IMG/VR virus record: IMGVR_UViG_3300049914_000251
Location: 49,819 to 113,818 of that record
Reading direction: 5' to 3' (one strand)
DNA: 64,000 nucleotides
Source of the DNA: a virus
Shown: in pieces, positions 1 through 64,000 of the stretch
Layout: each line of letters opens with the position of its first letter
How positions within the stretch are numbered: position 1 is the first letter of the stretch
The notes under the pieces: model-generated
The model's input: only the letters and a program-made list of their open reading frames with translations
Told to the model about the DNA's origin: nothing
Database searches by the model: none
Position numbers and translations under genes: made by a program

Positions 1-377
1 GCCTGCAGCCTATAAAAGATGACCGTTATTCTTTTCTTACCCCACCGTTCGGCCTGTTGATGCTCGCAACCGGCCTGCATGTCATTCATATGCCACGCTT
101 TCCAAATCCCAAGCAGATCAAACCACTTCTCTTTATCCCACCCCGGAGCGAAAGAAATGTCTTCTGCTTTTGTCGGAGCGGTATATCGATAATCATTATC
201 CTCAGGATTACGATGCTCAAACTCCATATCAATCTGCCCACAACCGCCCAAAGCGTTACCACTTTTCAAAGGTCCTATTACTCCGCTTAAGGACAGGACA
301 CCGTCTTTGATTTCAGCTGTCACGAACACGTCAGCATGCCGCCCATGTATGTTATGATTGATGATGCCTATTCTCAT
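1..377 (-). CDS. Hypothetical phage protein, cut by window edge
   Basis: The reading frame is open from an ATG at 375-377 to the left edge of the window, about 125 residues. An AAGG-type ribosome binding site lies just before the ATG. The visible protein begins MRIGIINHNIHGRHADVFVT and ends with a Trp-rich segment containing the sequence AWHMNDMQAGCEHQ. That His/Asn/Cys signature looks familiar from small uncharacterised phage proteins, but I cannot name a function. It lies at the downstream end of the small-gene operon. The C-terminus is outside the window. Confidence 0.7.
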   Translation of the reverse strand, partial: MRIGIINHNIHGRHADVFVTAEIKDGVLSLSGVIGPLKSGNALGGCGQIDMEFEHRNPEDNDYRYTAPTKAEDISFAPGWDKEKWFDLLGIWKAWHMNDMQAGCEHQQAERWGKKRITVIFYRLQ

Positions 378-426
378 TACCTTCTTCAATCTTACCCCTT
401 CCTTTTATCTGCATCTGCGTACCAGT

Positions 427-519
427 TCAAAGCTCCGCACGTCTTGCAGTCACACAATTACCATCAGTAGTCTTAACTGTGTTGATACCACCGCATTGCC
501 CACACACATTCTTATTCAT
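427..519 (-). CDS. 30-residue CxxC micro-protein
   Basis: This short frame starts at ATG 517-519, which overlaps the TAA of the upstream 193-residue gene, so it is probably translationally coupled. The 30-residue product starts MNKNVCGQCGGINTVKTTDG and has one CxxC pair plus a later Cys, like half of a zinc ribbon. It could be a real micro-protein or a coupling peptide. No function can be inferred. Confidence 0.45.
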   Translation of the reverse strand: MNKNVCGQCGGINTVKTTDGNCVTARRAEL

Positions 520-1093
520 CGAATAAACCTTTCTCCACCCTTTCGGTAGCGAATAGTGTCACGTATCCCTCACCGCCACCTATTGCCAGCCGCTCATAAT
601 CCACGGCTACCCTACACCCGGAATCTATCAGCTCGAGCGCCTTATCGCAAAACTGCTTCGCCGTTTCCTTACTGGTCACCTTGAAATCTATAAACCCACG
701 TACCTTTTCGTAACCGCGCTCTTCCAGGTTCCCCCTATTGAAAAACATGCCCGGAATCCTGCATTGCTCAAACTCAGCTCTTGACAGTCCATTCTTAAAA
801 ATGTCCGCCTCGTAGCACTTCAGACAAATCTCCTCACCATCTTCCATCATATGAACGTAACTATGCCAACCGTTATGTGGACATTGCCTAATCACTACCC
901 GGTCGCAATTCTCACAGATAAAATACCGGAAATCTCCCCACCCAGTATCAAAAAGTAAATCCTGACAACTCTCACCCCTATGATTTGGATATTCCTTAAC
1001 AAACGCCCTTGGCACGTTCTGATGAAGATACACTACCTTAGGTTCTTCCTGCCAAGGATCGTCATAAACCTCAAGTTTATACATCCTGCGCAC
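512..1093 (-). CDS. Hypothetical protein with treble-clef-like Cys pairs
   Basis: A 193-residue protein of unknown function. Two Cys pairs in the middle (CENCDR near residue 60 and CLKC near residue 90) could form a zinc site. The C-terminal third is a compact alpha/beta segment ending in a Gly-rich stretch (AIGGGEGYVTLF). The longest frame starts at a GTG (1091-1093) two bases after the stop of the 42-residue gene upstream; an ATG three codons later (1082-1084) is equally possible. Neither start has a clear Shine-Dalgarno, so translation is probably coupled to the upstream gene. Confidence 0.7.
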   Translation of the reverse strand: MRRMYKLEVYDDPWQEEPKVVYLHQNVPRAFVKEYPNHRGESCQDLLFDTGWGDFRYFICENCDRVVIRQCPHNGWHSYVHMMEDGEEICLKCYEADIFKNGLSRAEFEQCRIPGMFFNRGNLEERGYEKVRGFIDFKVTSKETAKQFCDKALELIDSGCRVAVDYERLAIGGGEGYVTLFATERVEKGLFDE

Positions 1094-1094
1094 A

Positions 1095-1223
1095 CTACCA
1101 GACCTTATGGAAAGCCTCTTTCAAAACCTCTAACCGTTCCAGCTCCGCAACCTCGTCCGGAGTCAGCTTCCTTGTTTTCCGCGTCTCCCGAAGCCACGCC
1201 AGCCTCTTACCTTTATCCTGCAT
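1095..1223 (-). CDS. Small charged hypothetical protein (42 aa)
   Basis: The ATG at 1221-1223 is preceded by a strong AGGAGG site with a 7-nt spacer. The 42-residue product begins MQDKGKRLAWLRETRKTRKL and is a highly charged, probably helical peptide (LTPDEVAELERLEVLKEAF). It lies between two other operon members with 14-nt and 1-nt gaps. Function unknown. The excellent ribosome binding site is the main argument that it is real. Confidence 0.65.
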   Translation of the reverse strand: MQDKGKRLAWLRETRKTRKLTPDEVAELERLEVLKEAFHKVW

Positions 1224-1237
1224 CAAAAACCTCCTGT

Positions 1238-1585
1238 CTATCTCTCCGGTGGCGTCTCGTTATTTCTCCCGTGGCTCCTTACAAACAATCCTCTTACTGC
1301 CTCAACCTGGGCAGGGTCATTAATCTTCTTTAATAAAGTCGCAGACACGTTCCAACGCGTACCATCATCGACCGCAACCTTAATACATGTCTTACCTAAC
1401 CGGTTCACCGTTCCCCTGATAAGCGTACCTCTGCCCTTGAACTCCACCCGGTCTCCTACGCTGAACGCAAACTTGGCTAACTGTTGCTTATTTCTCCAAG
1501 CCTCTTTCAGAATAGAGCCAGCCTCATGCAGCTCATCAGAAGTCGCACCTACCAACATCTCGAACAATTTAGCCTTATCTAACAT
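1238..1585 (-). CDS. KOW/SH3-like small phage protein
   Basis: A 115-residue protein. I chose the ATG at 1583-1585 (MLDKAKLFEML) because a GAAGGAAG ribosome binding site precedes it and because the promoter at 1617-1645 would place the transcript start downstream of the longer in-frame alternative at 1645. The N-terminal half is helical. The C-terminal half (VGDRVEFKGRGTLIRGTV, then GKTCIKVAVDDGTRWNVS) resembles a small beta-barrel of the KOW/SH3 kind that recurs in phage and DNA-modification gene neighbourhoods. A nucleic-acid-binding role is likely but unproven. First gene of the terminal small-gene operon. Confidence 0.7.
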   Translation of the reverse strand: MLDKAKLFEMLVGATSDELHEAGSILKEAWRNKQQLAKFAFSVGDRVEFKGRGTLIRGTVNRLGKTCIKVAVDDGTRWNVSATLLKKINDPAQVEAVRGLFVRSHGRNNETPPER

Positions 1586-1616
1586 CTCGCACTTCCTTCT
1601 AGATCTCCCTACTAAT

Positions 1617-1645
1617 ATACTACCATAAAGCTTATACGATGTCAA
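1617..1645 (-). promoter_or_regulatory. Sigma-70-like promoter downstream of the tRNA array
   Basis: Read on the minus strand: TTGACA (1640-1645), a 17-nt spacer, then TAGTAT (1617-1622). The -35 box is perfect and the -10 box is moderate. It sits between the last tRNA and the 115-residue gene at 1585, so it can drive the terminal small-gene operon and it supports the shorter start of that gene. Confidence 0.6.
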
Positions 1646-1652
1646 ATGAAGC

Positions 1653-1729
1653 TGGTCGGAGTGGAAGGAATCAAACCTCCGACAATATGGCCCCGAACCA
1701 TACGCTCTATCAAACTGAGCTACACTCCG
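1653..1729 (-). tRNA. tRNA-Pro(CGG)
   Basis: Complete cloverleaf with acceptor CGGAGTG/CACTCCG and anticodon stem TATGG/CCATA around loop TTCGGGG (anticodon CGG). CCA is encoded. Last tRNA of the array in the direction of transcription. Confidence 0.9.
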
Positions 1730-1733
1730 ATTG

Positions 1734-1805
1734 TGGGTCTGGTAGGATTTGAACCTACGACAGTCTGCTTAAGAGGCAGCTGCTCTACCCCTGAGCTACA
1801 AACCC
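1734..1805 (-). tRNA. tRNA-Lys(CTT)
   Basis: Acceptor GGGTTTG/CAGACCC, anticodon loop CTCTTAA (anticodon CTT), T-loop TTCAAAT, discriminator A. CCA is not encoded (the next bases are CAA). A G-A mismatch closes the outer end of the anticodon stem. Confidence 0.88.
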
Positions 1806-1807
1806 AA

Positions 1808-1881
1808 TGGTGGAGGTAACAGGAATCGAACCCGCGTCTACTCGGTGCAAACGAGTCGTTCTCCCTCTGAACTATACCCCC
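1808..1881 (-). tRNA. tRNA-Ala(TGC)
   Basis: Acceptor GGGGGTA/TACCTCC, anticodon stem ACTCG/CGAGT with loop TTTGCAC (anticodon TGC). CCA is encoded. Confidence 0.9.
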
Positions 1882-1883
1882 GG

Positions 1884-1955
1884 TTGGCACGGAAGGAGTT
1901 AAACCTTCTTCCCCGATTTATAAGATCGGAGCACTGTTCGTTGTGCTACATGCCA
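1884..1955 (-). tRNA. tRNA-Ile(TAT)
   Basis: Acceptor TGGCATG/CGTGCCA, anticodon stem CCGAT/ATCGG, loop CTTATAA (anticodon TAT, reads AUA). CCA is not encoded. Confidence 0.88.
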
Positions 1956-1957
1956 TT

Positions 1958-2031
1958 AGATGGTGAGTGGAATCGGACCACCTTATAATAGTTTTGCAGA
2001 CTACCGCCTATACCATTCGAGCCACACCATC
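1958..2031 (-). tRNA. tRNA-Cys(GCA)
   Basis: Acceptor GATGGTG/CACCATC with discriminator U, the standard tRNA-Cys identity base. Anticodon loop CTGCAAA (anticodon GCA). The D-stem is weak, and the T-loop reads TCCGATT with C instead of U at position 55. CCA is not encoded. Confidence 0.85.
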
Positions 2032-2034
2032 ATG

Positions 2035-2106
2035 AGTGAGAGGAGGGATTCAAACCCTCGATATCCTACATGGCAAGCAGGTGTTCTATCGCTGAACTAC
2101 TCCCAC
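2035..2106 (-). tRNA. tRNA-Gly(GCC)
   Basis: Acceptor GTGGGAG/CTCTCAC, anticodon stem CCTGC/GTAGG, loop TTGCCAT (anticodon GCC), T-loop TTTGAAT. CCA is not encoded. Confidence 0.88.
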
Positions 2107-2109
2107 ATG

Positions 2110-2181
2110 TTGGCCTGGTAAGACTCGAACTTACGACCCCTGCTTTATCAGAGCAGTGCTTTACCCCTAAGCTACAAGCCA
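2110..2181 (-). tRNA. tRNA-Ile(GAT)
   Basis: Acceptor TGGCTTG/CAGGCCA, anticodon stem CTGCT/AGCAG, loop CTGATAA (anticodon GAT). CCA is not encoded. Confidence 0.9.
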
Positions 2182-2190
2182 GTCTATAAG

Positions 2191-2261
2191 TAGGCACTAT
2201 ACGACTTGAACGTATACCCTACAGGTTCAAAGCCTGTTGCTCTGCATTGAGCTAAGTGCCT
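2191..2261 (-). tRNA. tRNA-Gln(TTG)
   Basis: Acceptor AGGCACT/AGTGCCT, anticodon stem ACAGG/CCTGT, loop CTTTGAA (anticodon TTG). CCA is not encoded. Confidence 0.9.
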
Positions 2262-2265
2262 TATG

Positions 2266-2338
2266 TAGTCCCTGTAGGACTCGAACCTACAACCTCTTCC
2301 TTGTAAGGGAAAAGCTCTGTCCATTGAGCTAAGGGACT
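2266..2338 (-). tRNA. tRNA-Val(TAC)
   Basis: Acceptor AGTCCCT/AGGGACT, anticodon loop CTTACAA (anticodon TAC), T-stem GTAGG/CCTAC. CCA is not encoded. Confidence 0.88.
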
Positions 2339-2340
2339 AT

Positions 2341-2415
2341 TGGCAGCAGAGGCAGGGGTCGAACCTGCAACCATCTCGTTAACAGCGAGCCGCTCAACCA
2401 TTGAGCTACTCTGCT
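2341..2415 (-). tRNA. tRNA-Asn(GTT)
   Basis: Acceptor AGCAGAG/CTCTGCT with discriminator G as expected for Asn. Anticodon loop CTGTTAA (anticodon GTT). CCA is encoded. Confidence 0.9.
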
Positions 2416-2417
2416 AT

Positions 2418-2492
2418 TGGTGCTCCCAACAGGATTTGAACCTGTGTCCTTAGATTGAGAATCTAACGTCCTAACCACTAGACTATGAGAGC
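2418..2492 (-). tRNA. tRNA-Glu(CTC)
   Basis: Acceptor GCTCTCA/TGGGAGC, anticodon stem TTAGA/TCTAA, loop TTCTCAA (anticodon CTC). CCA is encoded. It complements the tRNA-Glu(TTC) at 3155. Confidence 0.88.
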
Positions 2493-2493
2493 A

Positions 2494-2569
2494 TGGCGCA
2501 CCCAGAGGGAGTCGGACCCTCCACCACTCGGTTGACAGCCGAGCATTCTAACCGCTGAACTATGAGTGC
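2494..2569 (-). tRNA. tRNA-Asp(GTC)
   Basis: Acceptor GCACTCA/TGGGTGC, discriminator G, anticodon stem CTCGG/CCGAG, loop CTGTCAA (anticodon GTC). The T-loop reads TCCGACT (C at position 55). CCA is encoded. Confidence 0.9.
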
Positions 2570-2570
2570 A

Positions 2571-2657
2571 TGGCGGGAAGTACAGGATTTGAACCTGTGA
2601 GACTGTTACATCTAAAGATTTAGCAAACCTTCTCAATAAGCCACTCTGACAACCAAT
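2571..2657 (-). tRNA. tRNA-Ser(GCT)-like, acceptor stem not paired
   Basis: The 3' half looks like a tRNA-Ser: anticodon stem AAGGT/ATCTT with loop TTGCTAA (anticodon GCT), a long variable arm, T-arm ACAGG/CCTGT, acceptor strand ACTTCCC, G73 and encoded CCA. The expected 5' strand GGGAAGT is absent; the sequence there is TATTGGT. The 5' boundary is therefore uncertain. It may be a decayed gene, or one needing RNA editing or repair. Confidence 0.55.
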
Positions 2658-2677
2658 ATATTCAGTTGTTAATGTTC

Positions 2678-2751
2678 TGGTACAGGCAGGAGGAATCAGA
2701 CCTCCGTTAATCGGTTAAAAGCCGACTGCTTTATCACTAAGCTATACCTGC
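2678..2751 (-). tRNA. tRNA-Lys(TTT)
   Basis: Acceptor GCAGGTA/TGCCTGT, anticodon stem GTCGG/CCGAT, loop CTTTTAA (anticodon TTT). The T-loop reads TCTGATT (C at position 55). CCA is encoded. Confidence 0.88.
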
Positions 2752-2754
2752 ACA

Positions 2755-2830
2755 TGGCTGGCTCTATACGACTTGAACGTATAACCCCTAGCTTCAGAGG
2801 CTAGTGCTCTGCCAATTGAGCTAAGAGCCA
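2755..2830 (-). tRNA. tRNA-Gln(CTG)
   Basis: Acceptor TGGCTCT/AGAGCCA, discriminator G, anticodon stem CTAGC/GCTAG, loop CTCTGAA (anticodon CTG). CCA is encoded. Confidence 0.9.
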
Positions 2831-2832
2831 AT

Positions 2833-2905
2833 AGCCCTCGACAGGACTTGAACCTGCGACCGTATGTTTAGGAAACATCCTCTCTTCCAACTGAGATACG
2901 AGGGC
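2833..2905 (-). tRNA. tRNA-Arg(CCT)
   Basis: Acceptor GCCCTCG/CGAGGGC, anticodon loop TTCCTAA (anticodon CCT), T-loop TTCAAGT. CCA is not encoded. Confidence 0.88.
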
Positions 2906-2906
2906 A

Positions 2907-2983
2907 TGGCATCCTCGGTGGGAGTCGGACCCACGACCCACGGTTTAGAAAACCGCTGCTCTAATCCTCTGAGCTACGAGGAC
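2907..2983 (-). tRNA. tRNA-Arg(TCT)
   Basis: Acceptor GTCCTCG/CGAGGAT, anticodon stem GCGGT/ACCGT, loop TTTCTAA (anticodon TCT). The T-loop reads TCCGACT (C at position 55). CCA is encoded. Confidence 0.9.
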
Positions 2984-2990
2984 AGAAATA

Positions 2991-3066
2991 TGGTGCTGGA
3001 GAGTGGAATTGGACCACCTACCCTCCCGTCTTCGGCGGGATGCTACTACCGATGAGCTACCCCAGC
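2991..3066 (-). tRNA. tRNA-Phe(GAA) with C33
   Basis: Acceptor GCTGGGG/CTCCAGC, anticodon stem TCCCG/CGGGA, loop CCGAAGA (anticodon GAA). Position 33 is C rather than the near-universal U, and the T-loop is TCCAATT (C at position 55). CCA is encoded. Confidence 0.82.
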
Positions 3067-3069
3067 ACA

Positions 3070-3146
3070 TGGAAGGGATAGAGGGACTTGAACCCTCAAC
3101 TTTCAGTTTCGAAGACTGCTGCTCTTATCCATTGAGCTATATCCCC
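3070..3146 (-). tRNA. tRNA-Arg(TCG)
   Basis: Acceptor GGGGATA/TATCCCT, anticodon loop CTTCGAA (anticodon TCG), T-loop TTCAAGT. CCA is encoded. Confidence 0.88.
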
Positions 3147-3154
3147 AAAATAAG

Positions 3155-3226
3155 TGCCACCAGCGAGATTCGAACTCACCTTTTCACGTTGAAAGCGTGA
3201 TATACTAACCACTATGTGATGATGGC
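3155..3226 (-). tRNA. tRNA-Glu(TTC)
   Basis: Acceptor GCCATCA/TGGTGGC, anticodon stem TCACG/CGTGA, loop CTTTCAA (anticodon TTC). The D-stem is short. CCA is not encoded. Confidence 0.86.
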
Positions 3227-3229
3227 ATG

Positions 3230-3305
3230 TGGAGCTGGAGAGAGGACTTGAACCCCCAACCCGATCATTACAGGTGATCCGCTCTTCCACTTGAGCTACT
3301 CCAGC
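3230..3305 (-). tRNA. tRNA-Thr(TGT) with C33
   Basis: First tRNA in transcription order. Acceptor GCTGGAG/CTCCAGC, anticodon stem GATCA/TGATC, loop CCTGTAA (anticodon TGT) with C instead of U at position 33. T-loop TTCAAGT. CCA is encoded. Confidence 0.85.
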
Positions 3306-3326
3306 CAACAGAAAAGAGATAATAAA

Positions 3327-3369
3327 GGGCAGGCACGTCAATATCGACCGCTTAACGTCGTGCCTGCCC
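3327..3369 (-). terminator. Intrinsic terminator or attenuator before the tRNA array
   Basis: A perfect 11-bp GC-rich stem: GGGCAGGCACG at 3327-3337 pairs with its complement at 3359-3369. On the minus strand it is followed by TTTATTATCTC. It has the form of a rho-independent terminator, yet the tRNA array starts only 21 nt beyond it, so it may act as an attenuator rather than an absolute stop. Confidence 0.75.
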
Positions 3370-3411
3370 CTCCGCGAAATACTTGGTACGCACTACACTT
3401 ACTTCTACCAT
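3352..3411 (-). CDS. Possible 19-residue leader peptide
   Basis: ATG at 3409-3411 with a GGAGG motif about 10 nt upstream (3422-3426); an in-frame ATG at 3418-3420 lies too close to that motif. The peptide begins MVEVSVVRTKYFAEG and ends in Arg-Arg. The stop lies inside the loop of the terminator hairpin, an arrangement typical of transcription attenuators. It could also be chance within a structured RNA. Confidence 0.3.
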   Translation of the reverse strand: MVEVSVVRTKYFAEGQARR

Positions 3412-3466
3412 CTCGCACATCCCTCCGTTGCGTACCAAACGGAGCCGTGCCCCCAACTCAGTCTTT

Positions 3467-3495
3467 AATATACCACATTACTTATTTCTTGTCAA
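3467..3495 (-). promoter_or_regulatory. Near-consensus sigma-70 promoter
   Basis: On the minus strand TTGACA (3490-3495) is followed by a 17-nt spacer and TATATT (3467-3472). The -35 box and spacing are ideal and the -10 has one mismatch. It overlaps the end of the 94-residue gene at 3482 and points into the structured leader and the tRNA array. Confidence 0.8.
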
Positions 3496-3766
3496 GACCC
3501 GGAAAAACTTCCCCATTTTCTGCACACTTCTTATCCTCCCACCTGGCAGCCACTTTACGATAGAACTCCAACTTAGCCATCTCGAGCGCCTTTATAGCAT
3601 CTCCTATCATATCATAACCCCGCACTCCATAAACAGCTATGAGAAGTTTCGTAATAACATAGTTTACCTTACCATCGATATCAGGAGAATCAGGAACTAA
3701 CCTGTAAACCAACTTATCAATAACCTCGTCTAAATAACCCCGCTTCACGTCTTCAATATAAGGCAT
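3482..3766 (-). CDS. Small phage protein, DUF6899-like
   Basis: A 94-residue protein. I chose the ATG at 3764-3766 (MPYIEDVKRGYLD) because AGGAGGGG precedes it; the longer frame to 3817 would overlap the upstream gene by 43 nt. The pattern is MPYI near the N-terminus, then VNYVITKLL, then IKALEMAKLEFYRKVAARWE, then AENGEVFPG. This matches a small family widespread in tailed phages that I know as DUF6899; its function is unknown. The family is often found among DNA-metabolism genes, as here, next to a deoxyribosyltransferase-like gene. Confidence 0.75.
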   Translation of the reverse strand: MPYIEDVKRGYLDEVIDKLVYRLVPDSPDIDGKVNYVITKLLIAVYGVRGYDMIGDAIKALEMAKLEFYRKVAARWEDKKCAENGEVFPGLDKK

Positions 3767-3774
3767 CTCCCCTC

Positions 3775-4470
3775 CTAGCGTGCCCGGACTTCGACCGGAT
3801 CCCAATGCTCTGCCCATAAAACTAAAACTTCCACAGCTTCATCTTCGCTGTACACCACTTTTGTAGCATAATGATCCCGCCATCCGGAAGGAACACGCTC
3901 GCCGTTCGGACCCTGTTTACAAAGAACGCACGTAGGCTTATCCTCCATGAACGTCATGTACCAGAACTCTCCCTGAGTTCCCCACGATAAATCAGATCCT
4001 GTAAGGGTTAGAACCGCGTCGCTCATCCGCATATCATGTAAGTCCCTAGACGTAATTTCCCGCATAGAAAACTTTTCGCTTACCTCGGGAATGTCACAGC
4101 GTATCTCTTTAAGGTTTCGCAAAAAGCTCTTTCCTCGCATCGGATCCCGCACGGCTATTCCACGCTTTTCAAGCATCTTAGTAACACGAAGCCGTTGAGC
4201 TGACGCTTCCTCAAAAGACAATCCATCTATCCTTCCGGAAAGGTACACAGTAAATGGTCTGCCTGCCTCTATTCTCTTGGCATACCGTCTGATTAAATTT
4301 ACAGCGGACTCTACCGTGTCAGCTACTGCATTCGAATAGACCTGACTAATTAGAGCATATACCGCAGGATCCTCTCCCCCAACCTTTCCGGTTAAATCCT
4401 TTGGGATCTCTTTCTTAACCAGCTCCTGAATCTTAAATATCAACTCCGTCAATCTTGTTGGATCGGCCAT
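3775..4470 (-). CDS. Nucleoside 2-deoxyribosyltransferase-like enzyme
   Basis: A 231-residue protein. After a helical N-terminal extension of about 70 residues comes a Rossmann-like domain with the family pattern: VYLSGR (75-80), DPMRG (109-113), a DLHDMRMSDAVL segment (143-154) and GTQGEFW (164-170), where Glu168 would be the catalytic nucleophile. Relatives cleave or exchange the N-glycosidic bond of deoxynucleosides (NDT) or deoxynucleoside monophosphates (DNPH1/Rcl). In a phage this suggests nucleotide salvage, altered-base metabolism or removal of modified nucleotides. The N-terminal extension is not part of the usual family core. Confidence 0.75.
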   Translation of the reverse strand: MADPTRLTELIFKIQELVKKEIPKDLTGKVGGEDPAVYALISQVYSNAVADTVESAVNLIRRYAKRIEAGRPFTVYLSGRIDGLSFEEASAQRLRVTKMLEKRGIAVRDPMRGKSFLRNLKEIRCDIPEVSEKFSMREITSRDLHDMRMSDAVLTLTGSDLSWGTQGEFWYMTFMEDKPTCVLCKQGPNGERVPSGWRDHYATKVVYSEDEAVEVLVLWAEHWDPVEVRAR

Positions 4471-4493
4471 TTAACCTTCCTTATTCTAATACA

Positions 4494-5030
4494 CTACCTT
4501 CTTACAGGAGGTACTCTCATCCCGGGCTTCACGCCACGAAGAAGTTCGCTTTGTATCCCAGATTTAACCTTCAACTCCTCCTCTTGCATTTCGAACTGCT
4601 TGTTAAGAATATAATTAACGCGAACCTTCAGAAACTCAGCTACCGCCATCATCTGCAAATTCATAACCCCCGGATGAAATCCAGCTGCCTCTATAGAGAA
4701 TTGAATAGACTCGGCAGATTTGAACTGGATTATCAACGTAGGCTGCTTCACTTCAGGCTCTACACACGCCGGACAGCTTATTTCTTTAGTTCCGTTACAT
4801 GCCGGACACTTGGGATTTGGTTTACTCTTACACACAGGACATTCAAGCTTCTGCTTGCCCTTGCACAGATCGCAAATAGGAGGGGTCTCTGCCTTAATCT
4901 CCCCAGCAACTAACTCTCCCGGCGCTCCCAATTCACCAGGCTCTCCTACCTTTTCCCCAACAGGACCTACCTCAGGCTCCCCGGCCACAGCTCCCGCACC
5001 ATCATTGACTTGCACTTTAATCTCTTCCAA
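4494..5030 (-). CDS. DnaJ-type zinc-finger protein
   Basis: A 178-residue protein that starts at a TTG (5028-5030) behind a good AGGAGG site. The N-terminal 45 residues are low complexity and rich in Gly, Pro and Glu. Residues about 53-90 contain four CxxC pairs (CDLC, CPVC, CPAC, CPAC), the pattern of the DnaJ Cys-rich domain, without a J domain. The C-terminal half (IIQFKSAESIQFSIEAAGF) is unassigned and ends in a basic tail. A role as adaptor or chaperone for a replication or virion protein is possible but unproven. Confidence 0.6.
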   Translation of the reverse strand: MEEIKVQVNDGAGAVAGEPEVGPVGEKVGEPGELGAPGELVAGEIKAETPPICDLCKGKQKLECPVCKSKPNPKCPACNGTKEISCPACVEPEVKQPTLIIQFKSAESIQFSIEAAGFHPGVMNLQMMAVAEFLKVRVNYILNKQFEMQEEELKVKSGIQSELLRGVKPGMRVPPVRR

Positions 5031-5814
5031 CTTGACCTCCTAATCTACTTAATTTCCTAACCTCATGATAAGCCACAGGAGGATATTCACTATTCCTGAG
5101 ACCATCAATGTCCTCTACTTTAATTTTAACGCCATCGGCACTTATTAAAATGTCCTTAAAAAAACTACCTGCCCACATCACAAACGGAAATGCCTTCACA
5201 GCCCCATACATCTCCACCTGCCTGTCCACTTCCTCAGGAGTAACATCGCCCGCCTCAAGATCGCGCTTCTCCCAATCCGAAGCATATCTTCCTGTAGTAC
5301 AGTACTTCTGCAGCCACTCCGTATTTGTTATCACCGCAAGATACACCACGTGTTCCCACGGCACAGGATTAGTTGTAGACACACAACGAGCCTTCTCCAA
5401 ACTGGATCTCCACGATATTTTAAGCATCATATCTAATACCTGCTCAGGATAAGCTAAATCCGTCCCCAGCTTCTTACACCGCAGCAACTCCTTAGTGAGC
5501 CTTTTCTTGGCTTCCCTAGAATACATCACAAATCCAATATCAGGAGCCAAATACTTCCGCAATAATGCCACGCTGAGAAAACATGGCAACCCCTCAGACT
5601 CAGGGTCCTGCCGCCATCTGTGATATGCCCTCATAAGATGCCACTTAGTAGTGAAATGAAATGCCCTGACCCCACTTACGTTATATATCACTTCAGCCAC
5701 AGAAGGCTTAGTCGAATTCACTATGCACAAAGGAGGATCCGGCTTTGCAAACCCCTCTGCCCTTATCCTTTGCATAACATCAGCTGTAGTAGTACCATAC
5801 ATTAATCTAATCAT
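5017..5814 (-). CDS. Hypothetical protein, possible ADP-ribosyltransferase-like fold
   Basis: A 265-residue protein starting at ATG 5812-5814 (MIRLMYGTTTADVMQRIRAE) behind AAGGAGAAAG. The start overlaps the stop of the upstream regulator. The N-terminal pattern of a Tyr-Gly-Thr-Thr followed by a helix and GF, and the segments FHFTTKWHLMRAY and ARCVSTTNPVPWEHVVYL, recall the layout of ART-fold proteins (YHGT, then a helix, then STxxxxA). The match is weak and no catalytic Glu can be assigned. Treat as unknown. Confidence 0.5.
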   Translation of the reverse strand: MIRLMYGTTTADVMQRIRAEGFAKPDPPLCIVNSTKPSVAEVIYNVSGVRAFHFTTKWHLMRAYHRWRQDPESEGLPCFLSVALLRKYLAPDIGFVMYSREAKKRLTKELLRCKKLGTDLAYPEQVLDMMLKISWRSSLEKARCVSTTNPVPWEHVVYLAVITNTEWLQKYCTTGRYASDWEKRDLEAGDVTPEEVDRQVEMYGAVKAFPFVMWAGSFFKDILISADGVKIKVEDIDGLRNSEYPPVAYHEVRKLSRLGGQVGRD

Positions 5815-6115
5815 CTTTCTCCTTGTTAAAACCATTTGCTATCTGCTCTATCTCATCCAGAGGATTCACATCCGGCACCAGCTCTACCAAACCCTTGGCC
5901 ATAGCCCGCTCCCTAAGAAATCGCTGAACCGCCTCTTCCTTAATCACGATTGCAGCGGATCCGATACGAAATATATCTTCACCGGCTACAAACCTATTCT
6001 TATGAACTAACTGATTGACACGATTCGCCGTAATTCCCAGCCTATCAGCCACTTCAGGCACTGTAAGTAGCCCAGGATACTTGGGCAAATTTCCATTATT
6101 CAAACCGGACTTCAT
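5807..6115 (-). CDS. Excisionase/MerR-like helix-turn-helix protein
   Basis: A 102-residue protein with a winged-helix pattern near the N-terminus: LLTVPEVADRLGITANRVNQ, then LVHKNRF, then a beta hairpin (IFRIGSAAIVIKEEAVQRFL). This is the excisionase-type HTH used for DNA binding. It sits between the primase zinc-finger gene and a hypothetical gene, with an AGGAGT ribosome binding site. It could be a transcriptional regulator of the replication operon or a recombination directionality factor. No integrase is visible in the window, so a regulator is more likely. Confidence 0.7.
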   Translation of the reverse strand: MKSGLNNGNLPKYPGLLTVPEVADRLGITANRVNQLVHKNRFVAGEDIFRIGSAAIVIKEEAVQRFLRERAMAKGLVELVPDVNPLDEIEQIANGFNKEKDD

Positions 6116-6122
6116 CTTTACT

Positions 6123-6147
6123 CCTATTATATTTTATACCTTTGCTT
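6123..6147 (-). repeat. AAGGTATAA junction motif, copy 1
   Basis: On the minus strand AAGCAAAGGTATAAAATATAATAGG. Closely related sequences occur at 9492-9514 and 11414-11440, all at gene junctions in the replication region. The motif overlaps the end of the primase-zinc-finger gene and could be an AT-rich promoter element or a conserved translation-coupling junction. Confidence 0.4.
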
Positions 6148-6694
6148 GTGGGGTCTTGTAGTTTACCCAGCCCGCTACTGCCTTATCGTACCACTCCCGC
6201 AGCTTTTGAGTATCCTGAACCGCCCCGGTACGCAAACCTTCCACGATTTCATCGTACTCTATAAATAGTGGAGCCAACAACTTAACCCGCACATCCGGCC
6301 AATACTTTAATATAAATTCTCGCATCATCACCCATGCCAGTTCCATCCTATCCCGCTTCTCATTATGCTTCTTCACACTCTCCATAGACTGCCAGAACTT
6401 TGTAACATAACTAGAACGAAGTTCCTGAATCCCGAACCACTCCTGAATCTTATTTACCGCATTTGGCAGATCACAGTTCTCCATCGCCATAACAACGTCA
6501 ATACAATCATAAGATCTGCTGCATGCCCCGAAACAGTGCAATTTATTCGCATCAGGATATATCCTCAACGACGGCTTAGTATCCGCATGAAGAAAACAGT
6601 TTATAGAATGCTCGAAATTACCCTGATGCCTTATCCCATAATGATCAAGAATGTCAAAAATATTTACCGACGTCTTTATCTGATTAATGTCCAT
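6134..6694 (-). CDS. DNA primase zinc-binding domain protein (CHC2 type)
   Basis: A 186-residue protein whose first 70 residues match the DnaG zinc-ribbon domain: VNIFDILDHYGIR, then CFLH (33-36), then CFGAC (54-58) and a further Cys at 64, with the characteristic KPSLRIYPDANKLHCFG stretch. This domain recognises template DNA during primer synthesis. No TOPRIM polymerase domain follows; the remaining 110 residues are helical and unassigned. The polymerase part may be encoded elsewhere or supplied by the host. It is next to the replicative helicase operon, consistent with a primosome component. Confidence 0.8.
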   Translation of the reverse strand: MDINQIKTSVNIFDILDHYGIRHQGNFEHSINCFLHADTKPSLRIYPDANKLHCFGACSRSYDCIDVVMAMENCDLPNAVNKIQEWFGIQELRSSYVTKFWQSMESVKKHNEKRDRMELAWVMMREFILKYWPDVRVKLLAPLFIEYDEIVEGLRTGAVQDTQKLREWYDKAVAGWVNYKTPQAKV

Positions 6695-7006
6695 TTACTT
6701 CTTCCTTTTCTTTGCGTCTGCCAGCTGCTCATATAAACACTTGCAACTCAACATTCCCACCAGATGCATTTTAGCTTTCTTAGTTTTTGCTTCCTTAATA
6801 AGTTTAATTGTTCCAAGCATTTTAAGATATTCAGATATGTAAAAAGCTGCACTGACGTGAACATTGGCCCAATGAGAGTTCCAATCAAACTCATCATCAA
6901 CAGCACAGTACATGATATGAATACCAGCAGCGCGTTCACTTTGTTGTACTGTTTCGTTAGGAGATAAAAGACTACCAGGCTTTTCCCCATATTCTCCCTG
7001 TTCCAT
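6695..7006 (-). CDS. Hypothetical protein (103 aa)
   Basis: Starts at ATG 7004-7006, which overlaps the TGA of the helicase gene, with GGAGG five bases upstream. The product has an unstructured N-terminus, a middle segment HIMYCAVDDEFDWNSHWANV, and a helical, Lys-rich C-terminus (EAKTKKAKMHLVGMLSCKCL). No recognised domain. The overlap with the helicase gene on one side and the 1-nt junction with the primase-zinc-finger gene on the other place it in the replication operon. Confidence 0.6.
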   Translation of the reverse strand: MEQGEYGEKPGSLLSPNETVQQSERAAGIHIMYCAVDDEFDWNSHWANVHVSAAFYISEYLKMLGTIKLIKEAKTKKAKMHLVGMLSCKCLYEQLADAKKRKK

Positions 7007-9486
7007 CACTCCTCCACATTTAACAGATCATCAGCCTGACGCTTGGAGCCAATATAGCAACACCCGAAATCCTCCTCCAATTCGAAAGGCTCCAGAATCT
7101 TCTCACCGTCCCGGTTCTTTAATATCTGAGCACGCAGCTTACCCGGCTCATCGGCCATTTGTAGCAGGGTTAATATGACATCTGCACTTCTCTCAGACTC
7201 AGAAGTATTTGCCAACACAGCCAAAGTATATCTCCCAAGTTTGGCTGCCTCAACCCACTGGGCCTGTTTTGCCTGCCACGGAGAAAGCACAGGAATTCCG
7301 GAACCGTTAAAAGATACTGCTATCTGCTTCATCTCGATAATAACTTCGTCGATTTCCTCTCGCTTCTCGACTCTTTTTCGATCAGAATGCACCAGATTCA
7401 GATAATCCAGAGCAAACAAGTCTATATTGAACATTGTCTGATAAGCTATTAACCGGTCATAAATATATCTAGGAGTACATCGATAAGGCATTTGAAATAT
7501 TTGAATCCGTCCATACCCGCCAGCCTTCAAATCATCGAGAACCTCATCATACAGCGCTTCGTCCGGAAGAGAAAGACCACCGCCCTTAATGTCCTTATAC
7601 CTTAACACACGGCCTTCAAACTTCGGACTCTTACGACAATGCAAACAGGCCAAACGCCTTCTCACCTGCGCTCTTGTAGACTCTGCAGTGCCCAGCACCA
7701 CATTCTTCCCCTGCACAAAAGCAGCATTATAAATAACATTCTCCACAAGAGTAGTTTTTCCTTGCGATGTGTTGTGTACCTTAAAAGGAGTTAGGTAATA
7801 ACCAGACGTTGTTTTTAGGCCTATGACAGATCGCGGCTCTTCCCTGATTACACTTTTAACACGCGTCAAAACATATCCAGGAGTGCTTACCTTGAAATTA
7901 TGATACCCCCTACCCGGAGGCCTTTCTTTTTCGCCCGCTGTATTCTGTACTGTAAATCTGTAATGTTTCCCAGATGAGTTAGGAAATGCCGTAATCCCAT
8001 CTTTAATTTCCTGTAAACATCCAAACTTGCCTCTTTTGGCAACAAGAACTACTATGCCCTCCATGACCTCACGATTATAAGATGTCCAGCTGCGCCGTTT
8101 ACCCTGTATGTTTCTCATACCATCAAGATAATTGTCCAAAAATGCGTTTGTTAAATTCAAAGGAAGTTTGAATAACCATCCCGGTAGTCTCTTAGTCAAA
8201 GCGCCTCTACCAAATTCACGAACTATCCACTCAACAAAAGGCCGCCCCGTAAAAGTTATTCTTCTATACACTGTCCTGTGATTATATTCCTTTAACGCAA
8301 ACGAAATACCCATTTTCCGCAAAATGGCCTCTGCCTTATCTGCATCCTCATATAGTCTCTTACCATATGAGATACTTATAGAATATAACCTATCCTCTTG
8401 TCCGCTTTTATTTGCCGATGGATTACCGTTTGAAACGTAATGTGCTAAAAGCAACATCAGATCCTCGTTGAACTCTACGCTAACCCCACGTTTCAAATGC
8501 TCATGCTTAGACCCCAGCCTGAAACATAACTTTTCTGGGATCACCGCATCCTGTAACACCGGGATAGCTAAATAATCCCCAGCACTAACATCAGCAGCTT
8601 TTACTAATGTCAATGTACGAGGACCAGTCCTTCTCCTTACACAAATAGGATGTTGTAACGTAAACAACTTCGCTGGTAAAGAATCCGTACGAATAGACAC
8701 CAACGACTCAGGATCAAATTTCCACTTGCCAGCAACCCTACCGCACAACGGTACGCCATCCCCGATTTCAACATCTTCTATCTTTTTAAACCCCCCGTCC
8801 GTAAAAACAAATTCCCCTTCAGGCTGACAATAGGCACCGACCAACCACAAATCCCCTGCCGTCATACCAAAAGTCACTTCGTCAATTTCCCGAATCCCTG
8901 TCTTAATATAAACAGCCGCCTTATTAGCTTTAATGGACTTATACTCATCCCGCATCAATCCTATCTCATCCCGCATGTTTCCTTCAGGGAACACCCCGGA
9001 CAACCTATCCAAATCAGTGCTCCTGGTCGCTATCATTTTTACAGCCGCATCATAGCCCTTAATTGCAGCTCCACCCACCATTTTACCCTCTGTAAGCACC
9101 TGCATCGCATCGGTCAACGTCTCAGCCAGCTTCTCAGACTTAATAATATCAACTAAACCATCCACAGCAAACTTAAACTTAGCTGTAGACACCTTAGCCT
9201 GCACAGCTACCAGCTTCTTATACAGCTCCATAACTTCGAATACCTGTGCCTCTGTCTTGCCCGCACCTTTAAGTGCAGATTCCAAATCTTCAGCGTCGAT
9301 AATTTGCCCCGTCAGCTTATGATACCTTACCAGCGCCTGAAACAACGGCAAAAACCGCTCTTCAATCATCTCCTCGCGAAGCCTGCAGGACACGTGCCAG
9401 AACCTGTCCTTTATATCCTCACCAGAGCTTTGAATAAGAGCAGCAATTACGACTAACTGAAAACGCTCTTTGTCCTTTTCGTCCAT
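7006..9486 (-). CDS. dnaB-like: DnaB-like replicative helicase interrupted by an intein
   Basis: An 826-residue precursor. The N-extein (1-219) has the helical N-terminal domain and the start of a RecA-like ATPase (GIREIDEVTFGMTAGDLWLV). The C-extein (573-826) resumes with TSQGKTT, so Walker A is GAY-TSQGKTT split by the intein. Walker B is near FALDYLNLV. The spliced protein would have 473 residues, a normal size for a phage replicative helicase. The C-extein also holds an unusual CLHC pair. It would unwind DNA 5' to 3' at the fork, probably with the adjacent primase zinc-finger protein. ATPase activity requires intein splicing, because the P-loop is interrupted. Confidence 0.9.
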   Translation of the reverse strand: MDEKDKERFQLVVIAALIQSSGEDIKDRFWHVSCRLREEMIEERFLPLFQALVRYHKLTGQIIDAEDLESALKGAGKTEAQVFEVMELYKKLVAVQAKVSTAKFKFAVDGLVDIIKSEKLAETLTDAMQVLTEGKMVGGAAIKGYDAAVKMIATRSTDLDRLSGVFPEGNMRDEIGLMRDEYKSIKANKAAVYIKTGIREIDEVTFGMTAGDLWLVGAYCQPEGEFVFTDGGFKKIEDVEIGDGVPLCGRVAGKWKFDPESLVSIRTDSLPAKLFTLQHPICVRRRTGPRTLTLVKAADVSAGDYLAIPVLQDAVIPEKLCFRLGSKHEHLKRGVSVEFNEDLMLLLAHYVSNGNPSANKSGQEDRLYSISISYGKRLYEDADKAEAILRKMGISFALKEYNHRTVYRRITFTGRPFVEWIVREFGRGALTKRLPGWLFKLPLNLTNAFLDNYLDGMRNIQGKRRSWTSYNREVMEGIVVLVAKRGKFGCLQEIKDGITAFPNSSGKHYRFTVQNTAGEKERPPGRGYHNFKVSTPGYVLTRVKSVIREEPRSVIGLKTTSGYYLTPFKVHNTSQGKTTLVENVIYNAAFVQGKNVVLGTAESTRAQVRRRLACLHCRKSPKFEGRVLRYKDIKGGGLSLPDEALYDEVLDDLKAGGYGRIQIFQMPYRCTPRYIYDRLIAYQTMFNIDLFALDYLNLVHSDRKRVEKREEIDEVIIEMKQIAVSFNGSGIPVLSPWQAKQAQWVEAAKLGRYTLAVLANTSESERSADVILTLLQMADEPGKLRAQILKNRDGEKILEPFELEEDFGCCYIGSKRQADDLLNVEE
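7771..8829 (-). mobile_element. LAGLIDADG-type intein in the Walker A loop
   Basis: Precursor residues 220-572 (353 aa). Block A begins with Cys1 (CQPEGEFVFTDGGFKKIEDV), and the C-terminus reads PFKVHN followed by Thr as +1 extein residue, the standard His-Asn ending. The centre has two degenerate LAGLIDADG-type motifs, LLLAHYVSNGN (intein about 126-136) and FLDNYLDGMRN (about 230-240), so a homing endonuclease domain is present. In both, the acidic residue is replaced or displaced (Asn-Gly in the first), so its activity is uncertain. Confidence 0.9.
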
Positions 9487-9491
9487 ATCAG

Positions 9492-9514
9492 CCCCTACTA
9501 TAATTTATACCTTA
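9492..9514 (-). repeat. AAGGTATAA junction motif, copy 2
   Basis: On the minus strand TAAGGTATAAATTATAGTAGG, between the 101-residue gene and the helicase gene. Same AAGGTATAA core and AT-rich tail as the copies at 6123-6147 and 11414-11440. Confidence 0.4.
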
Positions 9515-9810
9515 TTGGCGTGATAAGTACCGTGATCTATCCGATCCATCACTTTAAGATCATCAAGATCAACATCGCTGTAATTAACCGTCTTACCCTG
9601 CTCTATATCAACACACGTCCATATAGGAATCATGAACTTCTCTCGCCTGTCAATATCATTTACATAATATAAATCGTCTCCCGAAAACGTAGCTACTACC
9701 TTCCGCTGTGTTCCAGCCTTGCCCGTAAGAATCAGCACATCTTCCACCAGAACCAGCTGATATCCAGCTCCACGCTGCCACCTCAACAAATACCCGGTTA
9801 AATCATCCAT
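9505..9810 (-). CDS. Hypothetical protein (101 aa)
   Basis: Starts behind a strong AGGAGG site. The product begins MDDLTGYLLRWQRGAGYQLV and is mostly predicted beta-rich (VLILTGKAGTQRKVVATFSG, then DLYYVNDIDRREKFMIPIWT), ending in an acidic stretch and HANKV. No known domain. It lies between the SNF2 helicase and the DnaB-like helicase, so a replication accessory or single-strand-binding role is conceivable but not shown. Confidence 0.6.
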   Translation of the reverse strand: MDDLTGYLLRWQRGAGYQLVLVEDVLILTGKAGTQRKVVATFSGDDLYYVNDIDRREKFMIPIWTCVDIEQGKTVNYSDVDLDDLKVMDRIDHGTYHANKV

Positions 9811-9818
9811 ATTTCCTC

Positions 9819-11282
9819 CTACCCGAGCAGACTCAACAATTCTGCCCTTGTTAATGCCGGAAAGATATCGGATTTCTCCCCAAAAACCACATTTGAAATA
9901 GCTTCCTTTCGCTTCAGTAACTCAGGAATTTTATCCTCTAAAGTATCTCGCGCCATAATATTTATGAATACCACCTTAGCATGCGGAGACCCGAACCTGC
10001 GCATCCGTCCTATCAGTTGCTCGGTGCGCTTGGGGTTAAAAAATTGGTTCAACGCTATAATATAGGCCGAAACCTGCAGATTCAGTGACTGTCCCAAAGC
10101 CTCTGTCCCCAAGCATACCGATACTCCGGGATCTTCCCAGAACCTTTTACGATTAACCTCCTTCTGCGTATTATTTTGCAGCCCTGTCATCAGCACATAC
10201 CCCATCTTTTCCTTATCGAATCGCTTGGAAATAGCCTCTATCACCTTCAGATACCGTGCGAACACTATCACTTTCTGATCCGCCAAATCCCCGGTCAACA
10301 TCTCCATCATCAGGTCCAGCTTAGACGAAACGTCGGCCTCTCCGATAGTATACAGTGTGTCAGCTATCATCTGCAACCTGTGCAACGAAGCCATTATATT
10401 AGCATTGCTCATCCCGCCCGCAGTATCTCGATACCCCTTCCTATCGGTAACATACCGAGCCTTCTGAGCCGCATGTAGCTCCACCCACTTATCAACCACC
10501 GTAACCGGCGGTAGGAACTGCTCTATGTCCTTTAAGGTTCTTCTAATATAATATGGAGCTATCCGCTGCATGAAGTCGGCAACATTCTTATACCCCAGCA
10601 TTTTAGGATATTGAAACCTTCTGCCATACTTACTAACACCATCTATCATAAGCTCACGTTGATAACGCTTCCGAAATTGCTCGCGATCACCCAGCACATG
10701 CTCTAGCCCAAGCACACAGAACAATGTGTGCATATCCACCAACGTGTTCTGAATAGGAGTAGCAGTAATGTTTACACGCCTGGGAACGTGCCTGACTAAC
10801 CGCATAACAGCCCTTTTAGTTTTAGTGACATAATTACGAAAATATGCCGCTTCATCGAACACAACAATATCAAACCTAATATCCTTTAAATAGTCCTCAT
10901 CCCTGAGCATCAAAGGATAAGAAATAATCAGCACGTCATACCAAGAGCCATACGTTGAAACCCTCTGCGTCTTTCCCCCGATAGCTACTGCCGCCTCGAG
11001 GCCTGTGAACTTCTTGACCTCGCCCTCCCACTGTAATACCGCCTTCGGCTCCGCTAATATCAAAGCCTTGCCCAGCTCCCCTCTGCTCTTCAATAACTGC
11101 AACAAAGCGAGCGCCTGTATCGTTTTTCCACTTCCGCAGATATCGAACAGGTTCGCTCGCTCAGCGACATACAAATAAGCCACACCCGTCTGTTGAAACG
11201 GATACAGCTCGCCCTTAAACCCGGGCACTTTTACGCTTATACGAGATGCCTTGACTTCAAGCAGCTTCTCTGGAGAAATCAC
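9819..11282 (-). CDS. SNF2-family DNA helicase/translocase
   Basis: A 487-residue superfamily-2 ATPase. Q-motif region LYPFQQTGVAYL (27-38), motif I CGSGKTIQALAL (49-60), motif II FDEAAYFRN (142-150), motif III NITATPIQN (171-179), and a C-terminal RecA lobe ending in motif VI (QLIGRMRRFGS). Its length is that of the minimal SNF2 core of phage enzymes, without accessory domains. Such proteins remodel protein-DNA complexes or branched DNA during replication and recombination. The start is a GTG (11280-11282) overlapping by 4 nt the stop of a 45-codon ORF, so translation is probably coupled. Motif I lacks the usual Gly-Leu-Gly before the P-loop (ICGSGKT). Confidence 0.9.
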   Translation of the reverse strand: MISPEKLLEVKASRISVKVPGFKGELYPFQQTGVAYLYVAERANLFDICGSGKTIQALALLQLLKSRGELGKALILAEPKAVLQWEGEVKKFTGLEAAVAIGGKTQRVSTYGSWYDVLIISYPLMLRDEDYLKDIRFDIVVFDEAAYFRNYVTKTKRAVMRLVRHVPRRVNITATPIQNTLVDMHTLFCVLGLEHVLGDREQFRKRYQRELMIDGVSKYGRRFQYPKMLGYKNVADFMQRIAPYYIRRTLKDIEQFLPPVTVVDKWVELHAAQKARYVTDRKGYRDTAGGMSNANIMASLHRLQMIADTLYTIGEADVSSKLDLMMEMLTGDLADQKVIVFARYLKVIEAISKRFDKEKMGYVLMTGLQNNTQKEVNRKRFWEDPGVSVCLGTEALGQSLNLQVSAYIIALNQFFNPKRTEQLIGRMRRFGSPHAKVVFINIMARDTLEDKIPELLKRKEAISNVVFGEKSDIFPALTRAELLSLLG

Positions 11283-11416
11283 GTCTGCTTCGCCTTTCTT
11301 TTTAATGTAGCGTTCTTAAAAGCGTTTACAAAACTCCTTCCATGCTTCGCCATACGAGAACCCTTGGCCTTGAGTTTTCTTTCCCGCTTTTCCTGCCTCG
11401 TTTCTACTTCTTCCAC
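11279..11416 (-). CDS. Small basic protein coupled to the SNF2 gene
   Basis: A 45-codon frame with the most plausible full start at GTG 11414-11416; an internal ATG (24 residues, MAKHGRSFVNAFKNATLKRK) with AAGGG upstream is an alternative. The product is very basic and Lys/Arg-rich. Its TGA overlaps the GTG start of the helicase gene. Function unknown; it may mainly couple translation. Confidence 0.45.
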   Translation of the reverse strand: MEEVETRQEKRERKLKAKGSRMAKHGRSFVNAFKNATLKRKAKQT

Positions 11417-11440
11417 ACTATATGTTATACCTTCGCTTGT
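11414..11440 (-). repeat. AAGGTATAA junction motif, copy 3
   Basis: On the minus strand ACAAGCGAAGGTATAACATA followed by TAGTG. It shares ACAAGC.AAGGTATAA with copy 1 and AAGGTATAA with copy 2. It marks the boundary between the tail genes and the replication genes. Confidence 0.4.
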
Positions 11441-11452
11441 AGTTACACAATA

Positions 11453-12010
11453 CTACTCATCAGTATAATACACATCCAAAGTAGCTAATTTATCAAACCA
11501 CACCTCACGATCCTCATTCCGCCTATCATCAGACCACATTAACCAACTAAACTTCTTTCCCCTGTTTTCGACAGCATCCCGAACCAATGCAGTAACATCA
11601 ACATCAATGGATGCAGGTGCGGGAACTACAGGCACGTAGACCCGAACAGGATCTGTATACGTATAATCACCACCAGTAGCAGCCCAATGACGCTGTGGAG
11701 GATCATAACAATTCCACGTAGCATCCCACGCCCAATCCGTTCGGGTACAACGATAAAGATACACCTCATCAGGCTCCCCGGCAAACGGAGGAATTGGCTG
11801 ATGCCCTCCTGTCACTATCTCATTAAGATTCAATGTCGCACCACACACTATTTTGTGCGCCGGAAATGCCGCAAGATCAAAAATTCCCAGGCCGTGCGTA
11901 TCAGCAATACCGTATGTATCATAAGAAGGCCATATCCTAACTTCAATATAACTCAGACTTCCATAAGAATAATCCGGCATTCCCCAATAAAGAAACGTGC
12001 CGTTACCCAT
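11453..12010 (-). CDS. Tail-tip protein with DNRLRE-like domain
   Basis: A 185-residue protein. The pattern of a cysteine-containing core (HKIVCGATLNLNEI), YLYRCTRTDWAWDATWNCYD, WAATGGDYTYTDPVRVYVPV, IDVDVTALVRDAVENRGKKF and a closing LDVYYTD resembles the DNRLRE (disaggregatase-related) beta-sandwich found on cell-surface and fibre proteins. It is immediately downstream of the giant adhesin with no gap, so it is probably the last tail-tip or receptor-binding component of the late operon. It might bind a polysaccharide. Confidence 0.65.
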   Translation of the reverse strand: MGNGTFLYWGMPDYSYGSLSYIEVRIWPSYDTYGIADTHGLGIFDLAAFPAHKIVCGATLNLNEIVTGGHQPIPPFAGEPDEVYLYRCTRTDWAWDATWNCYDPPQRHWAATGGDYTYTDPVRVYVPVVPAPASIDVDVTALVRDAVENRGKKFSWLMWSDDRRNEDREVWFDKLATLDVYYTDE

Positions 12011-15000
12011 CTAAAATGTAATGTGTGGCAACGGTATAGCATTATAATAAACACCTGAAACATAATCGACAGAATACCCGCTTAAATACTCCCAAGAAAT
12101 GTAAGACCAGGCACGAAAATAATAATGTATCGTTGTGTTCAAATACAACGTGACTGTCTCAAGAGGCCCAAAATACGCTAAAATTCCATCCGTAGGAGAT
12201 GTAGGATACCCCGTAGTTTTATATCGTATCATCGTCCACGGCGTAAACTCAGTCAATATTGTATTTTTCCAGTCCATTTTCACTTTACCGGGCACTACCT
12301 CTGTCACCGCAAAACCTGTCGGCGGTCCCGGAGCCGTTAAAAAGTGCCTCGGATTTCCCCAATACGTTCCCGTACCAAAAGAAGCATCTTTAGCAAACGC
12401 CACACAATTATATAACGTACCTGGAGCTAATCCGTGTAAAGTAGCACTAAAAGGCTCGCCCTCCTGACAAATAGCGCCCCACGCATTAACTATGCTGTGA
12501 AACCCCGCCGCAGACGGATCAAGCCTGTGCTCTCTTGGCCTTTGAACAGGCCAGCTGAATTCACCTGAACTGTATGCAAAACCAGCACTGTCAAATAAAT
12601 TATGACCCAGGCTAATTTTTGTATAATTTGTAGGCGCTCCCCACACCTCTACCTGATGTGCTGTTATATCAGATGGTGACAACGTCACCACCATATCAGC
12701 TTCAGATTCCCAAGCATTAAAACCAATAGATGGCAAACCGGACACCCAGTCCGTACCTTTAAACACGAAAGCCCTATCCGGTAAAGTGTTCTGACTAAAA
12801 GCACACTTCAGCGGCCAGTATTGATGCATAAGACTAGGAGTAAAAGTGTCGTCAGAATCAATATTTCCGCCTACCCAATAACGCTCTATCTCACTCCACC
12901 CCGTAATAGCATTACCGCTGCCCACCTTAAACAAGGTATCTTTCGTATCATCAGCCGTCCACGGTAACATAGGATCGCCATCCCAGTATACAAGATGCCC
13001 CGGATTTGTTGAGTCTACTGCATAATACACACGTATTGCATTACCAGCACCTACGCCAGTCCCTCGAATAGTAAAAGCGTAAACAGTGTCTCCATCTAAC
13101 AAAGGAGAAGGCGTAACTGGAAACCACACGCCTATCCACTGTGGCCCTGAAACAGCGAACGCCAAATCTGGAATAACATAAGAGAAAATCGGACTGCTGC
13201 CTGTCGGAATTCCACCACTACTAACATCCCACATCTCAAAAACCGCCGTTCCTGTTCCAGTACTAGCAGCGTAAATATCTATACACGTTACACTCAACCA
13301 TCCAGGTTGCAACGTTTGCCCTACAGCCTTGTTATCATGCAGACTATAGTAAGCTGATGGAGTACCTGTTGCCATATCAGTAGACCACTCCCAAATCTCA
13401 TCTACCTTTTGAGTACAACTTTGAAGCAAAACCCTCTTAGTCGTCCCATCATCCCACTCCCAAGCTATATGGGTCACTCCATTCTTATCCACGGCAATAG
13501 AAGGACTGTAATGATCTCCAGCATAAGGCCAATCTACACCCCAGAAAGTATCCTCATACAGATTAATTATAGGCTCCCACCCTGACGGACCTTTGCGCCT
13601 GTACATAACTCGCGACTTAAGAGGTAAAAGGCCCCATCCTTTGCCCTGCCAAACAACCGCAGGATATCCCGACGGATCTACTGCAACACACGGATTTGTT
13701 TGCTTATCAACATACACCCCTTTCATAGATACATTATCATCGCCGCAATAAATATCCTGAGTATAAGGATCAGGCGGATGATAACGCTGACTATCATAAG
13801 CTATGTGAATCGAGTTACTCAAACCTACAACTACACTTCCTTTAGTAGCATCTCCAACACCTCCCCAACGATACGCATCAATCCAGCCACCAGAACCACC
13901 GTACAACACCCACAACTGTTGATAAATCGGCGGCACAGGAAGAACACGCGGTGCCGACGCTACCATCACCATCTGACTTAGAGAGTTTACAGAAATACTT
14001 ACATCCCACACTCCTGCCTGCTCAATCCACCACGCATATTGTCCGACTGGAAGTGAAATCGACGTAGGTAATCCATGCCAAGAGTTCCATACGCCTAACT
14101 CGCTCCTGTATCTATACTCGACATATGTCTCATCATTATTCCACGCTACATACAAACCCCCATACGAATCACAAGCACAGCAAGGCTGACTCAACCCTCC
14201 GCCATCTTCTGTATAAGAAGCCTGCTCAACTATCCATCCTGTAGGAGATGGCAACCAAGAAGGAAAGGCTGACAATCCTTTATCATCATTATAAGCAGCG
14301 TAAATTCTACCATCGCTCCCTGCAAATACAAACCACAGTCTGCCTTGCGGAGTACGACACAGTTTTCTGCTTCCATTATACGCTATGTTATCCACATTCG
14401 CCTGGACCGCCGCTGGAGTATACGGACCACCATCAGCATTTACCCAGGCTACCTTACTAAACGCCTCCAAATCCCTGGACTTATCCATAGTAACGTAAAA
14501 CGAACTATCCAACGCGTTAGCATCAGCAGGCACATCTCCGGTCCAGTGATCAAAAGTATAATCACCAGTTTCCAAAGCCTCCAAACGAACCAACTGATAT
14601 GGTAGCACCGCTGGATAATCATGCGTATACAGAGAATAAGTTACTACAAGATCATCCACAGCAAATACACCGCTACAAGATTCCACATTTAATATGAACA
14701 CAGGAGCAACTACAGGATTTATGATCACAAATCCCTGTGTCTTCTTACACACCTTAAATGAAAAATCGAAATTAAAAGCGCCCCTGTTTCCAGCATTATG
14801 GGTCATACGACAATTACCAAACTGACCATGCCAGAAATCGCACCACATCGCCCACAGATTACCGCCCGGATAAGACGGAGATGGGGAAATAACCACATCA
14901 CCATTCCCCAACACTAAATAATAAGCTATAGGAACCCTCACGCGCGGAAAACCTGTCTTAGCCAGCACGTCTACAGAACCTCCCCACGCACGCACAACTT

Positions 15001-18000
15001 CCGCTAACTGATCCTTAGTAATAAACTGACTCCAATCAGCTGAAATACTTCTATCCAGCTCATTAGTAACTCCACGAACTATCAGATTATCAGCTGCCAT
15101 ACCAAGATCCAACAACGCCACATTATGATTAGGAAATGCCAGTTGCACCGGATACCTCTTAATCTGAACCATAAGACTTGACGACGGCAGATAAAACCAA
15201 GAACCTCCGTCTACACCATCATCGATACGAATACGAGTGAAAAGCTCCGGAGGCATTGGAGCACCTATAACCCTATAAACAGCCGATAACGTCAGATTTG
15301 TTTTAACCGTAATATCTGTAGGATTGGTAATCTTACTGCTCAGAAACTGATCCGTTTCGAAAACACCGCTTGGATATGAAGTGGACTCTTTTTGAGGAAT
15401 TAAATTAGCGAAAGAAAGAGTCCAATAGTCAAATTCAAAATTGGCAACTGCCTCAGCCTCGGCAGAAACCACGCTGCCTGCATCATAAACAAATACGCCC
15501 TCTCCAGGAATAACCACATGTCCCTGAGACGGCGTCAAGAAATCTACGTACACTTTCAAGAAGGCCTCTATATCATAATCATCCAGCATGGTAATAACTG
15601 TGCTAATCAAAGTCGGATCTGCTACCTGTGAAACATCGCCCAGCCATTCCTTCCACAGGCTGGTATTGGCTGAGGCTTCTATGGGAACTACTGCAGAAAG
15701 ATTTTGAAACGCCTCACTGTGACCCACCCAAACCAAATTCTCAACATACCCCGATACGGCACCAGATAAATTTAACCCATACAAATAACGTAAAGGACCA
15801 TGAGACCAAAATGGCGCATCAGTTAAAGTAGCCCGCGCTAATCTGTTAGACTCTGTAGCCCTGTCAGCGGCCGAAGCATAATTATCACAGTAAAACATAC
15901 CATGTTCATAACGGAAACTGTCATACCAAAACCTTAAGTACATTGTAAGTGGAGCTGTAGAAAGCGCTGCAGTTCCTCCCACCAAAATAGGCCCATCACA
16001 TACTTCGTTATAAAGTTCAACATTAAACGTTACCGTACCAGCAAGTACACTGATCTGCACTCCAACAAAATCATCGACTACCAGTCCTCCCCAAGTACTC
16101 TTCAACTTAGCTAACAAGAAAGGCGTCAAAAGACCATCTCCTCCTGTAATACGCACGTCAGCCAAGAACTCAAAATCACCTGAAAGATTAATATAATCAA
16201 CACCTTTATCAAATACTGCATAAACCTCACTACCGACGCTAGTAGAAAACGTAATACGATCCTGTGTCCTGCTTAATTCCACAGCCGGATCATACTCCTC
16301 ATATGTCCTGAAATCCTCGCCGCACGGTGGGGAAAGAATATTTCCCGTATATGAATCGCTAACCTTAGCCTGCAGCAAATATTTTTCTACAAAATTAGCC
16401 ATTATGCTATAATCGGCCGACATTACTATCTGCGTCGCCGCACAATCAGGATCCGCTAAAGTACCGATATCACCCGTCCAAATACCTAAGTTGGGTATTG
16501 ATAGCCCCGGATAATAATGAGCCACGTTAACCACAGCTAACAGATCAACAACTGTACCTTCATCATATGAAAATACTCCTATTCCCGGAACCGTGACCGT
16601 CCCTCCAGTACCTGCTGTCACCGTCAAATTCCTTGTTATAGGAACCGTAACGAGCATACTAAACTTAAGTCCGGTAGCATCTGGAAAATTGGCGTTAACC
16701 TTTCTGATATCAAGAAATTTTTCCACATCCACCAGATAAACATTTACAGCGTCACAACCATATTGACCGGCATCAGAGATAGTTACAACAGGACCCGCAT
16801 CAGCCTCGCCGCTACGAAGATAAAACGACCTCGATTTCCCAACTCCCGGAGGTACTGTAACATAGGCTGAAAGATTCTTCAAGATAAACTTGGAACCTGC
16901 CTGTGGCGCCATAGGTTGCTCCATCCAAGGTTCATAGCCCTCGCCATCGCACGATCCACAAATAGGATGAAACTCTTGCTCCCATCCATACATGGCATAC
17001 GGATCCAGATCACCTGAAAATAAACAGCTCTCAAAATCAACTGTCGAATCAAACTGCAACGCCAGACAATAATACGAAGGAACTGGAGAACCTGCAGGAG
17101 TTACAGAAATAGTGACTAAATCCCCTTGAGCTACTACTACCGTATTGACCAAGTCCTCTGCGCTATCTTCATAATCCGAAACGACGCAGCTCAATCCCGT
17201 GTCTACGCCATTCACACGAACAGTAAAAGTATAAGAGCTGCCTACTCCCGGACCTCTGCCGAAAAGATAAAATCTAAAATTGTACGGACTAACTACATAA
17301 TCACCCTCAGAAAACATAAAATCATAATCCGCAGCGTTTAACGTCCAACTAGCACCATAATCTGTAGAGTAACCGCCTTGCCCGCCTGCGTAAGTAGCCC
17401 CTACGCTGTCTACACGCCAAAGAATATAATCAGAATTACTCTCCAGGTTTTCACTGAGAACTATAGCATATTTGACACCTGCAACAAGAGCGACCCCGGG
17501 ATTACTTGTTACCCAATCATAAAGCAACATAGTGTACCACGCGCCTGCACTGTTTGTGGTTATACCACTTGCATCCATATCACCATAAGCTAAAGGATCG
17601 CCCGTTGGTTTTCCTGCTCCGTCCGTAGCATACACGTAAACCGTAAGAGTATCAGGAGTCCCTACCCTGTATATCCTTACTTTAGCCCACCATGCAGTAT
17701 GACTTACTAATGGTGTAATAGACTGCATCCGCTGATAATTAAGTGCTGTACCTACAATAGAAGAAGTATTGTCTCCTGTAGTATAGCTCTCACGTACTTG
17801 CTCTACTGCAGAAGTTACCATAATTGGATTCCACGTTCCACCGGAATCCAACGATTCTACAGCGCCATCTACTGCAACAGCCGTTCCCCAAACCGACGCA
17901 ATCTCCACTAACTCACTAGGTATCCTAAACACTACCCAGTATGTCGTACCTGAAACGACCTGAATTTCGTCGTCAAAAGTTATAGTAGTATCAACATTGT

Positions 18001-18787
18001 CGGCAGTGGGTAAACTGTTAGCCGCTATTGAACCAGAGGTTATTTCTACTCCCGGACTTCCCGCATTATCCGCATTAAAACTGACTATAAAATCTCCTGT
18101 AAGAGAAGTCGTCCGCCAGGCTCTCAACAATACAGAACCGATGACAATACTTACCGCAGCGGTATACGGAAAAGCAAACCACTTACCATCATTAAAATCT
18201 TGCTGTACCGTAATATCCGTTTGAACTTTTATCGCGGTATACTTTTTCTTATCCTTAACGATCAGCCCTTTCAGTGTTCCGCCAGTAGGAAAAACTGAAT
18301 AAGCATATGACTCATCTAAATTAACGTCACCTTCATACCCTTCAGATACTGCGGCATAGCACACAGAGGATGCGTCAGCTAACACCTTAGAAAAGTACAC
18401 ACTTCGATTATCGGCGCCGCTATCAAACTGTAAATACCACCGGTGCTGCCTGTCCTGTGGAGTTGACCATGTGATCTTAACATATACTAAATCTCCCCTC
18501 ACAACAGCCACCGTATCAACCAAATTTGAGGCTGAAGACGCGGGCCCTACTATAGTGGCAGTTAACGAAGTAGCAACCCCATTCTTATAGACGGTATACG
18601 TGCAACTGGAACCGGCTGGACATGCTACAGACATACTAACCACGAAACCGGACAAAACCCCAGCATCTGACATCAGACTGTAAACGTCATTAGCTAAATA
18701 CGTAGAAATGTAGCAACCAGATACAGGGCCCCACGCATTATAGGCCCCTACCCAGTTATAATCCACATGCAGAAACGGTTGCCTCAT
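12011..18787 (-). CDS. Giant modular tail adhesin (2258 aa)
   Basis: A mosaic of extracellular-type beta modules. A jelly-roll-like module lies near residues 350-500, and a related one near 1820-1930. InlB-like repeats occur near 760-800, 1130-1165 and 1395-1440 (for example FDHWTGDVPAD and SIMANF). A distal-tail-like domain also present in the two upstream tail genes lies at about 1184-1350. A predicted beta-propeller (GRIYAAYNDDKG, SIAVDKNGVTHIAWEWDDGT) spans about 1465-1790, and a fibronectin type III-like end begins near 2155 (GPPTGFAVTEVVPGKVKMDW). There is no signal peptide or membrane segment. It follows the tail operon, so it is the likely receptor-binding fibre or tail-tip spike. Residue limits are estimates. 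Confidence 0.8.
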   Translation of the reverse strand: MRQPFLHVDYNWVGAYNAWGPVSGCYISTYLANDVYSLMSDAGVLSGFVVSMSVACPAGSSCTYTVYKNGVATSLTATIVGPASSASNLVDTVAVVRGDLVYVKITWSTPQDRQHRWYLQFDSGADNRSVYFSKVLADASSVCYAAVSEGYEGDVNLDESYAYSVFPTGGTLKGLIVKDKKKYTAIKVQTDITVQQDFNDGKWFAFPYTAAVSIVIGSVLLRAWRTTSLTGDFIVSFNADNAGSPGVEITSGSIAANSLPTADNVDTTITFDDEIQVVSGTTYWVVFRIPSELVEIASVWGTAVAVDGAVESLDSGGTWNPIMVTSAVEQVRESYTTGDNTSSIVGTALNYQRMQSITPLVSHTAWWAKVRIYRVGTPDTLTVYVYATDGAGKPTGDPLAYGDMDASGITTNSAGAWYTMLLYDWVTSNPGVALVAGVKYAIVLSENLESNSDYILWRVDSVGATYAGGQGGYSTDYGASWTLNAADYDFMFSEGDYVVSPYNFRFYLFGRGPGVGSSYTFTVRVNGVDTGLSCVVSDYEDSAEDLVNTVVVAQGDLVTISVTPAGSPVPSYYCLALQFDSTVDFESCLFSGDLDPYAMYGWEQEFHPICGSCDGEGYEPWMEQPMAPQAGSKFILKNLSAYVTVPPGVGKSRSFYLRSGEADAGPVVTISDAGQYGCDAVNVYLVDVEKFLDIRKVNANFPDATGLKFSMLVTVPITRNLTVTAGTGGTVTVPGIGVFSYDEGTVVDLLAVVNVAHYYPGLSIPNLGIWTGDIGTLADPDCAATQIVMSADYSIMANFVEKYLLQAKVSDSYTGNILSPPCGEDFRTYEEYDPAVELSRTQDRITFSTSVGSEVYAVFDKGVDYINLSGDFEFLADVRITGGDGLLTPFLLAKLKSTWGGLVVDDFVGVQISVLAGTVTFNVELYNEVCDGPILVGGTAALSTAPLTMYLRFWYDSFRYEHGMFYCDNYASAADRATESNRLARATLTDAPFWSHGPLRYLYGLNLSGAVSGYVENLVWVGHSEAFQNLSAVVPIEASANTSLWKEWLGDVSQVADPTLISTVITMLDDYDIEAFLKVYVDFLTPSQGHVVIPGEGVFVYDAGSVVSAEAEAVANFEFDYWTLSFANLIPQKESTSYPSGVFETDQFLSSKITNPTDITVKTNLTLSAVYRVIGAPMPPELFTRIRIDDGVDGGSWFYLPSSSLMVQIKRYPVQLAFPNHNVALLDLGMAADNLIVRGVTNELDRSISADWSQFITKDQLAEVVRAWGGSVDVLAKTGFPRVRVPIAYYLVLGNGDVVISPSPSYPGGNLWAMWCDFWHGQFGNCRMTHNAGNRGAFNFDFSFKVCKKTQGFVIINPVVAPVFILNVESCSGVFAVDDLVVTYSLYTHDYPAVLPYQLVRLEALETGDYTFDHWTGDVPADANALDSSFYVTMDKSRDLEAFSKVAWVNADGGPYTPAAVQANVDNIAYNGSRKLCRTPQGRLWFVFAGSDGRIYAAYNDDKGLSAFPSWLPSPTGWIVEQASYTEDGGGLSQPCCACDSYGGLYVAWNNDETYVEYRYRSELGVWNSWHGLPTSISLPVGQYAWWIEQAGVWDVSISVNSLSQMVMVASAPRVLPVPPIYQQLWVLYGGSGGWIDAYRWGGVGDATKGSVVVGLSNSIHIAYDSQRYHPPDPYTQDIYCGDDNVSMKGVYVDKQTNPCVAVDPSGYPAVVWQGKGWGLLPLKSRVMYRRKGPSGWEPIINLYEDTFWGVDWPYAGDHYSPSIAVDKNGVTHIAWEWDDGTTKRVLLQSCTQKVDEIWEWSTDMATGTPSAYYSLHDNKAVGQTLQPGWLSVTCIDIYAASTGTGTAVFEMWDVSSGGIPTGSSPIFSYVIPDLAFAVSGPQWIGVWFPVTPSPLLDGDTVYAFTIRGTGVGAGNAIRVYYAVDSTNPGHLVYWDGDPMLPWTADDTKDTLFKVGSGNAITGWSEIERYWVGGNIDSDDTFTPSLMHQYWPLKCAFSQNTLPDRAFVFKGTDWVSGLPSIGFNAWESEADMVVTLSPSDITAHQVEVWGAPTNYTKISLGHNLFDSAGFAYSSGEFSWPVQRPREHRLDPSAAGFHSIVNAWGAICQEGEPFSATLHGLAPGTLYNCVAFAKDASFGTGTYWGNPRHFLTAPGPPTGFAVTEVVPGKVKMDWKNTILTEFTPWTMIRYKTTGYPTSPTDGILAYFGPLETVTLYLNTTIHYYFRAWSYISWEYLSGYSVDYVSGVYYNAIPLPHITF

Positions 18788-18852
18788 CGAATCAAACCCC
18801 CATAATTACAAAGGGCACCTCTTACAAACAGGGTGCCCTCACAATTCACCAT
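18784..18852 (-). CDS. 22-residue coupling ORF before the adhesin
   Basis: ATG 18850-18852 has a GGAGG motif at ideal spacing, and the frame (MVNCEGTLFVRGALCNYGGL) ends in a TGA overlapping the ATG of the giant adhesin. The ORF spans the 8-bp hairpin at 18812-18839. It looks like a coupling peptide that lets ribosomes unfold the hairpin and reach the adhesin start. Small but well placed. Confidence 0.45.
   Translation of the reverse strand: MVNCEGTLFVRGALCNYGGLIR
18812..18839 (-). terminator. Hairpin before the adhesin gene (weak terminator or attenuator)
   Basis: AGGGCACC (18812-18819) pairs with GGTGCCCT (18832-18839) with a 12-nt loop. On the minus strand it is followed by TTGTAATTATG, a poor U-tract. 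It lies inside the 22-codon ORF. It may lower adhesin expression relative to upstream tail genes. Confidence 0.5.
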
Positions 18853-18864
18853 TGAACCTCCAGT

Positions 18865-19260
18865 CTACGGAGTATGTATCTTTAATACCACCTTAAACGT
18901 CAGCTCAAACTTCTGTACCTCGCCTGTAGCTGCCTCATAATCAAATTTAATGCCTCCAAACAGCCCTGAATAAGTATCATGAGCAGTCTCCTGCAATACA
19001 GGATATCCTGACTTGTTCATAATATCAACGTTACTTCCCCACGACCGCACAGCATCCTCTAACTGACTTTTAGTAGGCCCATTGATTTCATCCGTAATAC
19101 CCTGTAGGGTTATAATTTCCAAACAAGATCCCAGATCCAATGCCATTACTCTTCTAAAGGGTAGGGGAATTTGAACAGGAGACCTCTTCAAACTATGAAC
19201 GAGCCTGTCTACCATCAAAGTATACGTAACACTAGAACCATCAGTTATTTTTATCCTCAC
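18865..19260 (-). CDS. Tail protein made of one distal-tail-like domain
   Basis: A 131-residue protein starting at GTG 19258-19260 behind GGGAGATAGG. The sequence (VHSLKRSPVQIPLPF, then MALDLGSCLEIITLQGITDE, then KSQLEDAVRSWGSNVDIMNK, then FDYEAATGEVQKFELTFKV) matches region 1184-1350 of the giant adhesin and the N-terminal part of the 771-residue protein upstream. It is therefore a stand-alone copy of a domain used three times. Position after the tape measure suggests a distal-tail or hub-ring protein. Confidence 0.7.
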   Translation of the reverse strand: MRIKITDGSSVTYTLMVDRLVHSLKRSPVQIPLPFRRVMALDLGSCLEIITLQGITDEINGPTKSQLEDAVRSWGSNVDIMNKSGYPVLQETAHDTYSGLFGGIKFDYEAATGEVQKFELTFKVVLKIHTP

Positions 19261-19262
19261 GC

Positions 19263-21578
19263 CTATCTCCCAGCGACCGTTGTAGTCTCTGACTGTATCA
19301 TTTGCTCAGTCACAGCCCCTAATTTAGCTACTATGTCCCTTGCAAAACCATAACCACCACCTGTAGGCAGATGCTCCATTATAGTTATAACAGACATTGC
19401 TGGAGGTTCCTGATAATCAATACTCACTACGACACCTTCCATACTCCCCTTAACCGAAAGAACAGTTCCGTCCGGACTAGCCGTTGACGCCATAGCACCA
19501 GTCGGATCCGGAAAAAATACCTTCACTTTCATGGCCGCCCTTAAGGGCTTATTCTCATACCATATAATACTACCATTGGAAACAGGGGACTTACATTGAG
19601 GATACCCAGCCACCGTTATCTCAGCCGTCCATAAAGATTCAGAAGCTTTAAACTCGGCATCTCTCCTTAAAATAGCATCATTCTTATTATTAATGGCAGG
19701 ATCATACACTACCTTTTCACGTACTGCCTGAAGTGTTTCCTCTAAAGTTGGATCTGTAGCCTCATCAGCGCCATCCTTACCGCTACTGTCAGTTACATCC
19801 CAAAGCGGATCAGATGTATGCACCGTTACTTTAGTAAGACGTTCCCCTTGATACTTACAGAATTTTGCTGTAGAAGCATCGTACTGTATTTGCATCGGCA
19901 TATGATGCAAATCAGATTCATTAGGATGAAATTCCACATTAGATTCCAAAGAACCTCTCTTAAAATACCTGAACGTAGCTTGAGCATGTCTAACGCGCAA
20001 AACACCCGGAACCGGAGGCCCATACACTCCCGGAGGCAGCACTTCATCAGGCAACCAAGCGCCCGGCACGACACCATCCTCGACAAAGAAATCATACCCG
20101 GAACCTACTCCACTATTTGGAGCCGGTGCAGTTTGCTGTGTAAATGATTTGGCCTCATCCAACTTATATTTATTATATAAAATACCCGCCCAACCATAGC
20201 TAGTAGTACGATACATTGGATGTTCATCTAGCCAAGCATTAAACGATAACAAAGTATCGGGCACCATATAATAAGCTGTACCTGTCCACGTAAAGATCCA
20301 CGGATCTTCTGCTGCTAATTTAGTAGCTATTTGAAATACCGAATCAGAACTTCCTGAATAATCATTACCATACAGCCCATCATTAATAGGAAAAGGCTGC
20401 ACTGACCGATTTGGAACATAAAACGCCAGATCTGCAAACTTATCCGCAGATGGGGTCTTAGCATAAGTGCTAACATTATAACCAAAACCCCCTTGAGAAA
20501 AAAGAACCGCATCCTTGGCACTACCCAATATCATAAGCTGAATAAGATCCGACCTTCCATATTTAACAGACTCGGTAACTAACCCTGGAATAGGAGGATA
20601 AACATATGTAGAATCGCCCATTGCCGGTAACGTAGGAGTTCCTGTTGCAGTAGCGTACACACGATAATCATGACCTCCGCCGCTGTTTTGAAGAATCTTC
20701 ATCAAATCATAAACCACCAACTTAACATACTGCCCCTCATCGCCTGCCGGATAAGTTTCCTTACTATCAAGCCTCCCTAAAAACATTACGTGCCTAGTAC
20801 GCGGGTCCACCAGACAAATTCGCATTGGAAAAGTATCTGAATATTTAATAGAGACAAGCTCTTTAGGATTACCAACTACCAGCTCTACCACACGAACCCG
20901 ACCAGCCATGCTATCTGTCAACCGCAAAGACCTTTTGTTCACTTCTTGAATCCACTTACCGGGTAAATCAACACCAGGAGTGGTCACTGTCATATCATGC
21001 GCTGCATTACCCTTATAATCAGCCTCATTCTCATAATACATCAGCATTCCCGAGAACGGAGGCATGAACGTACCTAAGTCCTCTTTGAACGCAGACAAAA
21101 ACACTAGGGTAAATTTACAGTATTCATCACGACCACTTTCCCTTTCAAGAGTTAAGCTGTCAAACAAACCACGATAAGCTATGTACCCATCTACCCGCTT
21201 TTCTGTAAGAGTACACAACCTCTCAGGCAACATCCCAGCTGTAACAAAACCAACCCACCACGTACGAACGGCGGTCTCCAAATCATTAACTGAAGGCTCT
21301 CCCGTCCCCGGTGAAGTATAGTATATCACTCCAGTCACTATGATAGCTTCGGTCACCTGAAGCCAGTCCACTATCAGAGTATTAGGAAGCCCATAAGTAG
21401 CCAGATCAGTAGGATCCGTTCCTCCAGGCAAAGGAAGTTGAGCATTCAACCGATTAATCTCATGATGAAATACGTTACAACGCAACAAATAAGACTGATA
21501 GCCTGTGAAACTGCCAGTCTCCAGAATATCACGCATGCCATTATCTATCATGACTTCGATATCTTCATTAGCGCCCAT
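19263..21578 (-). CDS. Tail hub/distal tail protein (771 aa)
   Basis: It directly follows the tape measure (5-nt gap), the position of Dit/Tal-type proteins. Residues about 30-170 contain the shared domain (ITGVIYYTSPG-like strand, LETAVRTWWVGFVTAG, GLFDSLTLERESGRDEYCKF). The middle (MRICLVDPRTRHVMFLGRLD, VYDLMKIL) resembles baseplate hub beta-barrels of the gp27/Tal type. The C-terminal part (KMVSG-free, MKVKVFFPDPTG, MEGVVVSIDYQEPPAMSVIT) is also beta-rich. It probably forms the hub that connects the tail tube to the adhesin. No lytic domain is recognised. Confidence 0.7.
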   Translation of the reverse strand: MGANEDIEVMIDNGMRDILETGSFTGYQSYLLRCNVFHHEINRLNAQLPLPGGTDPTDLATYGLPNTLIVDWLQVTEAIIVTGVIYYTSPGTGEPSVNDLETAVRTWWVGFVTAGMLPERLCTLTEKRVDGYIAYRGLFDSLTLERESGRDEYCKFTLVFLSAFKEDLGTFMPPFSGMLMYYENEADYKGNAAHDMTVTTPGVDLPGKWIQEVNKRSLRLTDSMAGRVRVVELVVGNPKELVSIKYSDTFPMRICLVDPRTRHVMFLGRLDSKETYPAGDEGQYVKLVVYDLMKILQNSGGGHDYRVYATATGTPTLPAMGDSTYVYPPIPGLVTESVKYGRSDLIQLMILGSAKDAVLFSQGGFGYNVSTYAKTPSADKFADLAFYVPNRSVQPFPINDGLYGNDYSGSSDSVFQIATKLAAEDPWIFTWTGTAYYMVPDTLLSFNAWLDEHPMYRTTSYGWAGILYNKYKLDEAKSFTQQTAPAPNSGVGSGYDFFVEDGVVPGAWLPDEVLPPGVYGPPVPGVLRVRHAQATFRYFKRGSLESNVEFHPNESDLHHMPMQIQYDASTAKFCKYQGERLTKVTVHTSDPLWDVTDSSGKDGADEATDPTLEETLQAVREKVVYDPAINNKNDAILRRDAEFKASESLWTAEITVAGYPQCKSPVSNGSIIWYENKPLRAAMKVKVFFPDPTGAMASTASPDGTVLSVKGSMEGVVVSIDYQEPPAMSVITIMEHLPTGGGYGFARDIVAKLGAVTEQMIQSETTTVAGR

Positions 21579-21583
21579 CGCCC

Positions 21584-22720
21584 TTACCTACCTCTCATAA
21601 AATCTCTGGTCAACTGCTTATTATAATCATTAAAAGCTCTGGACATAGAACTCTGATCAACCTTCTCACGCAACGGTACATTGAACGTTATATTCTGATT
21701 AAACACAGCACTCCTACCAGTTCCGCCTTGACCCTTCTGCAAAGCATAGCTCATAGCTTGTTCCAATGGAGAAGGAGAATGATGCTTAGTTAAAAGGCCA
21801 GCTATTAAACCTGCGATACCACCTATGAATGCCCCGCCCCAGCCAAATATACCCCCTGCTAACGCCCCAGCACCAGCCATTTCAGCAATACCCATTGCCC
21901 CGCCAGTTTTATACCCCTGATACCCCAAAGCAGTAGCTCCCCCTAATCTCAGCAAATTACCAGCCTGTCCACCTATAGCACCTATCCGCGTTGTAGCCGC
22001 ACCAAGAGGCGCGCCAACAGCCCCAGCTATACCTCCTTGAGCTATCATAGGAAGTGCTGCCTTAACCCCAACCATTATGCTTAACCTAGATATGGCTGCT
22101 GTAAGAAGAGCCAACGTTACAGCTAAAGATGCGAAGGCTGTCGGAGACTTGAAAGCACCTACAACCAAATCCTTAATCATCCCTAACCACTTCTCAGGAT
22201 GTAATATATTAGCTAGAAGGTTCCAAATCTTTTTAAGGTCTTCCCACACCCCCATGAATATGTCTTTAGCACGAGTTAAAAGACGCTGGATATCTTTTGA
22301 CATTAACCACTGAAGAAGATACATAAAACCCATCATGAATAAATTTATCACCGGTAAAAAAGGAACTAATATTGTATCTGCAGCAGCTCCGATTATCTTA
22401 GTAAAAGCACTGGTATACGTCTTAAGAATACCACTATTCTGAGCCATAGTGTATACAAGACCAGCGATAGTGCCTATTTTAGCTAACGGAATAACATTCT
22501 TCAATATTTCAGAATGCCGTTGCTTCGTCTTCTGTTCCTTCTGTTTTTCCTTTGTAGTTTCCCCCGGCTGCTGATTTCCAGCGGCCGTAGTCCCAGCAGC
22601 TCCACCAGCAGCTCCACCAGCAGCTCCGCCTCCAATAGCTTTCAGCTTCTGCTCGATGTCTGACGTATCAGCTATAAACTTAATCCTAACTTCCGTCTGT
22701 TCCGGATATCCCTCAGCCAT
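21584..22720 (-). CDS. Short tape measure protein
   Basis: A 378-residue protein. The ATG at 22718-22720 is preceded by AAGGAGC; the longer frame begins with an extra TTG codon. After a Gly/Ala-rich N-terminal linker it has a coiled charged segment (KEKQKEQKTKQRHSEILKNV) and several long hydrophobic stretches (about 85-160, 195-225 and a Gly-rich glycine-zipper region 255-320), as in tape measures. Length is unusually small for one; since tail length scales with tape measure length this predicts a short tail. Position after the frameshifted chaperone pair and before the hub supports the call. Confidence 0.75.
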   Translation of the reverse strand: MAEGYPEQTEVRIKFIADTSDIEQKLKAIGGGAAGGAAGGAAGTTAAGNQQPGETTKEKQKEQKTKQRHSEILKNVIPLAKIGTIAGLVYTMAQNSGILKTYTSAFTKIIGAAADTILVPFLPVINLFMMGFMYLLQWLMSKDIQRLLTRAKDIFMGVWEDLKKIWNLLANILHPEKWLGMIKDLVVGAFKSPTAFASLAVTLALLTAAISRLSIMVGVKAALPMIAQGGIAGAVGAPLGAATTRIGAIGGQAGNLLRLGGATALGYQGYKTGGAMGIAEMAGAGALAGGIFGWGGAFIGGIAGLIAGLLTKHHSPSPLEQAMSYALQKGQGGTGRSAVFNQNITFNVPLREKVDQSSMSRAFNDYNKQLTRDFMRGR

Positions 22721-22729
22721 CAACGCTCC

Positions 22730-23301
22730 TTAAATAGAAGGCTGCTGTCTGCTTAAAATCTCTTCAAGCAGCTCGGCAGCCGCTACACGTTCCATAATTT
22801 CATTTTCGTCCATGTCCTTAAGATCAGCCCACGGTATACCGAGTAACTGTAATCTGGTCTCCAGGAAGATCATGTATGACAAAACATCCTGCGGAGACTC
22901 CAGTGTACCTTTTTCTAGGATGTTTCTTAATCTTTTTTTAACTGTTCAACGCTTATCTGCGGGAACGGATTAGGCACCAGCCGTTCCACCAGTTCACCGA
23001 ACTCCGCATCCATCCCAGCAAACATGATATCATCCACTTCAAACGGGGCCTTCACTATAACAGCCTTCAGCACCATCTTATAATACACGTCCCAGTTAAA
23101 CTCCGCTGTCCCATCAGAGTTGAACTTCAAGGCCGCTGACAATGCCTTTTTCTTAGCGGTCCATCCCAGACCGCGCCTGAGTATCTTGCAGACCTTGTCC
23201 TTCCAGATGATCTCTTCAAGCCACGGATCCATGCGCGCCATTATCTCACTGGGTTTCAAGTCCTCTAACTTCACTTCCGCTACTTTACCTTCCTCAGCCA
23301 T
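22730..23301 (-). CDS. Tail assembly chaperone, frameshifted long form (GT-like)
   Basis: A -1 slip at A_AAA_AAA (22933-22939) joins the 124-residue upstream frame to a downstream frame of 67 codons (RLRNILEKGTLESPQDVLSY, then IFLETRLQLLGIPWADL, ending RQQPSI) that has no good start of its own and stops at 22730-22732. This is the lambda G/GT arrangement located immediately upstream of the tape measure. The long form would bind the tape measure and recruit tail-tube subunits. The downstream frame fully accounts for the otherwise empty 200-nt gap. Family sequence identity was not tested. Confidence 0.8.
22927..23301 (-). CDS. Tail assembly chaperone, short form (G-like)
   Basis: A 124-residue protein behind a perfect AGGAGG site. 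It is acidic and helical, beginning MAEEGKVAEVKLEDLKPSEI, and has the position and size of G-type chaperones: between the tail tube gene and the tape measure. It ends KKD at the TAA just after the run of seven A residues used for frameshifting. The short form is expected to be made in excess over the fused form. Confidence 0.75.
   Translation of the reverse strand: MAEEGKVAEVKLEDLKPSEIMARMDPWLEEIIWKDKVCKILRRGLGWTAKKKALSAALKFNSDGTAEFNWDVYYKMVLKAVIVKAPFEVDDIMFAGMDAEFGELVERLVPNPFPQISVEQLKKD
22933..22939 (-). promoter_or_regulatory. Programmed -1 ribosomal frameshift slippery site
   Basis: Seven consecutive A residues on the minus strand, in frame as A AAA AAA followed by G, six bases before the zero-frame stop. 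It fits the X XXY YYZ rule for -1 slippage. No obvious strong stem-loop follows immediately, but A-rich sites can work without one. Confidence 0.75.
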
Positions 23302-23320
23302 TTTGGCCTCCTTTCACAAC

Positions 23321-24421
23321 TTATGTGTTGTATGTACCGTAGGTATCCATTGACTTTATAGTTATAGTCGGAACTTCCACCTCAACGTCTATCGGAATCA
23401 GTGGAGTATCGACGCTTTTAGTAGGAGCCTTTTTCAAAAAACACCCTGGATTGATCACTGTTGGAGTATCTGGTCCCAGCTGAATCTTAATGTAATCAGT
23501 AGAAGAACCTGCCCGATAAAAGTTCAGATACCCCATAAACCCGTTATAAATACCGCTTGGTGTCGCAAAAGTACCTTTTCCCTTCATCATCAAAGCGCGC
23601 CACAAGTCCAACCCTGTCACATTTATCGTAGCTGTACACGCAAAACCAGTCCTATGCTCCACTATACTATACGGATAAGGCTCTGTTGTGCCTCTCTGTA
23701 TAAAATATTGCGGTTCAAGACCATTCGACATAACAAGATTAACCCTTTTAACCTGAGCGAACTCCACGCCGAACAATGATAATACGCCCTCATGAAAAAG
23801 GTACGGTTGATAAGCATACGGATCTACGTGATTCGAAGTAAAAGGACTGCAGTACCTAGTTGGATAATTTGTATACAGCTTATAACCGGTGTCATCATGC
23901 AACACGTTCTGACAAAGAATTTCCTCCAGACTCAACTGCATACGACCACCTTCCTCACAAACTAAAGAAGCCCTGTTAACCTTACACCCTAAATACCTGC
24001 GCATCAAAACCTTTCCCGTAGAAGAAACAGTCCCATCGGCAGTTTCATCCCAGTCACTGACCTCCCAAGTAAATGACGGCAGAGTATTAGCCACGGTCAT
24101 AACATTCTCAGCGCCTGCACCTGCGCTTACACACCCTCCCAGAATGTACTTAAATATCTGAGCTTGCTGTACCCATACATCAGGAATAGATCCAGCGTAC
24201 ACTTCCTTAGCATCCCCCGGCATGAACTTCCAATCACGACCTTCCCCTGCAATCCACTGAGGCTCATACTGATAATCAGGATCCGGACAAATTGCGCCAT
24301 GAGTAATTCCAAACCTTCTCCACGTCAAAGCGGCTCCACCGCCCGTAGATCCACTCTCATACCCAAAAGAGTTTTCGGTTTTATACAATAACCTGGTTCG
24401 TTCACCTCTAACAACAGTCAT
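23321..24421 (-). CDS. Tail tube protein
   Basis: A 366-residue protein located two genes before the tape measure, the usual site of the major tail protein. The sequence is beta-rich (FTWEVSDWDETADGTVSSTG, RASLVCEEGGRMQLSLEEIL, FACTATINVTGLDLWRALM, DYIKIQLGPDTPTV), as in tail-tube beta-sandwich proteins with a long insertion loop. It begins MTVVRGERTRLLYKTENSFG, a pattern seen in siphovirus tube proteins. No sheath gene is present next to it, which favours a non-contractile tail. Confidence 0.75.
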   Translation of the reverse strand: MTVVRGERTRLLYKTENSFGYESGSTGGGAALTWRRFGITHGAICPDPDYQYEPQWIAGEGRDWKFMPGDAKEVYAGSIPDVWVQQAQIFKYILGGCVSAGAGAENVMTVANTLPSFTWEVSDWDETADGTVSSTGKVLMRRYLGCKVNRASLVCEEGGRMQLSLEEILCQNVLHDDTGYKLYTNYPTRYCSPFTSNHVDPYAYQPYLFHEGVLSLFGVEFAQVKRVNLVMSNGLEPQYFIQRGTTEPYPYSIVEHRTGFACTATINVTGLDLWRALMMKGKGTFATPSGIYNGFMGYLNFYRAGSSTDYIKIQLGPDTPTVINPGCFLKKAPTKSVDTPLIPIDVEVEVPTITIKSMDTYGTYNT

Positions 24422-24433
24422 GATGCCCTCCGT

Positions 24434-24898
24434 TTAATCACTATCGGCTGGCTTGCCATCTGCGCTTAGCTCAATAGTCACAGTTCCCGTCCAATACCGC
24501 ATCGTCGGTACGTTACTTTCCCCAAACCCCAAATAAGTTATCAGTTGATAAGGAGGATACAGGGCAAACTTATTCTTGAACAGGATACGCCTCATCTCAG
24601 CCTTCAAATCCTGCATACGTTGCCTGCCCTGACATGTATGAATTATCAAAGCCACTCTGTGCCGATAGTCTATATATTCTTTAGCATGACCTTCCCATTG
24701 CTGTGTTTCCGCAGGAGAACCATATCTGATTTCAATAAGGTCATTATTTTTTAGCTGATTTGGTTGGGTCCGTGCAATTTCATTCCAGATACCGAACTTA
24801 GGTTTTGGAATTTGATCAGAATGGGTATCCCATTCAGTATCGAGCAAATCCTTCACCGTAGAAAGAACATCGGTTTCAGCCGTATATGTGCTTGTCAT
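24434..24898 (-). CDS. Tail completion/terminator-like protein
   Basis: A 154-residue protein between the connector and the tail tube. The layout (LSTVKDLLDTEWD at the N-terminus, EIRYGSPAETQQWEG, YRHRVALIIHTCQGRQRMQD, MRYWTGTVTIELSADG at the C-terminus) matches small tail-terminator proteins that cap the tube and join it to the head: a helix, a strand with a loop, then two antiparallel strands. Assignment rests on order and predicted fold, not on a sequence match. Confidence 0.6.
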   Translation of the reverse strand: MTSTYTAETDVLSTVKDLLDTEWDTHSDQIPKPKFGIWNEIARTQPNQLKNNDLIEIRYGSPAETQQWEGHAKEYIDYRHRVALIIHTCQGRQRMQDLKAEMRRILFKNKFALYPPYQLITYLGFGESNVPTMRYWTGTVTIELSADGKPADSD

Positions 24899-24906
24899 AC
24901 TTCCTC

Positions 24907-25635
24907 TTAGAACATAACTAAGGCTTGTAATTGGTCAAGGTCCTTCTCATTCTGTTCCTGCCAATATGCTACCTTTTCAGGAGAAGGCACACCATTCATT
25001 CCCGTAGGAAATATCTTAGTGTAATCGGCTGACACTACCAACCCAATAGCCGTCATCCTGATACAAAGTTCCTTCACCATTAAAGCATAATCATCAGCCT
25101 GTATTCCGTTTACCGTATCATCTTCCATGCATGAACCCCAGATGTACGATATCTTTATAGCCTTCTGATACTGCGGGAACTTTCTCATACGGTACTTCAT
25201 ATGGCCCCACGGATACCAGATATTACCCACAAAATATATCTGAGCCATCTCATAATCCACCCAATAATTACCGGATTGCCTGTCATTTGTCAACTCCATC
25301 CAGCCATCTTGCCATAGTGACAGGCTAATAACTGCCCTGATGGGCCTGTGCCTGCACGTAAACCCATACAGGCTATAATCATGTGTCTCATTTAACTGAA
25401 TACGAGGACGCCAAGCCCGCCTGGTCTCCTTATCTATAGTGTCCTCATTAGCCTTTATCCTTTTCTCTATGTACAACCAACCAAACGATCCGGAATTAGA
25501 ATCCGGCATATCAACTTGCAGAAAATCGCATACTTCCTGTACGGTACAGTAAACCGGCGCGATATATGGCCTCACGCCTGTTAACTTATCAGTAACCCCA
25601 ACACTATCCGTGATAGTAACTGCATAATCCGTCAC
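24907..25635 (-). CDS. Head-tail connector (adaptor) protein
   Basis: A 242-residue protein. The middle starts with a classic adaptor pattern: CTVQEVCDFLQVDMPD, then a helix with KRIKANEDTIDKETRRAWRP, as in gp6/gp15-type head-tail connectors that bind the portal. The N-terminal 20 residues carry the motif ITDSVGVTDKL, the repeat that fills the 264-residue protein at 26610-27404. This suggests the two proteins share ancestry at their ends. Located between the capsid-side and tail-side genes. Confidence 0.7.
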   Translation of the reverse strand: MTDYAVTITDSVGVTDKLTGVRPYIAPVYCTVQEVCDFLQVDMPDSNSGSFGWLYIEKRIKANEDTIDKETRRAWRPRIQLNETHDYSLYGFTCRHRPIRAVISLSLWQDGWMELTNDRQSGNYWVDYEMAQIYFVGNIWYPWGHMKYRMRKFPQYQKAIKISYIWGSCMEDDTVNGIQADDYALMVKELCIRMTAIGLVVSADYTKIFPTGMNGVPSPEKVAYWQEQNEKDLDQLQALVMF

Positions 25636-25680
25636 GTAGCCACCTATACCTCAACAGACCCTCGCAGATGCTAAAGCCTA

Positions 25681-26241
25681 CTAGGCACCCAGAATTGTTA
25701 TTTCCCAAGTGACTGCCAGGGTGTCCAGCAACCCTACGTTAACTGTAGGAGTAACCTGAGCATACGCCATACAGTCTCCGACACTGTGAGTTGCGCTATT
25801 CACCAGTGCTGCCTCGTTAATTCCGGTAACATTCAACAGACCAGCAGTGAACGTGGCTTTATACGTAATCACATTATCATACGCAGCTGCCCATGCGCCC
25901 TTCAATTTCGGGTACGTAGCATCCATAATTCGCGGTACTCCCGTAACTGTAACTACCGCAGTTATGCCTTTTGTAGTAGCTGCATATCCGGTGCCTACCT
26001 CGATCCACGCATGAGTATTATCGAGCTTAGTTCTTGCCGGAGTCATGGCCAGACAATCGGCGATCAAAGCATCTCCCTGATCGACTACCATGTTGCACAT
26101 GACCGACTTCTGCTTTAACCTACCATCAGGCCCAAAGACCTCAAAGGTCAGCTTACCAGTCACTAAAGCCCTGCTTGCCAAATCCGCAGTCTTTATCCTC
26201 TTCGCAAGCTCCATTGCCAAAATTTCTCTAAAGGTTTGCAT
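25681..26241 (-). CDS. Virion structural protein (beta-rich)
   Basis: A 186-residue protein with the pattern CNMVVDQGDALIADCLAMTP, then WIEVGTGYAATTKGITA, then TYKATFTAGLLNVTGINEAA, then TLAVTWEITI. This combination is common in small phage structural proteins encoded near connectors and fibres. A head-tail joining or fibre-base role is likely. It starts with a helical N-terminus (FREILAMELAKRIKTADLAS) that may act as an anchor. Precise function unknown. Confidence 0.6.
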   Translation of the reverse strand: MQTFREILAMELAKRIKTADLASRALVTGKLTFEVFGPDGRLKQKSVMCNMVVDQGDALIADCLAMTPARTKLDNTHAWIEVGTGYAATTKGITAVVTVTGVPRIMDATYPKLKGAWAAAYDNVITYKATFTAGLLNVTGINEAALVNSATHSVGDCMAYAQVTPTVNVGLLDTLAVTWEITILGA

Positions 26242-26272
26242 ACCAGTCCTCCTTACACCTTACAAGATGTAA

Positions 26273-26623
26273 TTATATCTGACAGTGAATAGTACAATAT
26301 CTTTCGAATGTCTTTCCAGCAGGAGCACCTCCGCTGGTATAGATAACTGCACTCACCTCTACCCTGTAGGTATTACCTGCTGTAAACTCGTAAAATCCCT
26401 GAGTCACCTTAGTACCAATTATAGAAGCACTCCCATTCTTTATTGTGGTAGATACATCCTCATCAGTTGGGATAAGATACACCACTACAGATGCAGAATG
26501 CACCACCTCTCCGGTCGAAAGTATTGGAGCGAAATCAAACTGCGGCCTAATAATATCATCGGCAGAAACACTTAAAGGAGATCCCACAAACTCCAACAGT
26601 TGCCGCTCACTAACTAGATTCAT
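26273..26623 (-). CDS. Hypothetical structural protein (116 aa)
   Basis: A compact beta-rich protein. The segment VVVYLIPTDEDVSTTIKNGS followed by KVTQGFYEFTAGNTYRVEVS and a closing strand resembles Ig-like baseplate or fibre modules of phages. It overlaps the 264-residue repeat protein by 14 nt, so translation is coupled. No sequence-level family assignment. Confidence 0.5.
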   Translation of the reverse strand: MNLVSERQLLEFVGSPLSVSADDIIRPQFDFAPILSTGEVVHSASVVVYLIPTDEDVSTTIKNGSASIIGTKVTQGFYEFTAGNTYRVEVSAVIYTSGGAPAGKTFERYCTIHCQI

Positions 26624-27404
26624 TTTTCCTCGCTTGTAACACCCAGTTCATAGCCCGTGCATACAGATAATGAGATATTGCAGCAAAATAAGCCGCAACA
26701 ACATCAGTCACTCCAACGCTTTCAGACAAAACACGAATATAATCAGCCTGCTTAATAATTACATCTGTCACGCCAACATTATCTCTAATAGAGTTATTAA
26801 AGATTCCGGCCTTAATAAGAACATCTGTCAGACCTACAGTGTTAGCTAATGAAACTGCGATACTTCTCATGACAGACGGCATCCCCGCATCCGTCACTAC
26901 CACGCTCTCAGCAATAACTGCCAAAACGATATTCCTCATGACAGATGGCATCCCCGCATCAGTCACTCCCACGCCATCTACCACAGACCTGTTAAACGTG
27001 CCCTGCTTACTCAGAACATCCGTAACTCCAGCAGTGTTAAGAACAGATCTCATAAAATCTACTGTTTTGATTAAGACATCGGTTATTCCTACGTTGTTCT
27101 GCAGAACAGCTGTCAAATTTCTGTTCGGTATGGCTACATCAGTCAGCCCTACATTATCTGCAATACCCCTTATCCAATTAAACGGTCCAAACGTCTGCGG
27201 TATCAACTCACCTAAATATAAATTTGGATCCATCCTGCCGATTATAGGTTGGTCTATCGATGACAACCACCCAACACCGAAAAGATCTCCCTCAGCAGCT
27301 ATCCACGAAATATCTGTATCTGTTACCGTGGGATAACATACTTTAGGAATAAAAGGAACATCCAGACTGTCATCAAACCACACACCAGCACTTTTTAATG
27401 GCAT
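26610..27404 (-). CDS. Protein with tandem VGVTDV repeats
   Basis: A 264-residue protein whose residues about 70-245 consist of about eight copies of a 22-25 residue repeat ending in VGVTDV, VGLTDV or AGVTDV (for example DNVGVTDVIIKQADYIRVLS). Each repeat alternates a conserved VGVTDV turn with a hydrophobic strand, which suggests a beta-solenoid or fibrous array. The motif also occurs once at the N-terminus of the connector. Position among head-tail genes suggests a structural role such as a fibre or whisker. Confidence 0.65.
   Translation of the reverse strand: MPLKSAGVWFDDSLDVPFIPKVCYPTVTDTDISWIAAEGDLFGVGWLSSIDQPIIGRMDPNLYLGELIPQTFGPFNWIRGIADNVGLTDVAIPNRNLTAVLQNNVGITDVLIKTVDFMRSVLNTAGVTDVLSKQGTFNRSVVDGVGVTDAGMPSVMRNIVLAVIAESVVVTDAGMPSVMRSIAVSLANTVGLTDVLIKAGIFNNSIRDNVGVTDVIIKQADYIRVLSESVGVTDVVAAYFAAISHYLYARAMNWVLQARKNESS
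26690..27180 (-). repeat. Tandem repeat encoding VGVTDV units
   Basis: Imperfect tandem repeats of about 66-78 bp underlie the repeated protein units. Two copies at 26872-26964 (GMPSVMR...) are nearly identical at DNA level, with ATGACAGANGGCAT shared between them, indicating recent duplication. Confidence 0.6.
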
Positions 27405-27631
27405 CTCAACCTCGCCCGTGCTTCCGCCTGCTCTAATCTCTTCTCAACAGGATTACACTCCAAACACCCTTGACTTCCACACGTTACCTTCATACACTTC
27501 AAACAAAATCCCCGCTTACGACCACTACCCGGATTTACCGCAAAATGACATCCACAATGTCCACACTGTAACGTACTGCCTTCAACACTTCCCTTTTCAC
27601 TTATGATTTCAAAGTGCCCATCTTCTCGCAC
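27395..27631 (-). CDS. Small zinc-finger protein of the head-tail region
   Basis: A 78-residue protein starting at GTG 27629-27631 behind GGGGG. It carries four zinc-ligand pairs: CGHCGCHF, CLKCMKVTCG and CLECNP, with the phrase FAVNPGSGRKRGFCLKCM. This Gly-Ser-Gly-rich zinc-ribbon arrangement is typical of small phage proteins encoded next to connector genes. The C-terminus is a charged helix. Role unknown; DNA or capsid binding is plausible. Confidence 0.65.
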   Translation of the reverse strand: MREDGHFEIISEKGSVEGSTLQCGHCGCHFAVNPGSGRKRGFCLKCMKVTCGSQGCLECNPVEKRLEQAEARARLRCH

Positions 27632-27643
27632 TTTTCCCCCGAT

Positions 27644-28096
27644 CTACTCTTCCCAATAAAGAGTCGTCATAACCTCCGGAGTTGCTGCAGCTGCGACATC
27701 AATAGCTCCCTCACCCACGCCATCATCCGCAGTAGCCGGAAGTACGATCTCAGCTCCTGGAGCTGCCACCCACCTGAAAGTAGCACGCTGATTAACCCCT
27801 ACCTGCAACACCACATTTCCAGCAGTGTACGTAGGTTCCACCGTACTGTTGTCACCACACACGCACAGAGCCGCTGGAGATGCCTTATCTAACTTAGCAG
27901 GAGTCACCGCAGATGCAGTGCCTGGAGCAGAGAAGCGCTGTATCGTATGCTTCAAGGTAATATCTGCAGGGGCAGAAACATGAGACATAATTACCTCATA
28001 AATCTTACCTCTCCGTGTTGCAACACCTGCTAAAACTATAGTCGTATCCAAAGGATTTGCAACCGTCTGCGTACCTGCCGCAAAATACTTATCCAT
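27644..28096 (-). CDS. Beta-rich virion protein (150 aa)
   Basis: A 150-residue protein: IYEVIMSHVSAPADITLKHT, then LQVGVNQRATFRWVAAPGAE, ending VMTTLYWEE. The fold pattern is that of small capsid- or fibre-associated beta proteins. It lies between the holin-like gene and the zinc-finger gene, with an imperfect hairpin (28110-28126) in front of it. Function unknown. Confidence 0.55.
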   Translation of the reverse strand: MDKYFAAGTQTVANPLDTTIVLAGVATRRGKIYEVIMSHVSAPADITLKHTIQRFSAPGTASAVTPAKLDKASPAALCVCGDNSTVEPTYTAGNVVLQVGVNQRATFRWVAAPGAEIVLPATADDGVGEGAIDVAAAATPEVMTTLYWEE

Positions 28097-28109
28097 ACCT
28101 GCCTCCCTA

Positions 28110-28126
28110 AAGTGATCCTGTCACTT
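28110..28126 (-). promoter_or_regulatory. Short inverted repeat before the 150-residue gene
   Basis: AAGTGA and TCACTT flank a five-base loop, 14 nt upstream of the gene start and overlapping the stop of the previous gene. No U-tract follows, so it is not a good terminator. It could be a translational or processing element. Confidence 0.25.
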
Positions 28127-28502
28127 AAAACCAATGTTGGTACAATGCCATACTTACGAGAACTGTACCTATGATTCCGAAAATACCTGCCGCAATATTA
28201 AATTTAGTTCTCATACTTGGAAGATCTTTCAAAATCTTCCTTATCTCTTCTGCCTCTTCTGGACTCTTAGCCACAAGAGCTAAACAACGTATCGAATTCT
28301 TAATCTCATTCATATCTTTAGCATTATCTGCTTTCATAGTAGTCATCCCCTCATTCATATGTGAGAGATGATTAGTAATCAACGTATCCATCCCAGATAT
28401 TGCTTGTGCATTAGTAGCTACAGAAGCTGTCAGAGCATTAAAAAGCTCTACGCACTTTATATTGATTTCCTCATGAATAATTTCAACCTTCTTAGTAGCC
28501 AT
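28125..28502 (-). CDS. Holin-like protein (XhlA type)
   Basis: A 125-residue protein with a long amphipathic coiled-coil region (about 1-95, including LSHMNEGMTTMKADNAKDMN) and one C-terminal membrane segment (FNIAAGIFGIIGTVLVSMAL) followed by a short tail. This coiled-coil-then-single-TM arrangement matches XhlA-like holin accessory proteins encoded near phage fibres. A structural membrane-binding role during entry is an alternative. No endolysin is adjacent. Confidence 0.55.
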   Translation of the reverse strand: MATKKVEIIHEEINIKCVELFNALTASVATNAQAISGMDTLITNHLSHMNEGMTTMKADNAKDMNEIKNSIRCLALVAKSPEEAEEIRKILKDLPSMRTKFNIAAGIFGIIGTVLVSMALYQHWF

Positions 28503-28517
28503 ACAGACCCCCTAATT

Positions 28518-30473
<1,956 letters not shown>

Positions 30474-30487
30474 ATCATACCTCCAGT

Positions 30488-30853
30488 TTAATAACCTGCC
30501 ACATAGCCGCGCACTGTAGGCCGCTGTCCAGCAGTCTTATTGATGAAAGATATTTTAGACGTCGCCCCATCACCAAAGGCGGAAACAGCGACGTTTTCTT
30601 CTATCCACGTTTCACCGCCCTCTACTAAAATTGCTGTAGCAGATCCGGCAACTGCAACTGCCCCGCTGATATCTATGTAAACGCCGAGATCTGTAATAAA
30701 AGTGAACTCCCTTATACATTCAAGATTGCCCGGACCCCCTAAAACCACCAGATTCTCAGCCACATTCGTGACAGCCAGCTTTTTATTTAACGCACGATAA
30801 TCTGCTTTAGGTTCCACAGATTGACGCACTGTCATTGCTCTACGTATTGTCAT
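30488..30853 (-). CDS. Hypothetical protein upstream of fibre I
   Basis: 121 residues from ATG 30851-30853 (the frame can be extended to a GTG at 30859). The sequence includes [20 protein letters not shown], then [20 protein letters not shown] at the C-terminus. Mixed alpha/beta composition, no recognised domain. Its position directly before the collagen fibre suggests a fibre-base or capsid-binding partner. Confidence 0.55.
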
Positions 30854-30881
30854 ATACACCTACCTTCCCCGATTAGGAGAA

Positions 30882-31406
30882 TCACTTTTTCTTACTTAAA
30901 AGTTCCTTAAGGTTCTGAGATACGTCCTTAATATTAGCATCTGCGTTAAACGCCAAACCACCTCTTTCAGATGAGGGCAGCCTTACCTCGCCCAACACAC
31001 CTGCCGAAACATCCCTTTGAGATTGAGGATGTGCCAACATCCGCTCTGGCTCACCATCGACTATTTCGAACCCCACCGGAGGTAAGTCCCCTGCTTCTTT
31101 TCCAGGCACATACCCCGGATCATGAACAGGTGCTACGCTCCTCTTAGAACCAGAAGGTGTCAGCGAATCAGGATTGTCAAAACGTGAATAAGTACGTTCT
31201 GTAACTCTGTTAACAGCAACGCCCTGTCCCGGTGTTTTATTTATTGCCCGTATGCCCATCATTCTTTTGTTCTGATCGAGAACCTCAAAAATTTCCATAT
31301 TAGACAACGATTTCGCCTTCTGCGCATCGTCTATCTTGACGGTAACACCCCTCTTAAATCCCCAAAACTCCTCATGAGGTCCCAGCAAAGTAACTTCGTA
31401 TGACAT
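30882..31406 (-). CDS. Hypothetical protein (174 aa)
   Basis: An N-terminal segment (YEVTLLGPHEEFWGFKRGVT, VKIDDAQKAKSLSNMEIFEV) looks like a small globular domain; the rest is extended and rich in Pro, Ser and charged residues (SLTPSGSKRSVAPVHDPGYV), ending in a Lys-rich helix. It lies between the capsid paralogues and the collagen fibre. Possibly an adaptor or head-completion protein; no family recognised. Confidence 0.5.
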   Translation of the reverse strand: MSYEVTLLGPHEEFWGFKRGVTVKIDDAQKAKSLSNMEIFEVLDQNKRMMGIRAINKTPGQGVAVNRVTERTYSRFDNPDSLTPSGSKRSVAPVHDPGYVPGKEAGDLPPVGFEIVDGEPERMLAHPQSQRDVSAGVLGEVRLPSSERGGLAFNADANIKDVSQNLKELLSKKK

Positions 31407-31424
31407 TACAATTTCCTTTCAGAC

Positions 31425-31925
31425 TTACTTATCAGTAGGATAAAGCTCGACGTTAACCGTAGCGGCGATGGATTTTGCCGTCACATTAGCATTATCTACT
31501 ACCAACGTAACATATACCAGTTGTCCCTCAAGCAAATCGCAAACCCCTGCTGTAGCTACTAACACGGCATCATAATCCGTATAAGCTGTCAGGCCGCTTA
31601 TGGTTAAAGCAGAACATAGATCCACGTCAGCCCCAGCGATAACCGCCTTAGAAAGAGTCACATGAACATGATTGGCAGCCATTGTAGGATACTGCTGTGC
31701 ATTCACGAATATCCTATTTACCGTACAGTTCACCGGTGCCATGAACATGCCCAGAATCCTGGTCTGAGCCTTAATACAATCGGCCACAGGCTCATTCGTC
31801 GCGTCCTGAGCACCTCTCGCCTGTGCTACAATAAAAGGAAGAGATTTAACGTAACGAGTTCGATAACCTTTACCTAACTGATCCATCAGTCTCTCTTTGC
31901 GTTCGATAACTTTCGTATGTGCCAT
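31425..31925 (-). CDS. Capsid-associated paralogue C
   Basis: 166 residues with a clear GGAGG site. The start MAHTKVIERKERLMDQLGKG is shared with the two genes upstream, as are the phrases GYRTRY, TRILGMFMAPVNCTVNRIF and the C-terminal ELYP. It is the third copy of a triplicated gene immediately after the major capsid protein, so it is probably a capsid decoration or cement protein. Differences from its paralogues (VKSLPFIVAQARGAQD) may adapt it to a different capsid position. Confidence 0.65.
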   Translation of the reverse strand: MAHTKVIERKERLMDQLGKGYRTRYVKSLPFIVAQARGAQDATNEPVADCIKAQTRILGMFMAPVNCTVNRIFVNAQQYPTMAANHVHVTLSKAVIAGADVDLCSALTISGLTAYTDYDAVLVATAGVCDLLEGQLVYVTLVVDNANVTAKSIAATVNVELYPTDK

Positions 31926-31975
31926 GTTTAGCCTCCATCAGGGTAGCACTTAGACCACCCACTAACTAATCTAAT

Positions 31976-32476
31976 TTACACCTCTGTAGGCATGAATTCT
32001 ATACCTACTACCAAACCACTGGACTTAGCTGTTATCGCTTGATCAGCTACGCCAATAGTAACATCCACCGCTTCACCTTCCAACATATTCACAGCAGCAG
32101 CAACCAGGGTAAGGTCACAAGCTGTCTCTGCTACCTGAGAAGCTGCTTCGATATTCAGAGCAGCAGTCAACGCAACGTCACCAGTCACATAACCAACCTT
32201 AGTTCCTGTCAAGTTAATAACCCCGGCCGCAGCATTATTTGGCCACGCTTTAGCATTAGCGAACATGCGCAATATTTGACAATTACAAGGAGCCACAAAA
32301 ACTCCCTTATACACTGTCTGGGCACGAAGCGCATCTGCCAGCAAGTCGCTGTCAGCAGAAGTATCATCTATTCGATCTTCTGCTATAATTACCGGTACAA
32401 CCGAAGTATAGCGAGTTCTATATCCTTTGCCTAACTGAGTCATCAGTGTCGCTTTGAGTTCAATCGTTTTTGTCAT
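31976..32476 (-). CDS. Capsid-associated paralogue B
   Basis: 166 residues from ATG 32474-32476, chosen because GGAGG precedes it; the longer frame would overlap the upstream gene. It begins MTKTIELKATLMTQLGKGYR, keeps GYRTRY, the VFVAPCNCQILRMFANAKAW segment and the C-terminal EFMPTEV, and is the middle copy of the triplet. The most divergent N-terminus of the three. Probable virion decoration protein. Confidence 0.65.
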   Translation of the reverse strand: MTKTIELKATLMTQLGKGYRTRYTSVVPVIIAEDRIDDTSADSDLLADALRAQTVYKGVFVAPCNCQILRMFANAKAWPNNAAAGVINLTGTKVGYVTGDVALTAALNIEAASQVAETACDLTLVAAAVNMLEGEAVDVTIGVADQAITAKSSGLVVGIEFMPTEV

Positions 32477-32477
32477 G

Positions 32478-32948
32478 TTAAGCCTCCGCGGGCATGTACT
32501 CAACGCCCAATACTAAACTGTTAGACCTAGTTGCCACCGCATCGTTTGAAACAGCAACCACTACATAAACAAGCGCGCCCTCATCCAGATCGGCATTGCC
32601 TGTAATTGTCAAATCAGCAGTTAACTTTCCTGTCAACGCATCAATGGACTCTGCCGCTGTTATAGCGTTGGCGTTGTTATAAAAACGTGCCGTTATAGTA
32701 CCACCGTTAGGATAACCATAAGCACGTGAAAAACAACGCAACACTGTGCATTTACACGGTGCTACGAATATACCTTTATATAAAGTCTCATTACGAATCA
32801 CATCGGCTACCACATTTCCCGGAGCCACATCCGATCCTCTGTCATTAGCTACTAACACAGTAACCTGCGGCGTATAACGAGTTCGATATCCCTTACCGAG
32901 TTGGTCCATTATTCGCTCTTTCCGCTCAATTACTTTCGTATGTGCCAT
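32478..32948 (-). CDS. Capsid-associated paralogue A
   Basis: 156 residues from ATG 32946-32948 behind GGAGGAAAG. It begins MAHTKVIERKERIMDQLGKG, contains TLYKGIFVAPCKCTVLRCFS and ends EYMPAEA. It is the first of the tandem triplet and is separated from the capsid gene by a 229-nt structured gap. Tandem duplication followed by divergence is evident from the aligned motifs. Probable capsid decoration protein. Confidence 0.65.
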   Translation of the reverse strand: MAHTKVIERKERIMDQLGKGYRTRYTPQVTVLVANDRGSDVAPGNVVADVIRNETLYKGIFVAPCKCTVLRCFSRAYGYPNGGTITARFYNNANAITAAESIDALTGKLTADLTITGNADLDEGALVYVVVAVSNDAVATRSNSLVLGVEYMPAEA

Positions 32949-32998
32949 TGCTTTCCTCCCTGGAGGCGACACCCCGATCGCCCACTAAATACCACTTT

Positions 32999-33155
32999 AG
33001 CCCGCAACCATAATACGGTTCGGGCTTACGCTCAAATCTCAAAGCGCCTTTTTCCTCGCTTCATTGCCTTATTTTAGCGAATACAAAGACTCGCTACTCT
33101 TGTAAAATCAGATTGCCTAACGGGTAGTGCCCGTTGTTAAACGAAGCACTACCCG
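32999..33155 (-). promoter_or_regulatory. Structured gap between capsid gene and paralogues
   Basis: Three hairpins lie in the gap: 33121-33155 (10-bp stem, likely the capsid mRNA end), 33075-33096 (TAGCGA arms) and 32999-33026 (AGCCCG arms). None has a long U-tract, so they may stabilise mRNA or attenuate transcription. A decapeptide ORF (MKRGKRRFEI) lies between the last two. Confidence 0.55.
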
Positions 33156-33177
33156 CATTAGCCACTTTACTTTAACT

Positions 33178-34626
33178 TTAGACTGTCTTCAAATCGGAGA
33201 TCTTGGCCTGCTTCCTCACGTCTAAGCAGCGAAGCTCAGCGTAGGTGAAGAACATGCCCTTGATCCCGAGCATGTCGTTCTGTAGGTAATCTCTCGACTC
33301 GAAGTACCTAGTCATTGATGCTACAGCCAGCTCTAACCACCGCGTATCGAGCACGAACACGTCGCACCCACCAGCGGTAAGAGTATGAGCACCGGCAGAG
33401 TAGTCATAGCCTTTCTTCATATCCACATCGGGGAAGAAGGGAATTCCACGATAGGTTGCCAGTTGGAAACCAGCCTGGAAACCTGGGAGAGTAGCCTCTC
33501 CACCCCTCTTGACCTGGAATGAAGCCTCAGGCATATATCGACGCTGTGCCTGCAGCAATTGGTCTACCCTGTCCAGCTGATCAAAACCGGAAAGTATGAT
33601 GTCAGGCTCTCCACCGGCTTCACGAACGTACCTAATGGCCTGATCGATCAGCTCAGTTTCAAGATATCTGGTTACACCAGCATTCCCCACCACGTTTCCA
33701 GCGTTATACGCAGCAGCTGTTCTATTTACACCACTTGCTGTTAAAGTGGTGGCACCAGGAATCACTCCCCAGTTATAGCACTTTACACCCTCAGCCGGAT
33801 TACTTGCCAGCGAAAGGACGCGGCCATCATATTCTACTACATCGTCCAAAGCGGTAATTCCACCGCGACCGACCACCATATACTCGTTATCCTGAACGAG
33901 AGTAATAGGATCGGTTGGACCGGAACCATTCTGAGTTCCCACAGAAAGGAACGTATGTGCTCCAGTAGATCGATTTGGGGCCACGCAAATTGCCAGGTAA
34001 CTGCCGGAATTTGCACCGTTCTTATCAGTTGCAGTACCGTAGATTATGTCGCCTGGTCTTAGGGCAGTTGCCGGAGCAATTATAGCCGCACCACTTGTCA
34101 ACCCAGCTGTGGTGCAAACTACATAGTTGTTATCCAGAATGCCCCCGTTAATGTCTTTAATATGGTCAATAGATGCAAACTCCTGCTCAACCGCAAGAGC
34201 GTCACCAATTCCACCCTCTATCCCTGCCAGATACTGCGCCTGCTCAGTCACGCCGAGCATGGTCACAATAGCTCTAGGCGGAGACCATATCTGTTGGTAC
34301 GTAGACTTAGCAACAGCTGGCAGTGCAGCATTTTCAGCTACCGGAGCTGTGCTAGTATTACGCGCAGAACGGTTTCTCCATCCTACAGTAGTTCCAAACG
34401 GAACCTTCCGGAACAGGTTGAATGTTTTAACTTGATTATTTAAAATGTCCCAGACCTTCCGACCGTACGTCTGAGTGAAAAAGTCTGTATAAACCAACTG
34501 ACTTCCGCCAGCCGATAAACCAGTACCTTTAATCAGATCAAATACTGGAGGGAGCTGAGGCCCAAGGCCGTACCCTGCTTCAACTCTTGTTAGATATTCC
34601 ATCAGGTTCTCACCAAAAGTTGCCAT
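33178..34626 (-). CDS. Major capsid protein
   Basis: A 482-residue protein that follows the scaffold gene with a TAATG overlap. It has the HK97-fold layout: an N-terminal arm (NQVKTFNLFRKVPFGTTVGW), a spine and P-domain with GYTEQAQ-like residues (TMLGVTEQAQYLAGIEGGIG), a long insertion (about 180-290), then the A-domain pattern (IRYVREAGGEPDIILSGFDQ, RYFESRDYLQNDMLGIKGMF). The length is at the upper end for HK97 capsid proteins, partly because of the insertion. It would form the icosahedral shell. Confidence 0.85.
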   Translation of the reverse strand: MATFGENLMEYLTRVEAGYGLGPQLPPVFDLIKGTGLSAGGSQLVYTDFFTQTYGRKVWDILNNQVKTFNLFRKVPFGTTVGWRNRSARNTSTAPVAENAALPAVAKSTYQQIWSPPRAIVTMLGVTEQAQYLAGIEGGIGDALAVEQEFASIDHIKDINGGILDNNYVVCTTAGLTSGAAIIAPATALRPGDIIYGTATDKNGANSGSYLAICVAPNRSTGAHTFLSVGTQNGSGPTDPITLVQDNEYMVVGRGGITALDDVVEYDGRVLSLASNPAEGVKCYNWGVIPGATTLTASGVNRTAAAYNAGNVVGNAGVTRYLETELIDQAIRYVREAGGEPDIILSGFDQLDRVDQLLQAQRRYMPEASFQVKRGGEATLPGFQAGFQLATYRGIPFFPDVDMKKGYDYSAGAHTLTAGGCDVFVLDTRWLELAVASMTRYFESRDYLQNDMLGIKGMFFTYAELRCLDVRKQAKISDLKTV

Positions 34627-35648
34627 TAGTACGCCCTCCTACTCATGTCAAGACTCTGCAGTGCAGGGTCCACCTGAGATCTAAATTTATTTACCTGTTT
34701 AAATGTGGCGCCAGGAATCTTACCAGCCTTCACTAATAGAGAAGGCGGATCAGGATCCCTACACAACCACTCTACTGCTTTTGTGAGGTCATCGCCACCT
34801 ACGTTTGCTGACCTGCTCCCTGCGATTGCCGCCGGAACTGGTGTGGTCGAAGCCACAATGCCAGCGCTCTTGAGGATACCCTCAAACTTGGCGGATAATC
34901 GAGATTCAATTTCGTCAGCGGCTTTCTTAACCTCTGCGGAAGCGGAGTAATCAGTGCTTTCCGGTTTCTTTAAATCACCCTGAGGACCTGGTTCAATCGA
35001 AGAGTCCTTGCCTTTACCAGCAGACTCAGCGCCCTTGTCCTTCACGGTGTCCGGAAGCTTCTCCTTGCCCATGCCTAACCCGGCCATGTCCTTCTGCAGT
35101 CGGGCTATTTCGCCTCTCTGCGAAACGATCTCTTCGAGAGCAAGATCAAGCAGCTTGGCGGCCTTTGTCTCTTCCATTTCGTCGTCCTCCTTTGAAGACT
35201 CATCGCCGTCCTCAGCCTCCTCTTCAGGGAGCTTAGGTACGTCATTTTTGTCTTCCTGCTTGTCTTCCTTCTCAGGCTCTTTCTTGTCGTCCTTCTTTTC
35301 GTCCTTCTTGTCGTCAGACTTTCCGTCCTCTTTCTTATCGTCAGCGGACTTGTCGTCCTTCTTCTCGTCGGACTTGGCAGGTTCCTCAGCCTTTTGAAGC
35401 TGCGCTACCTTACCATCCAGGGCATCAATCTGAGCCTGCATCAGGGCAAGATCAACCCCCTTCGCATCAGCAGAGATGTCTTCACCGTTAGCGATTGCTT
35501 TCTTAAGCTCATCAACTGCCTTTTGTGCCATTTCGAGTTTACTTGCCATACCTTCCGTTTCACCTAGTACAAATTTCCCATTCACCAGCCTTCTATCCGC
35601 TGGCAGTTGGCATTTAGCCAGCCGAGACCCGGGATAAGCCTCGAACAT
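34626..35648 (-). CDS. Scaffold-like capsid assembly protein
   Basis: A 340-residue protein immediately before the capsid gene. The first 60 residues include a coiled segment (KLEMAQKAVDELKKAIANGE); residues about 95-185 are a long stretch of Lys, Glu and Asp; then a coiled coil (VSQRGEIARLQKDMAGLG) and a C-terminal domain (KAVEWLCRDPDPPSLLVKAG) follow. This low-complexity, helical composition is typical of scaffolds, which recruit capsid subunits and are then cleaved or ejected. An alternative start is MASKLEMAQ (residue 34). Confidence 0.7.
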   Translation of the reverse strand: MFEAYPGSRLAKCQLPADRRLVNGKFVLGETEGMASKLEMAQKAVDELKKAIANGEDISADAKGVDLALMQAQIDALDGKVAQLQKAEEPAKSDEKKDDKSADDKKEDGKSDDKKDEKKDDKKEPEKEDKQEDKNDVPKLPEEEAEDGDESSKEDDEMEETKAAKLLDLALEEIVSQRGEIARLQKDMAGLGMGKEKLPDTVKDKGAESAGKGKDSSIEPGPQGDLKKPESTDYSASAEVKKAADEIESRLSAKFEGILKSAGIVASTTPVPAAIAGSRSANVGGDDLTKAVEWLCRDPDPPSLLVKAGKIPGATFKQVNKFRSQVDPALQSLDMSRRAY

Positions 35649-35654
35649 CCTTTA

Positions 35655-35680
35655 AAGTAGAGTATTCGACCTCTCTACCT
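35655..35680 (-). terminator. Hairpin between scaffold and HNH genes
   Basis: GTAGAG and CTCTAC arms with a loop containing TTCGACC, at the end of the HNH gene. It is nearly identical to the hairpin at 36239-36261 on the other side of that gene. Weak U-tract. Confidence 0.45.
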
Positions 35681-35686
35681 TACACC

Positions 35687-36217
35687 CTAACAAACGGGCA
35701 ACCATACCCACCAGCCATTCCGAACCAAATCACCCTGTGTTTTCTTATGATGACATCTCACACACAAAACCTGCAAATTTTCATCCCTATCTGCAATATC
35801 AAGTTGTCCATACCACGCCAACACATGCCTGGGTGTTATATGATCACACCGTAAAAGCGCTTTGTTAATTTCTCCGCATCTAGCACACGGTTTACCGATA
35901 ACAAATATGAGATAATTACCCTTGAACCACCAACTGGAAGAACTACCATAGACCGAATACCTTTCTCTGTACCACTCGATACCTTTTTCGGTCTGCTTCC
36001 ACCTCATCACGCTAATTCTACGAATATCGGCGCCCTTCTCTGTCTTACGATAATTTCTGGTACGTTCACGCCGAGCAATACTTCCCTTTACTGAACGATC
36101 ATACCTTGTCCAGATAATCCTATCTACTGCAACCCGACAAACACTACAATAAGAAGGCGGACGACCTGCCCCCACCCGTACATATTCGAATTCGACTCCA
36201 CATGACTTGCATTGCAT
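35687..36217 (-). CDS. HNH homing endonuclease 1
   Basis: A 176-residue protein with an N-terminal zinc ribbon (CKSCGVEFEY, CSVC) and a C-terminal HNH domain: CARCGEINKALLRCDHITPR, then ENLQVLCVRCHHKKT. The His in DHITPR, the Asn in ENLQ and the His pair at the end are the catalytic pattern, and the CxxC pairs bind the structural zinc. It is a free-standing gene between membrane protein and scaffold, flanked by similar hairpins, as expected for a mobile insertion. It probably nicks or cuts DNA of related phages at the unoccupied site. Confidence 0.8.
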   Translation of the reverse strand: MQCKSCGVEFEYVRVGAGRPPSYCSVCRVAVDRIIWTRYDRSVKGSIARRERTRNYRKTEKGADIRRISVMRWKQTEKGIEWYRERYSVYGSSSSWWFKGNYLIFVIGKPCARCGEINKALLRCDHITPRHVLAWYGQLDIADRDENLQVLCVRCHHKKTQGDLVRNGWWVWLPVC

Positions 36218-36238
36218 TTTAACCCGCGCAAAAAATAA

Positions 36239-36261
36239 GGGTAGAGTTCGACCGCTCTACC
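36239..36261 (-). terminator. Rho-independent terminator before HNH gene 1
   Basis: A 7-bp stem (GGTAGAG/CTCTACC) whose minus-strand continuation is CTTATTTTTTG, a good U-tract. It lies about 60 nt after the predicted promoter at 36308-36336, so a short RNA may be made here. The same hairpin recurs after the HNH gene (35655-35680). Confidence 0.7.
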
Positions 36262-36307
36262 TTTATCTTCTAAGTTACTTTTAACGCTATTTTTCTATTC
36301 TGATGTA

Positions 36308-36336
36308 AGTTTACCACGATAGTTCATGTCTTGCAA
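36308..36336 (-). promoter_or_regulatory. Possible promoter in the 36218-36501 gap
   Basis: On the minus strand TTGCAA (36331-36336), 17-nt spacer, TAAACT (36308-36313). It directly follows copy A of the 20-bp direct repeat. The match to sigma-70 consensus is moderate. Confidence 0.45.
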
Positions 36337-36337
36337 G

Positions 36338-36357
36338 TCTTGTATTAGCCGCCCGTT
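36338..36357 (-). repeat. 20-bp direct repeat, copy A
   Basis: The plus-strand sequence TCTTGTATTAGCCGCCCGTT differs from copy B (36484-36503) at one position. Each copy is followed on the minus strand by a -35-like hexamer (TTGCAA or TTGACG). Confidence 0.7.
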
Positions 36358-36453
36358 GACATTTTTATAAAATGCCTGCGCCCCTCAACACGCTCTCAAC
36401 AACCTTCTGCCTCTCCTGAAGTTGCCGTATCTGCCACTGTCTTTCATAACACC

Positions 36454-36482
36454 ACTCTACGCCATTCCCTTGTTGCCGTCAA
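36454..36482 (-). promoter_or_regulatory. Second possible promoter in the 36218-36501 gap
   Basis: On the minus strand TTGACG (36477-36482), 17-nt spacer, TAGAGT (36454-36459), adjacent to repeat copy B. Weaker than the promoter at 36308. The rest of the 284-nt gap holds no complete gene; an out-of-frame remnant is described in the findings. Confidence 0.35.
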
Positions 36483-36483
36483 C

Positions 36484-36503
36484 TCTTGTATTAGCTGCCC
36501 GTT
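36484..36503 (-). repeat. 20-bp direct repeat, copy B
   Basis: TCTTGTATTAGCTGCCCGTT on the plus strand, 146 bp from copy A with 19 of 20 bases identical. It overlaps the stop codon of the membrane protein gene. Confidence 0.7.
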
Positions 36504-36996
36504 ACTTAGCTTTATTTTTACCCCGTCGCATCTCCTTCTCTGTCAGATATTCCAGTAGATACCACGAAACAAAAGATTCAGCTATGCCTACTGCCGTGAA
36601 CACACCCACAAGTAAATTACCTACTTGCATGTTCCCGAGACCGAACTGAATTCCTACATAAGCGTCTCCCGGAATCATAGAATTAACCATGAACACGCTC
36701 AGATACTTCAAAAAATCGTATTTCCGAGCAAACTCCGGCTTACGCCTCCTGATTTTCTTCCTGCTTGCCTTACGTTCATCCCCGGTTAAATATTCCGTGC
36801 ACTTCCACGCTATGAGAGAATCAACAGTACCTACTGTGAATAGCAGCAGAATAAAGAATATTCCGAAGACCCACCGATCGAACCCGAAGAAGTAACTCGA
36901 ATATATGCCCACAGGAATTGTACTGTTGCTTAATACGATGTTTAAGTACTTCAACAGATTGTAACGTACTTGGGGGCTTTTCTGGAGGTTGATCAT
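36502..36996 (-). CDS. Membrane protein with internal duplication
   Basis: A 164-residue protein behind CGGAGGT. Two homologous halves can be aligned: YNLLKYLNIVLSNSTIPVGI with YDFLKYLSVFMVNSMIPGDA, and IAWKCTEYLTGDERK with VSWYLLEYLTEKEMR. Each half has two probable membrane segments, so four in total, separated by a basic loop. The C-terminus is basic (RRGKNKAK). No family is recognised; a holin, a superinfection-exclusion protein or an envelope-linked structural protein are possibilities. It lies between the prohead protease and the capsid operon. Confidence 0.65.
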   Translation of the reverse strand: MINLQKSPQVRYNLLKYLNIVLSNSTIPVGIYSSYFFGFDRWVFGIFFILLLFTVGTVDSLIAWKCTEYLTGDERKASRKKIRRRKPEFARKYDFLKYLSVFMVNSMIPGDAYVGIQFGLGNMQVGNLLVGVFTAVGIAESFVSWYLLEYLTEKEMRRGKNKAK

Positions 36997-37027
36997 AGCT
37001 ACCTCCGTCAGTTACCGTTGTGTCCAT
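36821..37027 (-). CDS. Overlapping ORF with strong ribosome binding site (doubtful)
   Basis: ATG 37025-37027 follows GGAGGTTTG, and the 68-codon frame begins MDTTVTDGGSYDQPPEKPPS but continues through the membrane-protein gene in another frame. Only the first 20 or so residues look protein-like. It might be a short leader that couples to the membrane protein ATG at 36996, or chance. Confidence 0.25.
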   Translation of the reverse strand: MDTTVTDGGSYDQPPEKPPSTLQSVEVLKHRIKQQYNSCGHIFELLLRVRSVGLRNILYSAAIHSRYC

Positions 37028-37066
37028 ACAAACCTCCGAGTTTATATACATCTCTACATCCAATGT

Positions 37067-37930
37067 TTACAAACCAGACCTAACAAGTCGCGCTAACAAC
37101 CTGTCTAATATCCTATCTGCCAGTGCTTCCATTGGATCCTCTGCAGGAATACCTTCCAATATCACGGCACCGCACCTATCTTTAGACTTCAGTAAAACAA
37201 ACTTGGCGTCAGGATTCACCCCACGTTTGCACACCGTAATCTCGTATAGCTCCAGTTTGGTAACGCTCCAGAAACAGCGTCCTCCCTCACACTTGAACTC
37301 AGACTGCAAACCACGCCCTCTAATAGAGAACGAATCAACCTCTCCCTTATTTATAGACTCTATCAGCTCCTTACCAGGAAGAATATCATCACGCAGTCTA
37401 CAAACCACAAATAGCCCTTTATCATCTACCCTAGTCTTATGAACCTTGCCAGAAGAATCTACGGTCTCCGGCACCACATACCCCACCTGAATTCCAGTGT
37501 GTGATAACATAACATTTCGAAACATTGGTTGGAACATGAACTTCTCAAGAGACTCACCTAATGCCGGTCTCTCTATTCTGTGCCCTTCATCATCGATCAC
37601 CCACGGAGAAGCATACCCCGCTATATAAATCCCATCGGCCGACTTGATAAGTTCCAGGTGCGAGAACGCCAGATGCTTTTCTTCGTCCTTACAAATTTCG
37701 CACGAATTACAGACTCCCCATCCCTGATCGCACTTACCAGACACCATCTTAGAATCCTTCTCCACCACCTTACAATCCTTCTTTTTCTTACACTTATCGC
37801 AGATACTCATACCACCGAACGTAGGAGTAAACCCAGTATCTGCAACCGTAGCCTGCGCTCCACCTGTTGCTAACCCGGCATCCTTCAACAAGCAAGCCGC
37901 CATTTCAATTAGTTCTGCTTCTTTACTCAT
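37067..37930 (-). CDS. Prohead protease (HK97-type, S78)
   Basis: A 287-residue protein. The protease core spans about residues 88-240: LELIKSADGIYIAGYASPWV, His144 in MLSHTG, Ser202 in FSIRGRG and the conserved LELYEITVCKRGVNPDAKF. This is the Ser-His pair of the HK97 prohead protease, which trims scaffold and capsid proteins. Unusual is a Cys-rich insertion at residues 44-80 (CDKC, CKVVEKDS, CDQGWGVCNSCEIC) that could bind zinc or iron-sulfur. It is four genes upstream of the capsid gene, with HNH and membrane-protein insertions between. Confidence 0.8.
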   Translation of the reverse strand: MSKEAELIEMAACLLKDAGLATGGAQATVADTGFTPTFGGMSICDKCKKKKDCKVVEKDSKMVSGKCDQGWGVCNSCEICKDEEKHLAFSHLELIKSADGIYIAGYASPWVIDDEGHRIERPALGESLEKFMFQPMFRNVMLSHTGIQVGYVVPETVDSSGKVHKTRVDDKGLFVVCRLRDDILPGKELIESINKGEVDSFSIRGRGLQSEFKCEGGRCFWSVTKLELYEITVCKRGVNPDAKFVLLKSKDRCGAVILEGIPAEDPMEALADRILDRLLARLVRSGL

Positions 37931-37971
37931 GCTTACCTCATCGCGTCATTTATCGCGACATTCTGTCACGA

Positions 37972-39030
37972 TTATGCCCGGCCAAATTTCCAGAAATCAG
38001 TTCCCATTTTCTCAAAAGCATACCTGCCATTCAATTCTGGTATACTGCAATCATGGATCACGTACTCACGCCTGTTATCAGTCTGCTCGCCAGGCTCCCA
38101 TTTGAACAAAGCTACCAAACTCAAAGCTTCGTCATTCAGCCACACCACCTTACTGGCCTTTTGAACAGCTTTAACAAATGAACATCGACCGCAATTCTTG
38201 CACTTAGAATTACCCATCTGGCACTTCTTCTCGGTCAAGTGCTCATCCTGCTTATACTGCATGTCAGGAGTCTCCTGAGAACCACCCGGCATAAATGGAG
38301 CTATGATAGGATTAGGAGCACGCTCCATCAAAAGAGAATCCTTTCTAACTTCCTTAGTACCAACAAACTCCTGTGCCTCTCCGGACTCTGAAACAGCGTC
38401 TTCAGTTGGTTTCATAAAAGATACCATATGATCGTTGAGATGAAATACCGCATCTGCTACTTTAGGTACGAGTACCCACTGAATAGGCCATTCAACATTA
38501 CCGGATAAGTGATCTCCTGAAATCTCTGCCCCTTCAGAAACAGACAACCTAAAATCAGCATGCACAGGTCTCCCCATACGCCAGTGTAACTGAAGCATCC
38601 CCACCGTCGAACAAGCGGCACCATTAGGAACGCCTGCCATAACAGCCTTTTCTATATTTGATTTTTCTACCTGCGCACCTGCCTGTTGCATACCCTCAAG
38701 TGCTTCTTTCTCACGGTCATAGTTATCACCCTCATCAGCCTCATCTTCAGTTAACGGCTCATCATCAAAATAACACCTGGTAGCCCTCACCCGGGACCCG
38801 CTTAATCCTGTACGCAACGATGTCATTAACCGAGCACCATCCTCCATAGTCATTTTACGCATCTCTCCGCTCTCTGGATCCCTGCACCAAACCCCTTCTT
38901 TCAAGAACTCTTTAAGATAATCAGCAAAAGGCCCTTCCAATTTTATCTTAGCATCTTTTTCCCCCATTGGAAAAATCATTTTGCAAATTACCTCGTTGTC
39001 ACTATTGAGAATATTTACATATGAGTTCAT
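37972..39030 (-). CDS. Hypothetical head-region protein (352 aa)
   Basis: Starts behind AAGGAGAAC and overlaps the kinase-like gene by 4 nt. Sequence features: an N-terminal beta-rich part, an acidic linker (EPLTEDEADEGDNYD), the segment VEKSNIEKAVMAGVPNGAAC (a variant of the LEK motif), QLHWRMGRPVHADFRLSVSE, and a Cys cluster near residue 276 (CQMGNSKCKNCGRCSF). The composition suggests a zinc-binding structural or enzymatic protein. No family recognised. Its coupling to the kinase-like gene hints at a joint function. Confidence 0.55.
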   Translation of the reverse strand: MNSYVNILNSDNEVICKMIFPMGEKDAKIKLEGPFADYLKEFLKEGVWCRDPESGEMRKMTMEDGARLMTSLRTGLSGSRVRATRCYFDDEPLTEDEADEGDNYDREKEALEGMQQAGAQVEKSNIEKAVMAGVPNGAACSTVGMLQLHWRMGRPVHADFRLSVSEGAEISGDHLSGNVEWPIQWVLVPKVADAVFHLNDHMVSFMKPTEDAVSESGEAQEFVGTKEVRKDSLLMERAPNPIIAPFMPGGSQETPDMQYKQDEHLTEKKCQMGNSKCKNCGRCSFVKAVQKASKVVWLNDEALSLVALFKWEPGEQTDNRREYVIHDCSIPELNGRYAFEKMGTDFWKFGRA

Positions 39031-41126
39031 ACGTTCTCCTTTCCACCTTCTATTGGCTCGTTACGTCGTGGAGGACCAACCTCTCCCGTAGGAATATGGT
39101 GATGTGCATCCCACCACTCCTGAAGTGCCTTTTTCCTGCCCTGTCCTTTATCCGCCCATGCCCGATCGATTACTTCTTCAGGATAACCCTTGCCCAGTAG
39201 ATACTTCTTAGCCTGCTCTAACCCCTTATTTTCCCTATGTGTGCCAACCGACGCCACCCCACCCACATCAGCCCCTTTTCGACCCTCATTATACACTTCA
39301 TTGGCCCTATCCATTACAGCGTCGAAATTTTCCTCTGTCTTCGCATGCTTACGCTCAACAGGTAAACGTGGCTTAGGTGCGCGACGACGTACTGGAGCCT
39401 TCTCTGGCTTCGCCTCTGCCTCTGGCTTCACTTCGGGAATTACTGCTCCCTCCCTTAAAAACCCTTTGCGCTCCATCTTATCTACCGCATCATCGATATC
39501 CTCTGTAGGATATCCCTTATCCCTCATATAACCCCTAACCGCTTCTTTAGCATCTGCATGCCGATGTCCCATCCTGGCCTTTCCGAACGCCTCCTTCCAC
39601 GCTTTAGCAGCTCCAACTTCGTCCTCAGGTTTTAAAGGCTTAGCTCCGGCTCTAGGCGGTTTTGCACGAGCTACGCTATAAAGACCGTCTCCAGCTATAA
39701 TTCTATCGATACGAAACTTCATACCCTCTACCACTTTACCACCATCTTTAGCTCCAAGCAAATCTGTTATACTCTTATACATAATATCCCATTTTACATT
39801 TTTAATGTCATCCAAAAGTTTCTGCGGAACTTTGCCTTTTTCGTATTTACCACGCAAAATATCACACCTGAAACAGCCATTTGGTGTTGCCTGAGCAAAC
39901 GTCAAACCATTGTCTATGAAATACAGCTTGCCGTCATTACCATTTATAAAATTATTACCGTGCCTGTCCGTATTGTAACTAATAACATCAAACAGACAAC
40001 CCTTCCATCTATCATCGTCTGAAATCTTATCTGCTACTCCACCAGCTGGACCATCTACCCAAACCTGGGCAGACCCTATCTCACCGTCCACTTCACGAAT
40101 AACTGTAGGAGGCACCAAACCCCAGCCCAACGCCTCAGAAAGTTCATAGGCCAGCGCCTCTCTCTTATAAAAAGTACCATGATGGATAGCTCCTTCACTG
40201 GCTACGCTCCTTAAAGAACGCTCACCACTCGCAGGCTTCCAGCACTCTTTAATCTTGTCCCCCTCCACATGCATGGCCTTAGCCAGCATAGGAATGACAT
40301 TAGGAGCCTCTACCCTTATTTTGAAAATTTTATTACAGCCGCCACCCAAAACCTCCTTCTTCACACATGCTCCTGCTATAAGAGACTTATAGGCATCTGG
40401 AGAAAGACTCTTAACTAGGGGAGAAACATGTGCACCTTTAACACCCGGCTTCTCAGGCTTCTCCTCAGGTTTTTCCTCATGTTTCTCAGGCTCCTCATGT
40501 TGAGGCTTAACGAAAGGCTCAGGCTTTCCAACCACCTTAGCTTCTCGCAAACCATGCGCCAAACCACGTGCCCTCACCTCTTTCTGAATATCATTAACCA
40601 GTTTCAAATACTCTATATAATGTAACCTTAATTTACGATACAGATCACCTGTCTTTTGCTCCTTAAAAGCAGCGTCCTCAAACGCCTTCTTATACACAGG
40701 ATCGGCCGCAAACCGAATTTTAAGAAAATCTTTCTCATTTTGCGCCTGCATCCACTCTTCCTTAAGAGCAGACCTCTTTTCCCTGACGTTTCCGAAATAT
40801 TCCTTTACATTATTCCATAAAATCGTCAGTTCATTGTCATCAAGTCCCTTAATATTACCTGCGTCTACAGCACGCACTCCCTTATCATACCCAGGCGCCC
40901 ACGGATGCTCTGGCAGAAAAGCTGCTTTGCCCTCTTGCCACGCAGCTATTTCCTCCTCCCTCATCCATTTACGCTGTTTGAACTGCTTACCTCCCCGGTT
41001 TACATCGACCCACACCAATTTATAACCAGGCCTGTTAGCAAAAGCCTCTCCAGTCTGCACGGCCTTAGTAATCTCTTCTAAAGACGCTATAACTTCAGCT
41101 GCATTGATAATCTGCATTTCACTCAT
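39027..41126 (-). CDS. PI3/4-kinase-like protein of the head region
   Basis: A 699-residue protein. Residues 31-56 carry the shared PGYKLVWVDVNRGGK..F....RWM motif. After a coiled region and an EKP-rich linker (about 210-230), a kinase-like domain spans about 260-480: candidate ATP-lysine in CWKPASGE (Lys297), then FYKREALAYELSEALGWGLV (319-338), the catalytic-loop-like NTDRHGNNF (385-393) and metal-binding FIDNGL (403-408). This matches the phosphatidylinositol-3/4-kinase-like family found in actinobacteria. The C-terminus has two UBA-like helical repeats (GYPTEDIDDAV, GYPEEVIDRAW). The substrate is unknown; protein or nucleotide phosphorylation is possible. Confidence 0.7.
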   Translation of the reverse strand: MSEMQIINAAEVIASLEEITKAVQTGEAFANRPGYKLVWVDVNRGGKQFKQRKWMREEEIAAWQEGKAAFLPEHPWAPGYDKGVRAVDAGNIKGLDDNELTILWNNVKEYFGNVREKRSALKEEWMQAQNEKDFLKIRFAADPVYKKAFEDAAFKEQKTGDLYRKLRLHYIEYLKLVNDIQKEVRARGLAHGLREAKVVGKPEPFVKPQHEEPEKHEEKPEEKPEKPGVKGAHVSPLVKSLSPDAYKSLIAGACVKKEVLGGGCNKIFKIRVEAPNVIPMLAKAMHVEGDKIKECWKPASGERSLRSVASEGAIHHGTFYKREALAYELSEALGWGLVPPTVIREVDGEIGSAQVWVDGPAGGVADKISDDDRWKGCLFDVISYNTDRHGNNFINGNDGKLYFIDNGLTFAQATPNGCFRCDILRGKYEKGKVPQKLLDDIKNVKWDIMYKSITDLLGAKDGGKVVEGMKFRIDRIIAGDGLYSVARAKPPRAGAKPLKPEDEVGAAKAWKEAFGKARMGHRHADAKEAVRGYMRDKGYPTEDIDDAVDKMERKGFLREGAVIPEVKPEAEAKPEKAPVRRRAPKPRLPVERKHAKTEENFDAVMDRANEVYNEGRKGADVGGVASVGTHRENKGLEQAKKYLLGKGYPEEVIDRAWADKGQGRKKALQEWWDAHHHIPTGEVGPPRRNEPIEGGKENV

Positions 41127-41287
41127 GACTTACTCCTAATACCACTGACAGATTTTAACAGCTCGCACTGTAATATCCAAGACAGCGCCCAGCAAACCTC
41201 TTTGGGAGACAGTTTCAACTCCTCCCTACCTGCCTTGACAGTGTTCTTCAACCACTTCTGAAACTCTACCAAGCCCGGCTCTGCCAT
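41123..41287 (-). CDS. Small helical protein (54 aa)
   Basis: ATG 41285-41287 behind GAGG, inside the end of the papain-like gene (22-nt overlap), and its TGA overlaps the ATG of the kinase-like gene. The product begins MAEPGLVEFQKWLKNTVKAG and is probably helical. The tight overlaps on both sides argue for a real, coupled gene. Function unknown. Confidence 0.55.
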   Translation of the reverse strand: MAEPGLVEFQKWLKNTVKAGREELKLSPKEVCWALSWILQCELLKSVSGIRSKS

Positions 41288-42360
41288 ATTACCCTCATTT
41301 TGCTCTTAAACCAATCACAACACGACGGCTGAGGAGGTTGCGGAACCTTTTGAAAATTAGCTGTAATAGATTTATCTGCGTCCATGACTATAGTAGAGGA
41401 CGCAGAATTAAACAATACCCCACCTGTCCAGTTAACGAACTGCCAACCACTCGCAGGAATAGCATTAATATCGACTACTGTATTTTCCACATAAGGATAT
41501 GTACCCACGGTCGGATCAGTTGTACCATTACCATTAACAGAAATGTTCAACAGATGATATATAACTGGTGGTGAAGGCAGCGGTTTAAATTTCAAATAAT
41601 GAGCATCATAACCACCAAGTTGCTTAAATACATCTATTGCCTGGAATGGCAGATAAAAACGACCGCTAGCTCCCCAGCCAATACCCCATGAATTTTGCCC
41701 GAAGAATAGACCCTTCTCCTGATCGTAGCCAGCCAGAATAGTTTCATGTCCCCCAGCTACATGATCTGCAGCAGATACATTTGACAATATGCCTGACGGC
41801 TCAACGTTCATCCACTTATCAAACCAGGGTGATCCTATGGATACCAACCAACCAGGTCCACCGGACAACACAGATGCCTCAGAATCAGCCAACGCTGACA
41901 TAATTCCGTTAACTCCATCGACACATCTAAAATAAGCAAACTCCGGATACTTTAATGCCTGTGCCTGCCTTTCCGAAGATGGCGCAGAAATGTCAGCCTT
42001 ATCAGGATCGTACGGCCAGAAATGCTCTAGCAAGCAACCCATTTTCAACAGCCAATCAAAACAGTCTTTAGGATATGCCCCGATATCTGATGTCAACGTG
42101 CCCTCGATAAACCTGGCACCATTATATATCCATGTCGGAGAATACCACTCTGTAAAAACGTGCAACGATTTAGCCACGGCACCTACATTAGCTCCTATGC
42201 CAAATCCGGTGCAAGAACTTACTGCTCCTTGATACCTGACCTCTGGCAACAGCCTGGACAGATCGACCGCATTTGGAAATCTAACCAGGGCCGCCCTGTG
42301 CAGATAATCACGATTATCAAACTTATCTTTTATCCAGCCCGTTACAAAACTACCCGACAT
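41266..42360 (-). CDS. Papain-like cysteine peptidase with InlB-like C-terminus
   Basis: A 364-residue protein. The peptidase domain has oxyanion Gln44 (YQGAVSSC), nucleophile Cys50 (SSCTGFGIG), His205 (GGHETILAGYD) and Asn223 (GQNSWGIGWG), the C1A order. No propeptide or signal peptide is visible, and the sequence after Asn223 (FYLPFQAIDVF) closes the fold. Residues 265-338 are one InlB-like repeat (NTVVDINAIPASGW..., then DADKSITANF). It may cleave a surface protein during infection or a virion protein during maturation. C1 peptidases with such tails occur on bacterial surfaces, so gene capture from a host is plausible. Confidence 0.8.
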   Translation of the reverse strand: MSGSFVTGWIKDKFDNRDYLHRAALVRFPNAVDLSRLLPEVRYQGAVSSCTGFGIGANVGAVAKSLHVFTEWYSPTWIYNGARFIEGTLTSDIGAYPKDCFDWLLKMGCLLEHFWPYDPDKADISAPSSERQAQALKYPEFAYFRCVDGVNGIMSALADSEASVLSGGPGWLVSIGSPWFDKWMNVEPSGILSNVSAADHVAGGHETILAGYDQEKGLFFGQNSWGIGWGASGRFYLPFQAIDVFKQLGGYDAHYLKFKPLPSPPVIYHLLNISVNGNGTTDPTVGTYPYVENTVVDINAIPASGWQFVNWTGGVLFNSASSTIVMDADKSITANFQKVPQPPQPSCCDWFKSKMRVIWQSRAW

Positions 42361-45051
42361 TTACTTTACCCCCTTCACCGATTCTTCTACTTCGACCATT
42401 AACCGCACCGCCTTTATTTCATCTGTTGTAGGAGTAACAAAGCCCATAGATACCAGTTTCTGCTCTACCAGCTCCTCTACTTCTCTAGGCTTTGACAAGG
42501 GCTTCTTCTCCTCCAAGTTATCACCGGAGCTTCCCATATTAAGCTGTTGAGCGTTTACATCTTGATTAGTAGCAACATCCTGTGCTCCTTCACCAGGGCC
42601 CCACTTATGCGTCTGAAATACTTTACCATCTGCCATCGCCGTTTGTGGCTGCAGCACTTGCCCAGGACCCGGAGGTTTACTGGACACGCCTTGTTCACTA
42701 GGAGCTCCCGGAACCATAGGTATCTTCTCTGGAATAGGCGGCTTCTGTAATTGAGACCCCTGCTTATAAATCTCAACCAATTTAACCAGATTATTGCACT
42801 CAGCCAACTCCCTAACCTCTTTGCTCAGCTTATCATCCTTGCCCATCCTATCCTCCTGATTTACTAACCCATCAGCAGATTTCACCCACAGCGGAGCAGA
42901 ACTTGACTGCGTAGCCCCGCCTCCCATCTTCTTGACCCTCTCAACTTCCTTCTCAGCAAGTTCATTCTTAACTTTGTCCTCTTCTGAATAACAGATATCA
43001 TCTGCACCTCCACCACCAGAACCGCCTGGATACGGAGTAGCTCCTTGAGACCGTGTTACTAACCCCTTATTGTACGTTTTTTCGTCCTGAACCTTGTCCT
43101 TAGGCGCCTTCGGCTCTTCAGTCACCTTCTCTTCCATCATAATGGTTTTATACGTTCCTGTCTTAGAAGCAGGATCAAGTAACTGCTCCACGCCGTTGAT
43201 TTTTTGAGGTTGTTGCTCCTTTGGTTTCACTAACAGTTTAGCATCTAAAGACGTTACTAAACCACCAGCGGTGTACTGATGCCCCGTAGGATGAGATCCT
43301 TCCTCATCTTCGTTCTGCCACCCTACCGTGCCGTAACTCTCCTTATTCTCTCCCTGCTCATTACGATGCTCAACATCTTCAGGACTTTCCTTACCGTGAA
43401 TCACCACAGCCGCTCCTTTGGCCTTCTCCAACTCATTGTTCAGCTCTTCAACTTTATCATCACTGAAAAGATCTTCAGGCTCATTTGAAATATATTTATT
43501 ACACACGCAATTAGGATCCACAAACCCCACAAATGGGCACCACGGAGTACCAAAATTAGATACCATTGGATCTGACCTGTCAGGTTCATGATAAAACCCG
43601 CAATACATGCATCGCATTTCATCGTCTGCTGGACGATACCCCACATCTCTAGCTAGATCCACAGCCACTTCTAAAATTGAGGACACGTTAGATAACAGCG
43701 CATTTGCTGCTTCCATTATCTCAAGATTAGGAGCCTTCACAGCCTTCTCCAGCAATTCCAAAGATTCCCCAGTCAATCTGTTCTCCGGTACTTTAACCCC
43801 GGACTTAGCAACATTATCCCTAATCACCTTATAAAACTCAGCTGCATCCTCATCCATAGCATCAGGATGATATATTGCAGCCTTACGATTAACCAGTTGA
43901 CTCATCACCTGCTCTCCAGCCTTCACAATCTGATCCTCTGTGTACTTAGCAGATCCTGATTTCATCATCTTGTAAAAAGCCGACAGAACTCTCCAATCAT
44001 CGGCAAGCTGCCTGTTATCAAGTTCAGTGGGATCGTAATAATCCAATTTCTGCTTACGCAGTCCGCCCTCACACTTAATACCAGAATCCACTTTCTTGAG
44101 AGAATTCATATCATCCTCAGAAAGAACCTCTCCAATACCCTCACTCGGACTATCATTTCCTCTTGCTACGTTATCTCCTGTAGTTGGCCTTAGCCCGGCA
44201 CCATAAACTCCGCCTCCTCCACCTTCCACAGTGCCAGTAGAGTCCTTCTTAATTTGCAAAGCATCCATCTGAGCCACAACTTCCCTTGCCTTTACCATAG
44301 CTATCTGCGTAGGCGGAACATACTCTACACCATCAGCGTGAGCGTAAAACTGAATACGATCGTACGCCACATATACCTTGTTAGGATCCACCCCTACTTC
44401 CTGAGCCATACTCCGCACCTTTTCCTCTAATTGACTGTGTGTAAACTGCATATGACCTATGTGCGTGAAAATAACAGATTTTATTTCCAACTCCTTGCAC
44501 ATCTTAAGTGAATTATAAATGCTCTGATGTCCCGCAGGCTCTGTCACATCGTCCACTAAACTGTTGCCACAAAGCACAGCTACTGACACTCCCTTAATTG
44601 ACTTAGGTTCATCTATCCTTAAAAAATCAGGAGCATATGCCACACTGATATCCTTGTACTTGAAAATGAACCCCACTGTGGTAGTGTCCTTAGCATGAGT
44701 AACTACAAATGGGTCAATCTTAACTCCATCAGGCAGCTCAGCGCCACGTTGAAGATAAACTACCGTACCCATAGGCAAATCAGGAACTCCCATGATATGA
44801 TCACCGTGCCTATGGGTAACGAAAACAGCCTCGGGTATTAAGTCCTTCATCTGCTCCTTAATATCCGGGCCGCAATCAAAAAGTATCAGACGGCGATCGC
44901 AGTCTATCAAACAGGCTGCCTTCATCCGCGCTGATAACCCCTTCTCGGCTGCCTCTTTACATTGAGGACAATCACACCCTTCTTTCGGTAATGCATGCCC
45001 ATTACCCGAACCAAGTACTATCACACTCACAGTCTTATCAGTCTTTTCCAT
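42361..45051 (-). CDS. Large protein with N-terminal metallo-beta-lactamase fold
   Basis: An 896-residue protein from ATG 45049-45051, chosen because GGAGGATATA precedes it. Residues 1-240 form an MBL-fold hydrolase of the PhnP/RNase Z-like branch: a Cys-rich loop (CDCPQC, 26-31), Asp59 in LFDCGPD, and the metal motif THRHGDHIMG (79-88), followed by a His in the segment AVIFTHIGHMQ. Residues beyond 280 are long, helical and low-complexity with a Cys cluster (CMYCGFYHEPD) and LEK-like segments (LELLEKAVKAP, LNNELEKAKGAAV). It may act as a virion-associated phosphodiesterase or nuclease whose tail anchors it in the head. Substrate unknown. Confidence 0.65.
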   Translation of the reverse strand: MEKTDKTVSVIVLGSGNGHALPKEGCDCPQCKEAAEKGLSARMKAACLIDCDRRLILFDCGPDIKEQMKDLIPEAVFVTHRHGDHIMGVPDLPMGTVVYLQRGAELPDGVKIDPFVVTHAKDTTTVGFIFKYKDISVAYAPDFLRIDEPKSIKGVSVAVLCGNSLVDDVTEPAGHQSIYNSLKMCKELEIKSVIFTHIGHMQFTHSQLEEKVRSMAQEVGVDPNKVYVAYDRIQFYAHADGVEYVPPTQIAMVKAREVVAQMDALQIKKDSTGTVEGGGGGVYGAGLRPTTGDNVARGNDSPSEGIGEVLSEDDMNSLKKVDSGIKCEGGLRKQKLDYYDPTELDNRQLADDWRVLSAFYKMMKSGSAKYTEDQIVKAGEQVMSQLVNRKAAIYHPDAMDEDAAEFYKVIRDNVAKSGVKVPENRLTGESLELLEKAVKAPNLEIMEAANALLSNVSSILEVAVDLARDVGYRPADDEMRCMYCGFYHEPDRSDPMVSNFGTPWCPFVGFVDPNCVCNKYISNEPEDLFSDDKVEELNNELEKAKGAAVVIHGKESPEDVEHRNEQGENKESYGTVGWQNEDEEGSHPTGHQYTAGGLVTSLDAKLLVKPKEQQPQKINGVEQLLDPASKTGTYKTIMMEEKVTEEPKAPKDKVQDEKTYNKGLVTRSQGATPYPGGSGGGGADDICYSEEDKVKNELAEKEVERVKKMGGGATQSSSAPLWVKSADGLVNQEDRMGKDDKLSKEVRELAECNNLVKLVEIYKQGSQLQKPPIPEKIPMVPGAPSEQGVSSKPPGPGQVLQPQTAMADGKVFQTHKWGPGEGAQDVATNQDVNAQQLNMGSSGDNLEEKKPLSKPREVEELVEQKLVSMGFVTPTTDEIKAVRLMVEVEESVKGVK

Positions 45052-45554
45052 TATATCCTCCGACCGGCAGTGAGAATCCATATTTCATCTGCCCTGTCCG
45101 GATTCTGTAAAAAAGGTTCTATTACAGTACGGAACAGCTCACTCACATTTGGAGCATCTCCCAGCGGTTTCCACTTTCCATCTTCCAGCACCTTATACCA
45201 TACCCGGACCTGCTCACCATCTCCTATGTGATGGTGAATGTCCAGTTTAATAACCACGCCTTCCCTATTGACAGTAACCATCCCGGGAGACTTAAAACCC
45301 AGCCCCATTCTGCGCGAATTAGACTCTATATCATCGTTTACACGTTGCACAAGCCTGTCCTTCTCCTCTTTCTCCATAAGTTTCAATCTTTCCAGCTCGG
45401 TGGCCTTCTGCAACTCATAAGGTTTGCACCAGCGAACAGACTTATATGTCCGCCCTCCGAGATTGACCTCTGTCTCGCGTAGAAAGAAGCCTTCAGACTG
45501 CTTACGCAGTTCAAGCTCACGCCTGACTATAGACTTTTCGAGTTCTTCAGTCAC
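45051..45554 (-). CDS. Hypothetical protein with LEK motif (167 aa)
   Basis: Begins MTEELEKSIVRRELELRKQS, a variant of the LEK motif, followed by GRTYKSVRWCKPYEL, a variant of the RGG-RWM motif. The C-terminal half is a small alpha/beta segment (VVIKLDIHHHIGDGEQVRVW, then ELFRTVIEPFL). Coupled to the MBL-fold gene by TAATG. The tag pair suggests that it belongs to the same set as the kinase-like and 580-residue proteins. Function unknown. Confidence 0.55.
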   Translation of the reverse strand: MTEELEKSIVRRELELRKQSEGFFLRETEVNLGGRTYKSVRWCKPYELQKATELERLKLMEKEEKDRLVQRVNDDIESNSRRMGLGFKSPGMVTVNREGVVIKLDIHHHIGDGEQVRVWYKVLEDGKWKPLGDAPNVSELFRTVIEPFLQNPDRADEIWILTAGRRI

Positions 45555-45562
45555 TAAATCTC

Positions 45563-46333
45563 CTAATCAGCTCCGCTTTCTGCCCTATCAGCACACGAAT
45601 CACACTGATAATGATGAGCAGCATCCTCTCTCGTCAACCTGTTCGGCTTTTTACAGGTAGGACACGGTAGATTACGAGGGTTATGCTTAGAAGCTGCCCT
45701 TAAAGCGCTCCTACCACCAGGATCAGCAAATCTTATTGGCTCTCGCCCCTCATCCTCAGCCTCTAAACCCCGTTCATACTCGTCATCATCTTCCTGTTTC
45801 CGAATACTCTCTGAGACTATCCCACCTTTAGATGGCTTACTCTCCTTACCTTCGGTTGCCTCTTCGACTATCCCACCTTTTGATGGTTTGTCCTCACCAG
45901 TTTTAGGCGGTCTGTTCCACCAATCAACGCTCTTATGTTTCTTCGGTGGTATGTACTCCTCATCTTTCTTCACATCCTTACCTTTAATAGCAGTTTTAAC
46001 CTTTATACCCTTCTTATCTTTCTTATCTGACTTGAGCTGTCCTTTGAATGCGCTAGAAAGATAAACCGCCCCCTTCTCAAGCTCTCGCAGAACTACTGTT
46101 TTAGGATCCTTATCGTGAATATAAGACTTATATAGCTCTACCACTTCTTGAGCCTTCTTCACATCAGTACCTATCACATCACCGAACAGTTCAACAATCT
46201 CGTTTGCTACCGCGTCTAAATCAACGTTAGCAACCTCAGCCTCATTCGCTACTGCATGTTTGAACGGTTTCTGTGTCTGAAGTATCAGAAGAACCAGCTC
46301 CTTTAACTTCTTTTCGTCCTTCTCCTCCGCCAT
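45563..46333 (-). CDS. Hypothetical protein with C-terminal zinc ribbon (256 aa)
   Basis: Starts behind AAGGAGGT inside the end of the HNH gene (92-nt overlap). It is rich in Lys, Glu and Gly. An N-terminal helix pair (LVLLILQTQKPFKHA, AQEVVELYKSYIH) is followed by VVLRELEKGAVYLSSAFKG, a partial LEK motif; then a linker with two near-identical SKGGIV segments; and a zinc ribbon (CPTCKKPNRLTRED, CDSC). Probably a scaffold- or head-associated protein. The overlap implies that the HNH gene invaded just upstream. Confidence 0.5.
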   Translation of the reverse strand: MAEEKDEKKLKELVLLILQTQKPFKHAVANEAEVANVDLDAVANEIVELFGDVIGTDVKKAQEVVELYKSYIHDKDPKTVVLRELEKGAVYLSSAFKGQLKSDKKDKKGIKVKTAIKGKDVKKDEEYIPPKKHKSVDWWNRPPKTGEDKPSKGGIVEEATEGKESKPSKGGIVSESIRKQEDDDEYERGLEAEDEGREPIRFADPGGRSALRAASKHNPRNLPCPTCKKPNRLTREDAAHHYQCDSCADRAESGAD

Positions 46334-46697
46334 TATATACCTCCTTGTACAAAGCGGCTTTAACCCGTCGCCACTTTCGTATCATTTTCATATCCTCTTT
46401 TGTTTTAACTTTATGACATCTTTTACAAAGCACCTGCAAATTCTTCCTGTCATGCGTACCACCTAAAGCTCTTGGAATAATATGGTCAAGTTGCCTTTTA
46501 ACTCTTGAACCGCATCTTACACACGACCTGTCCTCTATTACTATCCGCTCATACCTTACCTGTTCAAGCTCATATCCCTTAGTACCTAAATACTTCAGAT
46601 ACCTCTTTCGCTTTCTAAATTTACTCAATAGCCTCTCACGTAAAGTAGGCTCCTGCTTCAGAACCTGCCCCATCGACGGAGGCTTCAGATTACTCAC
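46242..46697 (-). CDS. HNH endonuclease 2
   Basis: A 151-residue protein with the HNH pattern CVRCGSRVKRQLDHIIPRAL, then NLQVLCKRCHKVKTKED. Its core is close to endonuclease 3 (56095-56706; shared PRALGGT and KTKED). The last 30 residues (EGRKEVKGAGSSDTS...) come from the region overlapping the downstream gene and are probably not conserved. The start is a GTG at 46695-46697; a later ATG is possible. Free-standing homing-type nuclease inserted in the head-gene region. Confidence 0.75.
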   Translation of the reverse strand: MSNLKPPSMGQVLKQEPTLRERLLSKFRKRKRYLKYLGTKGYELEQVRYERIVIEDRSCVRCGSRVKRQLDHIIPRALGGTHDRKNLQVLCKRCHKVKTKEDMKMIRKWRRVKAALYKEVYNGGGEGRKEVKGAGSSDTSDTETVQTCSSE

Positions 46698-46729
46698 TTA
46701 TGCCCCTACGTGCCTCAACACGCCCTCTC

Positions 46730-48472
46730 TTATAGCGACTGCTCAGGATATATACCTTTGGGGTTATTCGCATCTAATCCCGTAATAGGTTTAGACACCT
46801 CGGATTTCTTTTCTTTCGGGCCCTCACACTCAGCACATTCTCCAGTCGGACCCAAAGACCTCAGCTCCTTCCAACAAGTTTTACACGTGCCATAACCCCT
46901 GGCTGCCTTCTCCAGTTCATACAGCACTACAGCTTTCTCCAATCCCAATGCCTCGACTCTCTTCAACGGAACTCCTTGAACCCAGCCTTTCCCACCGTAA
47001 TTCTGTGCCACTACTACAAACTCCCCATGTGCAGGAATCAGAATTATCTCTCCTAAATCAGGCAAAGGTTCTCCAACCATAAAACTCGCTCTAGCAGTTT
47101 CGCCTACCCTCAAGGCCTTGCGCCATCTGGCTTGCAGAACATCCTTTACCTCTCCGGCCTTTTCTTTCTCACCCCCAACGGCCTCTTTAAAGGCTTCAGG
47201 ATCTCCAGCATGTAAACGATCTGTCAGGCCTCCTACGGCGTGTAATTTCTCCTCACCCTTACTCTCCTTAGGAACATCCTTCTTAGGTACTACTTTCGCC
47301 TGCGGCATTACTGATTTAACTCCCAAAATACCGCCCACATTTAAAATCTGGCCTATCACCTTATGCATTATCTCATAACCAGAATAGCTTTCTACGGCTT
47401 TAGCTTCTCCTCTCTTAGCAGCTTCCTTCCATTTAGCCATTCCCGACTCAGCCCCTTTCATGGCATGCCACAGTTGCTTCTCAGATAGGTCAGCCTTCAC
47501 ACCAGCCACATCACCTTTACGATACGCCCCTATTGCCTTGCCTAACATTATCTTATCAAGACGATCATCCCTTACCTCGTGAGCTAAAGGCCAAAGGTGT
47601 TTCGGCTTAGGCACCACTAATTTCTCATGCGTCAACAATCTTTCCTTGTTTTGAGGAGGTGCTCCTCTAACTACACTTCGCGCTTCACGATAAGCATCCC
47701 GGGCTGCCACTAACCCAATATCAAACCTTGCTCTTGCGACCTTCAAAATTTCAAGCATATCAGGATCACTGGTAGCCTTAATACTATCCACCATAAACTT
47801 AGCCAGCGCTTCCTTTTCATCCGGTTTCAAATCAAAATACTCTTTATTATACTTCCTAGGCTCAGGCTCGACCGCAACAGGATGTCCTTTAGGTAGCTCC
47901 ATACCCATTTTCTCCATGACAAATCTCTGTGCTTTGAGCGGCAAATCTTCCATCTTTATAGCCTGCCCTAATTGCCCATAGGTAATCTTATTACCGTAAT
48001 CCCCAGCATACTGACCAAACCCATTAGGAGCGTAAGGATCCTCATCAAACCCGTAAACGCTACCATCAGGAGTAATTAGAGTATATCGATCTACTGCCTT
48101 ACCTGGCCCCTCATCAAATATTCTCGGTCCTTTGGCTTCTTCGGCCTCCCGTGCTTTAATCCTTTCGGCCTCCCGTGCTTTAATCCTTTCATACTCGGCT
48201 ACCCGTAAATACTTTATTTCAGGCTTAGGAGCTATTTCTTGACCCCCAGCAGCTCCTGGAACTTTCGCAGGTTCAACTATCCTAGCCCCTTCTGGCAGCT
48301 TCTCGCCCTCTTTCATCCACCTGTGAGACTTAAAAGGTACTGCTCCACGATGTACTATAACTTCAACCAGATTATATCCTGGTTTACCCGGATTACTCCA
48401 CCCGGCAAGTTCCAATTCGATATCCTTCTCCAATTCCTTTATAACAAGCTGCTTCTCCAATGATAGTTCCAT
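46730..48472 (-). CDS. Head-region protein with N- and C-terminal LEK motifs (580 aa)
   Basis: Begins MELSLEKQLVIKELEKDIEL, continues with PGYNLVEVIVHRGAVPFKSH and RWMKEG, and near the C-terminus has LGLEKAVVLYELEKAARGYG followed by a zinc ribbon (CKTCWKELRS, CAEC). The middle is helical and charged, with a duplicated YERIKAREAERIKAREAEEA stretch and a region VGGILGVKSVMPQAKVVPKK that could be a kinase/nuclease-like fold remnant. It looks like a modular head protein with attachment tags at both ends. No enzymatic domain recognised. Confidence 0.55.
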   Translation of the reverse strand: MELSLEKQLVIKELEKDIELELAGWSNPGKPGYNLVEVIVHRGAVPFKSHRWMKEGEKLPEGARIVEPAKVPGAAGGQEIAPKPEIKYLRVAEYERIKAREAERIKAREAEEAKGPRIFDEGPGKAVDRYTLITPDGSVYGFDEDPYAPNGFGQYAGDYGNKITYGQLGQAIKMEDLPLKAQRFVMEKMGMELPKGHPVAVEPEPRKYNKEYFDLKPDEKEALAKFMVDSIKATSDPDMLEILKVARARFDIGLVAARDAYREARSVVRGAPPQNKERLLTHEKLVVPKPKHLWPLAHEVRDDRLDKIMLGKAIGAYRKGDVAGVKADLSEKQLWHAMKGAESGMAKWKEAAKRGEAKAVESYSGYEIMHKVIGQILNVGGILGVKSVMPQAKVVPKKDVPKESKGEEKLHAVGGLTDRLHAGDPEAFKEAVGGEKEKAGEVKDVLQARWRKALRVGETARASFMVGEPLPDLGEIILIPAHGEFVVVAQNYGGKGWVQGVPLKRVEALGLEKAVVLYELEKAARGYGTCKTCWKELRSLGPTGECAECEGPKEKKSEVSKPITGLDANNPKGIYPEQSL

Positions 48473-48822
48473 TACTGCCTCCCCAAAGCTAACCGTGTCA
48501 GGCTAATACCCTTCACTATGTACTCACCCAGTTTAGCCATAGTTGTCTTTAACGCACGCTCTGTATAATAAGTACCCCGCGGTGGTTTTTGCTTAGTCAC
48601 CTTAGGCACTACATGCTCCCTTACATACGCATATGGAGCATGATAATCAATTTCAGCACCATCAGCCGTCTCAAATTCCTCGCCGCTCTGCTTCAATATG
48701 CCCTTCACCACCGGCACATCTAGCTGAGACTCAGCGAATGTTGCTTCCACAAACATCTTAGTCCCTAGCACCAAACCCCTGACGAACTCATCCACATCTC
48801 TCGGATCGATTTTAATTGTCAT
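48472..48822 (-). CDS. HK97 gp10-like morphogenesis protein
   Basis: A 116-residue protein with the gp10 pattern: a helical N-terminus (VDEFVRGLVLGTKMFVEATF), VVKGILKQSGEEFE, AEIDYHAPYAYVREHVVP, GTYYTERALKTTMAKLGEYI. gp10-like proteins act at the head-tail junction as tail-completion or neck factors. Here it is far from the connector genes, between a fibre module and the tag-bearing protein, an unusual position. TAATG-like overlap with the downstream gene. Confidence 0.65.
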   Translation of the reverse strand: MTIKIDPRDVDEFVRGLVLGTKMFVEATFAESQLDVPVVKGILKQSGEEFETADGAEIDYHAPYAYVREHVVPKVTKQKPPRGTYYTERALKTTMAKLGEYIVKGISLTRLALGRQ

Positions 48823-48831
48823 TTCATTGTC

Positions 48832-49347
48832 CTAAAAATTGATTCCTAAAAGTGAACCTGCATACAATGTCTCAAACATAAGATCTCCTGTGTAATCTGC
48901 CCATGTACTACCACTATCACCACTATAACAACCATTTCCACCATCATAGGTAGGGGAAGAGAAATCACCACGCCAACCAACATATGTGGCTAGAGTAGTC
49001 ACAGATGTTCTGCACACTATGGCATATTTAGTAAATCCTAAAAGGGAGGCCGCTGACGTAAACGTGATAGTTCTCCACTCAAAAGGAGATGCTGTAGGTA
49101 ATGTATTACCATTTGTTGTTCCTACACATAAATCGCCACCTGTTGGCCGACCATTAACATCAGTGGCCCGAATACTCACTGTCAATGTGCCTGGAGAACC
49201 TAACCTGTAAATTAACAAGGTTACTGCACCAATTCGATAGGGGATTAGATTGGTAAAAGTCATTGCCTTCCAATATACATTAGGATTTCCATTTCCTATG
49301 GCAACGGCAGCGTCGTCATTACTAACATAGGCTTGTCCTCTATTCAT
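48832..49347 (-). CDS. Jelly-roll (lectin-like) module protein
   Basis: About 171 residues from ATG 49345-49347 (a TTG 10 codons earlier is possible but overlaps the fibre gene). The sequence YRIGAVTLLIYRLGSPGTLT, ATDVNGRPTGGDLC and YAIVCRTSVTTLATYVGWRG matches modules in the giant adhesin (YRVGTPDTLTVYVYATDGAG). This beta-sandwich is a candidate carbohydrate-binding module. Located at the C-terminal end of the large collagen fibre gene, it could be a receptor-binding partner of that fibre. Confidence 0.6.
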   Translation of the reverse strand: MNRGQAYVSNDDAAVAIGNGNPNVYWKAMTFTNLIPYRIGAVTLLIYRLGSPGTLTVSIRATDVNGRPTGGDLCVGTTNGNTLPTASPFEWRTITFTSAASLLGFTKYAIVCRTSVTTLATYVGWRGDFSSPTYDGGNGCYSGDSGSTWADYTGDLMFETLYAGSLLGINF

Positions 49348-49349
49348 AT

Positions 49350-52300
49350 CTAGAACCCCATTGTTATATAGCTGCAATCATAAGTATTTGCTGCTACTCT
49401 CCACAAAATAACATCATACACACCTGCATTCTGAGTCAAAGAACTTAACGTAGTATTACCTGCCCACGTGAAAGTACCACCACCACCAGTCTTCGCCCAT
49501 GTTATTGCCCTAGCTGTAGCATCTGCCGACTTAATCAATCTTACCCTACACATGCAATCTACACCAGGATCAGTGATAGAAATTGCACATGCCTGATCAA
49601 CTGTACCTGAATGTTGATTTGAAGATGACATATCAAAAGTATGAGAAGCACCTAAATCACCATGTGCTGTAATAGCGGTTATAATACTGTAAAAAGTTGC
49701 CGGAGTACCAGCTGCTCCAGTATCTCCCTGAACGCCATCGCCCTGAATTCCTGTGTCACCTTGACTGCCGGTATCACCTTTGGCTAAAAATGAACCGGTA
49801 TCACCCTGGATTCCTGTGTCACCTTGAACTCCTGTGTCTCCAGCGACTGTAGAATCTGCTCCAGTATCGCCCTGGATACCAGTATCTCCAGCGACTGTAG
49901 AATCTGCTCCGGTGTCACCTTGACTGCCGGTGTCACCAGTTATGCCCGTGTCACCAGCGACTGTAGAATCTGCTCCAGTATCACCCTGAATACCCGTGTC
50001 TCCCTGAACTCCTGTATCTCCAGCGACTGTAGAATCTGCTCCAGTATCTCCCTGAACGCCTGCCCCTGTATCGCCCTGAATTCCTGTGTCACCTTGAATT
50101 CCTGTATCTCCAGCGACTGTAGAATCAGCTCCAGTATCACCCTGGATTCCTGTATCACCCTGGATACCTGTATCACCAGCTACATTTGAATCAGCTCCCG
50201 TATCGCCCTGGATACCAGTATCGCCCTGGATGCCTGTATCTCCAGCGACTGTAGAATCAGCTCCGGTGTCACCCTGGATTCCTGTATCACCCTGAATTCC
50301 TGTATCACCAGCTACAGTTGAATCAGCTCCTGTATCACCTGTTATGCCTGTGTCTCCCTGGATTCCTGTGTCACCCTGAATTCCTGTATCTCCAGCGACT
50401 GTTGAATCAGCTCCAGTATCACCCTGGATTCCCGTGTCACCCTGGATTCCCGTGTCTCCAGCGACTGTAGAATCTGCTCCCGTATCGCCCTGAATACCCG
50501 TGTCTCCCTGAACTCCTGTATCTCCCTGGATACCTGTATCACCCTGAATACCCGTGTCTCCCTGAATTCCGGTGTCTCCCTGAATTCCGGTGTCTCCCTG
50601 AATTCCGGTGTCTCCCTGAATTCCGGTGTCGCCAGTTATACCTGTATCTCCCTGGATACCTGTATCTCCAGCGACTGTTGAATCAGCTCCAGTATCACCC
50701 TGGATTCCCGTGTCACCAGCCATGCCCGTATCGCCCTGGATACCAGTATCGCCCTGAATACCCGTGTCACCCTGAATTCCTGTATCACCAGCTACATTTG
50801 AATCAGCTCCCGTATCGCCCTGGATACCAGTATCGCCCTGGATACCAGTATCTCCAGCGACTGTAGAATCTGCTCCGGTGTCACCTTGACTGCCGGTGTC
50901 ACCAGTTATGCCCGTGTCACCAGCGACTGTAGAATCAGCTCCAGTATCACCCTGGATTCCTGTGTCACCCTGGATACCTGTATCCCCAGCGACTGTTGAA
51001 TCAGCCCCTGTATCGCCCTGAATTCCTGTATCTCCCTGGATACCTGTATCTCCCTGGATACCTGTATCGCCCGTGATGCCTGTGTCTCCCTGAATTCCTG
51101 TGTCTCCCTGAATTCCCGTGTCACCCTGGATTCCCGTGTCTCCCTGAATTCCCGTGTCACCCTGGATACCTGTATCTCCAGCGACTGTTGAATCTGCTCC
51201 GGTGTCACCCTGGATACCAGTGTCTCCAGTTATGCCCGTATCACCCTGAACGCCTATGCCAGTATCACCCTTCCCGCCTAAGAAAGAAAGATTTACTATA
51301 ACCCCATCCCCGTTACTAAAAGGTGGTGTTGTAAAAGACTCGATATAGTCAACATTAAACACCATCCACGAAGTGTTGTCAACAAAACCTGTTATCCAAG
51401 CGTCCCAAAACCTACTTGCACCGTTGTTCTGATTAACTAATTTAGCAATAGGAGAATCACCTTGTGATAAGGCATATACAATAGTTTGCCAAAAAGCCGT
51501 CCTGTTATTGCTATCAGCATCTACCATACTGACAAAAATCTTAGTTACCCACATTTCTACTGCATTATTAAATCTTAAATTACCACTACCTGGATTTGAT
51601 TCAGTCAAAGTATCATCAAACAAATACCTTGATGAAAAACCAGCATACACACCTTGAATTCCCGTGTCTCCTTGAACCGTAGAATCAGCTCCCGTATCAC
51701 CCTGGATTCCTGTATCTCCAGCGACTGTAGAATCAGCTCCAGTGTCACCCTGGATACCTGTATCTCCCTGGATTCCTGTATCTCCAGCGACTGTTGAATC
51801 AGCTCCAGTGTCTCCCTGAATTCCCGTGTCACCTTGCTCTCCCGTATCCCCAGCGACTGTTGAATCAGCTCCAGTATCACCCTGGATACCTGTATCGCCC
51901 GTGATGCCTGTGTCTCCCTGAATTCCTGTGTCACCCTGAATTCCTGTGTCACCCTGAATTCCTGTGTCTCCCTGAATTCCCGTGTCACCCTGGATTCCCG
52001 TGTCACCAGCTATGCCCGTGTCACCCTGGATTCCCGTGTCACCCTGGATGCCTGTATCTCCAGCTACATTTGAATCAGCTCCGGTGTCTCCTTGAACTCC
52101 GGTGTCACCCTGGATACCTGTATCGCCCGTGATGCCTGTGTCACCCTGAATTCCTGTGTCACCCTGAATTCCTGTGTCTCCCTGAATTCCTGTGTCACCC
52201 TGGATTCCTGTGTCACCAGCTATGCCCGTGTCACCCTGGATTCCCGTATCGCCCTGAATTCCCGTATCACCGATTATTCCGGTGTCACCTTGAATACCCG

Positions 52301-53036
52301 TATCTCCCTGGATACCTGTGTCACCTTGAATACCCGTATCTCCCTGGATACCTGTGTCACCTTGAATACCCGTATCTCCCTGGATACCTGTGTCACCTTG
52401 ACTGCCTGTGTCACCTTTGTCACCTTGACTGCCTGTGTCACCTTGACTGCCTGTGTCACCTTGACTGCCTGTGTCACCTTTGTCACCTTGACTGCCTGTG
52501 TCACCTTGACTGCCTGTGTCACCTTGACTGCCTGTGTCACCTTGACTGCCTGTGTCTCCCTGGATACCTGTATCTCCCTGGATACCTGTATCTCCCTGGA
52601 TACCTGTATCGCCTTGAATTCCAGTATCGCCTTGAATTCCCGTGTCACCCTGAATTCCCGTGTCACCCTGTATTCCTGTATCACCGTCTAATCCCGCTGT
52701 GCCTGTGTCGCCTTTTACTCCACTACTCGCATCATACCACTTCGTACCATCATAAACCAAAGTCAGCATAAGCAGAATTTCATCCTGCTCTGACCGAAGA
52801 TAAATATTATCTACATTATGTTTAACCGTAATTACATGTGCCGGATTTGCTGCCTGAAGAACTATAATATCACCTGAAAGATAACTGTTACTAATGGTCG
52901 TCAGATCATCAGATACAGCAGCTCCTTCTGAATCAACGGAATAGAACATTCCCCAATCATCAATACTTATAGCTCCTGCTGCTATTACCTTTGCCGCAAA
53001 AGGAGACGACGCAAATACTTTTCTATAAGTTCCCAT
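49350..53036 (-). CDS. Collagen-like fibre protein II (1228 aa)
   Basis: ATG 53034-53036 (M4 of the longest frame) chosen because GGAGG is 9 nt upstream and the ATG overlaps the TAA of the previous gene. Layout: an N-terminal domain of about 100 residues (RKVFASSPFAAKVIAAGAIS), a collagen tract of GDT/GIQ/GSQ triplets, a non-collagen domain of about 120 residues (51280-51645, FSSRYLFDDTLTESN), a second collagen tract with many GADSTVA breaks, and a C-terminal head domain (ITAHGDLGASHTFDMSSSNQ). Head-fibre trimer is the best guess, because it lies between the portal and protease genes rather than among tail genes. Confidence 0.85.
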   Translation of the reverse strand: MGTYRKVFASSPFAAKVIAAGAISIDDWGMFYSVDSEGAAVSDDLTTISNSYLSGDIIVLQAANPAHVITVKHNVDNIYLRSEQDEILLMLTLVYDGTKWYDASSGVKGDTGTAGLDGDTGIQGDTGIQGDTGIQGDTGIQGDTGIQGDTGIQGDTGIQGDTGSQGDTGSQGDTGSQGDTGSQGDKGDTGSQGDTGSQGDTGSQGDKGDTGSQGDTGIQGDTGIQGDTGIQGDTGIQGDTGIQGDTGIQGDTGIIGDTGIQGDTGIQGDTGIAGDTGIQGDTGIQGDTGIQGDTGIQGDTGITGDTGIQGDTGVQGDTGADSNVAGDTGIQGDTGIQGDTGIAGDTGIQGDTGIQGDTGIQGDTGIQGDTGIQGDTGITGDTGIQGDTGADSTVAGDTGEQGDTGIQGDTGADSTVAGDTGIQGDTGIQGDTGADSTVAGDTGIQGDTGADSTVQGDTGIQGVYAGFSSRYLFDDTLTESNPGSGNLRFNNAVEMWVTKIFVSMVDADSNNRTAFWQTIVYALSQGDSPIAKLVNQNNGASRFWDAWITGFVDNTSWMVFNVDYIESFTTPPFSNGDGVIVNLSFLGGKGDTGIGVQGDTGITGDTGIQGDTGADSTVAGDTGIQGDTGIQGDTGIQGDTGIQGDTGIQGDTGITGDTGIQGDTGIQGDTGIQGDTGADSTVAGDTGIQGDTGIQGDTGADSTVAGDTGITGDTGSQGDTGADSTVAGDTGIQGDTGIQGDTGADSNVAGDTGIQGDTGIQGDTGIQGDTGMAGDTGIQGDTGADSTVAGDTGIQGDTGITGDTGIQGDTGIQGDTGIQGDTGIQGDTGIQGDTGIQGDTGVQGDTGIQGDTGADSTVAGDTGIQGDTGIQGDTGADSTVAGDTGIQGDTGIQGDTGITGDTGADSTVAGDTGIQGDTGIQGDTGADSTVAGDTGIQGDTGIQGDTGADSNVAGDTGIQGDTGIQGDTGADSTVAGDTGIQGDTGIQGDTGAGVQGDTGADSTVAGDTGVQGDTGIQGDTGADSTVAGDTGITGDTGSQGDTGADSTVAGDTGIQGDTGADSTVAGDTGVQGDTGIQGDTGSFLAKGDTGSQGDTGIQGDGVQGDTGAAGTPATFYSIITAITAHGDLGASHTFDMSSSNQHSGTVDQACAISITDPGVDCMCRVRLIKSADATARAITWAKTGGGGTFTWAGNTTLSSLTQNAGVYDVILWRVAANTYDCSYITMGF
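49697..52725 (-). repeat. Collagen triplet repeat tract II
   Basis: About 3 kb of imperfect 18-bp units encoding [12 protein letters not shown], interrupted at 51280-51645 by a globular domain. The section 52390-52560 consists of nearly identical GDTGSQ units, which marks recent expansion. Related to tract I at 28948-30443. Confidence 0.9.
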
Positions 53037-53653
53037 TATACCCATACCTCCAGTTGACCATCAAGACCTTCTCTAAACCCCTGTGATATCAAAACATTAC
53101 CACCAGGAACGGCTCCGCTAGTACGCAACCTAACATCGTACTCAACATCATCATAAAACAACCCCTCTCCACTCGGAACATAAACAACAGCAAAACCATA
53201 AACATCGCCTGTTCCACCTCCTCCACCTGTACCTGTATCACCTTTAAATCCTTGTGACCCTTGGACACCGGTGTCACCTTTCCTTCCCGTTATCAATAAC
53301 CTGCCTAACCTGTCATGTACCTCAAGACTATCCCCGTCCGTCCTCAAAGAATAACCAGCGCCCAGGCTTAAATCAAAGGGTATAAGCGGCCTTCTCCATC
53401 CGTCTTTAGGTAATAGATAAAGATTCACAGTAACGGGGCCGCTGTCTATATTAACAATAATAACAAGGTCTGCTTTTGTAATAGCAGTTGCCACATACAA
53501 AACCCCCGGCTCTTCTCCTGCATCCCTCATTGGAATAAACCCGTTAGTAATTTCCTTCCAAACATCACCGTCCTTTCCATAAATAGAAAATTGAAGGGTT
53601 GCAGCTTTTGAAGCAGATCCTGTCATACTATCACCCGGGTTTAAAATCATCAT
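53036..53653 (-). CDS. Capsid/fibre-base protein with short collagen insert
   Basis: A 205-residue protein starting MMILNPGDSMTGSASKAATL. It is a paralogue of the next gene: both have LNPGD near the N-terminus, YLLPKDGW, IPF.L.LGAGYSL, and a closing beta strand. In this copy a collagen segment is inserted after LLITGRKGDTGVQGSQGFKG, followed by a unique C-terminal domain (VYGFAVVYVPSGEGLFYDDV). It probably anchors the collagen fibre to the capsid. Overlaps the fibre gene by a TAATG. Confidence 0.65.
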   Translation of the reverse strand: MMILNPGDSMTGSASKAATLQFSIYGKDGDVWKEITNGFIPMRDAGEEPGVLYVATAITKADLVIIVNIDSGPVTVNLYLLPKDGWRRPLIPFDLSLGAGYSLRTDGDSLEVHDRLGRLLITGRKGDTGVQGSQGFKGDTGTGGGGGTGDVYGFAVVYVPSGEGLFYDDVEYDVRLRTSGAVPGGNVLISQGFREGLDGQLEVWV

Positions 53654-54054
53654 GATGTCACCTGTAACTGCCCCAACTTATCATAAACATTAACAAAATC
53701 ACCATTAGTATGAAGAGAATACCCGGCTCCTAATTGCAACGCAAACGGAATTATCGACTTAATCCACCCGTCTTTAGGTAATAGATACAATTCAGTTCTA
53801 CGCGAAGTTACAGAATCCGTATTTACTGCTATGACAAGATAAATAAGTACAGAAACCACATCATCAGGAGCTGTGTACAAATCTCCAGGATCTATTACCC
53901 CAGGATCTGGATTTTCCTCTGGAAGAAATCCCTCCCCTAACCTTTTATATGTCGTACCGCTGCTTCTAATCACAGCCCCAAATATCAAATACGTCACGAT
54001 ACTGGCTCTGGAAGCACACCCCTGAAGTTTATCCCCGGGATTCAATACGAGCAT
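53650..54054 (-). CDS. Capsid/fibre-base protein, collagen-free paralogue
   Basis: A 134-residue protein, MLVLNPGDKLQGCASRASIV, with YLLPKDGWIKSIIPFALQLG and DFVNVYDKLGQLQVTS. Its conserved segments match the 205-residue gene at 53036-53653 but the collagen insert and C-terminal domain are missing. Four-base overlap with that gene. The pair looks like a tandem duplication in which one copy gained the fibre-joining part. Confidence 0.6.
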   Translation of the reverse strand: MLVLNPGDKLQGCASRASIVTYLIFGAVIRSSGTTYKRLGEGFLPEENPDPGVIDPGDLYTAPDDVVSVLIYLVIAVNTDSVTSRRTELYLLPKDGWIKSIIPFALQLGAGYSLHTNGDFVNVYDKLGQLQVTS

Positions 54055-54096
54055 CTAACCTCCGAGTCCTAACTGGATTTCTTACTAGCACTTCCT

Positions 54097-54651
54097 TCAC
54101 TTCTTTACTTGCTTGGACTTGTCAGACCCTGTAGGATCGACAGCCTCTGCTGGTTGTGCAATATCAGGCACTTCCGAAGGCTTAACATCGCCTTTAGCAT
54201 GAACCTGCTCCGGATCCTCTGACTTTTTCATTGATGATGTACTTATCTGTTCCCCACCCATCATATAGCGATCTTTAGGCTTAACCGCCTTGGATCTAGG
54301 CCCTCTGAGCAGACCGGTTTCGGAACTTTCTGCATATCCCCTTAAGGTTCCACCCGGATATTGTTTCTCTCCACCCGGCTTTGCCATTTCTCCAGAAGGA
54401 ACTTTCTTCTCCAACTCATGCAGCACTACAGCCTTCTCGAGATCCAATATCTCAGCCTTCTCGAGATCCTTTGCGATATCTGCTTCAAACTCCTTCTCAT
54501 ACTCAGCACATTTCTCCTCATCAGCTCCTGACTCAGAAGGCCACTGACCTGTAATTTTCTTATGCACCGTAGCACAGTATGCCTGTGGATTAGATTTATC
54601 TTTGTTTGCAGCCACACATGCAGCGAAGTTCTTATACTCCCCGAACGGCAT
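54097..54651 (-). CDS. LEK-motif protein with small N-terminal head domain (184 aa)
   Basis: Behind AGGAGG. The first 40 residues (MPFGEYKNFAACVAANKDKS, then YCATVHKKITGQWP) match a short conserved domain seen in phage head-region proteins. Residues 66-82 read AEILDLEKAVVLHELEK, a full LEK motif; the remainder is low-complexity, rich in Lys, Pro and Ser. Such a layout, small domain plus tag plus flexible tail, suggests an internal or scaffold-associated head protein. Function unknown. Confidence 0.55.
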   Translation of the reverse strand: MPFGEYKNFAACVAANKDKSNPQAYCATVHKKITGQWPSESGADEEKCAEYEKEFEADIAKDLEKAEILDLEKAVVLHELEKKVPSGEMAKPGGEKQYPGGTLRGYAESSETGLLRGPRSKAVKPKDRYMMGGEQISTSSMKKSEDPEQVHAKGDVKPSEVPDIAQPAEAVDPTGSDKSKQVKK

Positions 54652-54679
54652 ATTTACCTCCTATCACTCTGAACCTTTA

Positions 54680-54713
54680 GGAGCCGTCCAAGCCTCTTAA
54701 CCCAGACGGCTCC
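54680..54713 (-). terminator. Hairpin between cohesin-dockerin and LEK protein genes
   Basis: A perfect 9-bp stem: GGAGCCGTC (54680-54688) with GACGGCTCC (54705-54713). The minus-strand continuation is TAAAGGTTCAGAGTG, a weak U-tract. Possible terminator, processing or attenuation signal. Confidence 0.5.
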
Positions 54714-54720
54714 AGTAAAC

Positions 54721-55281
54721 CTACATTAACTTCTTTATAGCCGTTATATCCAAACAGTTTACTACACCATCTCCGTTAACGTCAGCTTCTGATGTCACCG
54801 TCACGAGTTCGAGTATCATCTGTTCGACTAAGGCGATATCCGTTGCGCCTACTAAACCATCTCCATCGACATCGCCAACAACAGAGATGGATAATGCGTT
54901 TCCCAGCCACGTTGCCGGTATCTGAACTCCCTGATTATTTCCTAAGATGCCATTTGAATAGGCTAGGACACTTGTTTTCTTAAAAGAAACTACCTCAAAA
55001 ATCACCTCTGCCAAATACCCTGCTCCGCTTACTCCTGCCAGTTCCGGCAAATTATTTATTATTCTCAATTTGCCATTACCAAAATCCCGCCACATATCTA
55101 TAGGAACAACAGTAGTTCCTATAATACCATCTTTTAATTGCACTATAGACAGCACGGCAGCATCAAAATCGATATCATAATTAGCAGCATCAAAATCCAC
55201 AACGCCATCCACCGTAACTTTAGCACTGAACTGATCTCCTACCTTTACCTTACTTGGAATTGCCAGATTTACTACCGTCAT
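54721..55281 (-). CDS. Cohesin-dockerin protein
   Basis: A 186-residue protein. Residues about 1-132 form a cohesin-like beta-sandwich (VGDQFSAKVTVDGVVDFDAA, FDAAVLSIVQLKDG, GAGYLAEVIFEVV). Residues 136-186 are a type I dockerin with two calcium loops: GDVDGDGLVGATDI (136-149) and ADVNGDGVVNCLDI (166-179). Cohesin-dockerin pairs assemble cellulosomes and other complexes; one protein with both can self-associate or bind host scaffolds. No signal peptide or anchor, so it could be virion-bound and attach to host surface complexes or link head fibres. Rare in phages. Confidence 0.8.
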   Translation of the reverse strand: MTVVNLAIPSKVKVGDQFSAKVTVDGVVDFDAANYDIDFDAAVLSIVQLKDGIIGTTVVPIDMWRDFGNGKLRIINNLPELAGVSGAGYLAEVIFEVVSFKKTSVLAYSNGILGNNQGVQIPATWLGNALSISVVGDVDGDGLVGATDIALVEQMILELVTVTSEADVNGDGVVNCLDITAIKKLM

Positions 55282-55289
55282 TTATCCTC

Positions 55290-55514
55290 CTAGCCCTGCT
55301 TGGGTTGATTATTACCATTGATACGTTTAATAGAATCATTGATTACTTTATTAGCAAGGAATCCGGTAATTATAACGCCTACCCAAGTTCCTATCATGGG
55401 TAATACCTGTTCAACTTCTAATTTACCTTGAAAGGCCATTATACCCATGATTGAGAACGACCCCACCAGAATAATTCCCCCGAACAAAGCAGTCGCGTTC
55501 CAATTCTCAAACAT
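55290..55514 (-). CDS. Holin-like two-TM protein
   Basis: A 74-residue protein with two probable membrane segments: ATALFGGIILVGSFSIMGIM and VLPMIGTWVGVIITGFLANK, joined by a short charged turn, and a basic C-terminus. Size and topology fit a class II holin. It lies between the cohesin-dockerin gene and a LEK-motif gene rather than with an endolysin, so a structural membrane role cannot be excluded. Confidence 0.6.
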   Translation of the reverse strand: MFENWNATALFGGIILVGSFSIMGIMAFQGKLEVEQVLPMIGTWVGVIITGFLANKVINDSIKRINGNNQPKQG

Positions 55515-55523
55515 TCTTCCCTC

Positions 55524-55919
55524 CTATCCTGTCGAATTAGAAGGCCATCCCATTGCCTTCTCCTCTTTAGGTTTATTCTCAGCTGCCAATTCTTTCTTTG
55601 ACGGCAACCTGTGTTTCAAATCAGGATGACTCCTCAACTGCCTGTAGGGATCCTCTACATCTCCATAAGGATACATCCTACTAGGCTCTGTCTCACCCTT
55701 AAAATGAGATGACATGTCACCCTCTTTTGCTATGACCTTCTGCTCTTTCGGCTCCTCTCCGGTCTGAGGATTTACATACCGTACTGCCTGAATATCATGT
55801 TTACCGCTCTTGACTGTAATCAGCCTAGGCTCAACATTAGTTAAATGTTTAAAATGGCCTACAACCACTCCTTTGCACAGCTCATACAAAACTATTGCTT
55901 TCTCAAGTTCCTTATTCAT
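55524..55919 (-). CDS. LEK-motif protein (131 aa)
   Basis: ATG 55917-55919 overlaps the TGA of the zinc-ribbon gene, and GGAGG precedes it. The product begins MNKELEKAIVLYELCKGVVV, the LEK motif at the very N-terminus, followed by DIQAVRYVNPQTGE, a variant of the RGG-RWM motif, then a low-complexity charged tail. This is the simplest example of the tag pair with little else. Probably a head-region protein. Confidence 0.55.
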   Translation of the reverse strand: MNKELEKAIVLYELCKGVVVGHFKHLTNVEPRLITVKSGKHDIQAVRYVNPQTGEEPKEQKVIAKEGDMSSHFKGETEPSRMYPYGDVEDPYRQLRSHPDLKHRLPSKKELAAENKPKEEKAMGWPSNSTG

Positions 55920-56095
55920 CAAACCTCCACTCTACGTGTTCCACACTTGGCACAATAAATGTCCTTACGCTGCATTTCTCTGTCACAAACGAGACAGCGT
56001 AAACTTCGTGGATCCACAACAAGAAAATCCCCGCATCTGAAACAGTACTCATCTGCTTCAGGCCTAGTCTGCTTACACCTGCTACAAAACTTCAT
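55919..56095 (-). CDS. Double zinc-ribbon protein (58 aa)
   Basis: ATG 56093-56095 overlaps the stop of HNH gene 3; the TGA overlaps the ATG of the next gene. The 58-residue product starts MKFCSRCKQTRPEADEYCFR and has four CxxC pairs (CSRC, CFRC, CLVC, CAKC), two complete zinc ribbons of the type found in zinc-ribbon adaptors. Function unknown. Confidence 0.65.
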   Translation of the reverse strand: MKFCSRCKQTRPEADEYCFRCGDFLVVDPRSLRCLVCDREMQRKDIYCAKCGTRRVEV

Positions 56096-56706
56096 TAAAC
56101 CCCTTTCCAGAGCCTAATAAGCCTCAGGTCCTCTTTCGTCTTCTCAACATGACAATCCTTGCTCATCACCTGCAAATTTGTCCATGCATCCGTTCCGCCT
56201 AACGCTCTGGGTATAAGATGATCACACTCCAATTTGCTAACATCGGTTTCACCACAAACTACACATGGTTCCTTAAGAACATAAATAAGAAAAGCTGCTT
56301 TATGTTTCCACGTGTTCTTATGCCTCTCTAAGCAACCTTTGATGTACAAACGACCCTTCTCAGTTTGTAAATAACGCCTATGCGCCTCACCATGCAATTT
56401 CCTAGCCCTCTCAGTCGAAGTATATTGACTACGTTTTTCTGGATGCTCCCTGCCCCAAGTATTTGCCCTCGATATACACTCCTCCGCATGTCGTTCATAA
56501 TAAGCCTTATCTCTTTGAGGCTTTCGAGTTTTAGCGTTACCATCGGGATGGATCTCATTACTCCGACTAGAATCAATCTGATTACCCATCACCCTACGGA
56601 CGCAAGAACTGGTACATCCCACAGTTCTAGCCGTCAACCTGATACCATACCCTTTATAAAGGTACAGAAACCTTATCAAAGCATGATTATAAACCCTATT
56701 TCTCAT
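56095..56706 (-). CDS. HNH homing endonuclease 3
   Basis: A 203-residue protein from ATG 56704-56706 overlapping the TGA of the portal gene. An N-terminal HTH-like segment (RLTARTVGCTSSCVRRVMG) could aid site recognition. The HNH core is CVVCGETDVSKLECDHLIPR and NLQVMSKDCHVEKTKED, close to endonuclease 2. The middle resembles endonuclease 1 (LQTEKGRLYIKGCLERHKNT against EKGIEWYRERYSVYG), so the three share ancestry. It occupies the junction between portal and downstream head genes. Confidence 0.75.
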   Translation of the reverse strand: MRNRVYNHALIRFLYLYKGYGIRLTARTVGCTSSCVRRVMGNQIDSSRSNEIHPDGNAKTRKPQRDKAYYERHAEECISRANTWGREHPEKRSQYTSTERARKLHGEAHRRYLQTEKGRLYIKGCLERHKNTWKHKAAFLIYVLKEPCVVCGETDVSKLECDHLIPRALGGTDAWTNLQVMSKDCHVEKTKEDLRLIRLWKGV

Positions 56707-59700
56707 CAAATCCCCTTTGGCATCCTCGCTAAACTGCATCGCTGTCTATATACGTCGTTTTGGCCCGTAGTAGGACTGATAGGATTGCGCCACAGCCTCT
56801 TAATCTCCTCGAATGTGTATGGGTTCCCTCTCTCGAATTCCAAGCTCACAGCCTTAACTCTTTCATCATGTGTAGCGATCCAGTAATAACCGTACTCATC
56901 TTTAAACGGATCTTGCTCCCATGCTAACAGCCTTCCCTCATTACTTATCTTACTAATCTCTGTCCTAACTATCAGCTCTGCCCGAGTATCCGCAATATCT
57001 CCGACCTCTTTTATCTTCTTCTTCATTGCCGGAAGGCTAAACTGCACTTCTCCTTTGAAGGCATCTCTTATTACTCCAGCTATTGCCTGATGCTGTTCCC
57101 TGCCCATGTCCTTAACGGCCTCCAATATACCATTCGGATTCTTGATTATCCAGTTATATCCCAGCCTATGCATCGTTCCACCTAAAGCTACTCCGCTTTC
57201 CTTCATACCAGCAGCAAGACCTGTCTCGTAAATGCTCCATGATATCGGTGTTGCCGCTGCAACTGTGGTTGTAGCATACTTCTTAATAAAAGCATTCAAC
57301 CGGTCCTGAACTTCCCCTTCAGTCATTTCTGGTTTCATTTCATCCAAGAACTTATTTAACTCTTCCCGGTAATTACCCTTGATAATCTTCAAAAGCTCAG
57401 GTTCGTACTTCTTAGCTCCTTTCGGCAGCTTACCTTCCAGCTTTTTCCGAACATCATCAGGCAACTCAGATACCGCCTTCATCAAATCAAAAGGGAGTAT
57501 TCTTAACCCCATGCCTTCGAGATGCTTGGACAGCTCCGAAACATATCCCGGATACCCCAATTTGATCCTGCCTTCTCCTACCCCCTTCACCAAAACTTCG
57601 CACACGCGAGATGTCAATTCTGGATCCTTAGTTCGGACTATGCCATTTCTATCTATATGTCCCAAACGTTCATCTCCACGGTAAATATCATAGCCTACAG
57701 ATTTAAAAACCCCGGCCGAAAGTCTTTTAGGGTCTATTTTAGGTTCAAGAGAACCCTGCTTATATGACTCTTCTACGTATATACGTGCATCTCTTTCTTT
57801 AGGAAATCCTATTACGGCCGGTGCCTTATATCCAGAATGTTTAACAGTAACTCCATAACCATCTCCTCGCTCCGCAATACTCATTTCAACAGCAGCGCCG
57901 CCGATTTTCCCTTTGAAATTTGTCTTGTTCTCATCAACCGTTACGCCTTTTTCCTCCCACCAGGGCTTCTCAGGTTCCGGTCCTTCTGGCTGTTCCTCTG
58001 AGTGCTCTCCTGTCCGGTGTTTCTGAACCTCAGGATGAAACTGGTTCTCATAACCACCATGCCCCTGTACCGCATGCCTATGTTCCTTTACACCAGCCTT
58101 ATTCATCCTAGTCTCAAGAATCACGCATGCAGATTTATTCAGCTGTCCAGATAAAGCTAATTCCAACTCTTTCTTTACCTCCTCTTTCTTATTTTTTTCT
58201 GCCTCAGAAGTTTCCTGTGCCGGAGGAAGTTGTTCCAGCATCTGTTCAGGAGTAGCAGCCTCACCTTCCCTTGGTGCTGGCAACGTTGCCTCTCCACCCA
58301 TTTCCCCCTCAGGTACTCCACCTTCTGCCCCAGGCGGCATCCCAGCCCCACCTTCTGCCCCAGGCGGCATCCCAGCCATCATTGGAGGCGCTGGTGGTTT
58401 CGGCTTTCTACTAAACACAAACTGATCTCTATCATCGAGAGAAACCTCAAATCCCATATTAACCATTTGCATAGCTATCGCAGTCTTTGCTGACCTCTCT
58501 TCCAATAACAACATCTCTGTCTTCTCTTCTGGTATAGCCAACCTTATCACAAAGTCCGTAACTCCAAAAGATTCCAATATCTTGGGTAATACCTTTAGAT
58601 TCCAAGACTTCTGAGCCGACTCTACCACACGACCCATCACTACCAGCTGATTAGTAGAAGTATCCCGGCCTCCCACCTGAGCAGGAGAACCCATGAAAAT
58701 CCTGGACACTCCCCACATACCAGCGATAAAATCACCTATCCGGTCGGAAATATTCTGGAAATCCATCTCCTGGAAATTCGAGCCAAAGCGGATATACTCC
58801 GTCTTGCCCTGACCGGTTCTCTTAGAAACCGCTACCCAGGCGATGTGATGCGGATTCTCCCGCAGTTTCATCTCCTGGTCCTTAATACGCTGCTCCAATC
58901 CTAGCGGGTCATCCGTTACCGTAACGATTACTCCAGGTGGTATAATTCTCTCGTAGAAATAATCATATAACCACCTGTCCATGCCCAACATTGTCAGAGC
59001 TTTCTCATACACCGACAAAATTGGCGAATACCCGTATGTCTTGCTCGGAGCGTATCTGCTCCAGTGAATAACTTCCTTCCTAATATAGAACCTGTACTTG
59101 CCACGATACAGATACCTGTACATGGCCGGGTACATCTTTCTGCCGCACTCCGGACATACAGGCGGAATCTCTGCTGCCTGCACCTTCTCTGACTCCGGAA
59201 CAGCTACTTGTGGAAACTCCTGATATCCCGGTGCTACCACGTTGGAAGAAGCCTCATCTCTCCTGTGCATAATACAAACATAATGCGCTCTCTCCGGCAT
59301 ACCATTGGCATCCAGGTCAAACTCGATGTTGCAGGGATCCATCCTTAGAATCTGCTTCATCCTCTCCTTTACAGGAGGTTCCTTATCATCAACGTTAAAG
59401 AAATACTCCTTGACCAACAACATGAAACCGTCATCCACTATATTCACATCGTCTTCGCACTCCCGGCAAACATCCTCTAATGACTGATCAAAATCATTGG
59501 CTTTTATCATAAATTTCATGAAGTATTTCAACTGCATCGGATCAGGATCCCTGGTATCCCACTCCTTAGTTACAATACCTTCTTTATTGCGCTCTATGCA
59601 GTTAGGACACTTCAGCGTCTGATGATCAAATTCGCTCTTACATTCCGGATTCATGCAAATCTTAACAAATTTAGGAACAGGAGTATCAAACCCCCGCCTG

Positions 59701-60011
59701 AAAATCTCGTTTCTTATGTTAATTACCGAAGCTCTGATTGGTGTAACAGCGAAGGCTATCGTGTACAGGTTGTCCAAACGTGCCCTTCTGGAATAGTACA
59801 ACTGCTGTCGAGCCTTAAATCCAATATCCTCTACGCCTATTGGTGACGTAGCCGACCTTCTGGTATCAGAATCCATAAACTCTTTTACCTTCTTCTCAAC
59901 AGCCGTCATCGAAGACCCCGAAGGCCCTTCTTTAGACTTACTCAATTCCATAAGATGCGTCCTGTCTGGCATCATAGGTGTTCTCGTTATGTCCCATCCC
60001 AATACCTTCAT
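56706..60011 (-). CDS. Portal protein fused to MuF-like head morphogenesis domain
   Basis: An 1101-residue protein. Residues about 1-560 are a portal with the clip/stem pattern (PIRASVINIRNEIFRRGFDT, then VIHWSRYAPSKTYGYSPILS, IADFIAGMWGVSRIFMGSP-like helices) plus two zinc ribbons (CMNPECKSEFDHQTLKCPNC and CPECGRKMYP). A Pro/Gly/Glu-rich linker (about 565-640) and a middle domain follow. The C-terminus from about 915 has MuF features (ADTRAELIVRTEISKISNEG, YYWIATHDERVKAVSLEF) seen in SPP1 gp7-type proteins that are injected or packaged. The fusion couples portal assembly to MuF incorporation at a fixed 1:1 ratio. Confidence 0.8.
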   Translation of the reverse strand: MKVLGWDITRTPMMPDRTHLMELSKSKEGPSGSSMTAVEKKVKEFMDSDTRRSATSPIGVEDIGFKARQQLYYSRRARLDNLYTIAFAVTPIRASVINIRNEIFRRGFDTPVPKFVKICMNPECKSEFDHQTLKCPNCIERNKEGIVTKEWDTRDPDPMQLKYFMKFMIKANDFDQSLEDVCRECEDDVNIVDDGFMLLVKEYFFNVDDKEPPVKERMKQILRMDPCNIEFDLDANGMPERAHYVCIMHRRDEASSNVVAPGYQEFPQVAVPESEKVQAAEIPPVCPECGRKMYPAMYRYLYRGKYRFYIRKEVIHWSRYAPSKTYGYSPILSVYEKALTMLGMDRWLYDYFYERIIPPGVIVTVTDDPLGLEQRIKDQEMKLRENPHHIAWVAVSKRTGQGKTEYIRFGSNFQEMDFQNISDRIGDFIAGMWGVSRIFMGSPAQVGGRDTSTNQLVVMGRVVESAQKSWNLKVLPKILESFGVTDFVIRLAIPEEKTEMLLLEERSAKTAIAMQMVNMGFEVSLDDRDQFVFSRKPKPPAPPMMAGMPPGAEGGAGMPPGAEGGVPEGEMGGEATLPAPREGEAATPEQMLEQLPPAQETSEAEKNKKEEVKKELELALSGQLNKSACVILETRMNKAGVKEHRHAVQGHGGYENQFHPEVQKHRTGEHSEEQPEGPEPEKPWWEEKGVTVDENKTNFKGKIGGAAVEMSIAERGDGYGVTVKHSGYKAPAVIGFPKERDARIYVEESYKQGSLEPKIDPKRLSAGVFKSVGYDIYRGDERLGHIDRNGIVRTKDPELTSRVCEVLVKGVGEGRIKLGYPGYVSELSKHLEGMGLRILPFDLMKAVSELPDDVRKKLEGKLPKGAKKYEPELLKIIKGNYREELNKFLDEMKPEMTEGEVQDRLNAFIKKYATTTVAAATPISWSIYETGLAAGMKESGVALGGTMHRLGYNWIIKNPNGILEAVKDMGREQHQAIAGVIRDAFKGEVQFSLPAMKKKIKEVGDIADTRAELIVRTEISKISNEGRLLAWEQDPFKDEYGYYWIATHDERVKAVSLEFERGNPYTFEEIKRLWRNPISPTTGQNDVYRQRCSLARMPKGI

Positions 60012-60028
60012 TTTGCCTTCCTTTCGCC

Positions 60029-61909
60029 CTACGGCCTCGCCATGTTAGGTGCGGCTACTGGTCCATTTTCTGGCTCATCCACAGCTACCCGCTGTGATTT
60101 CTTCTTATTATACCAATCAGCCACTACCGTACTGTCTTTATAGATCTCAGCCAGCGCGTCTGCTTCTTTACCATACTGCCATCTTTGATTCATCTGCGCT
60201 TTATCTAAAACAGCCTTAGCCTCAACCCGGGTCTTTCCAAATATCTGCTGCACGTCACCTACTGTCCTGGCTTGAGCTGTTTTTCTGGCATCTATCTCAG
60301 CAGCTACTGCCAGCATCCAGGAAAAGAAAGCGTCACCGTGACCTTCCTCAGTAGATGCCGATTTCAAATCGTTACGAACCTGGATGATCTGAGACTTCTG
60401 CCTGTCATCATCTAACAGCCTAACGTGCCTGTGATTTACCTCTCCCTCAAGTGCCGTGGCCATTTTAAGTTTTCCGCGAGCGTCTGTAGTTTTACTATCC
60501 CGAACACTGAACACTACCGGTTTACAAATTGTAGGCTCTAAACCACGATCTTCCAACTCTCCTCGGGTGTTATCCCAATAAAGAGAATCTATCCCAAAGA
60601 CCTCGATCATTCGGTTCACATATTCTACCTGTGCCGTATAATCCATGTCTTCGAGATAAATAGAACAAATCTGAATCTTGGTCTCCCCTTCCTTCCTGAA
60701 TACTGAAAGATGACTAGGATGCTGTTTCTTACCTATGTCCATCCCAGCAATTATTACTTCATCTGGATTACTTCTAATGTACGGATACTCCATAGTGCAA
60801 CGTGGCAAACTCTTATCTATAATACCCTCAATGTCCCCGACCTTAAAATAACTGTCAGACAATGATGCGGGCTGACACATGAACTCTCGCGAATATGCTT
60901 TTGCCTTAATAGCATCTCTTTGCTCATGCAACCAAGCTTTATCATAATTAGCCCATAAACAGTCATATCGCCAGCCCGTTGCGATAGACTCTCCCTCTAC
61001 TTCCACATCAGTGAACCTGTTAACAGCGTTCACACCTATTTTACCAGCGTCTACCCCAGCCATAACGAAATCAACATAATCAGACGCGCCGATATCGAAA
61101 ACACACCCATCCTCAGCCGGTAATTTACGCCACAAATAGCCCTTTCTCTTTTTCACGCTGTGCAGAATATCCCTTGGATCTTGTGGAGTACCTACTATAG
61201 TAAGAGAACCACCTTTTACCGGCAAACTTGCATGTGCCCCATTATACGTCTTCTCGATACGCTGCAACTCTGACGGAGTAGCCAAACCTTCCGTAGAGTC
61301 TGGCAAAATATCATCCAATATCACAAAAGCAGGGTGCAGTCCACGAACAGCTGTAAATATTCCTGCTCCGAGAACCTCTATCCGCCTCTCCCCTAGTTGA
61401 TAATGAAGGCTCTTCACGGATTGCTTGTTCAGATCCTTAAACTTCGTAAAGAACCTATTCTCAGAAATAAGACCCCTGATAATACTAAGATGATGAGCCG
61501 CCAGATCGTCCCTGTATGACACATACATACCAAAATTAAATCTCAACATCCTCCACATCGTTTGAGCATGCCCGCAAATAGTAGATTTCAACGAATAACG
61601 CGGACCTATTTCACAAACGCGGGCCTTACTTTGTATATCCCTGCACCATATGTGATGATGCCAGTTCAACTCAAACTTAAATAACGATTCCTTTTCATAA
61701 GAACACGGAAGAACGTACATACAAAAATTTTCAAAATCATAAATAGATGCCTTAAGGATTTCCTTATCCTTAACCTCCAACCCCTCAAACAGAACGGGAT
61801 CAATATGAGCTACCGCCTCTTCCACGTCTTCCGGATGACTCATACCATGTTCCAGTCTGTCGCTTATATCACCTATACCCTTGATTCCGTCCTTAGTATC
61901 CTTAGTCAT
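60029..61909 (-). CDS. terL: Terminase large subunit
   Basis: A 626-residue protein. The ATPase has a Walker A variant GPRYSLKST (102-110), preceded by the adenine-binding FELNWHHHIWCRD, and Walker B FVILDD (195-200) with the coupling motif GTPQDPRD. The nuclease domain starts near IIAGMDIGKK (first metal Asp), then ends with HGDAFFSWMLAV. The protein packages DNA into proheads and cuts concatemers. Length is in the upper range for TerL because of a C-terminal extension (AKAVLDKAQMNQRWQYGKEA). Overlaps the upstream gene by 8 nt. Confidence 0.88.
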   Translation of the reverse strand: MTKDTKDGIKGIGDISDRLEHGMSHPEDVEEAVAHIDPVLFEGLEVKDKEILKASIYDFENFCMYVLPCSYEKESLFKFELNWHHHIWCRDIQSKARVCEIGPRYSLKSTICGHAQTMWRMLRFNFGMYVSYRDDLAAHHLSIIRGLISENRFFTKFKDLNKQSVKSLHYQLGERRIEVLGAGIFTAVRGLHPAFVILDDILPDSTEGLATPSELQRIEKTYNGAHASLPVKGGSLTIVGTPQDPRDILHSVKKRKGYLWRKLPAEDGCVFDIGASDYVDFVMAGVDAGKIGVNAVNRFTDVEVEGESIATGWRYDCLWANYDKAWLHEQRDAIKAKAYSREFMCQPASLSDSYFKVGDIEGIIDKSLPRCTMEYPYIRSNPDEVIIAGMDIGKKQHPSHLSVFRKEGETKIQICSIYLEDMDYTAQVEYVNRMIEVFGIDSLYWDNTRGELEDRGLEPTICKPVVFSVRDSKTTDARGKLKMATALEGEVNHRHVRLLDDDRQKSQIIQVRNDLKSASTEEGHGDAFFSWMLAVAAEIDARKTAQARTVGDVQQIFGKTRVEAKAVLDKAQMNQRWQYGKEADALAEIYKDSTVVADWYNKKKSQRVAVDEPENGPVAAPNMARP

Positions 61910-62516
61910 TTAACTCCTCAATTTGACTGTTTGCGCCAGCTATCGCCTCGTGCACGTTGTATTTATACACAGCTTCCTGAATCAGTGCCACGATTGTCCT
62001 TTTATCCTCTATAGACAGATCCTCAGAAAACTGAGGCGGACCAGTATACCCCGCAGCAGTACCCCAGGCTCCAAATTCGGTAATTAAAGTCCCATTCAGT
62101 GCCTTTATAATCTCATTAACACGCTCATCACTGATATTCACCGGCTCCTTGTACATAGGCATTCGACCAAAACTACTCACGTATCTCCAGCACTCGGAAA
62201 TAATTTCTATTACTCTCTGTATGGGAGAAGGAGTAGGTATTAACCACGCATTCCTGCTCAGACTTCTATACAAGACTTCAGGGATCGGCACATACTCCAA
62301 TTCGACATTAAGAGCTACCAAACCTCTGAAATTATAGCTGTGAGCGCCTTCCTCGCTACAATACTCTCTACGCTGCTCCACCGTAGGTTGTTCGCCATTA
62401 TCCATTGCGTGCTCGGAAGGTGCAGCCGTGTTTATAGAAGGGACATTACGCATCGTAAACGCCTGCCACTGTTGAATCAATTCCAAATACGTCAGTGGTT
62501 CCACAAATCGCTCCAT
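61902..62516 (-). CDS. Possible small terminase or packaging protein
   Basis: 205 residues from ATG 62514-62516, which overlaps the TAA of the zinc-ribbon gene, behind GGAGGTTTGG. Directly upstream of terL, the usual place of the small subunit. The sequence has a helical N-terminus (EPLTYLELIQQWQAF), an acidic linker, and a C-terminal helical domain (DLSIEDKRTIVALIQEAVYK). No clear HTH can be identified, so the call rests on position only. Confidence 0.4.
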   Translation of the reverse strand: MERFVEPLTYLELIQQWQAFTMRNVPSINTAAPSEHAMDNGEQPTVEQRREYCSEEGAHSYNFRGLVALNVELEYVPIPEVLYRSLSRNAWLIPTPSPIQRVIEIISECWRYVSSFGRMPMYKEPVNISDERVNEIIKALNGTLITEFGAWGTAAGYTGPPQFSEDLSIEDKRTIVALIQEAVYKYNVHEAIAGANSQIEELND

Positions 62517-62674
62517 TACCAAACCTCCGGAAAAGGATCATTACTACAATTCTGGCACACCCATGCCCACATAGGTTCCATATTAATATCAAACAATACT
62601 TCTTTTATCATCGTCCCACCACAATCCGGACACATTGCCTCCATAGTAGGCTGAAGAGGAATACTGTTAGGCAT
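62516..62674 (-). CDS. Zinc-ribbon protein (52 aa)
   Basis: The frame from ATG 62672-62674 encodes 52 residues (MPNSIPLQPTMEAMCPDCGG, then VCQNCSNDPFPEVW) with two CxxC pairs, a single zinc ribbon. It overlaps the stop of the gene before it and its TAA overlaps the ATG of the gene after it. Reminiscent of rubredoxin-like zinc ribbons in packaging operons. Function unknown. Confidence 0.6.
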   Translation of the reverse strand: MPNSIPLQPTMEAMCPDCGGTMIKEVLFDINMEPMWAWVCQNCSNDPFPEVW

Positions 62675-62876
62675 TACAGCCACCAATTTCCGACACTTCC
62701 TCTTTTACTGAATACACATGCTTAAAATGTTCCTCCAGCGGAGTATTTATATAATCCCCACAGCCCTTATCCAGCGAATGAATGATTTTATGATGCAGTT
62801 TGCACCTGTCACCTGCAGTTAGCTCCACCTTATAATGATCGCACAGACCGCATTTCTTATCTGCCACAGCTATCAC
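62667..62876 (-). CDS. Cys/His-rich small protein (69 aa)
   Basis: A 69-residue protein that starts MIAVADKKCGLCDHYKVELT and contains CGLC, a later Cys, and a His pair (LHHKII), a probable zinc-binding module. The C-terminal half is helical and ends in Gly-Cys-Asn-Ala. Overlaps both neighbours. Function unknown; part of the zinc-rich packaging cluster. Confidence 0.6.
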   Translation of the reverse strand: MIAVADKKCGLCDHYKVELTAGDRCKLHHKIIHSLDKGCGDYINTPLEEHFKHVYSVKEEVSEIGGCNA

Positions 62877-63946
62877 ACTTTCTCACACTTAACAGGTTCT
62901 CCCGGCCTCTCAGTAGCTACCTTACTCCTGTAAATATCAGGGGCCGCCTCTGCTTGGGGCATCTTGTTCTTTGCCGGATCTGGCTTCTCTGATTCCTCTC
63001 CTTCTTTGGGCATCTCAGGAACAGGCTCCGGTGGGTTGCTAATATCTTGTATAGTAGGCATCTGAGCCTCTTCACCCGGTTGAGCACCTAAACCACCGAC
63101 TTTAACCAGTTCAAACAATACCAGAGCTTTCTCTAAATCAACCTCTTTCTTAAATATTCTCTCCCACAACTTCTTACCAATACCTGCCTTCCTCTCCGGA
63201 GGTGTCCTGACAGGAGAAAGCCCCTTCGCACTAGGTGGTCTTCTGCTACTCTCTGGTGGTGGTGGTTTCCTATAAAATCTTTTTGGTAATTCCTCTTTAC
63301 CCCAAGGTTCGGGCACAGGCGTAACAAAGGGCCTTCCCCGCTGTCTACCAGCTGCCAATATAGGAGCCAGTTCATCCCAATTACCTTTGTCCTGCTGTAA
63401 ACGAGTAGATTGTCCGTAATGAATTACTTTATCGGTCGGCTTAATCTCATGATGTGCTACCCACCGACGATCTGACTTACCCTCATCATCAGTAGTATCA
63501 ACCAAAGCGTATCCGGGTGCTCCTGCAAAATACTGGTTTCCTGTGTCTTCTTTAGAAATCTCCCCATCCTTTTCCTTATAAGGAGCAAGCCCATGTTCCT
63601 TCCTTTGATGCGCTATCAATTCAGAATAAGCCTTTGAACGGACTTGACAATCTCCCTGCCTACATCTTAAATGTGTAGTTGAAGTAGGACTCATATAAGT
63701 ATCGTGTTTGATCTCCGGATGCTTTTCCTTTATATGCTCACCCTTAGTATATAAACGACCGTCGTCATGATACCCTACATGCTTCTCACAATAATCGCAC
63801 CATTCGGCAGAAACCTTGTTGTGCCTTTTCTGTTGTCCACCCGGCTTCCAATTCTTATCAGGATCGTACCACTTCTTAAGATCCTCTATGACCTTTCGCT
63901 CCTTTTCCAGATCTCGTAAAACTAAAGCTTTATCAATATCGCCCAT
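62873..63946 (-). CDS. C2H2-like zinc-finger protein with two LEK motifs
   Basis: 357 residues from ATG 63944-63946, preceded by GGAGG; upstream in-frame residues are probably part of another gene. It begins MGDIDKALVLRDLEKERKVI (LEK motif). Two C2H2-like fingers follow: CDYCEKHVGYHDDGRLY with a His pair in HIKEKH, and CRQGDCQVRSKAYSELIAHQ ending in RKEH. A Pro/Arg-rich linker leads to a second LEK motif, KEVDLEKALVLFELVKV, then an acidic tail. Classical C2H2 fingers are rare in phages. DNA binding during packaging is possible. Confidence 0.6.
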   Translation of the reverse strand: MGDIDKALVLRDLEKERKVIEDLKKWYDPDKNWKPGGQQKRHNKVSAEWCDYCEKHVGYHDDGRLYTKGEHIKEKHPEIKHDTYMSPTSTTHLRCRQGDCQVRSKAYSELIAHQRKEHGLAPYKEKDGEISKEDTGNQYFAGAPGYALVDTTDDEGKSDRRWVAHHEIKPTDKVIHYGQSTRLQQDKGNWDELAPILAAGRQRGRPFVTPVPEPWGKEELPKRFYRKPPPPESSRRPPSAKGLSPVRTPPERKAGIGKKLWERIFKKEVDLEKALVLFELVKVGGLGAQPGEEAQMPTIQDISNPPEPVPEMPKEGEESEKPDPAKNKMPQAEAAPDIYRSKVATERPGEPVKCEKV

Positions 63947-64000
63947 GTTACCTCCGCTGAATTGTTCCGCGCTCTTAACAAACCCCGTCCCCATCTTCTC

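Follow-up and report, generated by a model that had tools for sequence, protein, structure and literature searches.

The cohesin-dockerin gene and its genomic setting

The window analysed here is the whole 64,000-nt stretch at positions 49,819 to 113,818 of the 113,818-bp IMG/VR virus record IMGVR_UViG_3300049914_000251, and coordinates are those of the window unless the contig or another locus is named. A gene for a 186-aa protein lies on the minus strand at 54721..55281 (stop codon included), as supported by the ORF call, Pfam and codon usage. The protein is phage-encoded and consists of an N-terminal cohesin, a short linker and a C-terminal type I dockerin. Its start codon is an ATG, with no other start between it and the preceding in-frame stop, and a Shine-Dalgarno sequence, AGGAGG, can be read from the sequence 4 bases before it (55286..55291, minus strand). 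The codon usage was typical of the phage (−1.110, against a mean of −1.084 with a standard deviation of 0.049; 18th lowest of 79).

The gene sits within a compact same-strand structural operon, with the portal/gpF gene on one side and the genes for fibre, protease and capsid on the other. In the order of transcription it is preceded by the terminase large subunit (60029..61909, minus strand; phrog_38, E 6e-31), a fusion of the portal with a Mu gpF-like head-morphogenesis domain (56706..60011, minus strand; phrog_18178, E 1e-38, and phrog_2468, E 6e-9), an HNH ORF, a 132-aa protein and a 74-aa small membrane protein. The last of these (55290..55514, minus strand) ends 8 bases upstream of the cohesin-dockerin gene, has two hydrophobic segments by eye and had no match in PHROG. 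Downstream follow a Cys-motif head-module protein carrying a shared LEKAVVLHELEK peptide (54097..54651, minus strand; phrog_6439, weak) and two paralogous proteins that are 44% identical (53650-54054 and 53036-53653, together 53036..54054, minus strand), the second with a weak match to the tail fibre family phrog_3904. These lead to a 1231-aa collagen-like fibre protein (49350..53045, minus strand; Pfam Collagen, E 4e-94), and a second collagen-like fibre protein of the same phage is encoded at 28518-30473. The probable major capsid protein (33178..34626, minus strand) was recognised by a tblastn match to the HCTV-1 major head protein (E 6e-4, 25% identity over 34% of the query). The initial annotation had placed the gene among head fibre genes. 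Its phage context is borne out by these head-module neighbours, since portal-to-protease head-module genes and collagen-like fibre genes adjoin it, and "head fibre" is better kept as a putative description.

Comparison by k-mer and regex scan showed a short amphipathic peptide like DLEKAVVLHELEK, N-terminal or internal, in several head-module proteins (45051-45554, 46730-48472, 54097-54651, 55524-55922 and 62873-63994, and also 45563-46333), which is possibly a capsid or scaffold targeting tag. An analogous repeat was seen in the portal-related virus L133, where four or more adjacent head-module proteins have MSWKDIVK-type N-termini (ORFs 7363-8788 and elsewhere).

The contig belongs to a tailed phage whose replisome is of bacterial type. 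Its portal and capsid are distantly akin to those of haloviruses HCTV-1, HCTV-5 and HVTV-1 (the portal matched halovirus portals at E 2e-25), which raised an archaeal host, but this is disfavoured by PolA, RecA, DnaN, HolA, HolB and Ku, all of bacterial type. These proteins make a bacterium the most likely host, as judged from sequence. A Chloroflexota host had been raised by InlB-type repeats and PT-rich proteins, and a portal search of 400 genomes of that phylum gave no match. Ku does not discriminate between hosts, since it reached about 40% identity in two phyla alike. The genes for Ku and for an ATP-dependent DNA ligase of NHEJ type lie close together (contig 42575-45114; L004:2575-5114) and possibly form a viral end-joining system. 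We also observed an 826-aa DnaB-like helicase (7006-9486) with an intein-like insert, CQPEGEFVFTDGGFKKIEDVEIGDG, whose residues 341-489 weakly matched a polymerase II large subunit model, and an array of 21 tRNA genes (1653-3305). Two further proteins look surface-related by eye: a papain-like protease with an InlB-type repeat (41266-42360), and a secreted PT-rich protein (contig 19502-20659) with an InlB-like segment and, also by eye, a C-terminal hydrophobic segment.

The dockerin and cohesin modules

The type I dockerin module occupies residues 136-184 (54730..54876, minus strand), as indicated by Pfam, dockerin matches in the PDB and the helices of an AlphaFold2 (AF2) model. The Dockerin_1 profile (PF00404) matched these residues with 43.6 bits (E 3.3e-11, above the cut-off of 22.9), and a PDB sequence search returned type I dockerins at E values of about 1e-7 to 1e-5, among them the dockerin of C. 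thermocellum endo-xylanase Y (2ccl, E 2.3e-7). The two canonical calcium loops that had been read from the letters alone were both found complete: loop 1, DVDGDGLVGATD, at residues 137-148 (54838..54873, minus strand), and loop 2, DVNGDGVVNCLD, at residues 167-178 (54748..54783, minus strand). The Asp residues at Ca-ligand positions, D137 and D148 in the first loop and D167, D171 and D178 in the second, were invariant across an alignment of 27 sequences, and in the AF2 model one helix follows each loop (residues 146-156 and 176-185). No other such loops occur in the ORFs predicted for the 113,818-bp contig, and profile searches found one cohesin and one dockerin in the whole contig.

The module shares two DxDxDGxxxxxD loops and two helices with C. 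thermocellum type I dockerins (1ohz, 2ccl, 1daq; E down to 2e-7), but its spacer is shorter and its recognition positions are different. Classical dockerin recognition residues are Ser-Thr, whereas positions 10-11 of the phage protein read AT in the first loop and CL in the second. The symmetric recognition residues for dual binding that are typical of dockerins are thus absent by sequence. Asymmetric single-mode dockerins exist, so the type I dockerin call stands, but because the two repeats differ at these positions, binding to any given tested cohesin is not to be assumed.

The cohesin module covers residues 1-131 (54889..55281, minus strand) and was identified by Pfam, AF2 and Foldseek. 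The Cohesin profile (PF00963) matched residues 10-123 with 36.7 bits (E 5.7e-9, above the cut-off of 24.1), and the match was recovered also in a six-frame search of the contig. An earlier AF2 model built on a six-row alignment was weak (pLDDT 65) and gave only weak matches in a BFVD structure search; it was superseded by a model built without templates on a 27-row alignment that included homologues of the modules from bacterial proteins and from those of other phages. The final model had a mean pLDDT of 88.8 and a pTM of 0.76, with blocks of the cohesin module mostly at 78-93, and it showed a strand-rich beta domain followed by the two dockerin helices. In a Foldseek comparison of this model with the PDB, all but one of the 50 top-ranked matches listed were cohesins or modules resembling them (E down to 6.3e-10), and the sole exception was an adhesin domain at rank 46. 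The top match was the non-cellulosomal cohesin 2xdh of Archaeoglobus fulgidus (E 6.3e-10, TM 0.80 by target length), and cohesin 2vo8 of Clostridium perfringens reached TM 0.83 by target length. The initial annotation had proposed a cohesin-like beta sandwich at the N-terminus and named structure prediction as one check and the lack of a cohesin fold as a refutation; the check was run, and the predicted domain does have the cohesin fold.

Sequence identity to the solved cohesins was 13-19%, so the relation of the N-terminal module to them is distant, yet the predicted cohesin fold is a firm call. This low identity leaves some room for reading the domain as a generic phage Ig-like beta sandwich with an over-read cohesin label, since cohesins are themselves beta sandwiches and Ig-like domains are common on phage proteins. 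However, the Pfam cut-off for Cohesin was passed, nearly all of the best Foldseek matches listed were cohesins, and the domain adjoins a dockerin in the same way as in bacterial cohesin-dockerin proteins, which makes the Ig-like reading very improbable in our judgement. Chance is no serious explanation for the cohesin and dockerin matches in this ORF. The non-cellulosomal cohesins of A. fulgidus (2xdh) and C. perfringens (2vo8, 2jh2) are the best fold matches of the phage module, but they are parts of cellular proteins, while the phage one is virus-encoded and has no export signal.

Bacterial and viral relatives

The lack of a signal peptide, which had been noted before, was confirmed. The cohesin begins at the initiator Met, with no upstream in-frame start and no room there for a signal peptide. 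Among 15-residue windows that begin within residues 1-40, the highest hydropathy score was 1.17, against 1.96-2.25 in signal-peptide-like controls. Many secreted cohesin or dockerin proteins were found in several bacterial phyla, and those with the same cohesin-then-dockerin order came mostly from Candidatus Poribacteria, with many per genome. By eye, four of them (L047, L079, L043, L061) have signal-peptide-like N-termini. The secreted Poribacteria proteins (these four and L037) share with the phage protein the module order, the short linker between the dockerin repeats and 22-30% identity across both modules, but there the two modules are C-terminal or internal parts of larger signal-peptide-like proteins, whereas the phage protein is the two modules alone. 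Because it has no signal peptide and the same-order bacterial proteins have signal-peptide-like starts, the phage protein looks from sequence like a trimmed version of such secreted proteins that is made in the cytoplasm.

A cellulosome component was considered and rejected, as the phage protein has no signal peptide and the contig holds no other cohesin or dockerin. The host scaffolds to which the virion might bind had been called "cellulosome-type". That label is too narrow, because the predicted fold comes closest to a non-cellulosomal cohesin and the closest proteins of the same architecture found are secreted ones of Poribacteria.

The same cohesin-dockerin protein was not found among the viral contigs searched. 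A first genome scan with this protein alone gave no match, and single-protein scans of viral contigs with it, the terminase, the DNA polymerase and the capsid protein gave no relatives. It was also absent from 19 portal-related loci, many of which are haloviruses or short fragments, and very near relatives possibly lie outside the collection. No other cohesin was found in a phage head module in these searches.

That its closest relatives are parts of secreted bacterial proteins, and that the searches gave no viral orthologue, would fit a passenger gene, that is, a captured fragment of a secreted host cohesin-dockerin protein that lost its signal peptide and has no role in the virion. But the ORF is intact, with a strong ribosome site and phage-like codon usage, all Ca ligands are kept, the start falls exactly at the module edge, and the gene lies inside the compact structural operon. 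We therefore regard a mere passenger as unlikely.

Dockerins were found on proteins of other phages as well. One is carried by a distal tail protein, Dit (L027:5611-6252, phrog_33), one by a fibre encoded beside baseplate-type genes (L008:5848-7083), and three by endolysins (L010:5452-6366, phrog_3513; L011:2176-3219, GH25; L021:5551-6198, CHAP). Large putative tail proteins in L006, L009, L013, L014, L016, L017 and L028 have C-terminal dockerins; they were called tail proteins by eye, and PHROGs gave no match for the four tested. Dockerins on phage Dit, fibre, endolysin and putative tail proteins thus recur and are apparently little described. In these phages (L027, L008, L010, L011, L021, L006, L009, L013, L014) a dockerin is likewise phage-encoded, on structural or lysis proteins, but those records have no Pfam cohesin and the carrier domains are different.

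Several further candidates were rejected. Marine-looking viral loci (L018:1239-2024, L020, L024:5311-6168, L026:13-666) encode related proteins that join a beta-rich domain to a dockerin; complete copies have a visible signal peptide, and the genes around the L024 copy look T4-like by eye. By eye, L018, L024 and L026 seemed to combine a cohesin with a dockerin, but Pfam called only the dockerin in the two tested. A cohesin-dockerin gene in L123 probably lies in host DNA that flanks a provirus, as its neighbours are secreted cellular-type proteins. The six cohesin matches in G018 (L023) probably come from host or scaffoldin DNA that was called viral.

In the literature searched, which included few subscription journals, we found no description of a phage cohesin, and the texts seen present cohesin-dockerin pairing as a tool of cells. 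Phage dockerins were mentioned there only in passing, in two cases: gene 40 of VvAW1, by BLAST similarity (PMC3558961), and an E. coli phage protein with a dockerin-associated carbohydrate-binding template (PMC5967307).

A putative calcium-switched role on the virion

We propose that the protein may be a minor accessory or adaptor of the virion, acting as a decoration or an adhesin, with its place on the virion deduced from gene order; we take this for the likeliest reading and give it about an even chance. It draws on two modules above their Pfam cut-offs, a confident model of the cohesin fold and conserved Ca ligands. The absence of a signal peptide, when same-order bacterial proteins have signal-peptide-like starts, points the same way, and so do the position in the head module, the phage-typical codon usage and the fact that these are the sole cohesin and sole dockerin of the contig. 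Dockerins in structural proteins of other phages (the Dit of L027, the fibre of L008, the large putative tail proteins of L006 and L013) are also consistent with it. On the other side, the LEK peptide common to several head-module neighbours was absent from the protein, so the protein may not be packaged with them. There is no recognisable capsid-binding domain, no relative with the same gene turned up in the viral contigs searched, the portal-related viruses that were found lack it, and the recognition positions differ between the repeats.

Type I dockerins fold on binding Ca, and free Ca is scarce in the bacterial cytoplasm. As a virion accessory, the two-module adaptor, which is encoded in the head-assembly module and lacks an export signal, would be synthesised in the cytoplasm and would act outside the cell, on the particle or freed at lysis. 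Because its dockerin would need Ca to fold and the cytoplasm is Ca-poor, it would be inactive during assembly and become active once outside. There the dockerin would take up Ca and pair with a cohesin, and the cohesin could hold a dockerin. This possibly incomplete contig has no second cohesin or dockerin, so, barring a partner gene in a missing part of it, the partner would be either another copy of the same protein, giving head-to-tail chains, or host-type secreted proteins with cohesin or dockerin modules.

The first choice of partner is a specific version of the accessory reading, in which the Ca-poor cytoplasm keeps the dockerin unfolded and the pairing off until the cohesin of one copy can bind the dockerin of the next, and the putative pairing cross-links head fibres or clusters virions after lysis. 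One short protein brings both partners together, the contig offers no other partner for either of them, and collagen-like fibre genes are nearby. T4 Hoc offers a precedent for such a role, since this capsid fibre of Ig domains reportedly governs a reversible clustering of virions (PMC10385173). Hoc-type decoration fibres, as described there, likewise have beta-sandwich modules on a capsid fibre and a proposed role in sensing or clustering, but that description mentions no Ca module or plug-and-socket pair, and the phage protein in turn has no recognised capsid-binding domain. We hold self-assembly of this kind to be possible but rather doubtful.

The second choice, also a version of the accessory reading, is putative binding to the host surface, in which virion-borne modules latch onto dockerin or cohesin proteins on the host or its matrix and aid adsorption. 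The dockerins on structural proteins of other phages (L027 Dit, L008 fibre) would suit such a function, as would the many secreted cohesin and dockerin proteins of several bacterial phyla. But the portal search in the 400 genomes from the phylum of the Chloroflexi MAG gave no match and Ku identity was alike in two phyla, and we think this version improbable.

To have both halves of the lock in a single head-module protein of a phage is unusual, and at 186 residues the protein can be tested directly and cheaply. Cohesin-dockerin pairing is among the strongest natural protein couplings known and is widely used in engineering. Here it could serve the virion as a Ca-switched device that is off in the Ca-poor cytoplasm and, once outside, ties particles to one another or to dockerin or cohesin proteins on the host; this picture is tentative, and we would not yet bet on it. 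If it is true, then together with the dockerins on phage Dit, fibre and endolysin proteins it would mean that phages have repeatedly taken up the coupling of the cellulosome for adsorption or assembly. The presence of both halves in one phage head-module protein, and of dockerins on the tail and lysis proteins of other phages, suggests that viruses too use cohesin-dockerin coupling.
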